DNA of 64,000 nt from Zymoseptoria tritici IPO323. Its lineage: Eukaryota; Ascomycota; Dothideomycetes; Mycosphaerellales; Mycosphaerellaceae. Positions within the stretch are counted from its first letter, which is position 1; each line of letters begins with the position of its first letter. The position numbers were made by a program, and so were the translations under genes. Positions 1 to 64,000 of the stretch are shown in pieces. The stretch covers positions 124,001-188,000 of the forward strand of contig NC_018204.1 in assembly GCF_000219625.1 (NCBI RefSeq), in the 5' to 3' direction. The notes under the pieces are model-generated. The model did no database searches and was not told where the DNA came from. It saw only the letters and a program-made list of their open reading frames with translations.

Positions 1-3000
1 AGACCAAGATTCGGATAGACTCGGATGGACCCGGATAGATCTACAACCTAACAGTCATTTTCAAAGTCATGAACCGTGCTGATTCCACTACCTTTACCTG
101 ATTGACCAGCGTCCAGAAACAAAGGATCCTGTGACGAGTCGATTTCAAATCACCGCTATCACCAAGACAACAAGTAGATCGGCACACCGTTCTCCGTTTC
201 CAAACAACGTGCCCAATGAAGACTCTTTCCTGTTGCACCCACACTAAGCAGTCATCCACTTTGCGACCAACTCATCGGGCACATCCTCACTTGGTCGATT
301 CGAGATCAGTCACCCACGAACGCCGCTGAAGCCGAGTAGCTCGATCTGCCAGATGCCCTCTTGCCATGAGAAGATTGCCAGTGACTTTGCAGAGCGACGA
401 TGTACAACGTTTGCTTTTCCAAGCAATAAAAAGCCCTTGCGAGTCACCGCGACCTCTTCTGTTACCATTGGCGATCGGAGTTTGAGCACGGTTTTCGCGT
501 CATTCAGACTGTCGTCACTCGTTCATTCCGCAGACCGATCAGGACCCTACTCTCTATGCGACATCGACGCCTTGCACATCCTCACAGTCTCTGTATCGCG
601 CGGCGGTCATCGCAAGCATGACTGACCCTCGTACCTTGACATCAACTCCTGCACCCACAAGACCCGTCTCTGCTGTTCCCATACCCAAGCGACTATTTCA
701 CAACATTTTGCGCGACACCGAGTTCTCGCACGCCATTACTGCCTCGACACGGCTCGACGATCATTACTCCCGGCACCGGGTGCGCGTGATTGAGCTCGAC
801 TGCCGCATCAACGAGACGTCCGCGATCGCTCATCTCGCTAAGCGAAGATGTCACCACTTTTCGAACAATATCGAGTTCTCGCATGCCCTTGTGGTCTGCG
901 CATGACTCAGGAGTCTACAAGGCCCTCACCACCAGAGGTAGAGCTCAGCTCCCTCACGAGTCATCACCCAAAGGGCTTCCCAGCCCGGTTTTGAGTCTTG
1001 GCTCACTCAACAATAGCGAGTCACAGCCGCGGAGTCGGTCCTTCTGCGAGACAATTAAGATCACGCGCACGACCGGGTCCACGCCGTTCATCGTCACGTT
1101 TGCTTGACCACTGGCCTCTGGTCTCCCGTCGCGCGTGTTGATGGGCGATCAGGCACTGCCTTACACCACTTTTACTCCAAGCAGCGACTTCCGAGCAGCG
1201 GCGAACACGGGAATGGTAATGCCGGCGAATGCACAGATCAGAGTGAAGCTTTGACCATCACAGCTCGCAACTCGTGCTTACGAGCACATCAAAGCTTGAA
1301 CAAGTATTCTGCGGACACAAGACAGGCGATGGACTTAGGCGTACACGTCTCGGAGCTGCCACGGCTTGGCTCTGCGACGTCTCGCACGTGTGGAGCAGCG
1401 TACGACTGGCTAAGGCTGGCTTCCAACAGGCATCCTTCCCGATGCCGTTCACACTACAATGTGGTACTTGGCTAAGCTTGCACTCAGCATCCGCCACCGC
1501 AAGCCAGATGTCCTCTGTAGATGCCGAGTCAGTAGTTTGTTCCCAGCACACCCGCGACGAAGCCTCCGCTACACTCTATGCGCTCCGGCGAGGTCAACCA
1601 CCGCAATACCGCTGCAAGGCACGCTTGCTCCTTGCAGTCGACCGAGTCATTCTTTTTTTCACAGCTCACTTGCGGCGAAGCTTCGCATGTGCCCGTCTCG
1701 TGCAACGAAGATGGCTGTCGTGAGCTATCTGCGACAAAGGCATACAGCCACAATTACAGCCCGCCAAGAGTTCAATGCGACCTGCTTTGATCCGAGCAGC
1801 ACGCGGAGACCCCTCCACCTCTGGTACTCTCAGCGGAGGCTGTGACTGCCGCCGAGATAGCTTCGCCAGTGGACATGCTACATATGGCTGCTGTCCTGTC
1901 CCGACGGCTTGCCTGGCTCGCCTGCCACAATTTGCTCAGCGGAAGAAGTCAAAGCTAGGCGAGAAAGAGAATGCCGTAGAGACCGTTAACTCTTCTTTCT
2001 GAAGCCCTCGCTACACCTATACCCTATGGACACAACCGGTTGCTCGCCATACCGGCTTGATAGGCACTTCTTGCTGGATCTGGAAGTCCTTTGTGCTTAA
2101 TCGTTGCGTTTGGTCAGTATCTCTTAGCGCTTCGCAGCATCGTTTGCATCGGACGGCTCTGGATCGAATGGTTTACCCAGCGCAAGTCCGGCAATTCCAA
2201 CGCAACAAGCAACCTACCACGGCTTCATCTCTTGCATAACGAGTCCCGGCTTCTGTCCGTTCTTACCACACGTCCGGCTCTACGTGTCCCCCGGCCCCGA
2301 CCTAGGTGTGCAATACCACAGCCCGCTCAGATAGGGACATTCTCCAAGAAACGAGAGTGCACCTGCAGAAACGGACTGCCCTCAATCCGGAGATAGCGCT
2401 GACTGATGGTGGAAAGGCGAGAGTTAAGATCCAAGAGACACATCAAGGCTGGCCAAGAGTAACTGTAGCGGTGGGTGTTGAGTGATGAGGGTTGTGAGGC
2501 GTGCTTAATGTCGCTCGAGAGGGCGTCGCTGCCGCGCTGGGCGAGGTGATTGATTAACATATGAAGGGACCGAAAAGCAGATGTTGTGAGAACGCAAACC
2601 GGTCAGTCGTATGCATGGGAACAACAGTTCTTCCTCGCACAAGATTGAAGTCTGAGAAGCGCGCCAGCTGTCCTAGAGAGGACCAGATTGAGCGTAGAAG
2701 ACATGTGTGAGATCCTTGCAAGCATGGAAATGATCGATGCTGGTACAGTCAGTTGGCGGATGAGGTAGAGAATGAGGCTGCGACTTGATCACGTACCGAT
2801 GAGTTCCGTGTAACTCCGCAAAATCCGAGAAAGCAATCTTGGCCCTGCGCACTGGCGGGCAGCAGAAAGCTGCATGCGTGGCCTGCGTTGAAGGATTCCA
2901 GTTGCACGGCAAGAGCGATGGCCACTGTGACGTGCTGCGGTGTTGGCAGAACAAGCAGGTCGAGACTCTGTAAGGTTGGCATGTCCGCCCGCTGAGTGAA

Positions 3001-4267
3001 GGCCTGACTAAAGATGTTTTGATCCAGCAACAGAAGAGGGGAGGTGTGGAAACCACTAGGAGAAGGCATTAGTCTGGAGTCGATGGCGGAGCATGATCAT
3101 ACACTGGTGGGCTGTCTTGCCTTGTAGACTGGGCGAATAGCCTGCGTGGGGAGCATTGGCGATGACACCGCCATCCATGGTAAAGCACTTGCTAGAAGGG
3201 TCGCTTCACGAACGTTGAGCACCGTTGCAGGGTTCAGGCTGGAAGTCGTTGTAGTATCTTGCTGACAGCTTCGAGTCTTGACATTTCTTTTGCGGCTCCA
3301 CTGACTTAAGGACTTGCAGGCCGGACTTAGACTCGATGGATTAGTCGGAGCTGGCAGCTTCGAGTGCTGGCTTCTTGAGTGTCGATCCATGCATGAGATG
3401 TACGCAGGCTAAGTTCTGACGGGGAGATGAGGCTCGTGTGAGGGGAGGGAGCTGATCGATAGTCTACGACTAGGGTGAATCTGAAGGGACGTCGGGTCAG
3501 CGGCTTTCGAGCGATTGTCATCTCAACCACTCGAAACTTACCTAACTTGAACAGAGGGTAACGAGTGTCCACGAGTGTGATGGCATTCGTAACCAAGGTC
3601 GAAGACCGGACACATGACCGCGTCAAGAACAAACAAGTGAGCGGTGGAAGAGATTGTAGCTCTTACTCCAGCCGTCTACCACTAACTCATCACGACTACG
3701 CAGGCGTTCCACATAGGTGCCATCATTTCTGTCAACGCGTGAACTGAATCGGGCCTGATGTGTAAGCCCGCGTAGCTCTGTCTAGATGGGAAAGTGAGCC
3801 CGGCTGTACCATCGATCCTTCACGTCAATCTTAACGGCAGGCATGGTATGGGAAAGAACCTTTCCGCTACAATCGTAGTCGTTGCTGTTGCCCTTCACAG
3901 CACACCTCGTCTACGATGTTCCTCCTCCGACTACTGTGTGGCCCTTTCTTCATCCCCAAACGTACGACTCGCTGTCAGACTGTCGCGGAAGAACCTTCAT
4001 TCTCTCTCTTACACACACACACACACATACACACACACACAACGCAGGACCTTCTACCTTCGCTCAATATCCTGTCATGTGGCAAAGATGCGGTATTTGT
4101 TCCCCTACTTCTCACTGCTCCGCCAACTTCCTGACCTCAAGCCTACGCAGCCGGAATTCTCAATTGCGGACAATTCTCCAGACGAGGAGCAATTAGGCAA
4201 GCCGACGCTCCTCTGCCACGCCAAGAACTGATACTACCTCAACGTCCTCCGACCAACCGATTACTTC
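1..4267. other. Un-RIPed DNA without an established gene
   Basis: CA and TG dinucleotides are normally abundant, so this stretch has escaped RIP. Several short overlapping frames exist (for example plus 353-625, 618-905 and 1,274-1,723; minus 2,749-3,069), but none shows a recognisable domain, a convincing intron set or a codon pattern that separates it from its shadow frames. Plus strand around 2,850-2,968 and minus strand 2,749-3,069 both read like protein, and I cannot choose between them. I call no gene here. Confidence 0.5.
4011..4041. repeat. (AC)n microsatellite
   Basis: An uninterrupted run of AC dinucleotides with one AT interruption, just after a CT-rich stretch. It lies about 230 bases upstream of the alpha-tubulin fragment. 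Confidence 0.9.
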
Positions 4268-5079
4268 ACGAGTTCCGCCCAACCTGGTCCCATACCCGCG
4301 TATCCACCTCTGGGCTGCCTACAAGACCAACAGCGTGCAGGAGATCAGCATGTTCTGCTTCGAGCCAAACAGCCAGATCAAGTGCGACCCTCGCAACGGA
4401 AAGTACATGCCACTTGCCTGCTCTACCATGGAGACGTCGTGCCCAAGGACGTCCACCGGGCCGTTGCCACCCTCAAGACCAAGCGCACCATCCAGTTCGT
4501 CGACTGGTGCTCAACTGGCTTCAATTGGTATCTGCTACCAGCCACCATGGAATACGACGACCGGCAGAGACGTCGTCCCCAAGGAGGTTCACCAGGCCGT
4601 TGCTGCCCCAAGACCAAGTGCACCATCCCGTTCATCGACTGGTGCCCAACCGGCTTCAAACTTGGTATCTACTACCAGCCACCACAGAACGTACCCAAAG
4701 GCGATTTCACCAAGAAATCTCGCCAAGGCAACCGCGCCGTGTGCATGCTTTCCAACACCAACGCCATCGCCGAGGCTCGGTCCGCTCTTTCTCACAAATT
4801 CGATCTCATGCTGGTACGTCCTGGTATTTCCTGGCACGCCGGTGAGGGTGTGGAGGAGGGCGAATTCTCCGAGGCTCGCGAGGACTTGGCTGTCTCTCTC
4901 TTCACAAATTCGATCTCATGTACGGGAAGTGCGACTTCGTTCACTGGTACGTCGGCAAGGGCATGGAGGAGGGCGGATTCTCGGAGGCTCGCGAGGACTT
5001 AGCTGCGCTCGAGCGCGACTACGGAGAGGTCGCTGCCGACTCCGCCGAGGATGATGAGGGCGGCGAGGTTGAGTACTAG
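4268..5079 (+). pseudogene. Alpha-tubulin C-terminal fragment, internally duplicated
   Basis: Alpha-tubulin is the GTP-binding half of the microtubule dimer. The frame from 4,281 reads NLVPYPRIH, then [18 protein letters not shown]. After a frameshift near 4,410 it gives [20 protein letters not shown] and [10 protein letters not shown]; later it reads [23 protein letters not shown] and [11 protein letters not shown], ending EVEY plus stop at 5,077-5,079. This is the last third of an alpha-tubulin (the family is about 450 residues). Two blocks are tandemly duplicated: GDVVPK to YQPP (copies starting 4,433 and 4,569, offset 136 bases) and HKFDLM to EDLA (4,793 and 4,903, offset 110). The copies lie in different frames, so no intact protein can be made. 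There is no RIP. I infer a duplicated, rearranged gene fragment rather than a functional locus. Confidence 0.9.
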
Positions 5080-5819
5080 GCGACGATGGATGATGAAAGG
5101 ATCTTGTGGGCAGCCTGAGTGCAGAAACTGCAAGTGTCCATTTGCGCAGTTGGTACGAATACTCACAATGCAGCCTCCTTGAACACATTCACAAGATCCG
5201 ATTTCTTCTTCTTGTCCAGCCATGGGGGCGACATGTTGGCGTTCGTTCGTGAGAGACAGCGTAGTAGTCGGTGGTGATAGAGTCGTCGGCTCGTCACAAT
5301 GAGTCGAGGGTGGTATCGCGGTGCTCGACGATGACAGAGTTGTCGCGATGAGTCGAGAGTGGCATTGTCGTAGTTGGGTAGATAGGGCGATTACTGGGAC
5401 GTAGTCAGATAGACTACACCTAGATACCATTCAATGGACCGCTACTGCGACAACACTCGTGCTCGCAGATTAGGCGCGTGTATTCGGAGATGCCTTCGGA
5501 TCTACCTTGGATGCGGGTAGTGGCTGGCAAGCTTCTGGTAAAGTATTTCAGGGTCGTCCATTGACAATCTTTACGACACGCTTGGTTTAATACTCGTATT
5601 GTGAGAGAAATTTCCTGTGCACAGAACACTGATCTGTGCGTTTTCTATCTCTTCATAACTTCGTAGCTGTCCAGTCCAACCGAAACGTACGGCTGCACGA
5701 TGCATTAGCGGAAAAACCTGCACCGGAGTTGGTAAGCAAAACACCTCCTCTCCACCTCTTATGCTACCCCGTGCGGCACCTCCCTCCCCCCTGCACATCT
5801 TGCCGCACGGCGCCGACAC
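5080..5819. other. No gene seen
   Basis: About 740 un-RIPed bases downstream of the tubulin fragment. Short frames occur on both strands, but none has recognisable protein content. A small CGATGAGTCGAG-like repetition is visible around 5,300-5,360. Confidence 0.4.
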
Positions 5820-6306
5820 TTACTGACCTTTGCAGAAGACCATGAACCGACCCAGATTGCTCGAACAAGTCTTCGAAGAGTTGGTTATCCAATCTTTGGT
5901 TAAATAGGTGTTCCAGCCGATAAGCTTGTTGTTCTCCTGGACGAGCTTCTCGTTCTCCTTAATAACCTTCTTCTTCTCTTCGTCAAGCTGCTGGTTCTCT
6001 TTAACAAGCTGCTCTTTGTATCTGACAGCCTTCTCCCTCTGCTCGTCAACCTGCTCGATCGTCTTCTCGATCCACTTATAGGTCTCATCCCATCCCTTGC
6101 TCCGCGCATATGCTATTCGTCGGTAAGCGGCACCACGGGAACTGTTCGATAAAACGTTGGATAATACACTTGGTAAACGCCGTCCAAAGGTGCAGTGTTA
6201 CTCGTCGTCGGCATTGCAAATTGTCCGGAAAAGAGGACAGACGTGTCGGAACTTCGAGCGGACATTTTGTAGGCGAGGCGCATCGGCCCGTCGGCGCTCT
6301 CGTCAT
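5820..6306 (-). pseudogene. Coiled-coil protein fragment
   Basis: I do not recognise the family. On the minus strand from about 6,118 to the TAA at 5,820-5,822 the frame is open and reads as a classic coiled coil rich in Lys, Glu and Gln (WIEKTIEQVDEQREKAV, then KENEKLVQENNKL), with heptad-spaced hydrophobic residues. No in-frame ATG precedes it. Another minus frame (6,306 to 6,085) reads TLHLWTAFTKCIIQRFIEQF and could be the upstream part, joined by a frameshift or a short intron near 6,120. The codon choice and heptads make coding origin likely; the product and integrity are unknown. Confidence 0.45.
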
Positions 6307-7488
6307 TATGTGTTCTGTCCGGAGGCGATTGTCGCTAAAAGGGCGCAGGCCATGTCGTAGGATCTCGGGGTTCTCGGTGTGCCTCAGGCTTAGAACTAGT
6401 TCAACAACGGCCCGTTCCTCGGTCGAACTTTACTTCGTCCTTCCATTGTTTAATCTCCTTTCCACTGTGACAGCACAGCACGCCGACGAACCGCAGCGCG
6501 ACTCCCTTCGTGTTAGCTGTACGACAACATCTCGATCCTAGTGCGCGTCGGAATCAACGTCAATCAACCCTCGAATGTCTTCAGCAAGAACGATTAATTC
6601 CTGCGGAGATGATGCAACGCTGGCGAAAAGCAAATCGAAACCTTGCGGCGACCCAAAAGCGCCAATGCTGCATTCGCGGCCGAGGAGAATGTAAAGAGTT
6701 GTATAGTTGGAGCAGTGCGGGCCTTCCACATCCCGAGATGAGGTGCGCTAGTGTCAGCAGTCTGGGAGGAGAAAGATCGCGCGCCGGATCGGCGCAGAAG
6801 AACGGACAGTCAATACTTCGATGTTGGGTACATTTCTGAAAAAGGCTGGGTACATGCCGAGTTACCTCTCATGTCGTCGCAAGAAGAGTGACATGATTGA
6901 GACTAACAGCAGTTAAGTCGTACAGCATCGCATTGGTGCAGAAATCCACCAGTTACAAAATTTCGAGGCTGCGCTGCGCTTCTACGAAGATCTGTCCCTA
7001 CTCCGACGTTTGGATGTGATCGAGAGGCGCGAGCATGGAGACTGACCCGTTCTAGCGCATGCTCAAGGACCATAAACGTCTCACGATCCTGCGGCCGCGC
7101 GCATCGAGCAAGCTGCCCAGTCACATCTGAGGCAAATTCCGTGTTGTACGGGCAGGTCCAGGCAGAGGGAGCACGACTATTGGAGAACAGAGCGAAGATC
7201 AGATCGGAGGAGCAATCCGCGTAGGTCATGGTGGGGCAATGCGGTCGTACTCTTGGACGGTAGGGTGCAGGAGACGGTGGGTGTCAGAAAGATAAGCGAC
7301 GATGTGGAGGAAACGGAGAGGTGCCGGATTGTTCGTACAGATACTGAAAGAGGAGTCGGTGGTGTCCACGTGTATGTGGTATGCCATATGTCCTTCCTTG
7401 TCTCCCTCTCCTCTCTCTCACTCTCTCCCTGTTCTTATACAAGTCTCGGTCCATTCATATTCTCTTATTCTTTAACAAAATCGTTCAG
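6307..7488. other. No gene seen
   Basis: Un-RIPed DNA. Short frames on both strands (plus 6,510-6,839, minus 6,903-7,229, plus 7,253-7,531) have no recognisable content. A CT-rich stretch at 7,390-7,470 precedes the possible exon that follows. Confidence 0.4.
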
Positions 7489-7572
7489 TTTCGCCAAATT
7501 ATTGCTTCCCCTGCCGACCGTACTGAGCTGAAGGAATTCGCCAACAGCGCGATGGAGATGTGGAGGTTTGAG
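7489..7572 (+). CDS. Possible internal exon, 28 codons
   Basis: A TTTAAC branch-like site and the acceptor TTCAG (ending 7,488) precede an open 84-base segment reading FRQIIASPADRTELKEF then ANSAMEMWRFE, followed directly by a GTATGA donor at 7,573. The length is a multiple of three and the content is protein-like. No partner exon is evident, so this may be an orphan exon of a decayed gene. Confidence 0.25.
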
Positions 7573-7716
7573 GTATGACATGATGCTCGGGTGAGGGGTT
7601 GAGGACATCTAGGCGAAAGGAGGAAGAAAGAGGGAGGGTAGCGGAGAGCCGATGGACAGGAAAGATAATCCGGAGAAGAAGGGACGAAAGGCGCATACTC
7701 TGGTTGAGAAGCCTTT

Positions 7717-7763
7717 GCGACTGGTCGGATCTGACCAATATGTGGTCAGATCCGACCAGTCGC
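7717..7763. repeat. Perfect 21-bp inverted repeat
   Basis: The arms at 7,717-7,737 and 7,743-7,763 are exact reverse complements (GCGACTGGTCGGATCTGACC, plus a final A) separated by the 5-base loop ATATG. A second short complementarity, TCTGGT at 7,699 and ACCAGA near 7,766, lies outside. The sequence is un-RIPed. It could be a small transposon end pair, a terminator-like hairpin or a palindrome from a break repair. Confidence 0.9.
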
Positions 7764-7938
7764 CAGACCAGAATTGGAAGGTGGCGTCAGCGGAAAGATC
7801 TGTTGCCTGACGCTCAGAACCAGAAACAACAATGACAACGACGACGACAACGACCACCGAAATCACCTCCTGCATCCGTCGACGTCTTCTGGGCCTTATT
7901 GACTGGCAAGATTAATCACACCGGCACATCTCACAACC

Positions 7939-8748
7939 ATGCTCTCCGACGAACTCCGCCAGACGGCGGAAAACTTCCTGCCTACCACCCTCGACGCCTT
8001 ATCTACGTTGTGCGATAACATTAAGCGTGCGGAGCCTAATACCGACCTGGCTAGTCTCATGCCGGCTGCTACATTAAGCGCCTTCAACGATATTGTTATA
8101 AACATAGTACCGGACCCCAAGACGCGCCAGTACATGCGAGCCCTACAGAGCAGCAAATGGTGTTTGCCGCCGTAGCGTGCCTATCTCGATCTTCGCAGTC
8201 TACGCTCCCGAGAGTTCATAGCAGCCTTAAACAAAATGACCGATGTACTCGACTATCTAACCGCCCTTCGCTTCCTTAATCAAGCTCGCGATTCTCGACA
8301 AAGTGCGCCGGCGCGTAGCGTGAGCAAGACGAGCCATCGCACTGCGAAGGATGTGACAGTTGCGCTGCAGCTTTCTGGTGCACCTGCAGCGGTACTTGCT
8401 CCTCTTCTCGCCAGCCAGAAGAGAAAGCGTGCTGTTGTCGGAACGGGTTATGATGACGAAGGCAAAGAAGAGCTCGGGAGTGGTGATATGACGAACGACG
8501 AAATCATGGCAGATTCGAACTCCGATAGTGAAGATGGCACGGACGAGAAGCGAGATGATAGCCGCAACAATCTCCAGCGAGACGATGATGCAAAAGCTGG
8601 CCCCAATTAAGAGCTCGGAAATCGTGACCACATGGGCGACGGCATTGAGGCGAATTTTGACGGCGACGACAACGACGGCATATACAAGAAGCGAAAGTCT
8701 AGTCGTAATAAAGTAGAGTTAAATAATAGACTTTCGGAGGTATATTAG
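7939..8748 (+). pseudogene. Acidic hypothetical protein, three in-frame stops
   Basis: I do not recognise the family. One frame runs from ATG at 7,939 to TAG at 8,746-8,748. It is broken by TAG at 8,173-8,175 and TAA at 8,608-8,610, both one CpA-to-TpA step from Gln codons. The N-terminal part (MLSDELRQTAENFLPTTLDA, then PDPKTRQYMRALQSSKW) looks helical. After the first stop it continues RAYLDLRSLRSREFIAALNK. The centre is Ala/Ser rich with a KRKR patch, and the C-terminal part is Asp/Glu rich, ending with YKKRKSSR, a nuclear-signal-like stretch. The right end merges with a RIP tract, so the stops probably come from RIP leaking into the gene. About 269 codons; it may once have continued further right. 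Confidence 0.55.
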
Positions 8749-10720
8749 AGTTTAGGATAGGATACGAGATTAAATTACGCCGCCGTCTATCCTCCGCCGT
8801 CTACCCTCTACCGTCTATCGTCCGAACGGTCTATCCTATTATCGACTAAAAGCGTACCTACCCCTCGACTCGCTTTATAAGCCGTTACCCTTACCTAGAA
8901 GCCTTCCTCGGCGATATTAGTAATAGTATAAGGAAAGATCCTAAGTCTCTTAATTACGGCGGCGACTACGCTACTATAACGACGACTATACGACCTCCGC
9001 CCGGATCGTCGAGCCCTCTACCGCCTCCGAGCTTTAAGCGAGCTCTAAACCTCGAGTATATAATCGATAACCTAGTAGTCTCCTTCGAGACTATAAATAC
9101 TTCGTATTTTAATAGGTTTCGAAAGTATTTATCGTCGGAAGTAGTACTACTAAACCCGATTAGGTCGATCTTTTAGGCGGCTAATATTCCGCTTACGCTA
9201 GCTAATCTACTATATCTAGGTACTTCGGTATCTCCGCCGCGCGCGGAATAGAGCTCCTAGTAGCTCGGAGCTACTATTTAAAAGACATAACAATAGTAGT
9301 ATAGAGCCGTAGTTAAACAAGTAGGGAGACGTTATATAATCGTTATATAGTAGCCTTAGTATCGTAGAGGAGGGAGTAGGTATAAGCTCGGCTTTAGTTA
9401 TATTCGGTATACTACGCGGCGCGAAGGGGCGGATATACGATAAGGGTATTAAGTATACATAGAACTATCTTATCCGTCCTAACCTCCTTAGATTGCCTAT
9501 TAAAAACGATTGCTCCGCTTAGATCTAATATAACCTTCTACTCCTTTAGTTATACTACTCTTAAATCTACTAGCGCGACCTATCTCTTTTAGTATCGATA
9601 TCGAAGTTAATAGCGAGGCGTAAGATTTGTACCTATAGATAAGTTTGTTCTCGCGATTATATAGTATAATATAGCTCCTTATTATCGTTAAGGCTACGAG
9701 TAGGCGGGAGAGTAGTATACTATATCTTAGTAGTAAGGTAAAATATAAGGTAGGAGCTACGGTCGATCGTACGGTCGAAGGATAGTATAAATCGTTTCAA
9801 ATAAGAGGCTTATACTTTGCTTACTTAGAGCGCTATAATGCTCGTAACTTTATTTATATTAACCCTTATCGGCTTTAACTCCTCCTCTTCTACCTTTAAT
9901 ATAGATTACTACCTACTTAGGTATTAAATTCGGGACCTTATATCTAGTATTAAAGGCTATAAGACGGTAAACAGCGAAGATTTTATAGTTATCTTAGGCC
10001 TCTAACGGGCCTCCGGACGGGCTTCGGTCTTTTTTTTTACCGTCGCCGTCGTATCCGCTCTACCTCCTTCTCCTCCTCGGCCTATAGACGACCGCTAGAT
10101 ATAGGATATCTCGAGCATCGTATATATTACCTTATATATCGTAGCCTAGGGCGCTATACGAGGGAGCTATCGACCGACTATATAACTAAGAAAGCTAATT
10201 AACGGGCGTTAGGCTTAGCTATATAAGTAGTAAAAAAACGTATACGTAATATAGGGTTATACCGACGATACTCCTACGTAGTATAAGGTATCTTAGGTAA
10301 GAGTAAGGCTAAGGAGGAGTAAGACAAGTAATAGACCGAGGCCGGGGAGGTTTTCGATCGCCTTACTTATAGGACTTATAAGTATTCTCTTAGTAGATAG
10401 GCTAGAGATAATAGTTAGTATTAGGAGAAGGAAGAAGCTCTACTACGGCGGATAATCTAGTATAGCCGGCGTAGTTATTATGTCGCTATGCCGCTCGCGG
10501 TAGGTCTAGAATACGTTATACGCGAGGGCTCCGGGGCCGAACGAAGTTAAGTTAGTAACGCAAAACACCGAGCTATATAGCGCTACTACCTACTACACCG
10601 TATCGAGAAAAGGCTATAGCGGTCGAAAGAGCTAGTAATAGACGCATAATTAAGATCTAACCTTAAAAGCTAGATAAGATCGAGTTCGTAAGGCCTTAAT
10701 ATTCGAGGTCTTTAAACTCT
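8701..10720. repeat. RIP-mutated repeat tract with coding relics
   Basis: From 8,701 to 9,283 I see no CA and no TG, while CG is common; beyond that they are rare. This is the RIP signature, not CpG deamination. On the plus strand, about 8,836-9,290 still reads as protein if TAG is taken as a former Trp or Gln codon: YPYLEAFLGDISNSIRKDPK, LNLEYIIDNLVVSFETINT, YFNRFRKYLSSEVVLLNP. A second plus-strand patch near 9,765-9,930 reads KSFQIRGLYFAYLERYN. I recognise no family. The tract is presumably an old multi-copy element or a duplicated gene. Confidence 0.75.
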
Positions 10721-11640
10721 TCTATCTACTTATTATAGTCGATACAGCTGCATATCTTAAGGACTGTAGGACGTATACGATAGTGCTTACTAGTAATAAT
10801 CCGTCCGTACACGATCTATAGAGGTTGTTACTGCGACCAGGCTGGCGACTCCTTACTCTCTTCTCTTCCCGAGGCAGTAGGCGGGAATTGGGTTCGTGGA
10901 TGGCGACTCTGCCAGTAGTGGTATCTCTGCCAGTAGTGGTATGAAGTAAACTATGCAGCTCTCGTCGGGCCGTGATTAAAATCTCTGCGATGGCTAGATC
11001 TGTAGTGCATGGATTGGCTGTTGCACTTGTCTTGTAGTTTCGTCGCTCCTTATCCGATAAGTGATTGGCCTGTAGACTCTTTCTAACCCAAGTAAGTGAT
11101 CGCATTCAAAGGCATGGTGCTTCTTCAGCGTGTCAACGATGCCTTTTGGGGAAGGATCGGTCTGTACAGCTTCTGTAAGAGCGTTAATGCCTTCTTAGGT
11201 CTAGACAAGCCTCGGGACGAGCAGTTAATTCCGTTAATCGTTAGATCGTTGTAGACCGGGATGGCGCTGTATTTGGATGTATCTGACACACAAAACCGTG
11301 TTGCGATCTGCGCATGCCACGAAAGCCCCGGCGTATCTTCAGATCGCGCACAATGTGTGCTATCGTCAAAGACGCGGTAAGTACCATTTGAGAGAGCACT
11401 GCAATTCTGGCTGGCGTGCACTGCAAAGCATAATCAACGTCTGGGAGAAGCTTTTTACGAGCATACTCGACGGCCCTGGCTGTTAGAGCAGCAGCGCATA
11501 CCGAAGATCTGGATATGCCATTGAATCACGCACAAGGCCTTTTAACGTCGGGGATGTCTACATTATCCGAGAAGGCACTGCAATTCTGGTTGACATCCAA
11601 TTCACTCGGGCAGTCCTGATCTCGGCCATCTCTACTCGCC
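10721..11640. other. Lightly mutated DNA, repeat-like minus-strand coding possible
   Basis: CA and TG return to normal. Two 18-bp copies of CTCTGCCAGTAGTGGTAT follow each other near 10,907-10,942. On the minus strand two segments share a QNCSA motif (around 11,590 and 11,405), which hints at an internally repeated protein, but stops interrupt every frame and no domain can be named. Confidence 0.3.
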
Positions 11641-12717
11641 TACTTCGAGTTTAATAGCTAGGACCCGCAGCGATTAGGCTGTCGGACCAGAGCGGGGCAA
11701 TTGTTAGTCCTGTGCCCAGGGCACCTCTAGTCGCCCACTTCGAGTTTAGTAGCCTACAACCTAAGCCAAAAGAAGGCTTTGCTACTACCGCTACCGATTG
11801 TAGATAAGGACTTGCTTAGAAGGATAGCACATCGCTTATCGAAGATAGAGATGCGACGATCCTAGATACTTGCACAATCTCTAGTAAAGACGGTAAGAAG
11901 AAGGCTTCTAACTCGTTCTATGTAGGGCCCTAGCTCGACCTTTCTTCTCTTCGTATCGTCCGTTTCCTCCGCATTACTTCTAACATTACTCCTACTTACT
12001 TCCTTACTACTAATATGTCCTCTCCTAGTAGTAAGGACCGGCCTCCGATCCCGGGCTACCCTTAAAACCCTATAACAAGAATCCCGCCTCCTAAGACGGC
12101 TGGCAAGGGCCGCATAATTGCGACGCTGCAGTTGGCGGGGGACTCGAGTGCGCTGGCGGATTATGCGTTGATTTTTGCGGGGTAGATGGGGATGCGCGAT
12201 AGATTGCTGGTCGGATGAGAGGAGGGTATCGATCGATACATCGGAGATGGCTTCTCGCCCGGTGTGAATGAAGCGCGATTGTTCCTCGGCATCGACAGCG
12301 GAGAAGAGGGAGCAAGCCCAAGCCTCCATTCTCTCGCACCCTACAACCCATCCCAGATCGGACAACAATTCCCTGCGGATTCGATCGGATTCGAAAACGC
12401 TCGATCATGTGTTTGCTTGAGACGAGGGCATTTTTGTAATACTCGTGTTGCAAGCATTTCACCGACTAAGGTAGTTCTATATAATGTAATTTAATTAATG
12501 CCTACGTACGCCGGACATTCTTATCCTCCTATAATTATTACCTCGGTGCTTAACGACCGTCTTACGTCTTAAGGCTCGCTAGTACTACGATATCCGGAAT
12601 CCGAAAATCGTAGCCCGACACTATTATCGCCGACAGCTTCGCCTTTAGCGCTATAGGAACGTCGTTTAAGATGTTAGAGGGAAAGCCTAAGAACACTACC
12701 CGATCCGTACTCTAGAG
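11641..12717. repeat. RIPed DNA around an un-RIPed 390-bp island
   Basis: 11,650-12,090 and 12,480-12,717 are TA-rich with few CA/TG. The segment 12,091-12,480 between them has normal CA/TG and sharp edges. Small minus-strand frames cross the island (12,462 to 12,091) but carry nothing recognisable. The island may be a late insertion or a single-copy piece spared by RIP. Confidence 0.5.
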
Positions 12718-13240
12718 TCGGTAGCAACTAATAACCTCGTATAGTCGCGCTCGAAGCGTATCTAACTCCTCGCGAGCGTAGGAGAACTAGTGCTCTTCTA
12801 TTCCCTAGCCGACGTACTAGTAGACGAAAGCGTACTTACTATATATAAGATCGAGATCGAAACTCGCGGGATAGAGTAGACTAATCCTCTACGATAACGG
12901 TAGTATTAGACTATATGCCTACCTCTTCTATATCTTAGCCGGGATTCTAGTAGACGAAAGCGTACTTACTATATATAAGATCGATCGAAACTCGTAGGAT
13001 AGAGCCGACTAAGCCTCTACGATAGCCGTAGTGTTAGACAACATACGATAGCCGTAGTATCGAACAATATACGTAACGTAACGGCATCGGCGTATAACTA
13101 TGCGTATACTGTCTTCGTCGTACGTACGTACGTACGTAGGTTTATTATACGTAAGATCGAATTTGCTTAGAGGACTCGGGAGAGTTAGGGACTAGGTAGG
13201 ACTTCGGCGATAGCGGTAGTGTTAGACAGCATACGGGCGG
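12718..13240 (-). pseudogene. RIPed alpha-tubulin fragment in tandem partial copies
   Basis: The minus strand encodes the alpha-tubulin segment [20 protein letters not shown] and what follows. [16 protein letters not shown] lies near 13,040-12,990, a second copy (SNTTVIVED*STLS) near 12,910, and a third start ([12 protein letters not shown]) at 13,238-13,204. The left copy continues YSKYAFVY*YVG*GIEEH, then FSYAREELDTL and EVISCYRL, corresponding to [20 protein letters not shown] and onward in the family. Stars are TAG from TGG (Trp) or similar codons, so RIP explains them. Frame changes separate the copies. It covers the same tubulin region as the un-RIPed fragment at 4,268-5,079, but in reverse orientation and separately rearranged. 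Confidence 0.8.
12812..13045. repeat. Two tandem units of about 130 bp
   Basis: The string CTAGTAGACGAAAGCGTACT recurs at 12,817 and 12,947, with similarity extending about 115 bases on the right (through the TCTACGATA..GGTAGTATTAGA block). These units are the DNA basis of the repeated tubulin segment. A short ACGATAGCCGTAGT run is also repeated at the right edge, and (ACGT)n occurs at 13,110-13,137. Confidence 0.8.
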
Positions 13241-13980
13241 CGTGCTTTTCGGAAAGCGGAGATTAGTCCGTCGGAGTAGTCGGATTTGTTAATAATTTTA
13301 GTAAGGCCGGCGACCAACCCTTAGGTCTCGGGTTTGTTACCTTTTTCTTTAGGAGTGCGGGAGGAGTTAAGAGGGGGTGAAGGGGTCGTAAGTCGATGCT
13401 AGGGTCGTTGGCAAGAGCCGGGCTACACGGGGGATGTAGGAGTAGTAACGTAAGGAGATTAGTAGGTAGGTAGGTCCGACTCTATGGGCTGGACTAGGGA
13501 GGCTAGGGTAGTGCCGTAAAGGGACGCATCGATTTGCTGCTGCAGGGAGTAAGCAGATAGTTTGTGCTAGTTGTTGTCGGTAGTGTTCGCACGCGATGGA
13601 TGAAATTGCTGCTAATCGGTGTAAGAGCTCTGGAAGTCGACGCCGAGACCGTTAGCCGGGGATGGATCGGCTTGCTGCTGCGGGAAGTGAGCAGGTCGCA
13701 TGTGCTGGCTGTTGTCGGTGGTGTTCGCACGCAATAGTTCGATGTGCTGCTGCGGGAAGCTAGCAGGTGTCCTCGATTAGGTTTTGGCGGCGGCCCTGAC
13801 AGGAGGTGGGTTGGGTTGATGCTGAAAGGGAGAAAGGGAGATGCACTAAGGTGAGGTTTGATGGTCGTTTTTGAAAGCGAGCGGCGGGTTGGATTGCTGC
13901 TGCGAGAATTGAGCATGTAGATCGTGCTGGTCGTTGTTAACGGCGATAATTATGCAGTGCTCGATCGCCGTAGCGGCGCT
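13241..13980 (-). pseudogene. Gln-rich repeated protein relic
   Basis: A minus-strand frame from 13,980 toward 13,240 stays open except for TAG/TAA codons that come from Gln or Trp by one transition. It contains three diverged copies of a QQQ-centred unit: DLHAQFSQQQSNPPLAF, then RANTTDNSQHMRPAHFPQQQ, then RANTTDN, stop, HKLSAYSLQQQID. The left end reads GLVAGLTKIINKSDYSDG and runs into the tubulin array, so the two are physically fused. Family unknown. RIP intensity rises from right to left across the relic. Confidence 0.5.
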
Positions 13981-14564
13981 TGAGGATGGGCGTTTCCAAA
14001 AGCTTTAGGATGGTCGCTTCCACATGCTCGAGGATGGGCGTTTCCAAAGGCTTCAGCATGCGCGTTCTGATAGGCGTGAGGGCGGGTGCTTCGACTGGCT
14101 CGAGAATATCCGATCCAACCGGCTTCAGAACAGGCGCTTCCTCGTGCTTGAGGCTCCATGTTCTGATAGGCTTGAGGTCGGGCGATTCTACCGGCTAGAC
14201 AACAGGCGATTCGACCGGCTCCAGGATGGAATCTTCGACAGGGTGACTCACTATAACGCTCGAATTCGGACACGTTTGGTCTTGCCGTCCTGGGTTCAGG
14301 ACTTGTTCTCTCAGAATCAAAGAATTCGACAAAGGCGTCGGCTCTGCTGACTTGCGAGCTAGCTTCAACGCTTTGCACCCTGCGGGTCGATGGTGAGGTG
14401 TCGGTGATGAGGTGTCGGAGGTGAGATGTCGGTGGTGAGATGTCGGTGTCGAGATGTCGGTGGTGAGATGTCGGTGTCGAGATGTCGGTGTCAAGTGTCG
14501 ATGGTGAGGTGTCGGTGTCAAGTGTGGTGTCAGGTCTCATCACCTTTCCAGACAGTGACGCCAA
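13950..14564 (-). CDS. Hypothetical ORF built on 24-bp and 15-bp repeats
   Basis: An open frame of 204 codons. The N-terminal third (TLDTDISTPTSHHRHL-type) is encoded by the 15-bp minisatellite. The middle (SRADAFVEFFDSERTSPEP) is non-repetitive. The C-terminal part has eight-residue repeats of the kind AYQNAHAE, AFGNAHPR and AFGNAHPQ. Because 24 is a multiple of three, another minus frame also yields repeats (LKPLETPI, LEPVEAPA), so the true frame is uncertain. It may equally be a non-coding repeat. Confidence 0.25.
   Translation of the reverse strand: MASLSGKVMRPDTTLDTDTSPSTLDTDISTPTSHHRHLDTDISPPTSHLRHLITDTSPSTRRVQSVEASSQVSRADAFVEFFDSERTSPEPRTARPNVSEFERYSESPCRRFHPGAGRIACCLAGRIARPQAYQNMEPQARGSACSEAGWIGYSRASRSTRPHAYQNAHAEAFGNAHPRACGSDHPKAFGNAHPQAPLRRSSTA
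13980..14243. repeat. 24-bp tandem repeat, 11 units
   Basis: Consecutive diverged 24-mers with the frame TTGAGGATGGGCGTTTCCAA-AGGC or TTCAGAACAGGCGCTTCCTC-GTGC, each ending GGC or TGC. The exact 24-base period is maintained across all 11 units, which suggests selection for frame and hence a coding past. Confidence 0.85.
14390..14533. repeat. Minisatellite, about 15-bp unit
   Basis: Tandem copies close to GGTGAGATGTCGGTG, with GTGTCGAGATGTCGG and GTGTCAAGTGTCGAT variants. The core GGTGAGATGTCG also builds the array at 59,160-59,415. Confidence 0.85.
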
Positions 14565-16073
14565 GGATCCAAGAAAGATCCAAGGGTCCAGTTAGTCATT
14601 AAGGGGCCGAGGCACCGGACTCCTCTCCGTGCGTTGCTCCTTGGGTCCCCTTATGCATCCATCACACATCAGCCTCCTGTCATCTTCCGACTTTACTCCT
14701 ACATATTCCTTTTCGAGCATACAATAACAACATGACAGGGACTAAAGATCCGGCACGACTACACTACACTAATCCTAATCCCATAATGGCGTTGCCCGAC
14801 TAACAGTAGCATTATTGCAGTACGACAACTTCGACAGCGACACCAACTTCGACAGCGACACTAGATCCGCTTCACTTCCACCTCGTCATCCACTCTTCGC
14901 ATTACCCGACCCGCTCCTGCTGGCGGCGCATCCTTCTCCTAGATCGCCTTCGTGCAAAGCCGTGGAGTTTCTCCAGCTTTGTTGGAAGCGCGGGAGGTGA
15001 GGTACACGTGGGAACATGGGCGTGGTGAGGGATGGAGTACAAGCGAAGGATCATCATACACAACGTTTCCGCCATGGGCCTGTCAAGTCAATGCGCTTGC
15101 ACTCGGTTGGCCTTCGACATGCGCCACCGTGGAGGGCATTACAGCTGACCGCATCGGAATCAGAGACCGCAACGCAATCATGACGGAGCGCATTGCACGT
15201 CTTTTTTTGTCCGAGCGCATAATACTACCTTACGCATCAGCTAAATACCTTCTTTAATTTGCAACGCTGCGCTTCCCTCGAGTATCCCTGTCCAATGTCA
15301 CGTTGGTCTTCGCAAGCGATTGTCCGTCCTCGCTGGAGAAACTCCTTACGACTTCTTTCGATAGCTTTGTTAGGATCGAGATTGAAGCAGCAGAATAGCG
15401 AGATAGAATAATCTAACCAGGCCGAACAGCATTAATCTAATCGCTAATACAACGGTACATTACTTTAGACGTATTCTACTTTAGATAGGGGTAATAGAGC
15501 ATTTAGGTCTAGAAAAGGATATTAGAATACTATTATGTTATGCGTACGCTAGACGAAACTAACTATACGGTAGGATAACTCGTTATCGATAGATTAGCTA
15601 CCTCTCGATCGCTATTAAGACTCCTCGAAAGCTAATATATCTCGACTATAGCTTCCTAAATCTATAGGGTATACTATTACTCCTCTATTATCCTTACTAC
15701 TATGTCCCGCTTCTATGTTATGTCTCACACTTCCGAAGAGGTATAAGGCACGGGTTGGTGCTCGTCAGTTTAAGAAACAAGTGTTCTTACAATGGATGCG
15801 AGTGAAGGCGGGAATTCCAATTAGTGAGATTGAACAATGAGTTGTACACGATGTTCAGAAGGAACATCGTTAAGGTCTATATACCTATCGCTGCAAGCGT
15901 TGCTCTCTATGCTCTCCGCGCTCTCTCGGGATTAGGGAGAGCAGAGAGATTAAGCTGCTCTCTTATGATCTCTTGCCAAGCGGGAGATTAGAGGGATCAC
16001 TGAGGAGAAGGGTCTCTCGTCCAATAAGGCCGAGGGCACCCTGGTTCTTCTGCTGTTCGTGCATGCCCGTAAC
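14565..16073. other. Mixed DNA, no gene established
   Basis: 14,565-15,350 is un-RIPed with small plus frames (14,815-15,000 with a DNFDSDTNFDSDT repeat; 14,952-15,257) but no recognisable product. 15,360-15,725 is RIPed (TA-rich, few CA/TG). 15,726-16,073 is un-RIPed and short frames are broken. Confidence 0.4.
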
Positions 16074-16989
16074 ATTCTACCCCCTATCTCCTCTAAACCC
16101 TATACGATTACCGACCTCCGAACCGCTATATCGACGTACCCTAGGCCTAACTAAAAACTACCGGCTTAGAAATCGCGCGCTCTACGTCTACCCTCGATAA
16201 TCGCGAAGGGTTAGCGCTAGATATTATACGGCTTTTCCGCTTTAGAGACGAAAAAGTAGCTATGTTCGACGCCGCGCCGACCTCTATAATTTTTAGGTAC
16301 GCTTCGGATCTTCGTAGTCCCCGAGACTAAGGCTTCGACTCCGGCTTAGACTAATAATAACGCCTACTTACGTAGATTTCCGGAGTTAGGATTAGGGGCG
16401 ATTACCGTCTCCGGTAGGAGGGTAGAAGAGGACAGGATCGAGGGAGAAGGATGGGAAACGTTAATGAGGTGGAGGATGTTAGTCGCCCTGCCTGTCGCTA
16501 TTAGATCTTCGCGGTGTGTCCGTCCTGCGAAAGACGGGTAGCGAGTTTTGCCTGCTCGTGTCTTATGCCGACGTGGTTCACTCTAAGAGCGATGATCTGA
16601 TCGTGGAATATTGTTCGTAAGCTGTTAGGGCTACGGACGGACGGCGACGATGCGAGCGGCCTTGGGACTCGTCTCGTGGAACGGGGACGACAAGGCGGAT
16701 GTATGCTTTTTTGAATGGTCATGGTCTCGACGTGGTGGTACTGGCGGACACCACATCTCGTCACGGACCATCGGGTGGGAGGTGTTTAGTCTTCTATTGC
16801 AGCAGACCAGCGCCGGCGGTGCGGGTTGGGGGAGAATGGGCGATAGTGAACTCGGGAGGATTAAGCATCGTGGGTGAGTGGGTCGGTCGTCGCCGCGTGG
16901 AGAGTAGAAGTGAAGGAGGAGTCTGTCTCGACTTGGGGAGGGTAAAGGTGATGGAGGATACCCTCGGCACGATGGGGGAGACATGACGA
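16074..16989 (+). pseudogene. Plus-strand coding relic, endonuclease-like in part
   Basis: From about 16,230 the plus frame reads LCSTPRRPL*FLGTLRIFVV, then FPELGLGAITVSGRR and GWETLMRWRMLVALPVAIRS, with stops mainly at former Trp/Gln codons. A different frame from 16,690 to 16,986 reads RRMYAFLNGHGLDVVVLADT, GGRCLVFYCSRPAP, then WAIVNSGGLSIVGEWVG. That spacing resembles the start of an exonuclease-endonuclease-phosphatase domain as in LINEs (fold over a Leu, Asp-Val-Val-Leu block, then a hydrophobic beta strand), but the catalytic Glu and the GDFN block are not seen. RIP is strong on the left and absent on the right. Confidence 0.3.
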
Positions 16990-17789
16990 GGTTCAGATAA
17001 AGGATGCAGGACGAGTTAACTGGCTTGTAAGAAGAGTCGGCGGTGTGACGGGCGGTGAACATCCTGTTAAGAGAAGATGGAGCCCGCGGTAATAGGCAGT
17101 AAGTGCAGCGTGGAGGGGCGGGTGGGAGCTTGCTAGTCCGCACGATGGGACAGACAGGAAGAGGGATGGAGACATTAATGTTCCGAACTCGCCACGATCG
17201 GTGCAGTAGTAGAGGACTAATTGTCGGGTAGCAAGTGTACTAGGGAGTCTAAAAACAACCCCTTGGAGGGAAGATGTCTACCGATTCGGCCGCTGTTAAC
17301 GTGATAAACTGCAGGTCGTGGCCGAAGACGAACCCGCCAATAACGCCGACCCAATTTCGGAATATTATCTCGTGATTGATGTTGCCACTCCTCTACTGGC
17401 AAGAGTTGTGACCTGAACGATTCCGACTGTTAACGGTCGGTTCCATGGTGCTCAAATACCATGACACTTCCACTTCACCTCCTTCGTAGTAATCATTCAT
17501 CACTCCATACCTGCCCATCCTTTAAGACCATCCAATCCTGCTAGTCTTCGGCCCGACAATGGCGATGGGCCAATTTCCTTAACTCCATCTCAAACTTCTT
17601 GTTCCCGTTTCCCACGCCCGTCTTTGAGTAGATGCGTGCAATCCTGGTCGAGGTATACACGACAAATCTTAGCCGTGGTTGGGCGTTACCGAGGTAGTCG
17701 TCACGGTTCCAGTTGGTCCGTAGGAGGATCTGTGGCCGTGGCGAGGGGCTCGGGTCTTGGAGGGGTAGTTTAGGCGAGTACTGGCCTCC
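16990..17789. other. No gene seen
   Basis: Un-RIPed DNA between two relics. Short frames on both strands carry nothing recognisable. Either neighbour could extend into it in a frame-shifted form. Confidence 0.3.
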
Positions 17790-18687
17790 TCAGAGGCTGC
17801 TTAGGAACGGGTTCGTGAGCCTCCTCGGGAGTTTGCGTAGGCGAAAAGAGAATGTTAAGGGGATGTGGTTGACGAGAGGCGAAATGTTGAGTTCAGAGCA
17901 GGCACAGGCGGCGTTGACATTGCTTTTGTCGGGGTGTGGGGAATTCGCGGTGTTGCCTATGTTAGAGGCTGTAGTGTAGCTGGCCACGGGAGCGATGGCG
18001 TTGATTTGATCGCTGGATCTTCGTGTTGTCGTAGCGGCTCGTCTCGAAGGAGATGCCATTGGTGCTCATAGAGCTCCCATGTGGGGATCGGCGGTCCTCC
18101 TCGTGTTAAAGCAGGCTACGGAACGTCCATGTCTTGGTAGTCCTGTGGGAGTTTGTTATCATCGAGGTTCGAGAAGGGAATTTGTAGGAGCTGGTCGAGA
18201 GATAGCGATGAGGCGGTCATCTCGTCGACTCCAATGGTTGTAGGCGGTCTGACTGTGATCAAGACGAGGTTGGGAGAGGCCATGTGATGAACGGATTGGT
18301 CGCCATGTTTGAACCGTCACCTAGTAGGCAGAGCCGCCTGTGAGCAGGCATATGATCTCTGTGCTCTTCTCGGGAAGGTCTCAGCTTCTCAGCAAGGTTC
18401 GCGTTCGTTCGGAGGAAGAGTCAAACGAAGGGCCATCGATCTCTCCGTCCAGATCAAATGCTCCGTCCAGATCAAGTGCTCCGTCCAGATTAAGTGCTCC
18501 GTCCAGATCAAGTGCTTCCGTTAGGGCCCTGCCTTATCTTAAATAGTCCCATGTCCAAATCATCACGCCGTGCTTGACGGACACATCGACACCATGGAAA
18601 TGCTGCGATAGTTGTGAGCTGGATGTCGCTTGTATAACAGGTAGAAGATGGGCACGGTTCGTCTTGCGTTAATCAAGGCGATACGGT
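17790..18687 (-). pseudogene. Relic with LDLDGA repeats, cut by the LTR
   Basis: A minus-strand frame starting at the LTR edge reads FHGVDVSVKHGVMIWTWDYL, then four copies of a six-residue repeat (ALDLDG, ALNLDG, ALDLDG, AFDLDG), GPSFDSSSERTRTLLRS, and a Thr/Ser/Ala-rich tail (RRAATTTRRSSDQINAIAPV, VNHIPLTFSFRLRKLPRR). It is interrupted by seven stops (TAA, TAG and TGA); several are one transition from Trp, Arg or Gln. The reading begins abruptly at 18,687 next to the LTR, so its N-terminal part has been lost or displaced. No family is recognised. Confidence 0.4.
18443..18514. repeat. 18-bp tandem repeat, 4 units
   Basis: Four copies of CTCCGTCCAGATCAAGTG with single-base variation (CAAATG, TTAAGTG). 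They encode the LDLDGA repeat of the minus-strand relic, so unit length and frame agree. Confidence 0.9.
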
Positions 18688-18688
18688 A

Positions 18689-19472
18689 TGTTGTCGACGA
18701 AACCATTTTGAGCGTTCGGCTCGTCCAGCCCCCACTCCAGCTTGGTCTGATATCTACGCAGACGTGATTAATCCTACGCGCAAGAACGTTTATTCCCTTG
18801 CCTAGCCGCTGAGGCAGAATATTTTGTTAACATGTGACGAGCAGCTAGGATCCTATTTACTTTAGACACATCTCCTCGCTTTACACGTGACATCCTGTGC
18901 ACTACACTACATATATACAACGAATAATGCATAGGAAAAGTCTTATAGGCGATAGCATGTCCTTTACTTCTTAGTAAGCTTAATAGTCTAGCATAGTTTG
19001 GCAGAGGGGTCGAATCTATGCTATGCTAAAAGCCTAGACTAGTATGCTAGTAGCATGCTAGATCAAATGCGGCTTGCTAGAAGATGCTAATAACAGCCGC
19101 ATAGACTTAAACACCGCCGAGAAAGCTGTACGTACTAGATATACTACGTCGATATACGATATGCGCGTACAGATTGCTCGGCAGCCTCGTGCTATTAGCA
19201 TCTGTCTAGCATTAGCATAGCATAGACAGCTGTGCTAATGCTAGCCAATAAGGAAAAAGGCGCTGCTAGAAAAGCTAAACTTCGATAATGCTAGCTATGT
19301 GATCAAAAAGCGGAAAAAGAATAATACTAATTATAAGGGCGAAGGCCCTTAAGCTATATAGACTAACTGAAACGAGCGAGTTATGTGATAATAACGAGCC
19401 TTCAAGTGAAACGGTGTCTAAGGCTTTAAGGGTTTAAGTAAACCTAAGCGAGGTTTTTAGTGTTTTTGAACA
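18689..19472 (-). repeat. 3' LTR, 784 bp
   Basis: In element orientation it starts TGTTCAAAAACAC and ends GTCGACAACA, so it has TG..CA ends. It is the same length as the other LTR and differs from it at 20 positions, all transitions, 19 of them at CpA or TpG. Internally it has many short GCTAGCAT/ATGCTAGC palindromic motifs. Confidence 0.95.
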
Positions 19473-19485
19473 TCCTCCCCTTTAG
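19473..19485 (-). other. Polypurine tract
   Basis: Directly beside the 3' LTR the minus strand reads CTAAAGGGGAGGA. A purine run at this position primes plus-strand DNA synthesis in LTR elements. It fixes the element's orientation as minus, in agreement with gag-pol. Confidence 0.85.
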
Positions 19486-19734
19486 TAAATGCGTAACCTT
19501 AAGCGTTTGTAACAACCTTAATTAAAGGCTCAGGTTATATGCTAATGCTCTTAAGTGGGTGTGCGTGACCTCGAATAAACGAGCGTAATCTAGGAGGTCC
19601 GTAATTGCTCGGAAGGTAAGGGTTTAAGTGCAATCGTCTAGCTAATTCTAGTAGGTGAATAATCTAATTCACGTACTATCACAAGCCTTAAGCTGGTAAC
19701 TGCTAGCACGTAGTCGAATTCACTAGTAGGTCGC

Positions 19735-19881
19735 CCCTCTAAGGGCACAAAAGCGACTGCGTTCTTCTTTTTAAACCTTTTCTCTTTTATTAACATCCGT
19801 AATCCTTTCCTTCCCTTTTCCTTAGACCTTTATATAGTCTACGATTACCACACCTTATAACATCACAACACACCTTAAGCA
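19735..19881 (+). promoter_or_regulatory. Promoter-like leader of the antisense ORF
   Basis: A strongly pyrimidine-rich stretch (about 19,765-19,830) is followed by TATATAG at 19,831-19,837 and an ACACACC-type leader just before the presumed start codon at 19,882. CT-rich tract, TATA-like box and C/A-rich leader are usual for ascomycete promoters. It lies inside the retrotransposon just within the 3' LTR and points away from it. This is inference from pattern only. Confidence 0.45.
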
Positions 19882-22305
19882 ATAGTCGCTATAGCGAAGG
19901 GTAACGAAGACAAGCGTAAGAAAGACGATAAGAGCAAGGACGACAAGGTCGACAAGTAGCTCCGCCGATCTCCTCGTAAACTAGCCCCTAAGTTCCCTCC
20001 TACGAAGGCTGTTCAAAGTGCTATTAAGACAGTCAAGCGCGGATACTTAGATACAAGGATGTTAACTTAAGCATTTAGCTCGGTCTTAAGTAGCAAGAAT
20101 CAGCCGTTACGAGCTGCTGCTACCTAAGAATTAATAGATAAGTTCGCTTTAAGGAAACTCTACGTCTAGCCTAATGTTATATCTCGGCGTAACTATATAG
20201 AGTATACCAAATTCGGGTATAAGCAAGCTACTGGTTATAAGTCGGCATACGATGCTTATCGAGATAGGCTTAATATGTCTGCCTTAAGCCTTAGGTCTAA
20301 GCTACTAGGCACACGCGCCCCTACAAGCAACAATTACGAAATCCCTTAGCGTAACCCTTAACTAGCGAACTAGGGCCGCGGCTTAAGGAGTCGCACTGCC
20401 GTACAAGGTTAGGACCCTACGATGCCTCGTAACGTCCTTAACCGCTCTCCGGATCTTCGTAGCTTGTACCCTAAGCTAGATCGCTTCGACCCTTAAGGAA
20501 ACATTAATAGCACTACTATGCACGCCTCTGTCGGCGCTCGACTTAAAGCTCTCCTTACTCCTAGCCTAGCCTCTAATCGCATCGCGGTTACGGACGCATA
20601 GATAAGGGAAGTAATGTATTGTCTGATTATAGTGTCGAATGCGCCTATTAAGTACCTTCGGCAATTCCTAGCTACCTTTACGATTTCCTAACTTAATGCC
20701 TTAATTAATAGACTTTAAGCGTTCGAGCTGGGCGATCTGCGTAGCTTAGACTAGCGTAAATCGGACGGTTACCTTATTAGGGCCTATAAGCAATAGCGTC
20801 TAGTCTCTCTTTTTACTTAAGCTCTCGGTGGCAGCCCTTAAGAAGGCAACTGTAGCTGCGAGTCCGGCAAGCGTAAGGCTAGTCCCTTTAAGTTATGTCG
20901 CAGTAGTAGAGGCTGCTTTAGCTACTGTGCTAACTACAGCTATACTAACTACTACGATCGCTATTCGGTTGGAGATTCTAAACTCTAGGGAAAGACTAGG
21001 ACTAAGAAGAGGAACCCGAAGGCTAAGGAAGGTAATAACGATGTAGAGGACGAGTAGGTAGACTTTAAGGAGGAAGTCTTAATTCCGCTCCTAGAAGAGC
21101 CTATCTAAGTGCCTTCAAGCCCGCCGCCTTCCAGCCCTAGACTATTCGATTCTGGACCCGGTAGGGTCACCTAGCTGCTATTACCCTTCTTACTAGTTAG
21201 ACGAATCTTGCCGACATAGAGGACATTAACTTAATAGCTGTCGCAGCTCGTTCTCCTAACTTAAGGGGTCCTTTGTCTGCTCGTAAGGAGATAGACACTA
21301 CTCCTTCGCGGCTAGAGCGTCCTTACTTGGATCCTTTAAGGGGGTTCGGTAGATCTCCGGGTGCTAGGCCTTTGTCCTTCTAGCTTCCTAAGAACTACGC
21401 CTAAGGAATGCCTATAACTATAGATAATAGGTATCGCCGCGACAACCTTTAAGCTAGGCGTACGACCCGTCCGGCTAACGTACCTCTACTCTCCCGCATA
21501 GGGCAATAAGGCTCCTCTAGGCCTGGCCCTACCCTCTTCCCGACAGGCGATCGTTAAGGTACTCTAGCGCTAGTGCCCTCTAGTTTAAGTACTCGTCGGG
21601 GCCCGCCTCCTCGGCCGAGCACCATGCCCGCTCCGGTTTAAGCTCCGGTTCGAAACGCACTAGCTCCAGCTCGTTAATCCCTAAGCCTACCGTTCTATAA
21701 TGCGGCGGAGGATTTCGTAGATCTAATGTACGAAGGAGAGAGGCTCTTATACGCCATCGATTAGACCTTGATACTAGCACGGACCGGCTTAACTAATAAT
21801 TACGACCTAATTCCAACCTTCTCCGGCTGCCTTGTATACGAGCTAGTGCTCCCCTTAAGCGGTTTCGCTACCTAGGGGAACCTGTTTTTTGGCACGGCTC
21901 CTCGGGCTAACAATAGGCGTTAAGCATACGGCGCAGAGGGCCTAACAGTTCCTCTAGGAAGCTAACGTACGCGCGTGTACACGGAGCACATCGAGCAGCT
22001 CTACCGCAACCGCTTTAACAAGCGCCACTCCGTATATCAAGTCGTCTAGATAGCTCTCTCGCGGGCTTAAGTGCGTCTTAGAGCTAATTAAGGCATTACT
22101 CCTTAGATGCTGCACTTGTAGGCGGTAATGTCAGCCCTTAAGACGCAGCTTATTACTAAGAAGGAAGAAGATGCTAAGAGGGAGTAGGCTAAGAAGGGTT
22201 AATTCGGGTCTAAGTAGGATCGGTAGAAAATTCGTAGGCTTAAGCAGGAGCACCAAAAGCATTGTTTTTCTTGTTTTTCTTTTTTTCTAAGCCCCCTTAT
22301 CTACT
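19882..22305 (+). pseudogene. Accessory ORF antisense to gypsy gag-pol, Cys-rich motif
   Basis: On the plus strand, opposite to gag-pol, a frame of about 800 codons fills the space between the end of pol and the 3' LTR. Frame 1 runs from 19,882 (ATA-GTC, an ATG start changed by RIP; a second candidate is ATA at 19,891) to about 21,180; after one frameshift it continues to about 22,305. Nearly every stop is TAA or TAG where CAA, CAG or TGG is one RIP step away. The N-terminal part is Lys rich (KGNEDKRKKDDKSKDDKVDK); then YTKFGYKQATGYKSAYDAYR and ITIS-type helices; at 20,821-20,970 a Cys-rich block (NCSCESGKRKASPFKLCRS, SRGCFSYCANYSYTN, DRYS); then Pro/acidic linkers; the C-terminal part is basic (KKEEDAKRE). 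The Cys block resembles the fungal DUF3716 pattern, with low certainty. Pol and this ORF converge tail to tail within about 150 bases. Confidence 0.7.
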
Positions 22306-22419
22306 AGGCTGTGTATGCGATGTAATGCGATACGACGCTAGAAGCTAGCGCGAAATGAATGTATAATAGCACTTAAGGACTAGCCTTAAGTATAAAAAAC
22401 ATAAAATGAAAACCCTCCG

Positions 22420-25400
22420 GGGGATCTATTAAACTTAGGCCCTCGCATTAACCTTTCGTTTAGACTTAAAGGTTAGCTTCCTTCGTAGCTGCACCGCAGG
22501 ATTACGAGGAGCTTTCCTTATGTTCTAGGGTAGTCGTCGACGGGGCATAACTACAATAGTGTCCTCGTTATTACCCGACTCCCCTTAGGGTTTAAGTGGA
22601 GTCTCCTAGAGCTCGGAAGGGATCACAAGTAGTTCCTCTTCCGTTTCTTCTATAATAGGCTCCGTAGGGATAGGAACAGTTGCTGTAACAGGGTTAACTT
22701 AAGCGTCTTCCCTTAATGTTGCTGCTGCATTTACCGGATATATAACCGGCTAACTTAAGGGTGCTAACTTCTTCAGCTCCCTAAGACGTTTCTTTTCGAG
22801 AGTAGCCTTAAGTTTCTCTACCTCCTTAGCATTGTCTCGATTCGCGCGTGAAACATCTCTATACTTCCTTCGGATCTTATTAGCAGCGAGTTTAAGCTTA
22901 TGTTAAAACTTTGGCTAATCGTTAGTTTTTAAAGAATCTAAAGGTTTGCCCTCCCCTAAAAGGAATCGAAGGGCTCCTAACCGTTTAAGCTGCTATAAAG
23001 ACAACTTGTCCTACTTCTGCTTAGGGATAGTCGCTAGAGTAGAGAAACTTAAGCATAGATTAAGTGCTAGATTATTACGCAAGGAGTCCTTAAACTCCTA
23101 GCTAGCGGCCTTAAGTAAAATCTCCTATCTACAGCGCTTCTGCTAGTCCCTAAAACTAGTGCAGTTAGCGCGGATTAGGCGATTACTATGCACCTAATGC
23201 TTAACTACAGACCCGTCGTAGGACTCTAAGGTATACGTACTAAGCTAGCTTCGCTTAATTACCTTAAAGGGACCTACGAAGGTCGGCTAGAGCTTCGTCT
23301 TAGTCTTATTTAAGACAAGAACAAAGTCTCCCTCGATAAACTTGCTATTAGTCTCCTTAAAGGTGTGTCTACTAATAGCGCCGGCTCTTACTGCTTTCGC
23401 AAGCAGCTTTTCTGCGGCAATCGTCCTAGCGTTCTACATTACTTAATGCCCAGATTTAGGATCCTCGGGCTTAAGCTGCATTAGACGCAGGTACGGATAA
23501 TCCTCAAGTATTCGGGGTTGCTGGCCGAACAAGAGGAAGAAGGGGCTGTATCTACAACCGGACTAGGCCCGGATTCGGCTTGAATACAGCGCCTTAGGAA
23601 GGTACAAGTCCCAAGCGTGCACGCTTTTACTATAGCACATCTTAGAGAGGATCCGGCCGAGAACACCGTTTAAGGCCTTAACCTTCCTGTTCGTACGGGG
23701 ATAGTAGGGCGTCGTTAGCCTATAGTTAGCTTAAAGGGTATCTATAAGGATATTAAACGCCTTGCTTATAAAGTTGGATCTATTGTTACTAAGGACTTCC
23801 CTTAGGGGTCCAAAGTTCGCATAGATCTCTTCTTAAACAAAACGAGCGACCGTCTCGGTTTCCTAATTCGAGGTAGCCCTTACAACCGGCCAACTAGTAG
23901 CATAATCCACGGCTGTAATAATGTACTTGTTACTATTAAGTGTAACAGGCATTAGACCGACAACATTAATTGCCTAGTGCTTAAATAGCTTAAGCTTAGA
24001 ATTAGCTTAGTGGAATCGCGGCTCCTATAGGGGACTCCGGGACTTCTTCTTCGTAGCTTAACACTAAGGGCAAGTAGAAGCGTAGTTATAAACATCCTGT
24101 TTAAGTAACTACTACTAGCCCCTCGCTCGAAGAATGCTACAGACGCCGGGCAGTGCGAAGTGCCTGTAGTTATTGTAGCAGCGTTTAAGGAAGTCCTACC
24201 GGAATTCCGGATCTACGTAGGGTACAAGGCTTCTATTAGCCTCGCGATAATATAGGAGGTCGTCCTTAAGGACAAGATCTGACACCTTCTTTTTAATTAA
24301 GCGGCTTAGCTTCTTGTTCTCGGGCATCTCCCCTATAGTTTTGAAATAGATTACTCTATTAATTACCTTACGCTCGGAGAATCCTCGTATAATCGTCCCC
24401 CTTGTAGCGTTCTCCTTAAAGGAGCGAGGCAAAGCGGTTAAGAAGTCCGCGGGTTTAAGTAATTAATCCCTAGGCTATGTAGAACCCTCCCCGGCCATAT
24501 TAGCTAGGGTACCTTCTATTAAGTCCGGCCGGCGGGAGAGGGCATTAGGGACTATAGCCTTATTCCCCTTGCGGTAGCGGATGTCGATGTTATAAGCTTA
24601 AAACTCCTTAATCTAGCGTGCAAGTCGCTTAGTTAGAGTCTTCGAGGTTTTTAGGTACTGCAGGCTATAGTAATCCGTAATTACTTAAGTCTTAGTCCTA
24701 TTGTCGATATAGTAGTTCCATTTTCGAAGGGCTTCCTTAATAGCAAGGAGCTCCTTCTCGTGCACTAGATAGTTTAGTTCTGCCCCTTGCAGCTTGCGGC
24801 CCTCGAAAGAAACCGGATGCAATTTCCTATTAGAGTTAGCTTAATGCAGGACTGCACTAAGCGCCTACTTACTTACATCCGTTTTAATAATAAAGGGCTT
24901 CTTAGTGTCTGGCATAATTAGCACTAGCTCGCTGTATAAGGCTTCCTTAAGCTTCGCAAAAGCGATAGTGTACTAGGCAGTCTACTTAATAGGGCGCTTC
25001 TTCTTAGCACGCAGTAGCAAGTTATCTTCCTTAAGGAGGTCTAACAGCGGAGCAGCGTACCTAGCAAAGTCTCTAACGTACTTGCGATAGAAGGAAGCTA
25101 GCCTAATAAACTGCCGAACTTCTTGCGCGTTAGTCGGCTATAGCTAATCTCTGACAATAGAGATCTTGTCTTCTATAGGCCTAACTTAATTGTAGCTTAC
25201 TCGATGTCTACAGAAGTCGAATTCCTTAACCCTAATATAACATTTCTTAGGGGAGCAATATAGCTCTTAAGACCGCAGGACATCTAGGACTTCCTTTAAG
25301 TAGACTTCGTGTTCCTCTAGGGTCTTAGAGAAAATCACGATATCGTCTAAGTAAACTACACATGTCTTGTAAAGGTGCCTTCTTAGAGCTTCGTTTATTA

Positions 25401-26660
25401 AGCTCTAGAAGCTTGCCGGTGTATTGCACAGGCCGAAGGGTATTACCTTAAAGTAGTATTTGCCCTAGCGAGTGTTAAACGCTGTCTTGTGCTAGTCCTC
25501 TTCCTTTACCTTTAATTGCTAGAACCCGGAGGTTAAGTTAATCTTGGTAAAGTAGCTTAAACTATAAAATGCATCTAAGCAGTCGGAAATCCGAGGTAGG
25601 GGGAATCGATCCTTAACGGTGGCGTTGTTTAGAGCCCTGAAATTAACGCACATTCGCTATTTCCCTCCTAGCTTAGGTACAAGTAACACAGAGCTTCCCT
25701 AAGCCGATTAGGATTTGTTAATTAACCTACGCTTCTAGAGTTCCTCGATTTAAGACTCCTGTTCAAGCGATTAGGCATAAGACAGCTAGTAAGGCTGTTA
25801 ATTAATCGGCTTATAGTCCTTAGTATTAATTAAATGCATAATAAACCGGTCCTTCGGTAGCTTGTTAGGTAAGGAAGATCTAAACAGATCCCTGTTGTCT
25901 AGGATAATGCGGCTTAAGCTAGGTTCCTTACTTAAGGGAGGAGGAACGTCGTCTTCCTTAAGGGACATAGGGTCGTCCTTAGGATCGCGTTCCCTCTCCT
26001 GTTGCCGCTCCTGGTATTTATCTATGTTTAAGAGATATAAAGGCGTGTCGGGATTAACGTTAAGTAAATCCTCCAGTTCCTTAAGGGAACAGAGGTCCTT
26101 ATCTACCGGAATGCTCCTTAAGTTAGGAGCGTATCTAGAGCATAGTATAGCATACTTAACACCGTTGTCGTATAAGTACACCTTGTTCGTAAAGAAATTA
26201 ATAGTCGGGCAGTACTGCCTAAACTATTTAAGGCTAAGGATTACCTCGTGATTAGCGAGATTAAGCACTCGGGCAGTGATTTCCCCCTTAAAGTTACGCA
26301 GCTAGTAAGGCAGCTTAACCCTAAGGGTTGTCTCTATTGCTGTGCCGTTAGGCAGAACTACGGTCTAGGAATCTATAGCTACTTAAGCCTCCGGAAACTA
26401 GTCCGCGATCGTTCGTAAGACGTATATACGCGTAGCCCTAGTATCGAACAGGAACTTGGCCTTAACAGAATGCTTACTTAAACCTAAGCGTCTAGAGGTA
26501 ACTAAAAGGTTTGGTCCTATAGCGTTAAGGTAGTTAAGTTAAGCATTAGGAGGGATCCTAAGCAATAAGGGCGACGCAACAGACGACTTAGAATCCTTAG
26601 CATCTAAGTCGCTGTCTATTTTTTTGTCGGCTTGCTTAAGCCCCCCTTACGTCTGTTATA
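22420..26660 (-). pseudogene. Ty3/gypsy Pol polyprotein (PR-RT-RH-IN), RIPed
   Basis: Minus-strand order: protease near 26,460 (FLFDTRATRIYVL, aspartic-protease DT-A-T type), linker (open from 26,181 to 25,798), RT from about 25,700 (NFRALNNATVKDRFPLPRI, then VVYLDDIVIFSKTLEEH near 25,350), RNase H (KPFIIKTDVSK near 24,890, then NALSRRPDL near 24,520), integrase zinc domain (NYRHFALPGVCSILRARG, STCP*C) near 24,180-24,065, and integrase core 24,000-23,650 (INVVGLMP, then SNNRSNFIS, then NRKVKALNGVLGRIL). A basic tail follows to about 22,440. Integrase Asp, Asp and Glu are now Asn, Asn and Lys, each explained by TpG to TpA. Numerous TAG/TAA at former Trp and Gln codons abolish translation. Confidence 0.93.
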
Positions 26661-27830
26661 GTCGTCCTACTTCTTCTGCAAGTCTGGCTTAAGCTTCTTC
26701 TAACAGCGATACTAGGTGTGTCCGGCGACTCCGCAGTTATGGCACTTTAAGGAATACTCCTAAGCCGGTAGCTTAGAGCTGTTGTCGTTAGCTATATATT
26801 TAAGGGCAGCGGCAACGTACTCTACGGTAGTCTTGTTTACCTTTCTTAGTTTAAAAGCCTTCCTAGCAAGAGCATTGCGGTTTTCCTTAAAGGCAGGGGC
26901 ATCTATTCTTAGGCCCCTTTAAGAATCTACGACCTCCTAGTTAGCTACGTCGATAGCTTAAGCCTAGTCTATAATCTCCTATAGTCTAGCCTTTTAAGGG
27001 GTAAGCTTATGTCGAATAAGCTCCGCTCGAATCGACAGCTTAAGCCTATTAAAGAAGACAGTAGCATTAGAGAAGTTATTAGGCCTTAGCTTAAGTATGC
27101 GAGCTACAGAGAGGATTTTGTAATAGAAGGTAATAACACCTCCTGTTTGCTTAAGAGCTCGGTATTGTCTCTAGAGCTTCTCTTAGTAATAATAATCTTA
27201 GAAATAGGAGACGAGGTTGCCGAGCATTAAGTTAAGAGTATAGGTTCCCTCGATAATTTTAAGCCTACAAGTCTCTTCCTGTTCCTCCTACTAAGTAAGG
27301 GCGTTACGCTACATCTAGCTACCTACTAATTCGATAAGGTTAGCTTCGGATAGGCGGATACCCCTCTATCTTAGGGCAATCTAAGACCTTAAGTAACGCT
27401 CTATAGACCTGACCCAGATATTAGCAGCGTTGTTTCGAGTGTCTCCCTAGTATAGTTCTAGTGCCCGGACGGAAGCCTTAATAAAAGTATCTAAGGAATT
27501 AAGGGGAGTTGTATCCCTACCTAGTGTTCTAGACGTGTGGCGATAGGGACGACTTGGTCCCTTATCGTTACTTAAGCCGTGTCTAAGGTTATCTCCTCGA
27601 TATAGGGATAGCTTAAACCGTACGGCTCCTAGCTCGCTTAGTCCCCGGATAGGCCTGTTAGCAGATCCTGCTCGAACAGGCTCCTGGGACAAGCGGGCGT
27701 TCTCGGCCTAAAGTCGGACAGAGTCCGCTTTAAGTTGATTAATATGTTCCTCTATCTCCCTTAAGGCGGCCATATGCTCGCTAAAACGAGTAGGGCCTAA
27801 GCCTACATTCGCAGCAGCAGGTCGGCTTAT
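26661..27830 (-). pseudogene. Ty3/gypsy Gag with CCHC zinc knuckle, RIPed
   Basis: The N-terminal part starts at the LINE junction (RPAAANVGLGPTRFSEH) and has a coiled coil (MAALREIEEHINQLKADSV); 27,692-27,447 is still open. The C-terminal part carries CHNCGVAGHT, stop, YRC at 26,760-26,715, a CX2CX4HX4C knuckle for RNA packaging, followed by Lys-rich sequence leading to the protease. The N-terminus and leader are lost at the LINE insertion. Stops are of the RIP type. Confidence 0.85.
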
Positions 27831-30800
27831 TGTTTGTTTGTTTGTTCCATTTACGTCCTGTAGGAGTCTATGACTATGTAGGACGGCTGTCTCGCGACAG
27901 CAGTCTATCTATGTACAATCGTTGTTCTCTCGTATCTCTTGACCTTAGGGAAAGACCCGTACCTAGGATAGTAGCCAGCTAGTATCGAAGGACTTTAAAG
28001 AAAGACAAATAAGGAAAAGTAAAGGAGTGTAGGCTAGACGGTCTCGTCTTCGCCTCTTGCTAGGTGCCAGGACCTAGAAGCAATCTTTATGTCCGAGAGA
28101 AAGGTAGTAAGGTGTTTCCGGAGTTCCTTATCTTCTACTATTTCTAGTAGAGATTGTGCTTGTCGTAGCGGTAGTGGCCTAAATACATCGTAGATAGGGC
28201 AGCTACATACGAGGTGTTCTGCTGTTTCTCGTCGTCCGCAAGGGCAGTCTAGCGTCGTTACGTGTCCAAAGCGATAGAGATAGGACTTTAGGTATCCGTG
28301 TCCTAATAGGATAGTATAGAAGGCACTAGTTAAAGCGCGTCTTCCTCCTATTCTATGTTTTCCTGGCGAGCTCCATGAAAATCGACTAAGGTAGCTATTT
28401 GTATTCCTAGGTACCTTATTAATCTCCCGTTGTCTTACTATTTCGTATCGGGTTTTCCAGACGCTAAAGAGATCGTCTTTTGCGTAGTTAGCCCTCTCGT
28501 GTTCTACGAAATGCTTGTATTGTCGGAGTCGATAACAGAGTAGTTGTATCTGTGTTCTCTGTCATTTTTGCGGAAGTATCTCTCTCGAGTCCTCGTATCG
28601 GACTTCTCGCGTATCCGAAGGCGCGCTTTGGATAGCGAGTCTTACAGGGTAGTTTTCGGGTAGCTTTGCTGCGCGTAGAGAGTATAAAATTGACTGTCTC
28701 TCTAGGCGTAGATCCGGGGGGAAGAGATTTAACTCTACCTCGGACAGGACGTTTAGGGCGGTACGGAAAACGCCTAGGATCTTTCTACAAGCTTTACTTT
28801 ATAGAGATACTAGAGGTTTTATGCTCTTTTTCGACCGCTACCAAACCGGGGCCCCGTAGTCTGCTATTGTAGTAACGCAGGCTAGGTAGATCTTTCTTAA
28901 CGATATAGAAGATAGACCGCGTTCGGTATTTACTAGTCTTTCTAATCGATAGAATGCCGCTTGTGCTTATGCCGATCTTATTACAATATACTCCTTAAAG
29001 GTAAGACCGGCGTCTAGCTAAATCCTAAGCTACCTTATCGCTTTCTTTGCCGGGCGAACAATGTCGCCGTTTGGAAGAATTACCGGGCAATCGGACCCTT
29101 TCCCTTTCGAGAAGTGTACTAGGTCTGTCTTTGCTAGGTCGAAAGCAATCGAGTTCTTCTTTCCTAGGTCTATTAGCCTTCTTGCCTTACGTTCTAGTAC
29201 CTTAGAGTTCTTCTTAAGGGACGTAGACGAGGTAGATAGTCTAATGTCGTCGACGTAGGAACTAGGAGTAACTCCTTGTAGCGAGAAGAATATGTCGCGC
29301 GTATAGATAAGAAAGAGGATAGGAGACATCGGGCTGCCTTGCGGAACGCCGATCTCTACGTCCTAGAATTCCTATATCTGTCCGTCGAATGCTATTCGTA
29401 GGCGTCTATTGCTCATAAACGACTGAACCTAACGTATAAGGCTGTGCGGAAGCCTTAACTGGATTATTATTCTTAACAGTCGGTTCTTTACAACGTAGTC
29501 GTATGCTCCTCTTACGTCGAGGAAGATAACCGAAGTCTTCTTTTTCTTTCTTCGATTCTCCTCGATTTCGTTCGTTAAGAGAAGCACCGTATTAATAGCC
29601 GATTTCTTCTTTCGCCCTCCTAACTGCGAGTCGTGTAGAAGGGGCTTCGTCTCTGCGATAATCCCTAGGCGTTTTGCGAGTATTCTCTCGCTAATCTTGC
29701 TAAGGCAGTTTAGGAGAGAGATAACTCGGTAGGCCTTAGGGACCGAATAGTCTAGTTTTCCCGGCTTTGCTAGAACTGCGCCTGTCGCAACTTTCCAGCA
29801 TCGGGGGTAGTGTCCTTCGTCGAGTAGCCTACTGTATATACGTAGAAAGGTAATAGGAATAGCGCCGTACGCTTTACTAATAATAGCTTGCGTAATGCCG
29901 TCTAGGCCCGGCGTTTTTCCTTTTACTATCTTCGTGCTACAGGCGGCAGCGAGTTCCTCTTCGGTTAGCGTAGTCCAGCCCTAATCCCCGGCTGTATACG
30001 CTTCCTAACGGCTAGGTAGAGGTTCCTCGGCAGGAGGGCGCGGAAATAAGGCTTCGGAGAAGGCCTTACATTTCCCCTCGAAAGAATCTTCGTTGTTTAT
30101 CGTAGGTATCTGTCTTCGGCTGCTATTCCTAGTATAGGACATAGCTTTAAAGATAGATTTCGAGTCTTCTTTTTCGAGGAAAGCGTTCCAGTAGTTCTTC
30201 TTAGCTGTTTTAATAGCTTGGAAGTACTCGTTTCTCGCTTTCGTATACGCCTCTTTCTCGTCTAGCGTCGGCGTATGTCCGCAGGTAAAGGTCTGTCTAT
30301 ATGTTCTAGACATTATACGGCGTAGCGTACGTAGCTCTCTATTCTACCAAGGTTTTGCGCAGGCGTGTACTACTTTCTCTAGGATTGCTCCCCGCATCGA
30401 TTCGGTAATATACGAGGTAAAGGAGTCTGCGATGTCGTCGAGGGAGTTCGTATAGTTAATAGACGTCGCCTTGCTTATTAGGAGATCTGTAAACAGTTCC
30501 TAATCCGCGGAAGCTATATCTAGAACTACTTTCTTCTATTAGGCTCGATCTTGCGCGCTAATAAGGTCTATAGATATAGCCTTATAGTCTAAGCCTGTCG
30601 GAATCGTTCTCTAGTCGATTTCTTTCGTAGATAAGGATCCTCTTGTGAACGTAAGGTCTAGGACCGACTCTGCGTCTAGGTGCGGCCTATAGAAGGTCCC
30701 GATACCTATCGTATTACGTAGAGTAAAGCCCTGGTCTTCTATCCACTCTATAAATTCGCGGGCGCTAGTAGTATCCTTTCCCCTCGGATCCTAGGACGGG

Positions 30801-30860
30801 TGTCTAAGGTTAAAGTCTCCTACTAGTAGAGTGTTTGGAAGGAACGTGTTACGCAGGGTA
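27831..30860 (-). mobile_element. LINE retrotransposon, 5'-truncated, nested in the gypsy element
   Basis: Non-LTR element on the minus strand. The 3' end has a (AAAC)n tail (TTTG repeats at 27,831-27,846) after GGACGTAAATGGAAC. Endonuclease block LLVGDFNLRHPS*DPRG is near 30,830-30,785 (star is the RIPed Trp). The segment between endonuclease and RT is open at 30,313-30,005. The RT has GVPQGSPMSPILF near 29,350 and SYVDDIRLS near 29,255. The C-terminal region has VTTIADYGAPVWW near 28,860 and a zinc-knuckle-like CPCGRRETAEHLVCSCP near 28,245. The endonuclease N-terminus is missing: the frame runs straight into the LTR at 30,861. Architecture suits the Tad/I-type LINEs of fungi; the exact clade is not proven. 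Confidence 0.92.
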
Positions 30861-31644
30861 TGTTGTCGACGAAACCATTTTGAGCGTTCGGCTCGTCCAG
30901 CCCCCACTCCAGCTTGGTCTGATATCTACGCAGACGTAATTGATCCTACGCGCAAGAACGTTTATTCCCTTGCCTAGCCGCTAAGGCAGAATATTTTGTT
31001 AACATGTGACGAGCAGCTAGGATCCTATTCACTTTAGACACATCTCCTCGCTTCATACGTGACATCCTGTGCACTACACTACATATATACAACGAATAAT
31101 GCATAGGAAAAGTCTTATAGGCGATAGCATGTCCTTTGCTTCTTAGTAAGCTTAATAGTCTAGCATAGTTTAGCAGAGGGGTCGAATCTATGCTATGCCA
31201 AAAGCCTAGACTAGTATGCTAGTAGCATGCTAGATCAAATACGGCTTGCTAGAAGATGCTAATAACAGCCGCATAGACTTAAACACCGCCGAGAAAGCTG
31301 TACGTACTAGATATACTACGTCGATATACGATATGCGCGTACAGATTGCTCGGCAGCCTCGTGCTATTAGCATCTGTCTAGCATTAGCATAGCATAGACA
31401 GCTGTGCTAATGCTAGCTAATAAGGAAAAAGGCGCTGCTAGAAAAGCTAAACTTCGATAATGCTAGCTATATAATCAAAAAGCGGAAAAAGAATAATACT
31501 AATTATGAGGGCGAAGGCCCTTAAGCTATATAGACTAACTAAAACGAGCGAGTTATGTGATAATAACGAGCCTTCAAGTGAAACGGTGCCTAAGGCTTCA
31601 AGGGTTCAAGTAAACCTGAGCGAGGTTTTTGGTGTTTTTGAACA
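30861..31644 (-). repeat. 5' LTR, 784 bp
   Basis: Matches the LTR at 18,689-19,472 end to end with 20 transitions and no indel. It is flanked on the left by LINE sequence instead of a primer-binding site and on the right by CATGC, with no target duplication. GGTA precedes both LTRs on the plus strand, a possible microhomology. Confidence 0.95.
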
Positions 31645-31844
31645 CATGCTAACAGCGTGCCAGACCAATAAGCTCACTATTACTTCTTAGTTATTAATCT
31701 AAAGGGAACGAACATCCTTTAAGCTTCTTAGTTATTAATCTCCCCGATAGTATGTCCTTTAAGCTTCGTAGTTATCGATCTCCCTAAGAGCTTCCTAGTT
31801 ATTAATCTCCCTAAAAGAAAACGAACGTCCTTTAAGCTTCTTAG
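31645..31844. repeat. Diverged tandem repeat, about 40-50 bp
   Basis: Four to five imperfect units built on TCCTTTAAGCTTCTTAG and TTATTAATCTCC, with GAACGAACAT or AAACGAACGT spacers. The sequence lies directly between the LTR and the end of the next gene and is partly RIPed. Confidence 0.7.
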
Positions 31845-33605
31845 TCATTTCCAATCGTCTGCCATCCAGCCTTCCGCCGGCTCCCACTCCGCCTCGTTCT
31901 GGGCAGTTGAGGTTTCGGTCGGAGGAGAAGAAAGGGAGGTGGACATGTTGTCGCTACTGGACGACGACGATGACGACTACGTGGGATTCTCCTCCTCCTC
32001 CTCTTCACCGGCACCTTCCACCATCTGCTGCTGCGACTCGGAGCCGTCAGCCGAGGGGAGGGGTGTCACCGCCTGTGTAGGGTGGTCGGGTTGTGGAATA
32101 GTGAGATCGTCGCCAGATAGTAGGAAGGGAAGGTTTGTGAGATCGATGTCCCAGCTCATGTGCCAGCGGATGTTCTAGTCGAAGTTTTCGAGATCATTGT
32201 AGGATGGGTCGTTCGGCCCCGGGGGCGGGAGTGGTGGGCACTCCGTCTGCTGCGCCTCATCGTCGGCACTGTGGTCCGCTGGGTTGGACGTGGGGACAGA
32301 GTTGTGTCCACCAGACTCGAGATCTTACGAGTAGTTCGGAACATAGACGTAGTCCGGGAAGAGCTCCTTAATCGTTATGTCCGCTACATTAGCTAGAGGG
32401 AGGGGAGGGTCTTAAGCAACGTCGCTCGAGAAGAAGGCGTTAGGATCCTACTAGTCGTTAAGCAACGGCGGCGAGGGGTATATAATCTAGATTAGCTACT
32501 CGGTAGAGGAAGCTTAGACGGAGTAGATACGCGCTAGCTTAGCCGCCGAAGGGGACTAAGCTTACGAGTCTAGAACATCTACGTAGTCGTTCGAGTCTAG
32601 CTCCTTCCTTAAGATATCGTAGGCGCGCTAATTATTAGTAGGCGACTAGAGCTAGGTATCGTCGTAGAAGGGCGTACCGAGAGGAAGGGGAGCCGGGAGG
32701 GCGGTAGGGTTAAATAGAGGAGGAGGATTATAATCGACATTCTCTAAGTCCTTTATAACGTCGGTATACCCTCCCGCCGGAATATCTTCTCCCTAGGGAG
32801 TGCCGACGTAGAGCGACTAGTAAAAGGTCGAATCCTACTACGCCGGCGCATCTTAGTCTACGCTACGACGAGCCCGCTTCGCCGAGGGTGATTGCTGCGG
32901 AGGGGTGGTGCGGTCGTCCCGAGCACGCTTGAGGTTGGGAGGAGTGTGAGGAGAGTCGAATAATGACGGCAGAGTCTGGTCAAAGGGCTTGAAGTTGGAT
33001 ACCCGGCCTCCCGCCGGCTCAGAAAAGAGGGTACACTTGAGAGCTCTGTGGTAGATGTCGTTGAACCGCGTCTTCAACACCGCCTCGTGGAAGTACGGTT
33101 CGTGCTTGGAGCAAAAGGTATTTTGGGCGATCAACGAGGCGATGCGGGCGATGGGCGTGGTGAAGAATTTGTCGTCGTAGTTGTTGTTGTAATGGGATGC
33201 ATCGGCGATGTTGGACTTGTGAAAGTGTAGGTCTTCGAGCAAGTACATAATGCGGTAAGTACGAGGGCGACCGATTGACCATTCGCACGCGGTATGTGTC
33301 CGGCCTACCACGACCGGGCAGGAGCGGCCTTTAGGGTGTGATAGTGCGGATAGAATTTCCAGCTCGCTGCTATAGTATGCGTGACCAGGCTCCAGCGATG
33401 GGGTTGCCATAGCGGGGTTCGACTGTAGGAGTAGATGCAGAATGAGAGTGTAATTGTGTAAGTGAGTGGGTAAGTGAGGGAGAGAGTGAGAGATTGAGGG
33501 CGAAAAGAGAGGGAGTGTAAGTCGGTAAGAGAGGTTTACCTTCCAGCAATGCTGCTTACAGACTTCAAGCAGGACATCTGGCGCTGGCGAAGCGGATGTC
33601 GCCAT
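31845..33605 (-). pseudogene. Hypothetical protein gene, one intron, centre RIPed
   Basis: Family not recognised. Exon 1 runs from ATG at 33,605 to 33,540 (MATSASPAPDVLLEVCKQHC then WK). The intron is 33,539-33,423 (GTAAAC..CTACAG, 117 nt), and exon 2 runs from 33,422 to the TGA at 31,845-31,847, all in one frame. It reads YYSSELEILSALSHPKGRSC, RPRTYRIMYLLEDLHFHKSN, FFTTPIARIASLIAQNTFCS, then a basic KRAR..SAKRARRSVD patch. From 32,855 to about 32,400 TAA/TAG codons (about 16) replace Gln and Trp; after that the sequence is nearly clean again (WHMSWDIDLTNLPFLLSGDD, Glu-rich and Ser-rich runs, EGWMADDWK end). About 548 codons. Acidic/basic composition suggests a nuclear protein. RIP confined to the middle is odd and implies that only that part was duplicated. 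Confidence 0.65.
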
Positions 33606-34057
33606 AGCAGAGGCTGGGTAATTGCGCAGGGACGAGACGCCGCCGCGGGAAGGTACAGGATTAATACTAAGGTGATGTTCAGAATCAGTAGCCCGGGCAG
33701 GATTCTTCTCACCGTTGACGAGGTATGAAACGTCTACCATTGGCGTTGGATTGGAAGGACCGACGTTAAGAGGGAAGCAGGATGAATAGCATTGGATGGA
33801 ATCGCGTATGTGGAGCTTCCTTGCCGTCTTAGCACGAACCGGTTCGCATAGCTTCGTTTGCCAGGTTCCGGAAGCGGATCCAGATACGGGTAGCATAAGG
33901 GTGAGCATTGAGCATGCGCATTCCTAGCAGACGTGCTCGAGCTCGTGCCAACGGTTGCTGCTGATCCTGCGCCGGTAATGCACTGCTGTGGAAAGTCTTG
34001 CTCGGAGCTGCGGCTGGTGATGTAGACACTATAGATTGCTGGGGGGTAGCGGAGCAT

Positions 34058-34226
34058 GCTTGATGTGAGACCTTGATGAGTGCTTGATGTGAGTGCTTGA
34101 TGCGAGTGCTTGATGAGTGCTTGATAGTGCTTGATGAGCGCTCGACGAGTGCTTGATGAGCGCTTGATATGTGCCTGACGCGAGTTTGACGCGAGTTTGA
34201 CGCGAGCTTGATGCGAGCTTGATGGG
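34058..34226. repeat. Minisatellite, about 11-12-bp unit
   Basis: Diverged copies of GCTTGATGAGT, GCTTGATGCGAGT and TTTGACGCGAG in tandem, un-RIPed. It overlaps a minus-strand frame (34,588 to 33,734) with HQALIKHS-type repeats that is probably only the translation of the repeat. Confidence 0.8.
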
Positions 34227-34439
34227 TGGGAGGGTGCTTCATCAGAGGCGGGTGGGTGGGAGGGTGCTTCAACACAGGCGGGTGGGTGCGTGCTTGGGGG
34301 GTACCGTTCGCATGAGGAACCAGGAGGGAGACGTTGCATAATGGCGGGTGGCAGGAGGCGAGAAACTTGCTTGCAGACGAGGCGGAGCGGAGCGGAGCGG
34401 AGAAGCCGGTGGTGACACGTCCATGGGACGTTCATTGTC

Positions 34440-34868
34440 TCACTCAATGGCGGTGGCGTTGGCGGCGGCGGCGGTGAGAGGTGTGGACAATGAAAGGCCT
34501 TCTCTCCATCGCTGTGCACTCCCGTCATCATCTTCTCGTCTTCGGTCATGGCTGCCAAGATGGTCTCGCTGCGTGTGTAACATATCATTGAGATGCAGCT
34601 TGTACCTGTAGCCGTCTTCTTTGCTCATCGAGAATTCGGGCGTGGAGTCGACGGGGGTGGTCCGCACAGTTGACGCCTCAGGCAAATCCAGGTAATTTGA
34701 AGAAGAGGTCATCGTCAATCGTGACTTGACAAACTGTCCATTGTCCCCGCCCTCGCAGAACTCGATCGAGAGCATCGCCGCCCTTACCCGCCTTCCCCTC
34801 CCGCCGCCGCCTCCGAGCAGGAGAATCTGGAACCTTGGCGATCGAGCAATCCGCAACTTCGGGACCAT
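34440..34868 (-). CDS. Hypothetical ORF, 142 codons
   Basis: An open minus frame from ATG at 34,868. The part FCEGGDNGQFVKSRLTM, SSNYLDLPEASTVRTTP and DGYRYKLHLNDMLH looks protein-like; the N-terminal Gly/Arg run and the C-terminal Ala run look like low complexity. No domain is recognised and no partner exon was found. Confidence 0.25.
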   Translation of the reverse strand: MVPKLRIARSPRFQILLLGGGGGRGRRVRAAMLSIEFCEGGDNGQFVKSRLTMTSSSNYLDLPEASTVRTTPVDSTPEFSMSKEDGYRYKLHLNDMLHTQRDHLGSHDRRREDDDGSAQRWREGLSLSTPLTAAAANATAIE

Positions 34869-36209
34869 GTGCTGAGGCCGGAGAATGAGCTACCGGGCGC
34901 GATGCGGCAGGCTTCTCATGTAGCGATTGAGCGTGTTAAGGCGGATGCAAAACTGAGCGGCATGGTTGAAGAGTTGGAAGTGATCCGGAACCAAGCGGCA
35001 TGGTCGAAGAGTTGGAAGACGATGGCACATCGGATATCAACTGCGAGCGGGAACTGGTGGACAAGGAACTGATACTCAGCCCGAGTCGCCAGCAATGTTG
35101 TGAGCGACATTATCCCGCTGCATTTGTACGCGACGCACAAATCCATACCATCGCGGAGGACAGGTCCCTTCTGCGACTGACTTTAGAGACCGACAGACTG
35201 TGGACACCGAGAACATACGGATCATCGGGCCGTGGGCCCAGAGCGTAACAACAGGTAACCCTGAGATCCGGCCACCTCCTATCGCGCATTTCGAATTTAA
35301 CCGCTAGAAACCTGAGTCGAAGGAGGTCTTGGACAATAGGAACCTGAAAATTAGTTTCGAACGGGAAGTGGTGGAGAAGCAATGGATGCTCAAGATCAGA
35401 CCTCAAGGAAGAATACCTCGATCCAAACTTCGATCCTTCGTCGGAGACTTCGCTACGCCTGCGATCTATCCTTGTCGCATGTCATCGTTGACCTATCATT
35501 GATGAAGCAGCGACAACGAGTCGAGCTGTTGATCATTGTTTTGTTGCCCCATGTGTCCAAGATCTGGGCCACGAATACGAGGGTGAGGCGCACGATAATC
35601 ACGAGGACGGCAAATCGCCTGTGACAAATCGCCGCACCAGCACCGGAGCGCCTTGGAACTTGCTGGACGAAGCTCCTCTACGCGCCATCCGGCGCGCACG
35701 TTGACTGTACGAGTGGAATGTGGTTCAAATGCACCGAGGACACAGCCAGCTACCGGACCATGTACCTTTAGAACAATGTTCAATGAATGCACAAGGCAAG
35801 CCTCTCAGGAGCACTGGCCCACGAGCACACCTTTGAATCACACCTCGACTTCTGGAAGGATTCGCGCTTCACTGGCTTTGAAGGATTCGAGGCGAGCAGC
35901 CAAGGTGCTACTCCTCTTCTATCCCCTCATACGCCTGCATCGCATTTCGCAGACCGTCCTTCGCATCCTTCAGACATTGTGGACTGTACTCGGCATTTTG
36001 GTGTTGCGGCAGTACGCCAGTCAAAACCTACGCAAGTGCTTGTCCATGTTTCAACGATGTGGAGGAGGGCGACCAATGCGACCAAGGCGACCACAGTGCT
36101 CGGCCACCCGATGCGACGACATCAAACTCCCACCGAAGTAGCTACGCGGCCTATCTTACGTGGCCACCATCTCCATAGGAAGGTAATTGACCGAACCAAT
36201 ATTCCCTCC
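34869..36209. other. No gene established
   Basis: Un-RIPed DNA with overlapping short frames on both strands (for example plus 35,653-36,141 and 35,787-36,299). None has recognisable content. Confidence 0.35.
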
Positions 36210-36388
36210 AGATCCATCTCGACATCATCCTCGCTACGCATCTCGTACTCGCAACCAACATCCAGACTTTCTACGTTAAGAACCATCTCGAGATCCTAGA
36301 ATTCTTCTTCTCCTCCTATCTCGACATCTTGGATTCCTTCCGGATAGATCTGCCTTTCCACTACGTCAACGGCATCCAAACTTTGTGA
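36210..36388 (+). CDS. Possible exon of an unknown protein
   Basis: After the acceptor-like CCCTCCAG an open stretch reads IHLDIILATHLVLATNIQTF, YVKNHLEILEFFFSSYLDIL and DSFRIDLPFHYVNGIQTL, ending at TGA (about 36,386). This hydrophobic, helix-like text is clearly more protein-like than the surrounding frames. The upstream exon is not evident. I cannot name the family. Confidence 0.35.
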
Positions 36389-39136
36389 GACAAATTTGTC
36401 CGAAAGCATTAATCGCTACGCTCCTTGCATAAGTGCACCGAAGTTCTCCTCTTGACCGCCGACAGCGCGCAGCCAACGCGCAGCCAACGCGACCACAAGC
36501 GAAGAAAGAGCCAACAAGACAACCACGGCTGAGCGGAGAGAGCGGGACAACGTATGAGGAGACCACAACGAGTGGGACGTGGCGGATGAGGAGGATAGAG
36601 AGGATGAGGAGGATAAGAAGGATCAGTGGCGTGTCTGGGATATTGGTCGACCGCCACCAACGGATGCAGCAACCACGCCTCGTCCAGGAGCTCCAGTCTC
36701 GGCGCCATGCCCTTCAACGACACTGCTAGGCCAGTTCATTGCGGTTCTGGCTCGACTCCGGGCACCAGCCGGTGCGTCTCGTCCGTTAACCCTCGCCAGT
36801 TCTCCCGTTCATTCCAAGGCCTTAGCCCCGAATACCTCGAATGCGCAAGGATTCGCGGTTGTCAGGCCTGAGTCGGATGACAGGGATGTAGCAGCTGTAG
36901 TAGATAAGGCAGTGAGTTAATACCGTAGCCGAAGGAGAGAATTTATCAAGTAATCATCTCAACCACAGCGCTTCGGCAGTCTAGACCGTCTCTTGTGCAA
37001 ACACCCGCAACACCTGAGCGTCTGTCTCTGTCGGCTCGTGCCTCTGCCTCCTCTGCCAAGAGTCGTAGCATTTACCCTTCGTTCGGTACTGCCGCACCGG
37101 CGGCGTCCGCCTCGGAGACCTTTCCTCCCCGTTCCAGCAGCAGCAACAAACACTTGCAGCACCGCCGCCGACAACAGAGCAATCGAGCCAGAGAAGGCCT
37201 ACCAAAAGCCATTCCACAGAAAGTCAATTCGCAAAAAGTCATTTTGCAAAAAGGTATTCTTAACAAAGACATTCTGCAAAAGTCATTCTGCAAAAAGCCA
37301 TTGTGCGAGTTTCGAAAGTCTCAAGGTCAGACAGCTCAGTGATCGCAGCGATGTCTATGCTGTCAGATGCGTACAAGCGTACAGCATTAAAACCGAGGAT
37401 TTCCGCGAACCGAAGGTGAGAGCTGTGGATGTTGGTTGCAGAGTCTACATAGCACTATAATCAAGGCAACGTGGCTGGACATGTTGGAGAGAAGAAAGAC
37501 CAGCGCACGCTCCGCCTCGGGCACATTTTAGTTTGGGCGTCAACTTTCGACGCCCAAACTGTTCGACGCCCAAACTGAATGGCAGCAACAGCGCATATGT
37601 CGCCGTGCGTCGTGGTCATCAAACAAGGACACGACGAAAACTGCGCGTGCCCAACCTTATCTCATCCATTCCCAAGCACGAACTTGGACTTGACTCGACC
37701 CTCTGTATCATCGCTCCGCGCCAGCCGCCCAACTCCGGCCACGACCACGAATACGATCATGGCAGTCAGGCTGGCATTGGCGTCACTGTAGCATACGGCA
37801 AATCGACAGCGACATGACCATGGTCATGTCGGGCGCAAGAGACGGGATGGCTTCGCTCTACACCGTCCATTCATGCCGGGCGCAAGAGATAGCTTCACTT
37901 TACGTCGTCCGCCCTTCCGACGGCGCAGACTGGCGACTTGCTCTCCACCAGCTTGGGCATGCTATGCGCCACTCCGAAAGAGCTGTTGAAGTATGCAGAC
38001 TAATTGCAAGCTCGAGAGATGGGCGTGGACAACAGTTAGGCGAGGAATCTGTCATTACGAAAGCGCAAGATCTGGCCATAGCTCACAACTTCTCCGCTTC
38101 AACCCGTGAGCCTTTAAACTGCGGCGTCAAAGCTCGCTTAACGCTGCATCTGGAGACCTCGAACTAAGTGATCTTGTCGGCTGTGAAGGCATTGGATCTC
38201 ACGTACGGCAACGCGATTGCTGGCGAGCGTATCTGCCGGATCGCTCCACGGTCGAAGCTGTGGTACGGCATACCACCTGGTTCTTTCTTTTCTACCAAGA
38301 CAATGGGGTGAGCTGGGTTGGACGTACGCAACCGGTGGCCACCCCGAGCCTATAGTATGCTTGGAGTGAGGCCATTATCAATCACGCCATTTCCTCAATC
38401 CAACTGAACAACATCCTTGCTAACGACAACATCACCAACTTCGACCACCTCCTTGCTGAGAAGAATCAAGCTCTACCTCGATCAACTCATCACCAAGATG
38501 CCTCCCACGAAAGCCTCCACCGCCGCGTCCAAGAAGGCTGCCGCCGCCAGCTCGCACAACCCATCTCACCTTGGAATGTTCCCGCAGGCTTTCAAGTCGC
38601 CACGCACGTGGCACCTCTTCGGTACTACTTCCATCTTCTCTTCGCAGGTCGCTAATGCATAGCCCTCACAGACACGATCCTGGAACGACTACCACTGCCC
38701 GGCGAGCCTCCCGACGTACTCAAGCTCTAGCCTCTTTCAATCCCCATCAAGACGATGATCGACCAAGTGGAGACCAAAGATAATGGAAGCTAGTACGGCA
38801 CAGCGATGTTGAAGAGTCATGACCCACAAGCAGACTGGAGGTACGGACAGAGTGCAGGTCCGCGCTCTGTCTCGCTAGCCTCACGCTCGTCCTGTGCGGC
38901 TTTGGATCCGAAGACCTCGCGTTCACGGGCATGATCAAGAAGACGAGATTAAATGCATATAAGCTGGTGCAGCGCTTTGGATCCGGAGATGTCGCAATTC
39001 ACGCGCATAATAAAGCAGACTGGAATGAATACATCTAGAGCAGGCGCAGCTTCGGGACTCTACTACGGCGAACATGCGTTTTCCGATATCCTGCAGCGGC
39101 TTAACGGCTTAAACGGCCTCTCGGTCACAACAGGTC
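36389..39136. other. Un-RIPed DNA with coding scraps only
   Basis: Nothing complete. A GAGGATAGAGAGGATGAGGA run lies near 36,590. Imperfect GCAAAAAGTCATTCT repeats lie at 37,215-37,310. The string GACGCCCAAACT occurs at 37,549-37,560 and 37,565-37,576, with its inverse AGTTTGGGCGTC at 37,530-37,541, forming a 12-bp hairpin. Plus 38,405-38,728 reads LNNILANDNITNFDHLLAEK and later ALTDTILERLPLPGEPPDVL with a stop between, a possible decayed gene. Confidence 0.4.
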
Positions 39137-39359
39137 TTGCACGGCGATCCTAGCCTCTATGATGTGAAACAACTTCCTAGCACTGCTTCCGGGTATGTTT
39201 CATTACGTCAGCTATTCTCGGAAGCAGAAGGGTCGGGAAATGCTAAACTAAATTCGAACTCCAACCTCCTCCTTACTACTATAGCTTTTAATATCCTTCA
39301 CAACTATAACATTACTAACACTACCTTAATTACGTACAAAAGTAGTTTATTGTAAAGCT

Positions 39360-40428
39360 TTAATCGTTACCTATCCGCTAAATTACTTTTTACTAGAAAC
39401 CGTCGACTACTCGCTACGTAACCGCCCTCGGCGCGACTATCTACGATGCGACTAACGAGATAAGACGAGAACCTTATATAACATTGTTTACGAGACCGAT
39501 AGAATAGTACCGACATCGTAAAACTACTACTAAACGACGGCCGCGGCTCTTCGACATCTATCTACGTACGTATTAAGAGATTTAAGGAGACTAGCTCTAT
39601 CTTCCTATGCCCTAGTAGCCGGCTACGACTAATAGAGCTACACTATAGGGACTTCCTTCTAGACTATATAATCGAGAAGCTATAGCTATAGTGCGAGGAG
39701 TTATAAGAGCTATTATATAAGCGATTTATACTCTAGGTATATAAGTGTACGATAAACCGGTACCTTAATAACTAAGACTTTACGAACAAGCAGTTATTAC
39801 GTACTACTACTTAACGAGACGACATAGCTAGGGCTATGTTTTAAGCGTAGCTCTAGTAGCTACTCGCTTACTAGCTCGTCTATGTCGATAAGACATATTA
39901 TAGTAATAAGGTAGTATTAAGAAGAAGAGGTTAGGCACTAAAGGGTATACTAGTAAGAGATATTAAACACCTCTATTATTTAGAGCGGTTTAGTATCCTT
40001 CCGGCGTATATAGTAGACGGATATCTCGCTAAGCCGCTTATTAAATAAGGTAGTGTTACCTCTAAGGACTTCATCGACTAGATAAGGACGTTAGTATTAC
40101 TACGCTATAGACGGTTTCCTACTCTACGTAGTGTTATTATTATAGACAACTATATAACATACGATCGACTAGTAATATAAGACATATATATAGTACAAGG
40201 GGTACGGCTACTCTTCCTTCCGCCCTATTTACTTTACTAGACTATAACCCTATTAAGAAGACGTTTAGACTTATAAAGCATTAGATAAGGAAGCACGTAG
40301 ACTTAATGCCGGCATATAGCGAGGCAGACTAGATTCCGAGGTTTATAGAGTTTATAACTATAGCTTATAAGCATTAGGACCGAGGGGTTAATTATATAGC
40401 GTTGTTTAAAGCCTATTATATATTATAG
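39360..40428 (+). pseudogene. Tc1/mariner-type DDE transposase relic, RIPed
   Basis: The plus strand of a RIP tract encodes the core of a DDE_3-type transposase (IS630/Tc1/mariner superfamily), which cuts and pastes its own element. In order: VYVDKTYYSNKVVLRRRG (the first Asp block and RRRG), ILPAYIVDGYLAKPLIK, GSVTSKDFID, RSVIIIDNYITYDRLVI (second catalytic Asp, canonical SVIIMDNASIH), VQGVRLLFLPPY, then after a one-base frameshift DYNPIKKTFRLIKH (canonical NPIE; third acidic residue now Lys), ending TAG at 40,426-40,428. Stops are former Trp/Gln codons. I could not place terminal inverted repeats because of RIP. Confidence 0.85.
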
Positions 40429-41499
40429 TAGCCCTCTAGCTTTATATCTTATCCCCTAACGAGCCGATTCCTATTTTCGTAGGCGTAATCGAAAGCTCTC
40501 GTCTTGCTCTTAAAGCCCTTTATGCTTACTTATTTTTTATAAGCCTCCGTCGTCGCGATACTAGTACTTAAAGAGTTGTTAGTAGTTGTAAGAATTTGCT
40601 AAGTATATAAACTTTAAGGCTAAAACCCTAAATCCGTTACCTCCGCGGGGAAGCGGGAGTACCCGCTCTTAGCTAGATTCTATACCGCGTAGTTACGTAT
40701 ATATTAAATAGTCTTAAAATAACATTTATCGTATAGAACGCGCTCCGTACTATTAAACAAAAAAACAACTAGCGAATTTAGTTATATTATTATAGTACAA
40801 CAATTAATATAAGTTAGTTATATCGAAATTTATAGAATTTAAGGTTCTTAGGGTTCTTAAATCCGGCCCGGATTTCTTACCCCTCGATCTATAAACACTA
40901 GGGATATATATATCTTTACTATTACGCGGTTAATTCTCTTCGTTTCTTTTTTGCCGGCGCTCGCGCTTATAGATCTTAGTAATAGAGTGCCTCTGTTCTA
41001 ACGCCTATAGAGTATAGTTGCGCGGTCGTAGTAGAAAGTATTAGATTTAGTGCTAAGTAGAATTTTACGCTAAAAAGAAGGGTCCGTACGCTAGCGTCGC
41101 GCTAGCTACGGAGAATATTATTCGACTTTACGTTAATACCGTCTATTAAAGATAATTGTTATCTATTAACATATATATACTATGTTATAGCTTATCGCTA
41201 TCGGTAAAGCGTTAAAAAAGAACGAACATAATCGGACTCGTAGCGGTAGAGATATCGCGTACGTAAGAATCTACCGACTAGTAAGTATAACTTTAGCTTA
41301 TATAAGCTCGAATTCGAAAACTCTAAATAACTATATACACCGCCGACGACGATAACATTATAAGTAGACGGTTAATCGATATAAAAATTAAACGAGCGCT
41401 AAGCGAATAAATTAGGCTATAACATATTACAATATTAAAGCGATTAGAGTAGTAGTTGTTAAGAGCTAGCTTAGGAGGAAATATACTAACCCTAATAGA
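40429..41499. repeat. RIPed DNA without readable genes
   Basis: TA-rich with few CA/TG, stops in all frames, and some RIPed low-complexity runs. It separates the DDE relic from the minus-strand coding relic. Confidence 0.5.
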
Positions 41500-42879
41500 A
41501 TTCGAACAACGACTCTACTACAAACGCCGCTAACTCTATTACTTTCTACTACTTCTACTACCTTATATATTTATAGATCTGCCTCTAGCATAGCCTCTAA
41601 TAAGTAAACATACTTTAAGATGTTGTCCTTACTCTATAGCTATCTCCGGATGCTAGTCTCCTTTATATTAATAGCTAACACCGAGTCCGGCTCTTCCTTA
41701 AGCATAGTAATATACTAGAAGTTAGTAGTAAGGTAACCGCTAATAGTCTTTAGCCGCTCGGCTATAGGCGGCTGCCTCTTACTAAGCTATTAATAGTACT
41801 TCTTAACGTTAGTTAGATTATCTATAGCCTACTTTATAGTAGGGGCTAGTAGACTGCTACGTTATAAGGTATCCGCGGTAGCTACTAGTAAGGTAGGCTA
41901 TTAAGGCTACATTAGCGGCATTAACTAATATAGCGGCGGCTACGGTTAAGGTTGTTGTGCTATTAGTAGCGGCGGCTCTACAACTACTACCTTCTTCTTG
42001 CCCCTTATAGCATCCTTATTTATCTATAGTACGTTCTCTACGATGTGCTACGGCATGTTATCCCTCGTAGTAGTATTAGCTTTAATATAATTATACTAGT
42101 CTATAAGGTGCTTAGCCTTAAGGCTATAGTAATAGCTACGAAACTATAGATAGCTAACCTACTATATAGTCTTGTTAGCACCGGTACTACACTGCCTATT
42201 ATAGCACTTATAAGTAGCTAACAACTTGCTAAACATACCCTCGGTAGTAATAAATGCCTCCTTTAAACGGTTATTAGCTAGCTTCCTTCCCTTCTATAGT
42301 GTCGGCTCTTAACTAGGCTCTAATAGTATAAAGTCGTCGGACTCGAGCGTAGAGCTAGCGTTGTTTAGCTTAACGTTCTACTACTTCTCGTTTATTAAGA
42401 GCCTTATATTATAACCTATAAAGTGCCTAATATATAGATCTATTACCCTTATAAAGGTTAGGATACTAGTATCCTCGTTGTATTTAATGTCTACCTTCTC
42501 TTAGCCCTTACTATACTTATAAGCGGTTAGCTCTATAGAGCGATTAATAAGCCGCTTTTTAAGGCTATGCTATTGTATATGCCCTACTACTAAACCCCTT
42601 ACCTTTATAACTATATTATAGAGTAGTACTCGGTTACCGGTGTATATATAGCTAAGATCCTTAAGCTTAACACTATTAAAGACTACCCTATAGGTAACAA
42701 GGACGGAGTATTGCTCTAATAGCGTAGGGGTAGATTTAAGGCGTTTTAAGGACGACGAGGGCACCGGAGTTAACTACGGCTAAGCGTCCTATAAAGGCTA
42801 GCTTAACGTTTCCTTCGACTACGTCTACTCTACGCTATAGTTATCGGACGGCACTAAAAACACGACGAGGTTAGTTAGC

Positions 42880-42894
42880 TATATTAATAGATAG
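42880..42894. repeat. Target-site duplication, left copy
   Basis: TATATTAATAGATAG, identical to the copy at 43,675-43,689. Length and position at both ends of an un-RIPed block ending in a (AAAC)n tail are as expected for LINE-type target-primed insertion. Confidence 0.9.
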
Positions 42895-43674
42895 ACGGCC
42901 GAACAGACTGCACCTTCACGCGGTGGCCGTCGTAAGTACCTTCCTCGGAAGGGAAACCAAGACAGTCTGGAAGAAACCTCCTCGAAAACCTCTCGAAATC
43001 CGCCCGAAATCCTTCTCGAAATCCGCCTCGAAATATAAGCTACAGAACAACGGCACGATTCGAACGAATAGCCCTCTACGCTACGAACGAGAAGAAGAAA
43101 GAAGCAGTCTACTCTGCCCTATACGCGCACCTCCTCGAAATCCGAATCGAAATCGCATGTCCCTTCTCTAGAGACTTCGTCGCCCTCGAAGGAAGCATAC
43201 ATACACTTCAAAGAGCTAGAACTCGGTGGAATCTACAACTCTGCGATCAACCTACGTAGCTGTATACGTTTGGAAGCGGCATACAGTTCCACAAAGGCAT
43301 ATTGAGGACAAGAGAAGACAGCGAGTTAGACAGCTGCTTTTGCACTGCTTTTGCACTGCTTTTGCATTTAAATTTGCAGCGTGTGTGCGAAGCGGAAGGA
43401 TCCGCTGAAAATTCTGCAAAAAGCTTGGCGCGAAAATTCTGCAGCCCCGGCTGTAGACAACGACACTCGTTTGATTTCCTTTGTCTTGCGCTGTTTTAAA
43501 GTCCTTCGGCAGATTCTGCTTGCAGGTCCTGCCTTAGGCACGGGGTTTCCCCTAAGGTCAAAGAATACCGAAAGAATTTGATTGTAAATAGATCTACTGC
43601 CTTGCTTGCAAGGCCGTCCTACATAGTCTTGGACTCCGAAAGGACGTAAATGGAACAAACAAACAAACAAACAA
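42895..43674 (+). mobile_element. 780-bp LINE-tailed retroelement insertion, un-RIPed
   Basis: Bounded by a perfect 15-bp duplication. The last 200 or so bases (from about TTTAAAGTCCTTCG at 43,494) match the 3' end of the LINE at 27,831 (shared CCTAAGGTCAA, GCCGTCCTACATAGTC, GGACGTAAATGGAACAAAC) and end in AAAC repeats. The first 570 bases do not look like the LINE's C-terminal coding region: they hold a TCGAAATCCG-type repeat and a triplicate TGCTTTTGCAC. So it is either a SINE-like element using the LINE's tail or a truncated copy of a diverged LINE. It interrupts a minus-strand coding relic and carries almost no RIP, whereas both flanks are saturated. Confidence 0.85.
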
Positions 43675-43689
43675 TATATTAATAGATAG
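43675..43689. repeat. Target-site duplication, right copy
   Basis: TATATTAATAGATAG directly after the AAAC tail of the insertion; identical to 42,880-42,894. Confidence 0.9.
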
Positions 43690-44907
43690 TTCGTATAACT
43701 TGCTATTAATATTAGACGACGGTAGTAGTAGTTTTGGAGCCCTCTTCGATGTCGGCTTACTAGCTAGTTTAGGCCCTTTATTAGCGGCGACCTCTATAGC
43801 CCTCGTAACGGCTACTTTAGTAGCTATACTAGCTACTTAGGCCTTCCTCTTAATAGTATTTATAGTAGTACGAGACGTGCCCTTAGGTGCCGTCTAAGGT
43901 GCCTTTTTAGGTAGCATTTAAGCTACTATGCCGCCTATTAGAGGCACTACTATATCGCTACTAATATAGTTAGGAGGAAGCGTAAAGGTTACCGACTTCC
44001 TTCTCGTTCGTTTAGCCGGCGTTATTGTTACCTCTACGCCCTTAGTCGACAACGCCCTTATACGCCTTCTTATAATTATATAGCTAGTATTGCCGTCGAT
44101 GCCGTCGCGCTATATAGCCTCCTTAGTAGGGTCCCTATTACTTAGAGCAATAACCTAAGTCTCTATTAGTAGTTACGGCTCCGGCTCTAGTATATCTAAG
44201 GATAGTAGTAACTATGTCTAAAACTACGAATACGCGTCCTTAGGGAGGCTCTAAGGAAGGTCGGATAGCTCGCTATCGCCTATATCGTCGCTACCGTACG
44301 TAGATTCGTCGAAAACGCGTGTTTAGGAGTCTTAGGAGTCTTAGTAGAAGAATCTCGGCTACGTCTCTTAATATAGGTAACCGGAAAGTTAGAGGAGCGA
44401 TTACGTAAGCGTCCGTAATAGTAACGACAATATTAATACGTCAAAATAACGAGACGACATAGGAGGTAATAATAGTAATATAAGTTCGTCGCTGTTTATA
44501 GTATTGTAGTAGTGTTATAGGTGTTAGAAGATTTAGTTAGCCTAGTAAGAGAGAAAAGTTTGATCTCGAATTTAGCTTAGCATTTCCCGACTTATTTGTA
44601 AGCGAGAATAGCGATCTGAAGTCAATTAAAAGTTACGGTATTTCGACCTCGACAGACTTCTCTACTCTAAACAACACCACCTCTTCCCGCTACTACGTCT
44701 CTGCCTCCTTTTACCGCTAGGCTGCAGCTTAACTATACTTGACCAGCACCAGTCAACGAGAGCCGAGTTCAAGACGTCCACGGTCCTGCTCGGGATTCAG
44801 TAGCGTGTTTATTCACTAAATGGAAGGCTGTCTCTTTCACACCCACCTACCGAATGTTCGACTCCTTAGGCAGAAAGTCAGGAGGTGCTTGGGCCGAGTT
44901 GAGGTCG

Positions 44908-45040
44908 ATGAACAACATGTCTCCTAATGAACAACATCTCTCCTGATGAACAACATGTCTCCTAATGAACATCATTTCTCCTGATGAACAACATTTTTCC
45001 TAATAAGCAACATTTCTCTTCATGAACAACATTTCTCCTG
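44908..45040. repeat. Tandem repeat, about 19-20 bp
   Basis: Seven imperfect copies of TGAACAACATTTCTCCTGA-type units (variants GTCTCC, CTCTCC, TTTTCC). Un-RIPed. It lies upstream of the gene at 45,334 and merges with further ACCATTTCTCCTCC and ACCATCTTACCT repetitions to about 45,180. Confidence 0.85.
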
Positions 45041-45333
45041 GCGTGTTACCTGATGGAATGGAATTCCTCTTGATGGGCAGCATTTCTCCTGCGGCATCAT
45101 TTCTCCTCGACACCATTTCTTCTCCGACACCACCTTACCTCCGAAACCATTTCTCCTCCGACACCATCTTACCTTCAACATCATCTCATCTCCTCTACCT
45201 CGCCATGACCTCCAAACACAACTACTCCCTCGCGAAACCTATCATTACCCAATTCTTCACTACCGCATGTGCCTCCTCCTCCTCCCTCCCTCACAATCTT
45301 CACCTTAACTAACCCCGACCCCTGTCTTTCCAG

Positions 45334-46518
45334 AATTACCTCCAGACTCTCGGCGACCTTACCTCAACCAATCTCAACTCCCTCTACGACCTCCTCTTAT
45401 GGGAGCAGAGTGACATTGACGAGCCCCGACACAAAGCAAACTTGTTGAAATGGATTCGGAGGAACTTGCCCGAGTTCAATCTTCCCCCGGGAGAGCGGTT
45501 CGGTGCGGCGGCCTTGATTCGGAAGAGTATGGCAGAGCGGAACCCTCTTCCTGCGGCTTCGACTAAAAAGGAGGAGGGAGTAGGGAGAGGCAAGGATAAG
45601 TTGGAGACGAAGAAGGCGGAGAGGAAGGGGAAGGAGAAGGTAAAGAAGGAGGAGAAGCTGCATTGGGATGTGACAATGGCGGACGCTAACCATGAAGGCG
45701 AGGGGTTGGTTTATGAACATGGTGGTGGGATATACGTCCAAAGCGAGGACGAGACCGAGGCCGAGCCAATCGCACGGGAGAGAGACTCTCTCCACGAGAC
45801 CACGGCGAGCTACAGGAACAACATGCCCAAGAGCGAAAAGGTCGTCGCTTCTTCCTGGGTTGCAAAGGACGCTAGACGTGCGGCTGGGGAAGAGACGGTA
45901 CGAGGGCACACTCCCAGAGTGTCGTGGATGGACTCGTCCTCCTCCTCTCCCAAGAAAAAGAAGAACGGTGTTCTTCCTCCCCAACTCTCGAGCAAGGTAC
46001 CCGCCAATCAACAGCCAACTCGGAAACAGGGCTACACTACTACTACCACTACTACCACTACTACCATCCTAACAACCTTCACGACAGAAGCTCTACACCG
46101 CGCCTTCCTTACCGCCGAAACCCTTTGGCGGGAGAGAGACTTTGTACGTTGTGTCGTTGAGATTTCCCGCGCGATGGCGTTGGTGGTGCCTTTTGTTAGG
46201 GATGAGAGTCGACTCCCGCGGAACGGGGTGGAGGAGGATGAGCATCAGCATGAGCATGAGCACGAGCATGGGGTGGACGAGGGAGAGTGGGAGGGTGATG
46301 GCGAGGAAGGGCAATGGGAGGACGATGTGTACGCGTGAAGGATTTGGGAGCGTGAAGGAGTTGGGCACGAGGAGGCGCCGCAGCACGAGGGGGAGACGAG
46401 TACGGGCGGTTTCGATGTCGACGGCGATCCAGTTAGAAAGGAGGAGCGGGAGGGAGGGGCCCTGTGCCAGGACTGGCTGGACGTCGCGCAATTACGGAAG
46501 TTCGTCCGCGACGAGTAG
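45334..46518 (+). pseudogene. Charged hypothetical protein, one internal TGA
   Basis: Family unknown. The frame opens after a textbook acceptor (CTTAACTAACC branch, TTTCCAG ending 45,333) and reads NYLQTLGDLTSTNLNSLYDL, LLWEQSDIDEPRHKANLLKW and IRRNLPEFNLPPGERFGAAA, followed by a Lys/Glu-rich centre, a Thr run, LHRAFLTAETLWRERDFVRC and a His/Glu repeat (HEHEHEHG). TGA at 46,336-46,338 interrupts it, but the same frame continues in the same style (RIWEREGVGHEEAPQHEGE, ALCQDWLDVAQLRKF) to TAG at 46,516-46,518. A plausible first exon (ATG 45,205, MTSKHNYSLAKPII) is in the same frame, but I find no donor in matching phase. A CGA-to-TGA change would explain the stop. 395 codons from the acceptor. 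Confidence 0.55.
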
Positions 46519-46560
46519 AGGAATTGAGTTGGTCGAAGAGCTGGGCGCATCTGTGCAGTG

Positions 46561-47094
46561 CTATCGTAGGCGAGCAGAGCTGGGCTTTGGTGGAGCCCAG
46601 CTTGGAGACGACGGTATATCCGATTCTACCGAGGTCGTCCCAAGTAAGACTTCAGGCCACGTCATTTTGCAGTCGATGGTCGAGAGTGCGGACCTCGTAG
46701 CTTGAGCACTGATTGTGGCATCGATACACTCTTGTCCAATGCGCTTTGCCGCCTTAAATGTTCTCTCCAGCGCAAACATAGAGGTATCGTGTGCGGTTTG
46801 TAGTTTGGTCGCAGACTTGGGACTCGTAGCCGAGCTGTCTATCGCGCGGCCCGACATGGCATTGCCTCGGACGGAGGAAGGGCGGATGAACCTTCGGCTT
46901 GCGCCCATAGTCCATAATTTGACATTGATGTCCTCCATGAATTTTTCCAGCGGACAACCTAATAGGGTGGACTTGCTCAGCGCCCGTGCTCGTGGCCGCG
47001 GATTCGGAAACAGCCGAATAGTCCTCGAACAGGTCGGCCGTGCTTGCCGAACGAGTAGAAGCGCTCGGAAGGCGTGCTGTACTCCTGACATCAT
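46561..47094 (-). CDS. Hypothetical protein, 177 codons
   Basis: An open minus frame reading PLEKFMEDINVKLWTMGASR, HDTSMFALERTFKAAKRIGQ and ECIDATISAQATRSAL, with plausible amphipathic helices. The plus-strand frame 46,715-47,131 is its competitor. No domain is recognised. It is convergent with the gene at 45,334 (46,518 versus 46,561). Confidence 0.35.
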   Translation of the reverse strand: MMSGVQHAFRALLLVRQARPTCSRTIRLFPNPRPRARALSKSTLLGCPLEKFMEDINVKLWTMGASRRFIRPSSVRGNAMSGRAIDSSATSPKSATKLQTAHDTSMFALERTFKAAKRIGQECIDATISAQATRSALSTIDCKMTWPEVLLGTTSVESDIPSSPSWAPPKPSSARLR

Positions 47095-49598
47095 GGGTAG
47101 GTCGACGGTATGTCAGCTCGAGTGTGCTTAGGTCAAGGTATTTGAGGATCTGATGTCGAAAAGAGCAGGGCTGAGAGATACGTTTTGTGATTGATCCGAA
47201 GGTTCTAAAGCCTGATGCTTTCGTTTCTCTATCCGCATCACTTGCGAAATAGGAAGATTCGAGAAGTGGGACTAGGTTAAACGGTTCCAGACGAGGCCGG
47301 GCCAGGTGAGAAGCGAGAAGCAGACCATTTGAAATGTGGACATCGCCACAAGTCTCTCGATCGACCGGAGAAGCATCGTCTTAGATGGTGGCCTGGCGAG
47401 GTTTCTTGGAACGGAGACATGCTCTTCAAGTGTTTGATCTTGGAATCTCCACGGTTCCCGATCGCGATCAATTTCCTTCCACGGTCTCTGAACGTCGTTT
47501 GGCGATCATGTCCACCGCCGTGCCCTGATCGCGACGTAACCACCCCAATCCCACCTTCTCCTCCTCCTTAATCTCGTCCCTCTTCATCCGTCACTGGCAT
47601 GAGACGGTGTTTCCATTAACAAGCCAATCCGCGCAACGTGATTTGTCCAGTGCAGGTGCCTCAGAGACGGTTCGTCGTCGTCGGCTTTCTCTATATGCCA
47701 TCGGTGCTGGGATTTTTGGGTCACTCGTCTGTAGGACATTGTCTTGCTGGGCGAGACAAGTGGCGCGGAGAGGGCCATCTAGATGCGGGAGTACATGTAC
47801 TTGGTGAAAGCGAGCAAGCAAACGAGCGGCAGAGGCCAGAGAGCGAGCGAGCGGCGAAACTCGGTACATGTCGAAACCGTCACAGAGAATTGAGTGTAGA
47901 CGGACTGGACAGCATGTCTCTTCATGTAATTACTCGTGTTTACTCCGGCGGCACAAGCTGTAGAAGGCGAAAGGTCCAGCTTCGGAAGCGATTCTCGAGC
48001 CAGCGAGCGTCGGCTCGCTGTCCAGGCGATTTCAGTCGAGTGCAATAGAAAATCCGATGCGTGTAGACTACTATTAGCCTAAGAGCTCGGTAGAAGATTT
48101 GTAAATCGTAAGTTAAGAGTATAGGAGGTAGTGTTCCCGAGCATTCCCGTTTCCGCCAGCGTTGGCGATCGTCCAGAAGAGCGCACACGCTTCTGCGGTA
48201 GACGTGCGGGCTTGCGCTCGCCGCAACAAAACGAGTCCATGAGCGACACGAAGCCACCACCTCACTCTCGTGGGATCCTTAGTGCGATTTAGGAAGCATC
48301 CCCCAGATACTCCATCGGCATTACATTCGCAAGGAAGTGTGAATCCACAGTAATGATGAACCAAGGAAAGGGGTCGGGTCGACGTTAGTCGGTCTGGTAG
48401 TAGAGCAAGAAGGGTTCGGAGCGCGGCTATACTAATCCGGCAATCCGTCCGGGAGTCTTGACTGAGTCGTTCCGAAAAGGTGAAAAAAAGACTTTCCCGT
48501 TGACTTCTCGCTCGCTGGTAGTAAAACGCTGACTGGATGAGTCTCGGATGGTGGCCTATATGTCTCGGCACAGACTCGCCGCTTTTCTGACCACGCCCTT
48601 GCGAGTCCGTCCCACAAGTAGCACTGCCAATACACATCCCAGATCAGCGTCCAATGCACCGCCCGATTCAAGTTGTGCACTGGCACCGCCGCTGACTTGC
48701 CTACGAGCTCACGTCTCTCCTCCTTGGTCCACTGTCCGGAGTGGCGGCACGGCCTCGCCAAAGATGTCCCTCAGCACCTGGTCCTCCCGCGGCGCTGCAC
48801 GCGCTTCGAAATCCCGTTTGGCGGAAATTGTAAAGAGCGCGCCCCGGGGCACGTCGAGGCGGCGAGGGTTGAAGTGGATGATGGTGGGGGGTGGAGTGGC
48901 TGGAACAGGTGATCCGGAAGGAGAAGGGAATAATAGGGAGAGGATGCGTGTTGGTGGTAGTAGTGTACCGGCCTGCGGATGGAGATTGATGGTTGCCTAA
49001 GGCTGAAGCTACTAACAAGACCACTAGACAACGGCCAGGACGTTTGTTCAACTTAATTATGATGGGAAATGGATTGGAAGGGATAGAGACATGCTGCTTC
49101 TCCGCCCGAAACAGCGGAAGTCGACGTCGTTGCTGATCATCTCAATCACTTTCGATCAGGGGACGATGTCGCGCTGGACGGCGCCTTCAGGGGCTCAGGA
49201 GAGCCGGGACAGTCGCAGAGTCTAGTCGAAGAAGGCCTCGACCAGACAAGACAGCATTGGGCCGGGTGCGGGCACTGTACGATGGAAAAAGTGCTGCGAC
49301 TGGTGTCAGGCGGGACGAGCTGCAAGGACGAAGCCGAGTGGCAGGCAGAATGAAGGATCAGGAGAACTATGCACGATTTGATTGATGCGTGACTCGACCA
49401 GCATTCGAGAATTGACATACTATATATGCAGCAGGCTGGGACATCCGCTTGATCCTCTGCGCACGTCAACGGGACGTTCCAACATACACGCCGCAAGACC
49501 ACTCGTCGGACAAGGTAGCACCTGCACGCAGATCGATGAGTGTCCCGTGGTGCACGCAGCAAGTGTCCAAGCATTGGACATTCTAGCTTCCCAAGACG
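47095..49598. other. No gene established
   Basis: Un-RIPed sequence with short overlapping frames on both strands (plus 47,638-48,048; minus 48,113-48,637; plus 48,548-49,000; minus 49,146-49,613). I recognise no domain in any. Confidence 0.4.
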
Positions 49599-49973
49599 GT
49601 GCAGTTCGTCCAATGTTTACCAAGTCCACCGCCTGCCCTTCCCAGAGATAAATATTGTTGTCGATCCTCTTGCAACTCTCTCGGTCTACACGCGAATCTT
49701 GGTGCCGAACGCGTTAGCAATGTTCTCGACGATGCTTATTCAGATGCTTTGGCTCACACTACATTGCAGCAGCGGAAGGAAGTCATTTTCAACGTCGGGC
49801 GACGAGCTGCAAAACCGACAACAGCCGGCTCGAGGCTCGGACGTTCTCCTGCATTGGGATTCGCGTCACCTGCATTCGACACATCGACAGCGAAACGTTT
49901 AAGAAAAGCACTCGGACCCAGCAGAGCACTTGCCAACATCACATTTTCATACAACGGCCTGGATCCCTTCTAG
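49599..49973 (+). CDS. Hypothetical ORF, 124 codons
   Basis: Reads NLGAERVSNVLDDAYSDALA, HTTLQQRKEVIFNVGRRAAK, RLRKALGPSRALANITF, an even, protein-like composition in the second half. The first 30 codons are less convincing and may be intronic. No family is recognised. Confidence 0.3.
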   Translation: MQFVQCLPSPPPALPRDKYCCRSSCNSLGLHANLGAERVSNVLDDAYSDALAHTTLQQRKEVIFNVGRRAAKPTTAGSRLGRSPALGFASPAFDTSTAKRLRKALGPSRALANITFSYNGLDPF

Positions 49974-51454
49974 CTCGACGCATGCTAGCAGCTTAAATTT
50001 CGATAGTGGCCGAAACTCCGTGACACCATGACACAGTGCAGAGCAGCTCTTCGCACGCTAGTCATCATGCCCCGAACTAATCGATGTACAGCGTTGATCA
50101 CAGCAGGCCGAAAGGGAACGTTCCTCGCAGCAATGGCGATGCAGCGGCGACAACTCGGCGGCCAAGCATGAACACTTTGCGCCTACCACCGACACTGTGC
50201 CCATGGCCAGCGCTGCCGGAAGGATGGCGTGCGTACTGGAGCATCGCCGAGGGCCCACACAATAACAACATCTGCTATCGCAGTTCAAGCGATGGGATGT
50301 TTTTACCGGCAGCTTTACACATCAGCTGTCGGGGTAAGTGATGGTGGAGAGTCGGAAGAATAAGGACAACATACTCTAAGCCAGAATTGATACTGTGCGC
50401 ACGAGCAGATGTCTACATTACATACAGACAGAATACTTCGATACCGAAGATATCGGATCGGATCGAGCTCCACACATCGCAAGGCCCTGAGTAGAGCAAA
50501 GGCTGCTGTAGTTTATGAGAGCAGGATGCGTCAATAGGAAACACTCCCGCTCCGACTTCGACTTCTAAGTAGAACTATATAGCATGCGACGTTACCGCCA
50601 TACCTAGATCCGGCTGTTAAATTCTACCATGCTGCTCCGAGCGTAAGTCCGACGGACTCGAACATGCCCTGAACGAGCGACACGCAGCTACGCACTCGTC
50701 ATCGAACGGAAACTCCTAGCAGGAGACGACACAGGTCGGCGATCGCTACGGACATGCTTGAACTTGGGCAAGCAAAGGCAGTGAAACTGCTCTCGCAGGT
50801 CGGATCTCGACATCACTGTCAGCGGATCTACTTGCCTGATTCCTGCTATATCTTGGTCTAATTTGCAATGTTTTCCTTTGAAGCGTGCTTGGGCGATAAT
50901 CTGCTCGTTCCGCGACCGCTCCCTTCGAACCGATCACTTGCCCCGCGAGTGCCGGAGACCTAATAGCGATTGAAGCTGTCTTTGCTTACGATCTTTGGCA
51001 AGGACGGAGTTGTCGTTGTTTGTGAATCATGCGTCCGCGCTCGATGCCGTTCCCGGGAAGATGGGAATCGATGACCTTGATCGAACCATTAGAGGATATA
51101 GCCAAGTTAATTGTCCTCCACTTGCACGTTTCGAAATCCCGTCCCAGGGTCATCTTCTTCCTGCACCTACCCGTAGGAGGAGGAATACTACTACCAAGCA
51201 GCATTGCTGGCAGGATTATTGCTGGGAGGGTTTTTGCTGGTCAGGAAAGATATAAGAGGACTTGTCTGCCGTTCACTTCCTGTTGGGCAGAGGACAAATG
51301 CCACGCATATGTACTGAAAGCGATCACGGCCTTCGATCGGCTTCCCACTCCCCGATTCCCCTCGTTCTTCACATCCAGCCGGACAAACTATTCCTCGCTC
51401 TGTGAGCTACTCGTCATCTCCTACTTTCATTCCCATCTGCCGCCCAACCTCATC
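49974..51454. other. No gene established
   Basis: A plus frame at 50,084-50,338 (LPPTLCPWPALPEGWRAYWS) ends at a good donor-like GTAAGT, so it may be an orphan exon. Other frames are short. The DNA is un-RIPed. Confidence 0.35.
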
Positions 51455-52000
51455 ATGACAGGCGCACGGCCAAAGAATCCTCACCGCCCTTCTCGCGGCC
51501 AGCACCATCGATACCAGCTCAGATCCCACATGCTGCCGACGGTCGACGCTCCCAAAACCCCTCCCAACACTAAGCGTGCTCTGCATAATGACAATGACGC
51601 AACACCACACCCGCCAACCCTCCACCGCGTTGGCCGCTTCCGCGGAATCGCACAGTGGGACCATGGAGGACGGCACGACCCTGTCCGAAGGCGGCTTATC
51701 TTCAAGCGACATGTTCCGGGAGGAGGGCAGGCTGATACCATAACCTCCCACACCTGTGCGGTCAAGCCGGAGATGATCGACATCGATCCTTTCCTCGATG
51801 CCCATCCCTGCTTCGCTTGCGCTGCGGACCTCTTTTTGACCTCCGCTACCAACCCGTCTGTCGACGAGAACTCCCCAACCAGTCCTCCTACAACGCTCTG
51901 CCACGACGACGATGATGTCCCGGCCTCTATTCTCACTCGACCAGAGGCCCGATGCGCACGATCTAAGCAGCAAAGCATACGACAGAACCGGCAATGCTAG
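51455..52000 (+). CDS. Hypothetical protein, 182 codons
   Basis: The frame is open much further upstream, but I place the start at ATG 51,455, after a pyrimidine-rich leader (CTACTTTCATTCCCATC). It reads MTGARPKNPHRPSRGQHH, DAPKTPPNTKRALHND, RLIFKRHVPGGG, then MIDIDPFLDAHPCFACAADL and an acidic CHDDDDVPAS tail. The basic N-terminal and acidic C-terminal halves resemble the other small unknown proteins in this window. A minus-strand frame (52,051 to 51,407) competes. No domain is recognised. Confidence 0.4.
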   Translation: MTGARPKNPHRPSRGQHHRYQLRSHMLPTVDAPKTPPNTKRALHNDNDATPHPPTLHRVGRFRGIAQWDHGGRHDPVRRRLIFKRHVPGGGQADTITSHTCAVKPEMIDIDPFLDAHPCFACAADLFLTSATNPSVDENSPTSPPTTLCHDDDDVPASILTRPEARCARSKQQSIRQNRQC

Positions 52001-53347
52001 CGGAGACGGCTCCGAAAACCAGCGAAGCTTGTGGGCGCTCATGACGTCCACGTCTTAATGATGACACCGGCCGGTGTGCTGAAAGGTCTCTTCAACGAAG
52101 CTAGGGCAGCTGCTGTTTATTCCCACCTGGGCAGGGCCGAAAGCATGACCTTGGTTGTGGAGTGTAGCAACATTCGATCGCAACCTTCTCGTCCGTCTGA
52201 ATTCGAGGAACAGGTTGGTGATTTCACGCGGGCTCGAACCGTGGACCTCGAATCAACACTGCAATCGGCGGTGGAACGGAGCAGGTCCGGGCGGGCGTTT
52301 GAAGGAGGAGGCAGTGCAAGCGGAGGTGTATTGCTGGCAACACATCCACGGCATCAAGACTCAACACAGATTGCATTTTGATTAAATGGATGTCTTCAAC
52401 GGGCGCGATCATTACCATCATCATCTTTGAACTCATCTTCGCCTTTCTTGGTGATTTACAGTTTTGGAGAGAACTAGTCGCTCCTGGACTGTGGCTCTGC
52501 TGCTCCGGCGATCGACTTGCTTAAAACTGGCTTGTGACTTGCGATCCATATAGTGGCAGTCGTATCAGACCGGGGAGATCTCGTCGCAAGCGTCCTTCCA
52601 TCGGCGCCAGGAATCGCCGCGAATCATGGACTAATGCTAGGATCTGCCTCTGCTTTTCTTGCCAGCGCTGATGCCGCCGAGAACGACGACAGTCAAAGAA
52701 GTTCGTCTGCCGGCGGGTCGAGCTGGCGAAGTCGGGCCACCTTAACGTGGTCGCGAAGTGGGTGTTGTTCTGTCCACTACTGCACCAATGCAAACCTTGA
52801 TGCAGCTCAAAGTAACTCGCTTGGATGTATGCTTCGTGCGAATCCATTATCGGGTTATCGCTTTGTCTCGGCTGTTAAGAAGTCTAGCCCGCGAGCTCGT
52901 TATCGCCGACGCTGGTCTAGCCGAGCCGAGCCGCGCCGCGCCGAACCGAGACGCCCCCTCTAGTCTTGCGTATCCTCTTTTAGTTCTAGCGCTCTATCGA
53001 ATCCGGGACTCATTGCCCCGTCCGTCCTTCCGACGAGTTAACGATCCTTTCACTCCTTCTTTCTGTCTATACAGTCCTACCGCTGTCCCACCGCCAACAC
53101 CACACCTCGTCCGATCGCACTCGTGTAGGACTCTTCCTGCACCGTCTCCAATCTTAGACTTCACTATGTCTACCACTTCCGCGAACAATTCGCTAATGCT
53201 AACCCTAGGATTAAGATCACTTACACTCCCGACAACTCGGCGGCGATTACATTCTGAAGGTTAAGATGCTCTTTACCCGGGTACAATGCAATATGCATAA
53301 TGGCACGGGGGGTTTAGGAGAATGCAACAAGAAGGGTCCTTGATATA
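52001..53347. other. No gene established
   Basis: Frames on both strands at 52,521-52,963 overlap without recognisable content. A (GCCGA)n-like run (AGCCGAGCCGCGCCGCGCCG) lies near 52,920-52,945. A CT-rich promoter-like stretch precedes a short ATG frame at 53,166 (MSTTSANNSLML), possibly a truncated 5' end of a gene. Confidence 0.35.
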
Positions 53348-53785
53348 TCAAGACCAGCAGGTCAGGGAGAAGAGCTTGGAGACCTGAACCTTCGACGTTG
53401 AATTGCGCTTCTCGGGGAAGAACATGTATACATGGAGCTTCAGTCTCCGATTCGAAGATGCAATCCACATCTCCGCCGACATGTTGAATGTCGCTCCCCT
53501 AGGCGCCTTAGCTGGAGCCTCATCCGCCGTCAGCTGCACACGCTCATCGAAAAAACACACACTTGAGCCGATCTCCCCACAACGCGCAAGCGGTCAGTGA
53601 TAAAGGTCTTCTGCGCCATACACAACTGTCCGATTCCCGGGTGGAGGCGTGGGAGGATGAATCTTCGATCTCGTCGTCGCGATTCTAGTCGGAAGGGTTG
53701 ACGGATTATTCGTCGGCTTTGTCGGGTCCGGACTCGCTGTACAGCTGGACGTGCCAAGGTGGTGAAGGCGGTGGAGGCGGTGCAC
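53348..53785 (-). pseudogene. Hypothetical protein with one internal TGA
   Basis: One minus frame from ATG at 53,785 to TAG at 53,348 with a single TGA at 53,594-53,596 (CAC-TGA-CCG, one step from CGA). Before the stop it is Pro/Thr rich (GTSSCTASPDPTKPTNNPST) and ends VVYGAEDLYH; after it reads CFFDERVQLTADEAPAKAP, GATFNMSAEMWIASSNRRLK and LHVYMFFPEKRNSTSKVQV. The second half looks like a folded domain, but I cannot name it. 146 codons. Confidence 0.4.
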
Positions 53786-55476
53786 TACAGCACTTTACGC
53801 GAAAAGCCACTTTATCTTTATCTTCATTATTTACCTTGACCTTCACTTCGTCCATCTTCTCTACATCATGCCTTCGTTTCCCTCCGACTGGTTGGTGTCG
53901 CCTCTACCTTACTCTGACTGCATCGGTCTCCTTAGCAATCTCCACTACTAACATGCCGACCAGGCAGATCTAGGAGACACGTCCGGCGCCGCCCATCACG
54001 AAAATGCGTCTTACCCAAAAGCAGAGTTAGGAGATTGTTTCAAACCTTTCTTCTTGGAGGCATGAGCTCTGCTACCTCTTACCGTCGCTACAGCCGACGA
54101 TACTAACGACAAGATGCGCGTATGGACCGCGAAGTGGATCGACCTCCGCGCGCAGCGCGAGGCGCTATACAAGACGATTGCGGAGAGGGAGGCCGAGGGT
54201 GCAGCACTGAAACAGCGAGGTAAGGAAGATGCATAAGTGCTTTAGAGTTGGAATGCATCGGCGGGATATTCGTCGGCGAAATGGAAGGTCACAGGTGTTT
54301 GCCGGGCATCATACGAACCAACCCTCAGTCGTGATACACTCTTCTCTACATTATTCCAAAGAATGTAATCTGTGAGTGCCCTGATCGGTGACGAATTATA
54401 TCTGCATTCAGACGAGAAACTAATGGAAGCACGGGGTTGGAAGTACAGAGATTCACATCTTCTTTATATACGTATACCTTTGCATATCAAACGCTGGACG
54501 CCCGTGGAGGAGATTTTAAGTCTTCAATCTTGCACAGCATCATCTCCTTGTCATCCGATTGAGCTGATCTTTGGCTAGGGTGAAAGCTGCTTCATCTGCG
54601 TCCAGTCCATCACCGAAGCCGCAACAGACCCTTCCAGAACCTGACAAGCTAATTCCTACCTACCGCTCCGATCTCCACGTTGCTTCGCCCCATCACCGTG
54701 TGTCGCCTTCGCAGCGGGACCAACTCCCAACTCCCACGCCGGTATCCCTCCAGTATGCTCGGCGCGTGTCTCCCGGCTTTTTCTTCTTTACCTTCCGAGA
54801 TTCGTTGGGCCGAGCAGATTCTGCCGATTCTCCAGCGGGGAAGTGTGGCGACGATAAGTAGAGTCGAGGGTTGGGCTGGTTCTGATTTCCGTCGTTGCGA
54901 CCTCTAGCAAGAGGCCGGACTTGGCCAACGTGCATGTCGTCGTGACTGCGCTGTAACCACGAGGGAATCGATGTAGCTAGTACGGTTATAACTCCTACGG
55001 TCCTAAGGAGGCCGAGACGTATGAAGTAACCGCTAGAGACCGAATCAGAGCGGGCGGCGTCAGCGCCATTTTGCCCAGGTTGGTCTCGCAGCAGCAGCTG
55101 CTGCTGCTGCGGTTCGTGTATGCGGGGGATTCTTTCGTTGATGAAACGATGGGACGAGGTTCTGCAACATGTAGAACTACGCGTGGCAGTGACGGCTGCC
55201 ATGCAGCCTCAAAACTCACTACCAACGTTACCTCTCCAAACAATAGCAGATTGCGGCAGCAGTCTATGTATATCATATGCTACTTCTGCTAAGATCACGG
55301 TGCAGGCGCAACAATAGCTACTACGCAGTGGCCGACGGAGGCTCCCTAGCGGGTCACAGGACGATGAGACGTGTCGATTCCATCGAGCAAGCATTAAGCG
55401 TCGGCAACCTGCAAATACATCTTACATCGATGTAAACATTCACGTACCTCCTATTTGTGACCCGGTCCTTTCCAGA
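53786..55476. other. Exon-like scraps, no complete gene
   Basis: Best piece: plus strand ending at 54,219 before GTAAGG, reading VATADDTNDKMRVWTAKW, IDLRAQREALYKTIAERE and GAALKQR, a coiled-coil-like exon end. A (CAG)n-type run (CAGCAGCAGCTGCTGCTGCT) lies near 55,090-55,110. Other frames (54,571-54,861) are Pro/Ser rich and uninformative. Confidence 0.35.
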
Positions 55477-55935
55477 ATGGCCGCTTCCGGTGGTCTTGTT
55501 TTCTCCTTAGCTGCCCCTCTCGCTGGCACGAAGAATCTTTCTTTCGTCGGGCTGCTGTTGTTGTACACTACCATCATCCATCCATCATCTTCGCGCGCTT
55601 CCCCTGCCCTTATCTTCCACTCGGCTTCAATGTCTCCTACTTTACCTCCTCCTCCCCCTTTAACTAAACCTCCTCTTCTCCCTTCTTCAATCTACATCCC
55701 GACTCAATATCATTCTCCTCGTCCTCCTCCTCAGCAGCCTCCGGCCTCCTCCAAGCCACTACGAACGCCCTTCGACTCGTCGGCGAGGAGCGCTGCTCCT
55801 CATTATCCCGGCCATCTCGTCCATCCCTCCTATTCCGCGACCGACTTCGCTGAGCTATTTCCTCGACATTCCCGTTGCCGTGTCGAGCTGAAGACGGGGT
55901 ATGCGCGACGGGCTTGTACGGGCTGGGGCCGATAA
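55477..55935 (+). CDS. Pro-rich hypothetical protein, 152 codons
   Basis: ATG at 55,477 comes right after an acceptor-like TCCTTTCCAG. The N-terminal part is hydrophobic (LVFSLAAPLAGTKNLSFVGL then LLLY), possibly a signal or membrane segment; next is a Pro-rich block (PPPPPLTKPPLLPSSIYIPT), then YSATDFAELFPRHSRCRVEL. No family is recognised. Low complexity makes it uncertain. Confidence 0.35.
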   Translation: MAASGGLVFSLAAPLAGTKNLSFVGLLLLYTTIIHPSSSRASPALIFHSASMSPTLPPPPPLTKPPLLPSSIYIPTQYHSPRPPPQQPPASSKPLRTPFDSSARSAAPHYPGHLVHPSYSATDFAELFPRHSRCRVELKTGYARRACTGWGR

Positions 55936-56013
55936 TAGGGTCTGGGGAGGAGGAGGAGAAGGGTGCGGGGTGGGTGTTATGGCGGTAGTAATAGCAGGAG
56001 GCGGAAGAGGAGG

Positions 56014-56538
56014 TTAAGCTCTTCTCGATATTAGTCTGATCGCTGTCGAGGAGGAGGGGAGGATGTGGGATCTTACGGCCTGGGAACGGGGCACGGCTGG
56101 GAGCGGGGAAGTGGGTAGTGCGCCGGCGGCTTGTATGTCTTTGTCATCGTCTTCACCAGAGCGATGATGTGACGGGATGACGAGTTGTGTTGAAATTGGC
56201 GATGCGGGCTGTTCGACTTGGTTGTTGATATCTCCATGAAAGCGGCGAGATTGCTAGACGACGAGGTGTGGTGGTGAAGACGCTGAATCGTTGTCGACTG
56301 GGTACACGTCCAAGGGAGACACGCCTTGTAATGTAGGTGCATGTCGAGTGCGCTTGTAGCAGTTGCTGCGGCGTAGCTCGATCATTTGACGATTGACTGC
56401 GGACAGGATTACTCCAGGATGCTTGTTATCGCAATCGAGGTGGGAGAACGGATTGTCTGGAGCCTCTGTAGATGCTTTGCGCTTGCTACCGATAGGTCGG
56501 TCTGGAGCATCGCTGCTAGAGGATGTGATGGAAGTCAT
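56014..56538 (-). pseudogene. Hypothetical protein, 174 codons with one TAG
   Basis: ATG at 56,538; the frame reads MTSITSSSSDAPDRPIGSKR, FSHLDCDNKHPGVILSAVNR and QMIELRRSNCYKRTRHAPTL. TAG at 56,254-56,256 (former CAG or TGG) interrupts it, and it continues in frame QSRRFHGDINNQVEQPASPI, GEDDDKDIQAAGALPTSPLP to TAA at 56,014-56,016. The composition does not change across the stop, so it is probably a recent nonsense mutation. Nuclear-type Ser/Lys/Arg composition; family unknown. Confidence 0.5.
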
Positions 56539-59159
56539 GGTTGTGCTAGTTAGTAGTAGTTGATATAATTAAGGAGTGGATGGGGAGTTGATGGTAAAGA
56601 GCTTCGATTTACAAGACAAGCAACTAAGCGCAGAGATACGAATCTAATAATTATTCTAACGAGAGGGGTTCTGGACGGGAGTAACAGGGTTGGACGTCGA
56701 CTTGACATGTCTATGCAGCTTTCCGAGATTAAACATGCTGCGTAACGGAATACCCGGATTCTTGTGTTGCGGGCTCCCGAGATTGACATCTTGGGTCGTT
56801 TGAAGAAGTCTCCGGATCTGTAAACTAGTCAGCTCCTTCCACGGCGGAACCGACCTGGAGTTTGACTCTCGGTTGCTATTAGTCCTAATCTCCCGTGCCG
56901 AAGGTTGTCGAGATAGATGTCTTGTTTCGTTGGACAGAGCTCCGGACCTGCGAATCAATTAGTTCCACACCTACTTCCATTCCCGCACGACAATAAACCT
57001 CGAGCTTGATCCTCCTTGTCGCTATCTTAATAACATCCTAGTCCTTATATCCCCTACGCCCGAAATTGAATAGCTTGTCTTGTTTGACTGGACATATAGG
57101 ACGTTGTCTGGTCCTACGAGGTTCCGCAATCGAACGTCTCGCAGTGTTCGACAGAGTCGCCGGAGTAGATAACTGCTATCTGTCGTTCGAGATAGAAATA
57201 AGCTGCTTCTATAGTACCAATTTGTAACACTAAACTCATAGCTCTTCTACTGTCCTTCCCTTGCCCGCGTCCATGTCGCCCCTCTCGCCGCCTCTATTAC
57301 TCGTCGGAGCACTACGATATACTAGCACCCTTGCCTCGTCTTCTCTTTCCATTACTACTTCGCCCTTCGTCCATTTTGGGGTACTTCTTCAACGACCTCC
57401 CTTACCTTATAGTGCTCCTCTAATTCCCTTTTCCGACCTACCCGCCGATTAGCGGTCGACCAGATCGTATTGCGTGCGTCGTAGCGGAGCGGAGGAGGTT
57501 CGGCTTCGACGGTGATCGGAGAGGAGGAAGACAGTCACCGTGGTGGAGGGATTAAGGAGAGGAGATAAGCTATTGGGACCTGCCGGGTGAAGAGGAAGAG
57601 TCTCCCGCGGTCTTGATTGCATTCGTGTCGCTGGTTAGTACCTTGATGAATTGATGCCTGTTGTTTCCAGAATCAGTGTCGTAAATGTAAGAGCCTGGCC
57701 GGTAGGTCACGGTTCTGGTTATTGGCCTGAAGTTGAAAGACGTCGTGATGGCTCGAAATGCGATGTGTCCTTTCTAGTCCACAACTCTCATCGAGAAGAG
57801 CATCGCCTGGCTGCTTTAACTCCGAGATATGGACACATCTTGTATTGTATCAGTCCCTTGGCGGTGGTCTCATGTCTTCTCATCTCATCGCCGTCCCGAC
57901 CTCTGACTTATGAAAGAGGAAAGACAACTATATCCCCCGTCAATGACAAGGAAGGGAATGATATAGGTATCCTCCTCGCTAACAAGAACCCCCTTCCCCC
58001 ACATCCTCCACCTATCCTCTACTTCCACGTCGTGAAGATCACGGAGTCTCCGCACCAGACTGGATAGTGGCATGGAACGAAGTAGTCCTCCTAGTCATCG
58101 AGGTCGGGGGCTGAGGGTTGACGAGGGATTGTCAATGGACGGGGCAGCTGGATGCTGGCTCTGTACACACCGGTCCAGAGCGGCTGCTACGGTTGGCCAC
58201 GATTTGTAAGCGTGGTCGTTGATGGTTCAAGCAGCGTGACCTCCGAATCCTTAAGTATATCCACGAGAATATCCGGGTTTGGCAACTGTTTGTGCTTATG
58301 CTCATGCTGACGGGCGAGCAGTGGGGCATCGGGTTTGGCATGACCTGAGCCAGTGCCAGCTAATGCTGCACCCATATTTTCATGGATGGACAGTAAGTCG
58401 CGATCGACGCAGCAGGCTGGGGCTCCATCGAACGGAGAAGGGAGGTGGGACTTTCCTCGGGCGAATTGATCTGGGGGGGGGGGGGAAACTGTAGATCCGG
58501 GTGTACACCAGGAGAAGGCATTCACGGCAGTCGCAAAGCAGTTACTACCCCACACCGCCGAAAACGCTTATAGATGACCCAAATGGACACGAAGCACGCT
58601 TGATCGACGTGTTGTTCGAGGAGATAATCCTTGACCAACATCAGACGTGAGTGGAAGACATCAGCGGGGACGTTGGTCGGTTGCCCAGCATTCGCGTACA
58701 TGTTGTCTCTTGCTTAGTTATGCATTTGGAGACGCATTTCTCGCAGTGGATGCCCAGGCGCTCTACGACCGCTTTGACGAGGGGTAGAGGACGCCGGAGA
58801 GGAATTCGGTGGCGACCACGTGGGCGGGATTGGACTGCAGACAGGGCGATGTGGGAGGCAGCGGCGGAGATAGGGGTTTCATGCTGGCGCTTTGTAATGC
58901 GGCCGGGTGACTTGATGACGACGCAGCAGTAGTAGGTCGTGGTGGGATGTTTGCTATGATGGTGGTGGACGGGGTGATGGGAGTAAGACAATGTTGTGGA
59001 ACGGGAGTCTGGATAGACCTGTTTCCTGTGCGGGCGAAGAGGACAAGAACATGATGGCTGCTGCCGACGAGGAAGTAATGTTGTTGTCCGGAAAGAAGGG
59101 GGGACTAGAGAAGTTTGGTGGTGATAACAATTAGGGTAATGCTTTACGTGCGGAGGTAG
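56539..59159. other. No gene established
   Basis: Un-RIPed. Short frames on both strands (minus 56,656-56,958; plus 57,651-58,067; minus 58,187-58,555; plus 58,651-58,932) without recognisable domains. A run of 13 G lies at 58,473-58,485. Confidence 0.4.
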
Positions 59160-59415
59160 ATGTCGGGAGGGTGAGATGCTATCAGGGTGAGATGTCGCGA
59201 GGGTGAGATGTCGCGAGGGTGAGACGTCGCGAGGGTGAGACGTCGCGAGGGTGAGACGTCGTAAGGGTGAGCTGTCGTGAGGGTGTAATGTCGCGAGGGT
59301 GCGATGTCGGGAGGGTGAGATGTCGTGAGGGTGCGATGTCGGGAGGGTGAGCTGTTGCGGAGGTAAGCTGTTGCGGAGGTAAGCTGTCGGGAGGGTGAGC
59401 TGTCGCGCGGGTGAG
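59160..59415. repeat. Minisatellite, 15-16-bp unit, about 16 copies
   Basis: Copies of GTGAGATGTCGCGAGG with GACGTCG, GCTGTCG and GCTGTTGCG variants. The core GGTGAGATGTCG is the same as at 14,390-14,533. A long minus-strand frame (59,504 to 58,641) is largely a translation of this array and I do not call it a gene. Confidence 0.9.
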
Positions 59416-60036
59416 GTGAAGTTCAACTGCCAAATGCCAAGGCTGGGAAGTGAATGAAGCTTGTAACTAATGTGGAAGGTGGCAGGTCGACTTGCTAATG
59501 ACACGACGAAGCTTCACGAGCAAACAGCTTCATGGCTGTCATGTGCGCATTACATTAAGTATTATTTCTTCTACATACTCTGGCTGCGATGCGAAAACAC
59601 TCGGATACCTCGTTCTATCCTGCGCACTTCAACGCTCCCGTCGCTTGTTCTTGTACGCCGTCGTGACAGATTGTACGCGAAAAAAGTTCTTCCAAGTTGC
59701 TCTCCCTCTGGACCCTTTCGAGACACATCATGACCAAAACAAACAAACAGCACGATACACTTCGCCTTTCCATCAACCCGACACCGACACCGAATCGCGC
59801 TCCTCTCCCAACTTCTCCTTCAAGTCGTTCGGAGTATCACACCGCCGGCCAGCGTTTATGATGCCTCAGGACGAGGTTTTACGTGCCAGAGAGATTGTCA
59901 AGGAAGCTGTACGTTGGCCCAGCCTTAAGACACGGTGTAAGCTGCCGACTTTCAAAAGGGCCCGAGACATTGCAGCCAAGGGCTCATGCGGCTTTGCAAC
60001 GCCGCGCAATTGCACGTCTTGACCTGACGAGTGACG

Positions 60037-60671
60037 ATGGATTTGCAGGCCATGAGCTCGACGCACAATACTGTTGCTTCCACACATCAAGCTACGTCAA
60101 ATGCCGCATCCAAGCTTCCTCTGCCGAGCACGACTCCTATCAGTACTTCTCGTACCAAAGCGAGCAATGGTTATGCTCACGTCCTTCGCGAGGGCTACAT
60201 CTTCACCGGATCCATCGGTCGCTCTCCCAACGACGCAACAGTGGCCAATTCAGAGGACAAAGCTTGCTTCAAACTCCGATACCATCCCGATCCGAAACAT
60301 GATGGACCGAATGGTGTTCAGCGGAAGGTGTATGATATCGGCATATTCCTGGGCAACCGCCATTGCGTCGTTGGCCTTCCACAAGAAGTTGACCACGGCG
60401 ACACAATGCACTTTGTCACTATGCAACTTCTGCGCACAGGCACGAGCTTCGACCTCCATTACCCTCATTCTACCCCCGGCGAGGTCAGTTTACTTGCACA
60501 TGTGTGTCTATTCATACATGCTAACTTCTTCCGCAGCCTTCTAGCATGCGTTTCAAGATCGACCCAATTATGCAGCAAGCTTTCGCACCTGCTGCGTTCG
60601 AGCTTATTGAGCACGTTGCGCTTGACCCTACGAAGATAGGCACACACACACTGCAGGATAAAGACCTGTGA
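60037..60671 (+). CDS. Intact two-exon hypothetical protein, 193 aa
   Basis: The best intact gene in the window. Exon 1 is 60,037-60,483 (MDLQAM start; ATG at 60,052 is the alternative). The intron is 60,484-60,536 (53 nt: GTCAGT, branch TGCTAAC, CGCAG). Exon 2 is 60,537-60,671. Ser/Thr-rich N-terminal 45 residues are followed by a compact region: YAHVLREGYIFTGSIGR, ACFKLRYHPDPKHDGPNG, VYDIGIFLGNRHCVVGLPQE, HFVTMQLLRTGTSFDLHYPH; exon 2 reads MRFKIDPIMQQAFAPAAFEL, ending LQDKDL. Splicing keeps the frame, and there is no stop or RIP. Family not recognised. Confidence 0.75.
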
Positions 60672-61111
60672 AGCAGCTTATAGTAACGGGAAACACAATC
60701 GACAACGTGGTTCCGGACCGCGTTCAGGCAGTCCCTTGATCATCGGGTCTGGGCTGGGCCTGCATGGGGTTGGTGGCGCTGGGCACGTTTGGAAGACCGA
60801 GGGAATTCGCTTGTTCGTAGGGCTGTGGGTAGACCGCAAGCACGATAATCCTACCCGTTTAACCCTTCATAACACTGAACGACGATCGGTCCGCACTGGA
60901 TTCACTCCCACTCACCTCGCCGAAGAAGCCTGATGGACTACTAGCTAGAGTAACGTATTACTCGCCGAAGGAGATGGGCGGGATACGCGAAGGACACAGG
61001 CGAGCACGTGTAGGTACTGTGGCCACCTTATGTCGGTCTAAGGCTTCTATCGCGAGCGCGGTCGTCAACTTTCATCCTTCCTAAGGCTCTAATCGTAACC
61101 GCGGTTAGTCG
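60672..61111. other. No gene seen
   Basis: Un-RIPed sequence between the two-exon gene and the coding frame that enters the right-hand RIP tract. Only short frames. Confidence 0.4.
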
Positions 61112-61500
61112 TTGCTAGTAGACATTAATCTCCTATGCTACGTATTAAATCGTAATTTACCGCGTAAATACTACGAGATTCCGGCAAACGTTATGTACAT
61201 TCCTTGGCTCTACCAGGAAATCACGTACCAGCATACAGCGGCAATACAACCACGTCAGATGTGGTCCCAACCACGCCGTCGATTGCGGAGCATGTCCGCG
61301 CCAGCAATCTCCTCTATCGAAGAACTTCTTAATTATTAAAACAACGCCTTCCTCGCCTAGCCTATAATCGAGTAATTATTATTCGTATCCGAGACGTATA
61401 CTAAGTACCCTAATATAAATATCGCCCTTATAAATACTATATCCTATAGTCCCTAATATAGAGCTCTCGTACGCTAGCTACGTAAGCGCTAGTAGGCATT
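61112..61500 (+). pseudogene. Coding frame crossing into a RIP tract
   Basis: The plus frame reads LCYVLNRNLPRKYYEIPANV, MYIPWLYQEITYQHTAAIQP and SMSAPAISSIEELLNY, then TAA at 61,337-61,339. In the same frame it goes on NNAFLA, stop, PIIE, stop, LLFVSETYTKYPNINIALIN inside RIPed DNA. Stops are of the Trp/Gln type. The beginning is not defined and the family is unknown. The RIP edge (about 61,335) therefore lies within a gene. Confidence 0.45.
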
Positions 61501-64000
61501 TAGAGGCACTCGATATATCCCCTATATTTAGGATATACTCCGAGAAGATAACTTATCTAGGCGAAGACGATCGCTAAACCCGCGCTACTTCTAATTTTAC
61601 CTAAAGGATAATACCGCTACTACTACCGGCCTATCCGCTATATCGCCGGCGTTACTACTACCTCCGCTCTACTAACGTCCGCTCTATTCTCGATCGTACT
61701 CCTATTAATCTATATCGCGTAATACTTATTAAAAGTATATCGATAAGGAAACAGCCTTACTACTTATAAGACTTATCTAAACTCGATAACGTCTTTATAG
61801 CCTCTTCTTAGCCTAATATAAGTACTAACGTTTCTACGCTATAGGCCCGGCTTACCGACGAGGTTAACTTCCCGGACATCGATTAGTATAAGTACGCTCC
61901 CCTATAACGGTCTCTAGACTAGCTTAATCGGTCTTTTAGTCTTAACGTAATCTCCTACTAGAAACGGTCGCGGGATATTAAACATAAGATAAGATAGTAG
62001 GCTATAGGGCGGACGGCGCGGCGGTAGAGAGGTAAAGGATAGGAGGGTACTATAGAGTATCTATTAAAAGGGAGCTAGTAAGGGTTATATTAAAGTTTTA
62101 TAGTAGAGTATATAATTTAAAGCTAATAAAGTAGAGTTTAGAGCGGAGGATACTATTACGGTTAGATCTATACGGAGCTTCTTTACTCCTTTAAGGATTC
62201 TCGTCTATAGTCGACTAACCGTCCTACTTCTAGATTAAAAATTATTATATTTATATCTATACGTAGATATAATATAACTTAGAACGTACTATCCTCTAAA
62301 GCTATTACGGACGCTTCTACTACCGCGATTAGTAAATAGAGTAAACGACTTATAGAAAAGAAGGATATTAAGGGAATACTAGGCTTATATTTACTCTAAG
62401 ACTATAGTATAAGGGCTAGTAAGATTGCTACCTATTTTATTATAGATACGAAAATAGGTATACCTTAGGTATACTAGCTCGATATTAAAGGGATAAGGTT
62501 TTAAGTAAATATCGTAATAGCTAGAGAGAATTATAGATACTATTTTTAGCTATAGAAAATTACCTACCGGACCTACCTATTCTATTAAGTTATATATATA
62601 TATTACATTTTACCTCCTAAAGCCCTAAAAGTAGGCTCTTTATTATCTCTCCGGCGATATTATAGATACTAATAATCCGCTAAGATTATAGACTAGTTGC
62701 TTCTATTTAGTTTATCTCGCCTACCGTATTATAGATATATTCTTATATATATTATATAATACTAGTTTAGTCCGCGAGCTAGATTCTTACTATAATCTTT
62801 AACCGTAAATATACGAGATCTTCCTAACTAAGTCGGCGGCTTATATCTCGATATAGTATTTAAAAAAAGACTTAGATAAAGAGAGGCCCGATATATAGAC
62901 TTATAATTCTAATATCGGTTCGCGATTTTTAAACGTCTAACGTATAACTAGAACTTTATTATATAGCGCTAAGGACGAGAGTCTTAATAACTAGAACGCC
63001 TAGCGGTTATAAATAGAGGGATATAGAGGTGAATAAGTATATAGTAAGGATTAATAGTATCGGTAAAGAGAGAAGGAACGCTAGCTAGAAAGGTCTAAGG
63101 TTAGCTATAAAAAGATTAATATACTATACGCCGTTTTAGCGTTACGCCGACACCCGTAAGTCTACTTATAAGTAGATAAGTAATAGAAATAGCGAGGAAA
63201 CCTCGTATTCGGAAATTTAAGACTAATCTCTTTAATATCTATAGAGTTTAGTCTAAGTAGACCTCTTTATATTATAGGTTAGCGGGTACTTATAGAGAGT
63301 AGGTTTCTATTCCGGCGCGGAACGAAGTATAGTAGCGAGGAGTTGCCTTCTAGAACGAAGAGTGCTTAGATATATAATAGGAAACCTAGACCGGTAAGGA
63401 GGTAATAGGGAGCGACATATATAAAGGAACTTACCGTAACTATCTATCTTACCTAGTTCGTAGTAAGGATAGTCCGAGACGGCGAGCGGGGAAGAGACTA
63501 GCGGTCTAAGGCGGGAGATAGCCGTAGTATACTTAGCGGTCGGACTTCTCCTAGCGCGCTATACTACTACGGATGCGAAGTAGATACTTTTCCTATATAG
63601 ATATACCTAGCCTAGTAGTACCTATATCTACGAGTTCCTTTTTAGCCCGACGATAACGCTATACGATCCGATCGGTAAAGGCTATTATAGCGATTACTAC
63701 CGTATTTACCGCTACTAAGGTCGAGACTTAAGTAGTTTATATAGGTCTAATAATTAATTTATTAATTATGTAAGGTACACTCCGAGAAGGACAGGGTAGC
63801 GAGGTAGTATTATATATGTAGGGGTAGTGTTAGGTAGCTATTTATAAAAGTTATTACGAAAGGAGAAAGAAAGTCGGTAGCTAATACCGTAGACATATAA
63901 CAATCGTACGAAGTTGGTTATAAGGTTATTAACGTTGTCACCTCTAATTTTTTCGTTTGCATAATTGCTTCCTATCTATTATTGTTCTCTAACAAACTAT
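61340..64000. repeat. RIP-mutated tract, right end of window
   Basis: TA-rich with CA/TG nearly absent and CG retained; all frames are full of TAG/TAA. Protein-like patches survive (plus 62,460-62,560, VNIVIAREN; plus 63,070-63,360; minus 62,900-62,700), but I could not assign a transposon family. It continues beyond the window. Confidence 0.7.

What the first reader, a model, noticed from the sequence alone, without database searches (positions are those of the whole stretch)
19882..22305. Long antisense accessory ORF inside a fungal Ty3/gypsy element
Between pol and the 3' LTR the opposite strand carries about 800 codons in which nearly all stops are RIP-type (Gln/Trp to TAA/TAG), with one frameshift at about 21,180. 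It has its own CT-rich, TATA-containing leader and converges tail to tail with pol. Extra ORFs, some antisense, are known in plant LTR elements; the classical fungal gypsy elements I know (MAGGY, skippy, CfT-1 type) have none. It could encode an element-borne regulator, silencing suppressor or captured gene.
Basis: partly seen in the sequence, partly recalled or inferred. Interest (0 to 1): 0.85.

Follow-up and report, generated by a model that had tools for sequence, protein, structure and literature searches.

The report
Antisense gene in fungal gypsy retrotransposon
A family of decayed jumping elements in a fungal genome carries, on the strand opposite its usual genes, an extra gene of about 800 codons that natural selection kept before the copies decayed; such backward genes are known in plant elements and in one other group of fungal elements, so this is a further example rather than a new kind of thing.

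Summary
The antisense ORF is real. Stops alone do not show it: every frame is full of RIP-type stops, and 16 stops in the ORF frame are shared by all 20 copies compared. Selection shows it. Between two subfamilies, transversions in the first part fall at third codon positions of the + frame (48 against 13 and 9). Transversion dN/dS of that frame is 0.15 (first part) and 0.50 (second part), the lowest of six frames; pol gives 0.04. Indels up to 22279 are triplets except one shift private to the window copy. Of 32 pol pieces of at least 700 nt in the genome, 31 have the ORF on the right side and strand; the other is cut before reaching it. The TATA motif is missing in 8 of 20 copies and looks RIP-made. 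Searches of Pfam, the PDB and a large protein collection found no relative, though the same element's RT found 1117. Antisense genes between pol and the 3' LTR are known in plants and in the fungal element Boty (brtn), so the premise that fungal gypsy elements have none is outdated. Best reading: an accessory gene for a basic, Cys-cluster protein, probably a nuclear regulator (inferred).

The parts
19882..21178 (+). antisense accessory ORF, first part (about 432 codons, frame of 19882); start codon not assignable
   Evidence: fewest fixed stops of six frames, transversion dN/dS 0.148
21179..22305 (+). antisense accessory ORF, second part, in the next frame because of a 1-nt shift private to this copy among 20; contains a fast-changing Pro/Ser/Arg-rich stretch about 21380-21680; copies disagree in length from 22280 on
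20851..20964 (+). Cys-rich cluster (ORF residues 324-361), possible metal-binding site; Cys segregates with Tyr, the expected RIP product
   Evidence: column counts in alignment A2
19484..19881 (+). pyrimidine-rich leader of the antisense ORF; the TATA motif here is missing in 8 of 20 copies
19473..19483 (-). polypurine tract next to the 3' LTR
19300..19472 (-). 3' LTR (173 nt here, 174 in another copy; begins TGTTC, ends GATCA)
22430..26100 (-). pol: RT (about 25213-25680, YLDD 25342-25353), RNase H (about 24592-24909), integrase core (about 23698-23934); outer ends approximate
26703..26744 (-). gag CCHC zinc knuckle; gag reaches about 27829, where the gypsy sequence of this copy is interrupted
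31472..31644 (-). 5' LTR of this rearranged copy
27830..30856 (-). inserted LINE-type element (endonuclease and RT, YVDD 29246-29257), not part of the gypsy element

Best explanation
It is a protein-coding accessory gene of a Ty3/gypsy element (one copy measures 9487 bp, with 174-nt LTRs), placed between pol and the 3' LTR and read in the opposite direction. In functional ancestors it would have been transcribed from a promoter in the leader next to the 3' LTR, converging with the gag-pol transcript, and would have made a basic protein of about 800 residues with a Cys cluster (shown: frame, selection, basic composition, Cys columns; inferred: promoter, transcript, metal binding). Most likely it acted in the nucleus on the element's own nucleic acids or chromatin, as a regulator of its expression or integration (inferred, by analogy with the plant antisense genes). 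All 20 copies aligned carry many stops and are broken.
For: Transversions between the main subfamily and three older copies fall 48/13/9 by codon position in the first part, the 48 at third positions of the + frame (chi-square p 2.7e-9). Transversion dN/dS 0.148 (first part) and 0.498 (second part; 0.327 from 21681 on), each the lowest of six frames; pol control 0.037 and 0.041 in the pol frame. Three single-pair bootstraps give 0.13-0.19 for the first part with upper limits 0.22-0.39, and 0.49-0.53 for the second with upper limits 0.74-0.87. Indels in 19 other copies are all multiples of three within 19882-22279 except the one position where the window copy alone differs. ORF at the expected distance from pol in 25 of 32 pol pieces, further off but on the same side and strand within 16 kb in 6, absent in 1 that is truncated by a LINE. 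K+R 130 against D+E 68 in one copy read. Convergent position beside the 3' LTR as in the plant aORF-3R class, whose Grande product is nuclear and has its own promoter (review PMC7264820, parts 1 and 2 of 3 read).
Against: No function is shown. There is no convincing family, fold or homologue. The TATA motif is probably a RIP product. The second part is weakly constrained: its transversions by codon position (48/38/55) do not differ significantly (p 0.21), and one subset (L012 against L026, from 21681 on) has an upper limit above 1 (0.541, 0.288-1.196). The - strand frame sharing the third positions also has a reduced ratio (0.49 in the first part), though far above 0.148. Pairs of copies share history, so the averages are not independent observations. 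16 stops shared by all 20 copies must be put down to saturated RIP; pol shows a like pattern (11 of 433 and 7 of 467 fixed).
Confidence: 0.55

Rival explanations
1. The antisense transcript, not the protein, is what matters: it pairs with gag-pol RNA and feeds or tunes RNA silencing, the reading frame being a by-product.
For: Convergent, tail-to-tail arrangement; the review discusses dsRNA as an alternative or additional role.
Against: Selection on amino acids in the first part and triplet-only indels need a protein. The ORF and pol hardly overlap in the window (ORF end about 22305, pol end about 22430).
Confidence: 0.12
2. A structural or packaging protein (a second Gag-like or Env-like product) of the element.
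For: Basic composition and Cys cluster would also suit an RNA-binding particle protein.
Against: No convincing similarity to the element's own gag or pol (best E 0.022); no hydrophobic stretch suggesting a membrane span (highest 19-residue mean 1.24 in one copy); opposite strand.
Confidence: 0.15
3. A captured host gene or another transposon nested in one ancestral copy and carried along without function.
For: No convincing relation to gag-pol.
Against: All 38 scored matches in the genome are at least 75% identical, with no host paralogue among them; purifying selection after the subfamilies split; found in both subfamilies next to the same LTR.
Confidence: 0.1
4. Shadow of a gene on the pol strand: the + frame looks open only because a real ORF lies antisense to it.
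For: Stop counts cannot decide strand: in pol 23200-24600 the frame antisense to pol has a lower stop fraction than pol itself (0.0407 against 0.0441), and in the gag piece an antisense frame has fewer fixed stops than the gag frame (11 against 13 of 364).
Against: All three - frames have higher transversion dN/dS (0.49, 2.1, 2.0 in the first part; 0.71, 1.4, 0.74 in the second) and more fixed stops than the + frame.
Confidence: 0.03

Closest known systems
Boty / BcGypsy1 of Botrytis cinerea with the antisense gene brtn (Zhao et al. 2011, Virology 417:248; paper not held; seen as passages and citations in PMC7264820, PMC8365987, PMC4227169, PMC5987419)
   Same: Ty3/gypsy element of a filamentous fungus with an additional antisense gene; the review cites Boty as a non-plant case of an antisense ORF between pol and the 3' LTR.
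   Different: Homology of the proteins could not be tested (no brtn sequence held). Boty-like pol has a CHROMO domain according to PMC4227169; none was detected here, in a heavily mutated reading.
Plant aORF-3R elements: maize Grande (gene23), rice RIRE2, Silene Retand (ORF4), PvRetro13 (PMC7264820)
   Same: Same place and orientation, in most copies, no clear database relatives; own promoter and nuclear product in Grande.
   Different: Plant hosts; no sequence comparison was made here. According to the review Retand ORF4 carries pfam04195 and PvRetro13 an SMC domain; Pfam scans found neither here.

Membership tests
Ty3/gypsy LTR retrotransposon | pol order RT - RNase H - integrase | tested here: met
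   RVT_1 at 2041-2196, RT_RNaseH at 2298-2403, rve at 2623-2701 of the same - strand frame (rve below its curated cut-off, 26.3 against 32.6 bits)
Ty3/gypsy LTR retrotransposon | paired LTRs, polypurine tract, target-site duplication | tested here: met
   174-nt LTRs 96.6% identical in the copy at C16, 9487 bp from end to end; AAAGGGGAGGA beside the 3' LTR in the window; 4-bp duplications read by eye in the two copies looked at (GCCT, CCTG)
Ty3/gypsy LTR retrotransposon | primer-binding site complementary to a tRNA | not tested
   sequence after the 5' LTR printed, not matched to tRNAs
aORF-3R (antisense additional ORF between pol and 3' LTR) | ORF in antisense between pol and 3' LTR | tested here: met
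aORF-3R (antisense additional ORF between pol and 3' LTR) | present in most copies of the family | tested here: met
   31 of 32 pol pieces of at least 700 nt, 25 at the expected distance and 6 further off; the exception is truncated
aORF-3R (antisense additional ORF between pol and 3' LTR) | protein conserved about as well as other element proteins | tested here: inconclusive
   conserved (0.15 and 0.50) but less than pol (0.04)
aORF-3R (antisense additional ORF between pol and 3' LTR) | transcribed from its own promoter (shown for Grande) | not testable with these tools
   no expression data; TATA motif missing in 8 of 20 copies
brtn of Boty-like elements | homology to BRTN protein | not testable with these tools
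   no BRTN sequence held; the full-length search of the protein collection gave no hit at E <= 0.01 among the 7995 candidates scored, but whether BRTN is in it is unknown
brtn of Boty-like elements | chromodomain in the accompanying pol | tested here: inconclusive
   no chromodomain match in the X-read pol frame; mutation could hide it

The most novel reading that the evidence does not exclude
An antisense accessory gene family unrelated to brtn and to the plant genes, encoding a fast-evolving basic metal-binding protein that counters or steers the fungal genome's own silencing (RIP, RNAi or heterochromatin), hence the uneven, partly relaxed constraint.
Probability: 0.2. Interest if true: 0.7.

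Novelty: new member of a known kind. Interest (0 to 1): 0.4.

Why it matters
Beside the Boty-like elements it is, as far as ten searches of an open-access library showed, one more filamentous-fungal gypsy element with a conserved antisense gene. Selection on the protein can be shown here from dead copies alone by counting transversions, which RIP does not make (recalled knowledge of RIP). The same count could be run across fungal repeats to ask how common such genes are and whether they form families. What the proteins do is unknown: the review gives no determined function for any of them.

Tried and rejected
Stop-codon counting as proof of coding: rejected, non-diagnostic in RIP-mutated DNA; in the gag piece it even favours an antisense frame. 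The TATA motif as promoter evidence: rejected. An intron at about 21180 instead of a frameshift: considered by eye and dropped, because the shift is private to the window copy. The 788-nt direct repeat as the LTR: rejected; LTRs of other copies are about 174 nt, and the rest (searched as 617 nt) has long matches only at this locus beside short ones of 70 and 56 nt elsewhere. Similarity to gag or pol: none convincing. Homologue searches of the protein collection: the first part alone (6834 candidates, none at E <= 0.001; its length limits would have excluded an 800-residue relative), then a full-length alignment (the 7995 best candidates, none at E <= 0.01). Viral contigs, prokaryote genome contigs, plasmids: nothing, and little expected, as these hardly hold fungal DNA. 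Relatives of the RT in viral contigs: none. AlphaFold on 19 copies: mean pLDDT 29.1, useless; no fold search was made. A Pfam match to DUF7730 at E 0.18 in 1 of 19 reads and PDB matches at E 1.3 and above: treated as chance. A seeming likeness of the Cys cluster to a motif I recall from fungal hypothetical proteins was not tested and is not used. L021 was left out of the codon comparisons because an insertion splits its ORF; 19 of the 20 stretches fetched plus the window were used there, and 11 or 12 of them in the controls.

Full report
Where it lies. The window is 64 kb of contig C15 of a genome of 39.7 Mb in 21 contigs, unnamed; RIP-type mutation and the retroelements say fungus (inference). 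The gypsy element is on the - strand. Its 3' LTR is 19472 to 19300, with a polypurine tract just inside. pol ends near 22430; RT, RNase H and integrase were found in the expected order, and a CCHC knuckle marks gag at 26703-26744. In another copy the two LTRs (174 nt, 96.6% identical) span 9487 bp from end to end, and the two copies looked at show 4-bp target duplications (read by eye). The window copy is rearranged: a LINE-type element fills 27830-30856, and about 615 nt of flank are duplicated after both LTRs.

Is the antisense ORF there? Yes: 433 codons read with 20 stops and 381 codons with 22 stops in two adjoining frames. On stop counts alone this would not convince: the six unbroken frames carry 48 to 74 stops each, and all stop codons are one RIP-type transition away from a sense codon. 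In the 17 main-subfamily copies the ORF frame has the fewest stops shared by all (12 of 426 codons in the first part, 5 of 362 in the second; other frames 13-30 and 8-17). A pol control with 12 copies looks the same (11 of 433 and 7 of 467, fewest of six frames), but by stop fraction an antisense frame beats pol in one of the two pieces, and in the gag piece an antisense frame beats gag. Over all 20 copies 16 stops in the ORF register are shared, which I put down to saturated RIP; this counts against a naive reading.

Selection. RIP makes transitions only (recalled), so I counted transversions between 17 main-subfamily copies and three copies of an older subfamily (about 80% identical). In the first part they fall 48, 13 and 9 by codon position, with the excess at third positions of the + frame; in the second part 48, 38 and 55, where 55 is the third position and the split is not significant (p 0.21). 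Transversion dN/dS in the + frame is 0.148 and 0.498, lowest of six frames in each part; the pol control gives 0.037 and 0.041 in the pol frame. Codon bootstraps on three single pairs give 0.133 (0.077-0.215), 0.192 (0.093-0.388) and 0.147 (0.087-0.238) for the first part, and 0.490, 0.491 and 0.525 with upper limits 0.741, 0.869 and 0.772 for the second. In the subset from 21681 on they give 0.253, 0.541 and 0.263, the middle one with an upper limit of 1.196. Indels among the 20 copies are multiples of three from 19882 to 22279 except one position, where the window copy alone differs. So the gene was one frame of about 800 codons under selection, strongest in its first half.

Distribution. 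A DNA search with a pol piece gave 36 matches, 32 of them at least 700 nt. Of these 25 have the ORF at the expected distance, 6 have it further off on the same side and strand within 16 kb (presumably interrupted copies; not each was read), and 1 has none. That one is cut near window position 22729 by a full copy of the same LINE. A search with the translated first part gave 38 matches, all 38 candidates scored, all at 75% identity or more; an older full-length read gave 43 rows, of which 28 span at least 789 of 818 residues in one frame, with 22 to 62 stops each. The tool warns that such counts are lower bounds.

What the protein is like. In one copy read, 130 K+R against 68 D+E, and a Cys cluster at residues 324-361 where Cys segregates with Tyr. 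Pfam gave no family for the window or older reads and one chance-level match in 1 of 19 reads. The PDB gave nothing below E 1.3. The protein collection gave nothing among 6834 and 7995 candidates, while the RT of the same element, read the same way, gave 1117 proteins at E <= 1e-5 among 3999 candidates, some of them named from fungi. The collection and the X-reading therefore work for a conserved domain; the ORF is either fast-evolving, rarely annotated, or both. The structure prediction failed (mean pLDDT 29.1).

Promoter. The leader between the polypurine tract and the ORF is pyrimidine-rich in all 20 copies (0.65-0.67 over 150 nt). The TATA motif at -51 is in 12 of 20 copies; 7 of the other 8 read CA within it and 1 is rearranged, so it is probably RIP-made. 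No start codon can be assigned.

Comparison with the literature. The review by Vicient and Casacuberta (PMC7264820, parts 1 and 2 of 3 read) calls antisense ORFs between pol and the 3' LTR aORFs-3R, lists Grande, RIRE2, Retand and PvRetro13, and names Boty of Botrytis and Sclerotinia as a non-plant case. PMC8365987 and PMC4227169 (passages) cite Zhao et al. 2011 for the antisense gene brtn; PMC5987419 (passage) reports a BRTN-like transcript in Monilinia. The Zhao paper was not held. A survey of fungal LTR elements (PMC3248453, passages) does not hold the word antisense in its main text.

Verdict. Real, coding, conserved, element-borne: a new member of a known kind. Function is inferred only.

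Noticed in passing
window 27830-30856; L027:6322 on; L024:1-2749; L031:1338-4365: A LINE-type element (endonuclease plus RT) of about 3027 bp: the 30856 end is the same in the window, L027 and L031, the 27830 end in the window, L024 and L031. Its 5' end lies inside the endonuclease domain match, and it interrupts gypsy copies at different points.
   Followed up: partly
window 18685-19299 and 30857-31471: About 615 nt follow both LTRs of the window copy (with the LTR a direct repeat of 788 nt, 97.5%); long matches only at this locus and weaker RIP indices than the element: a local rearrangement whose path I could not reconstruct.
   Followed up: partly
L028 and the other older copies against the main subfamily: Synonymous transversion divergence is about 0.14 per site in the first part of the antisense ORF (mean over three older copies) but 0.067 and 0.021 in two pol pieces (L028 only), which suggests recombination between subfamilies.
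   Followed up: no
window 9000-10000 and 39000-43000: Very strong RIP signature (substrate index 0.12 and 0.31), stronger than in the gypsy element.
   Followed up: no
window 27830-28030 and 43463-43670: The LINE end matches a second place in the window in inverted orientation at 74%.
   Followed up: no
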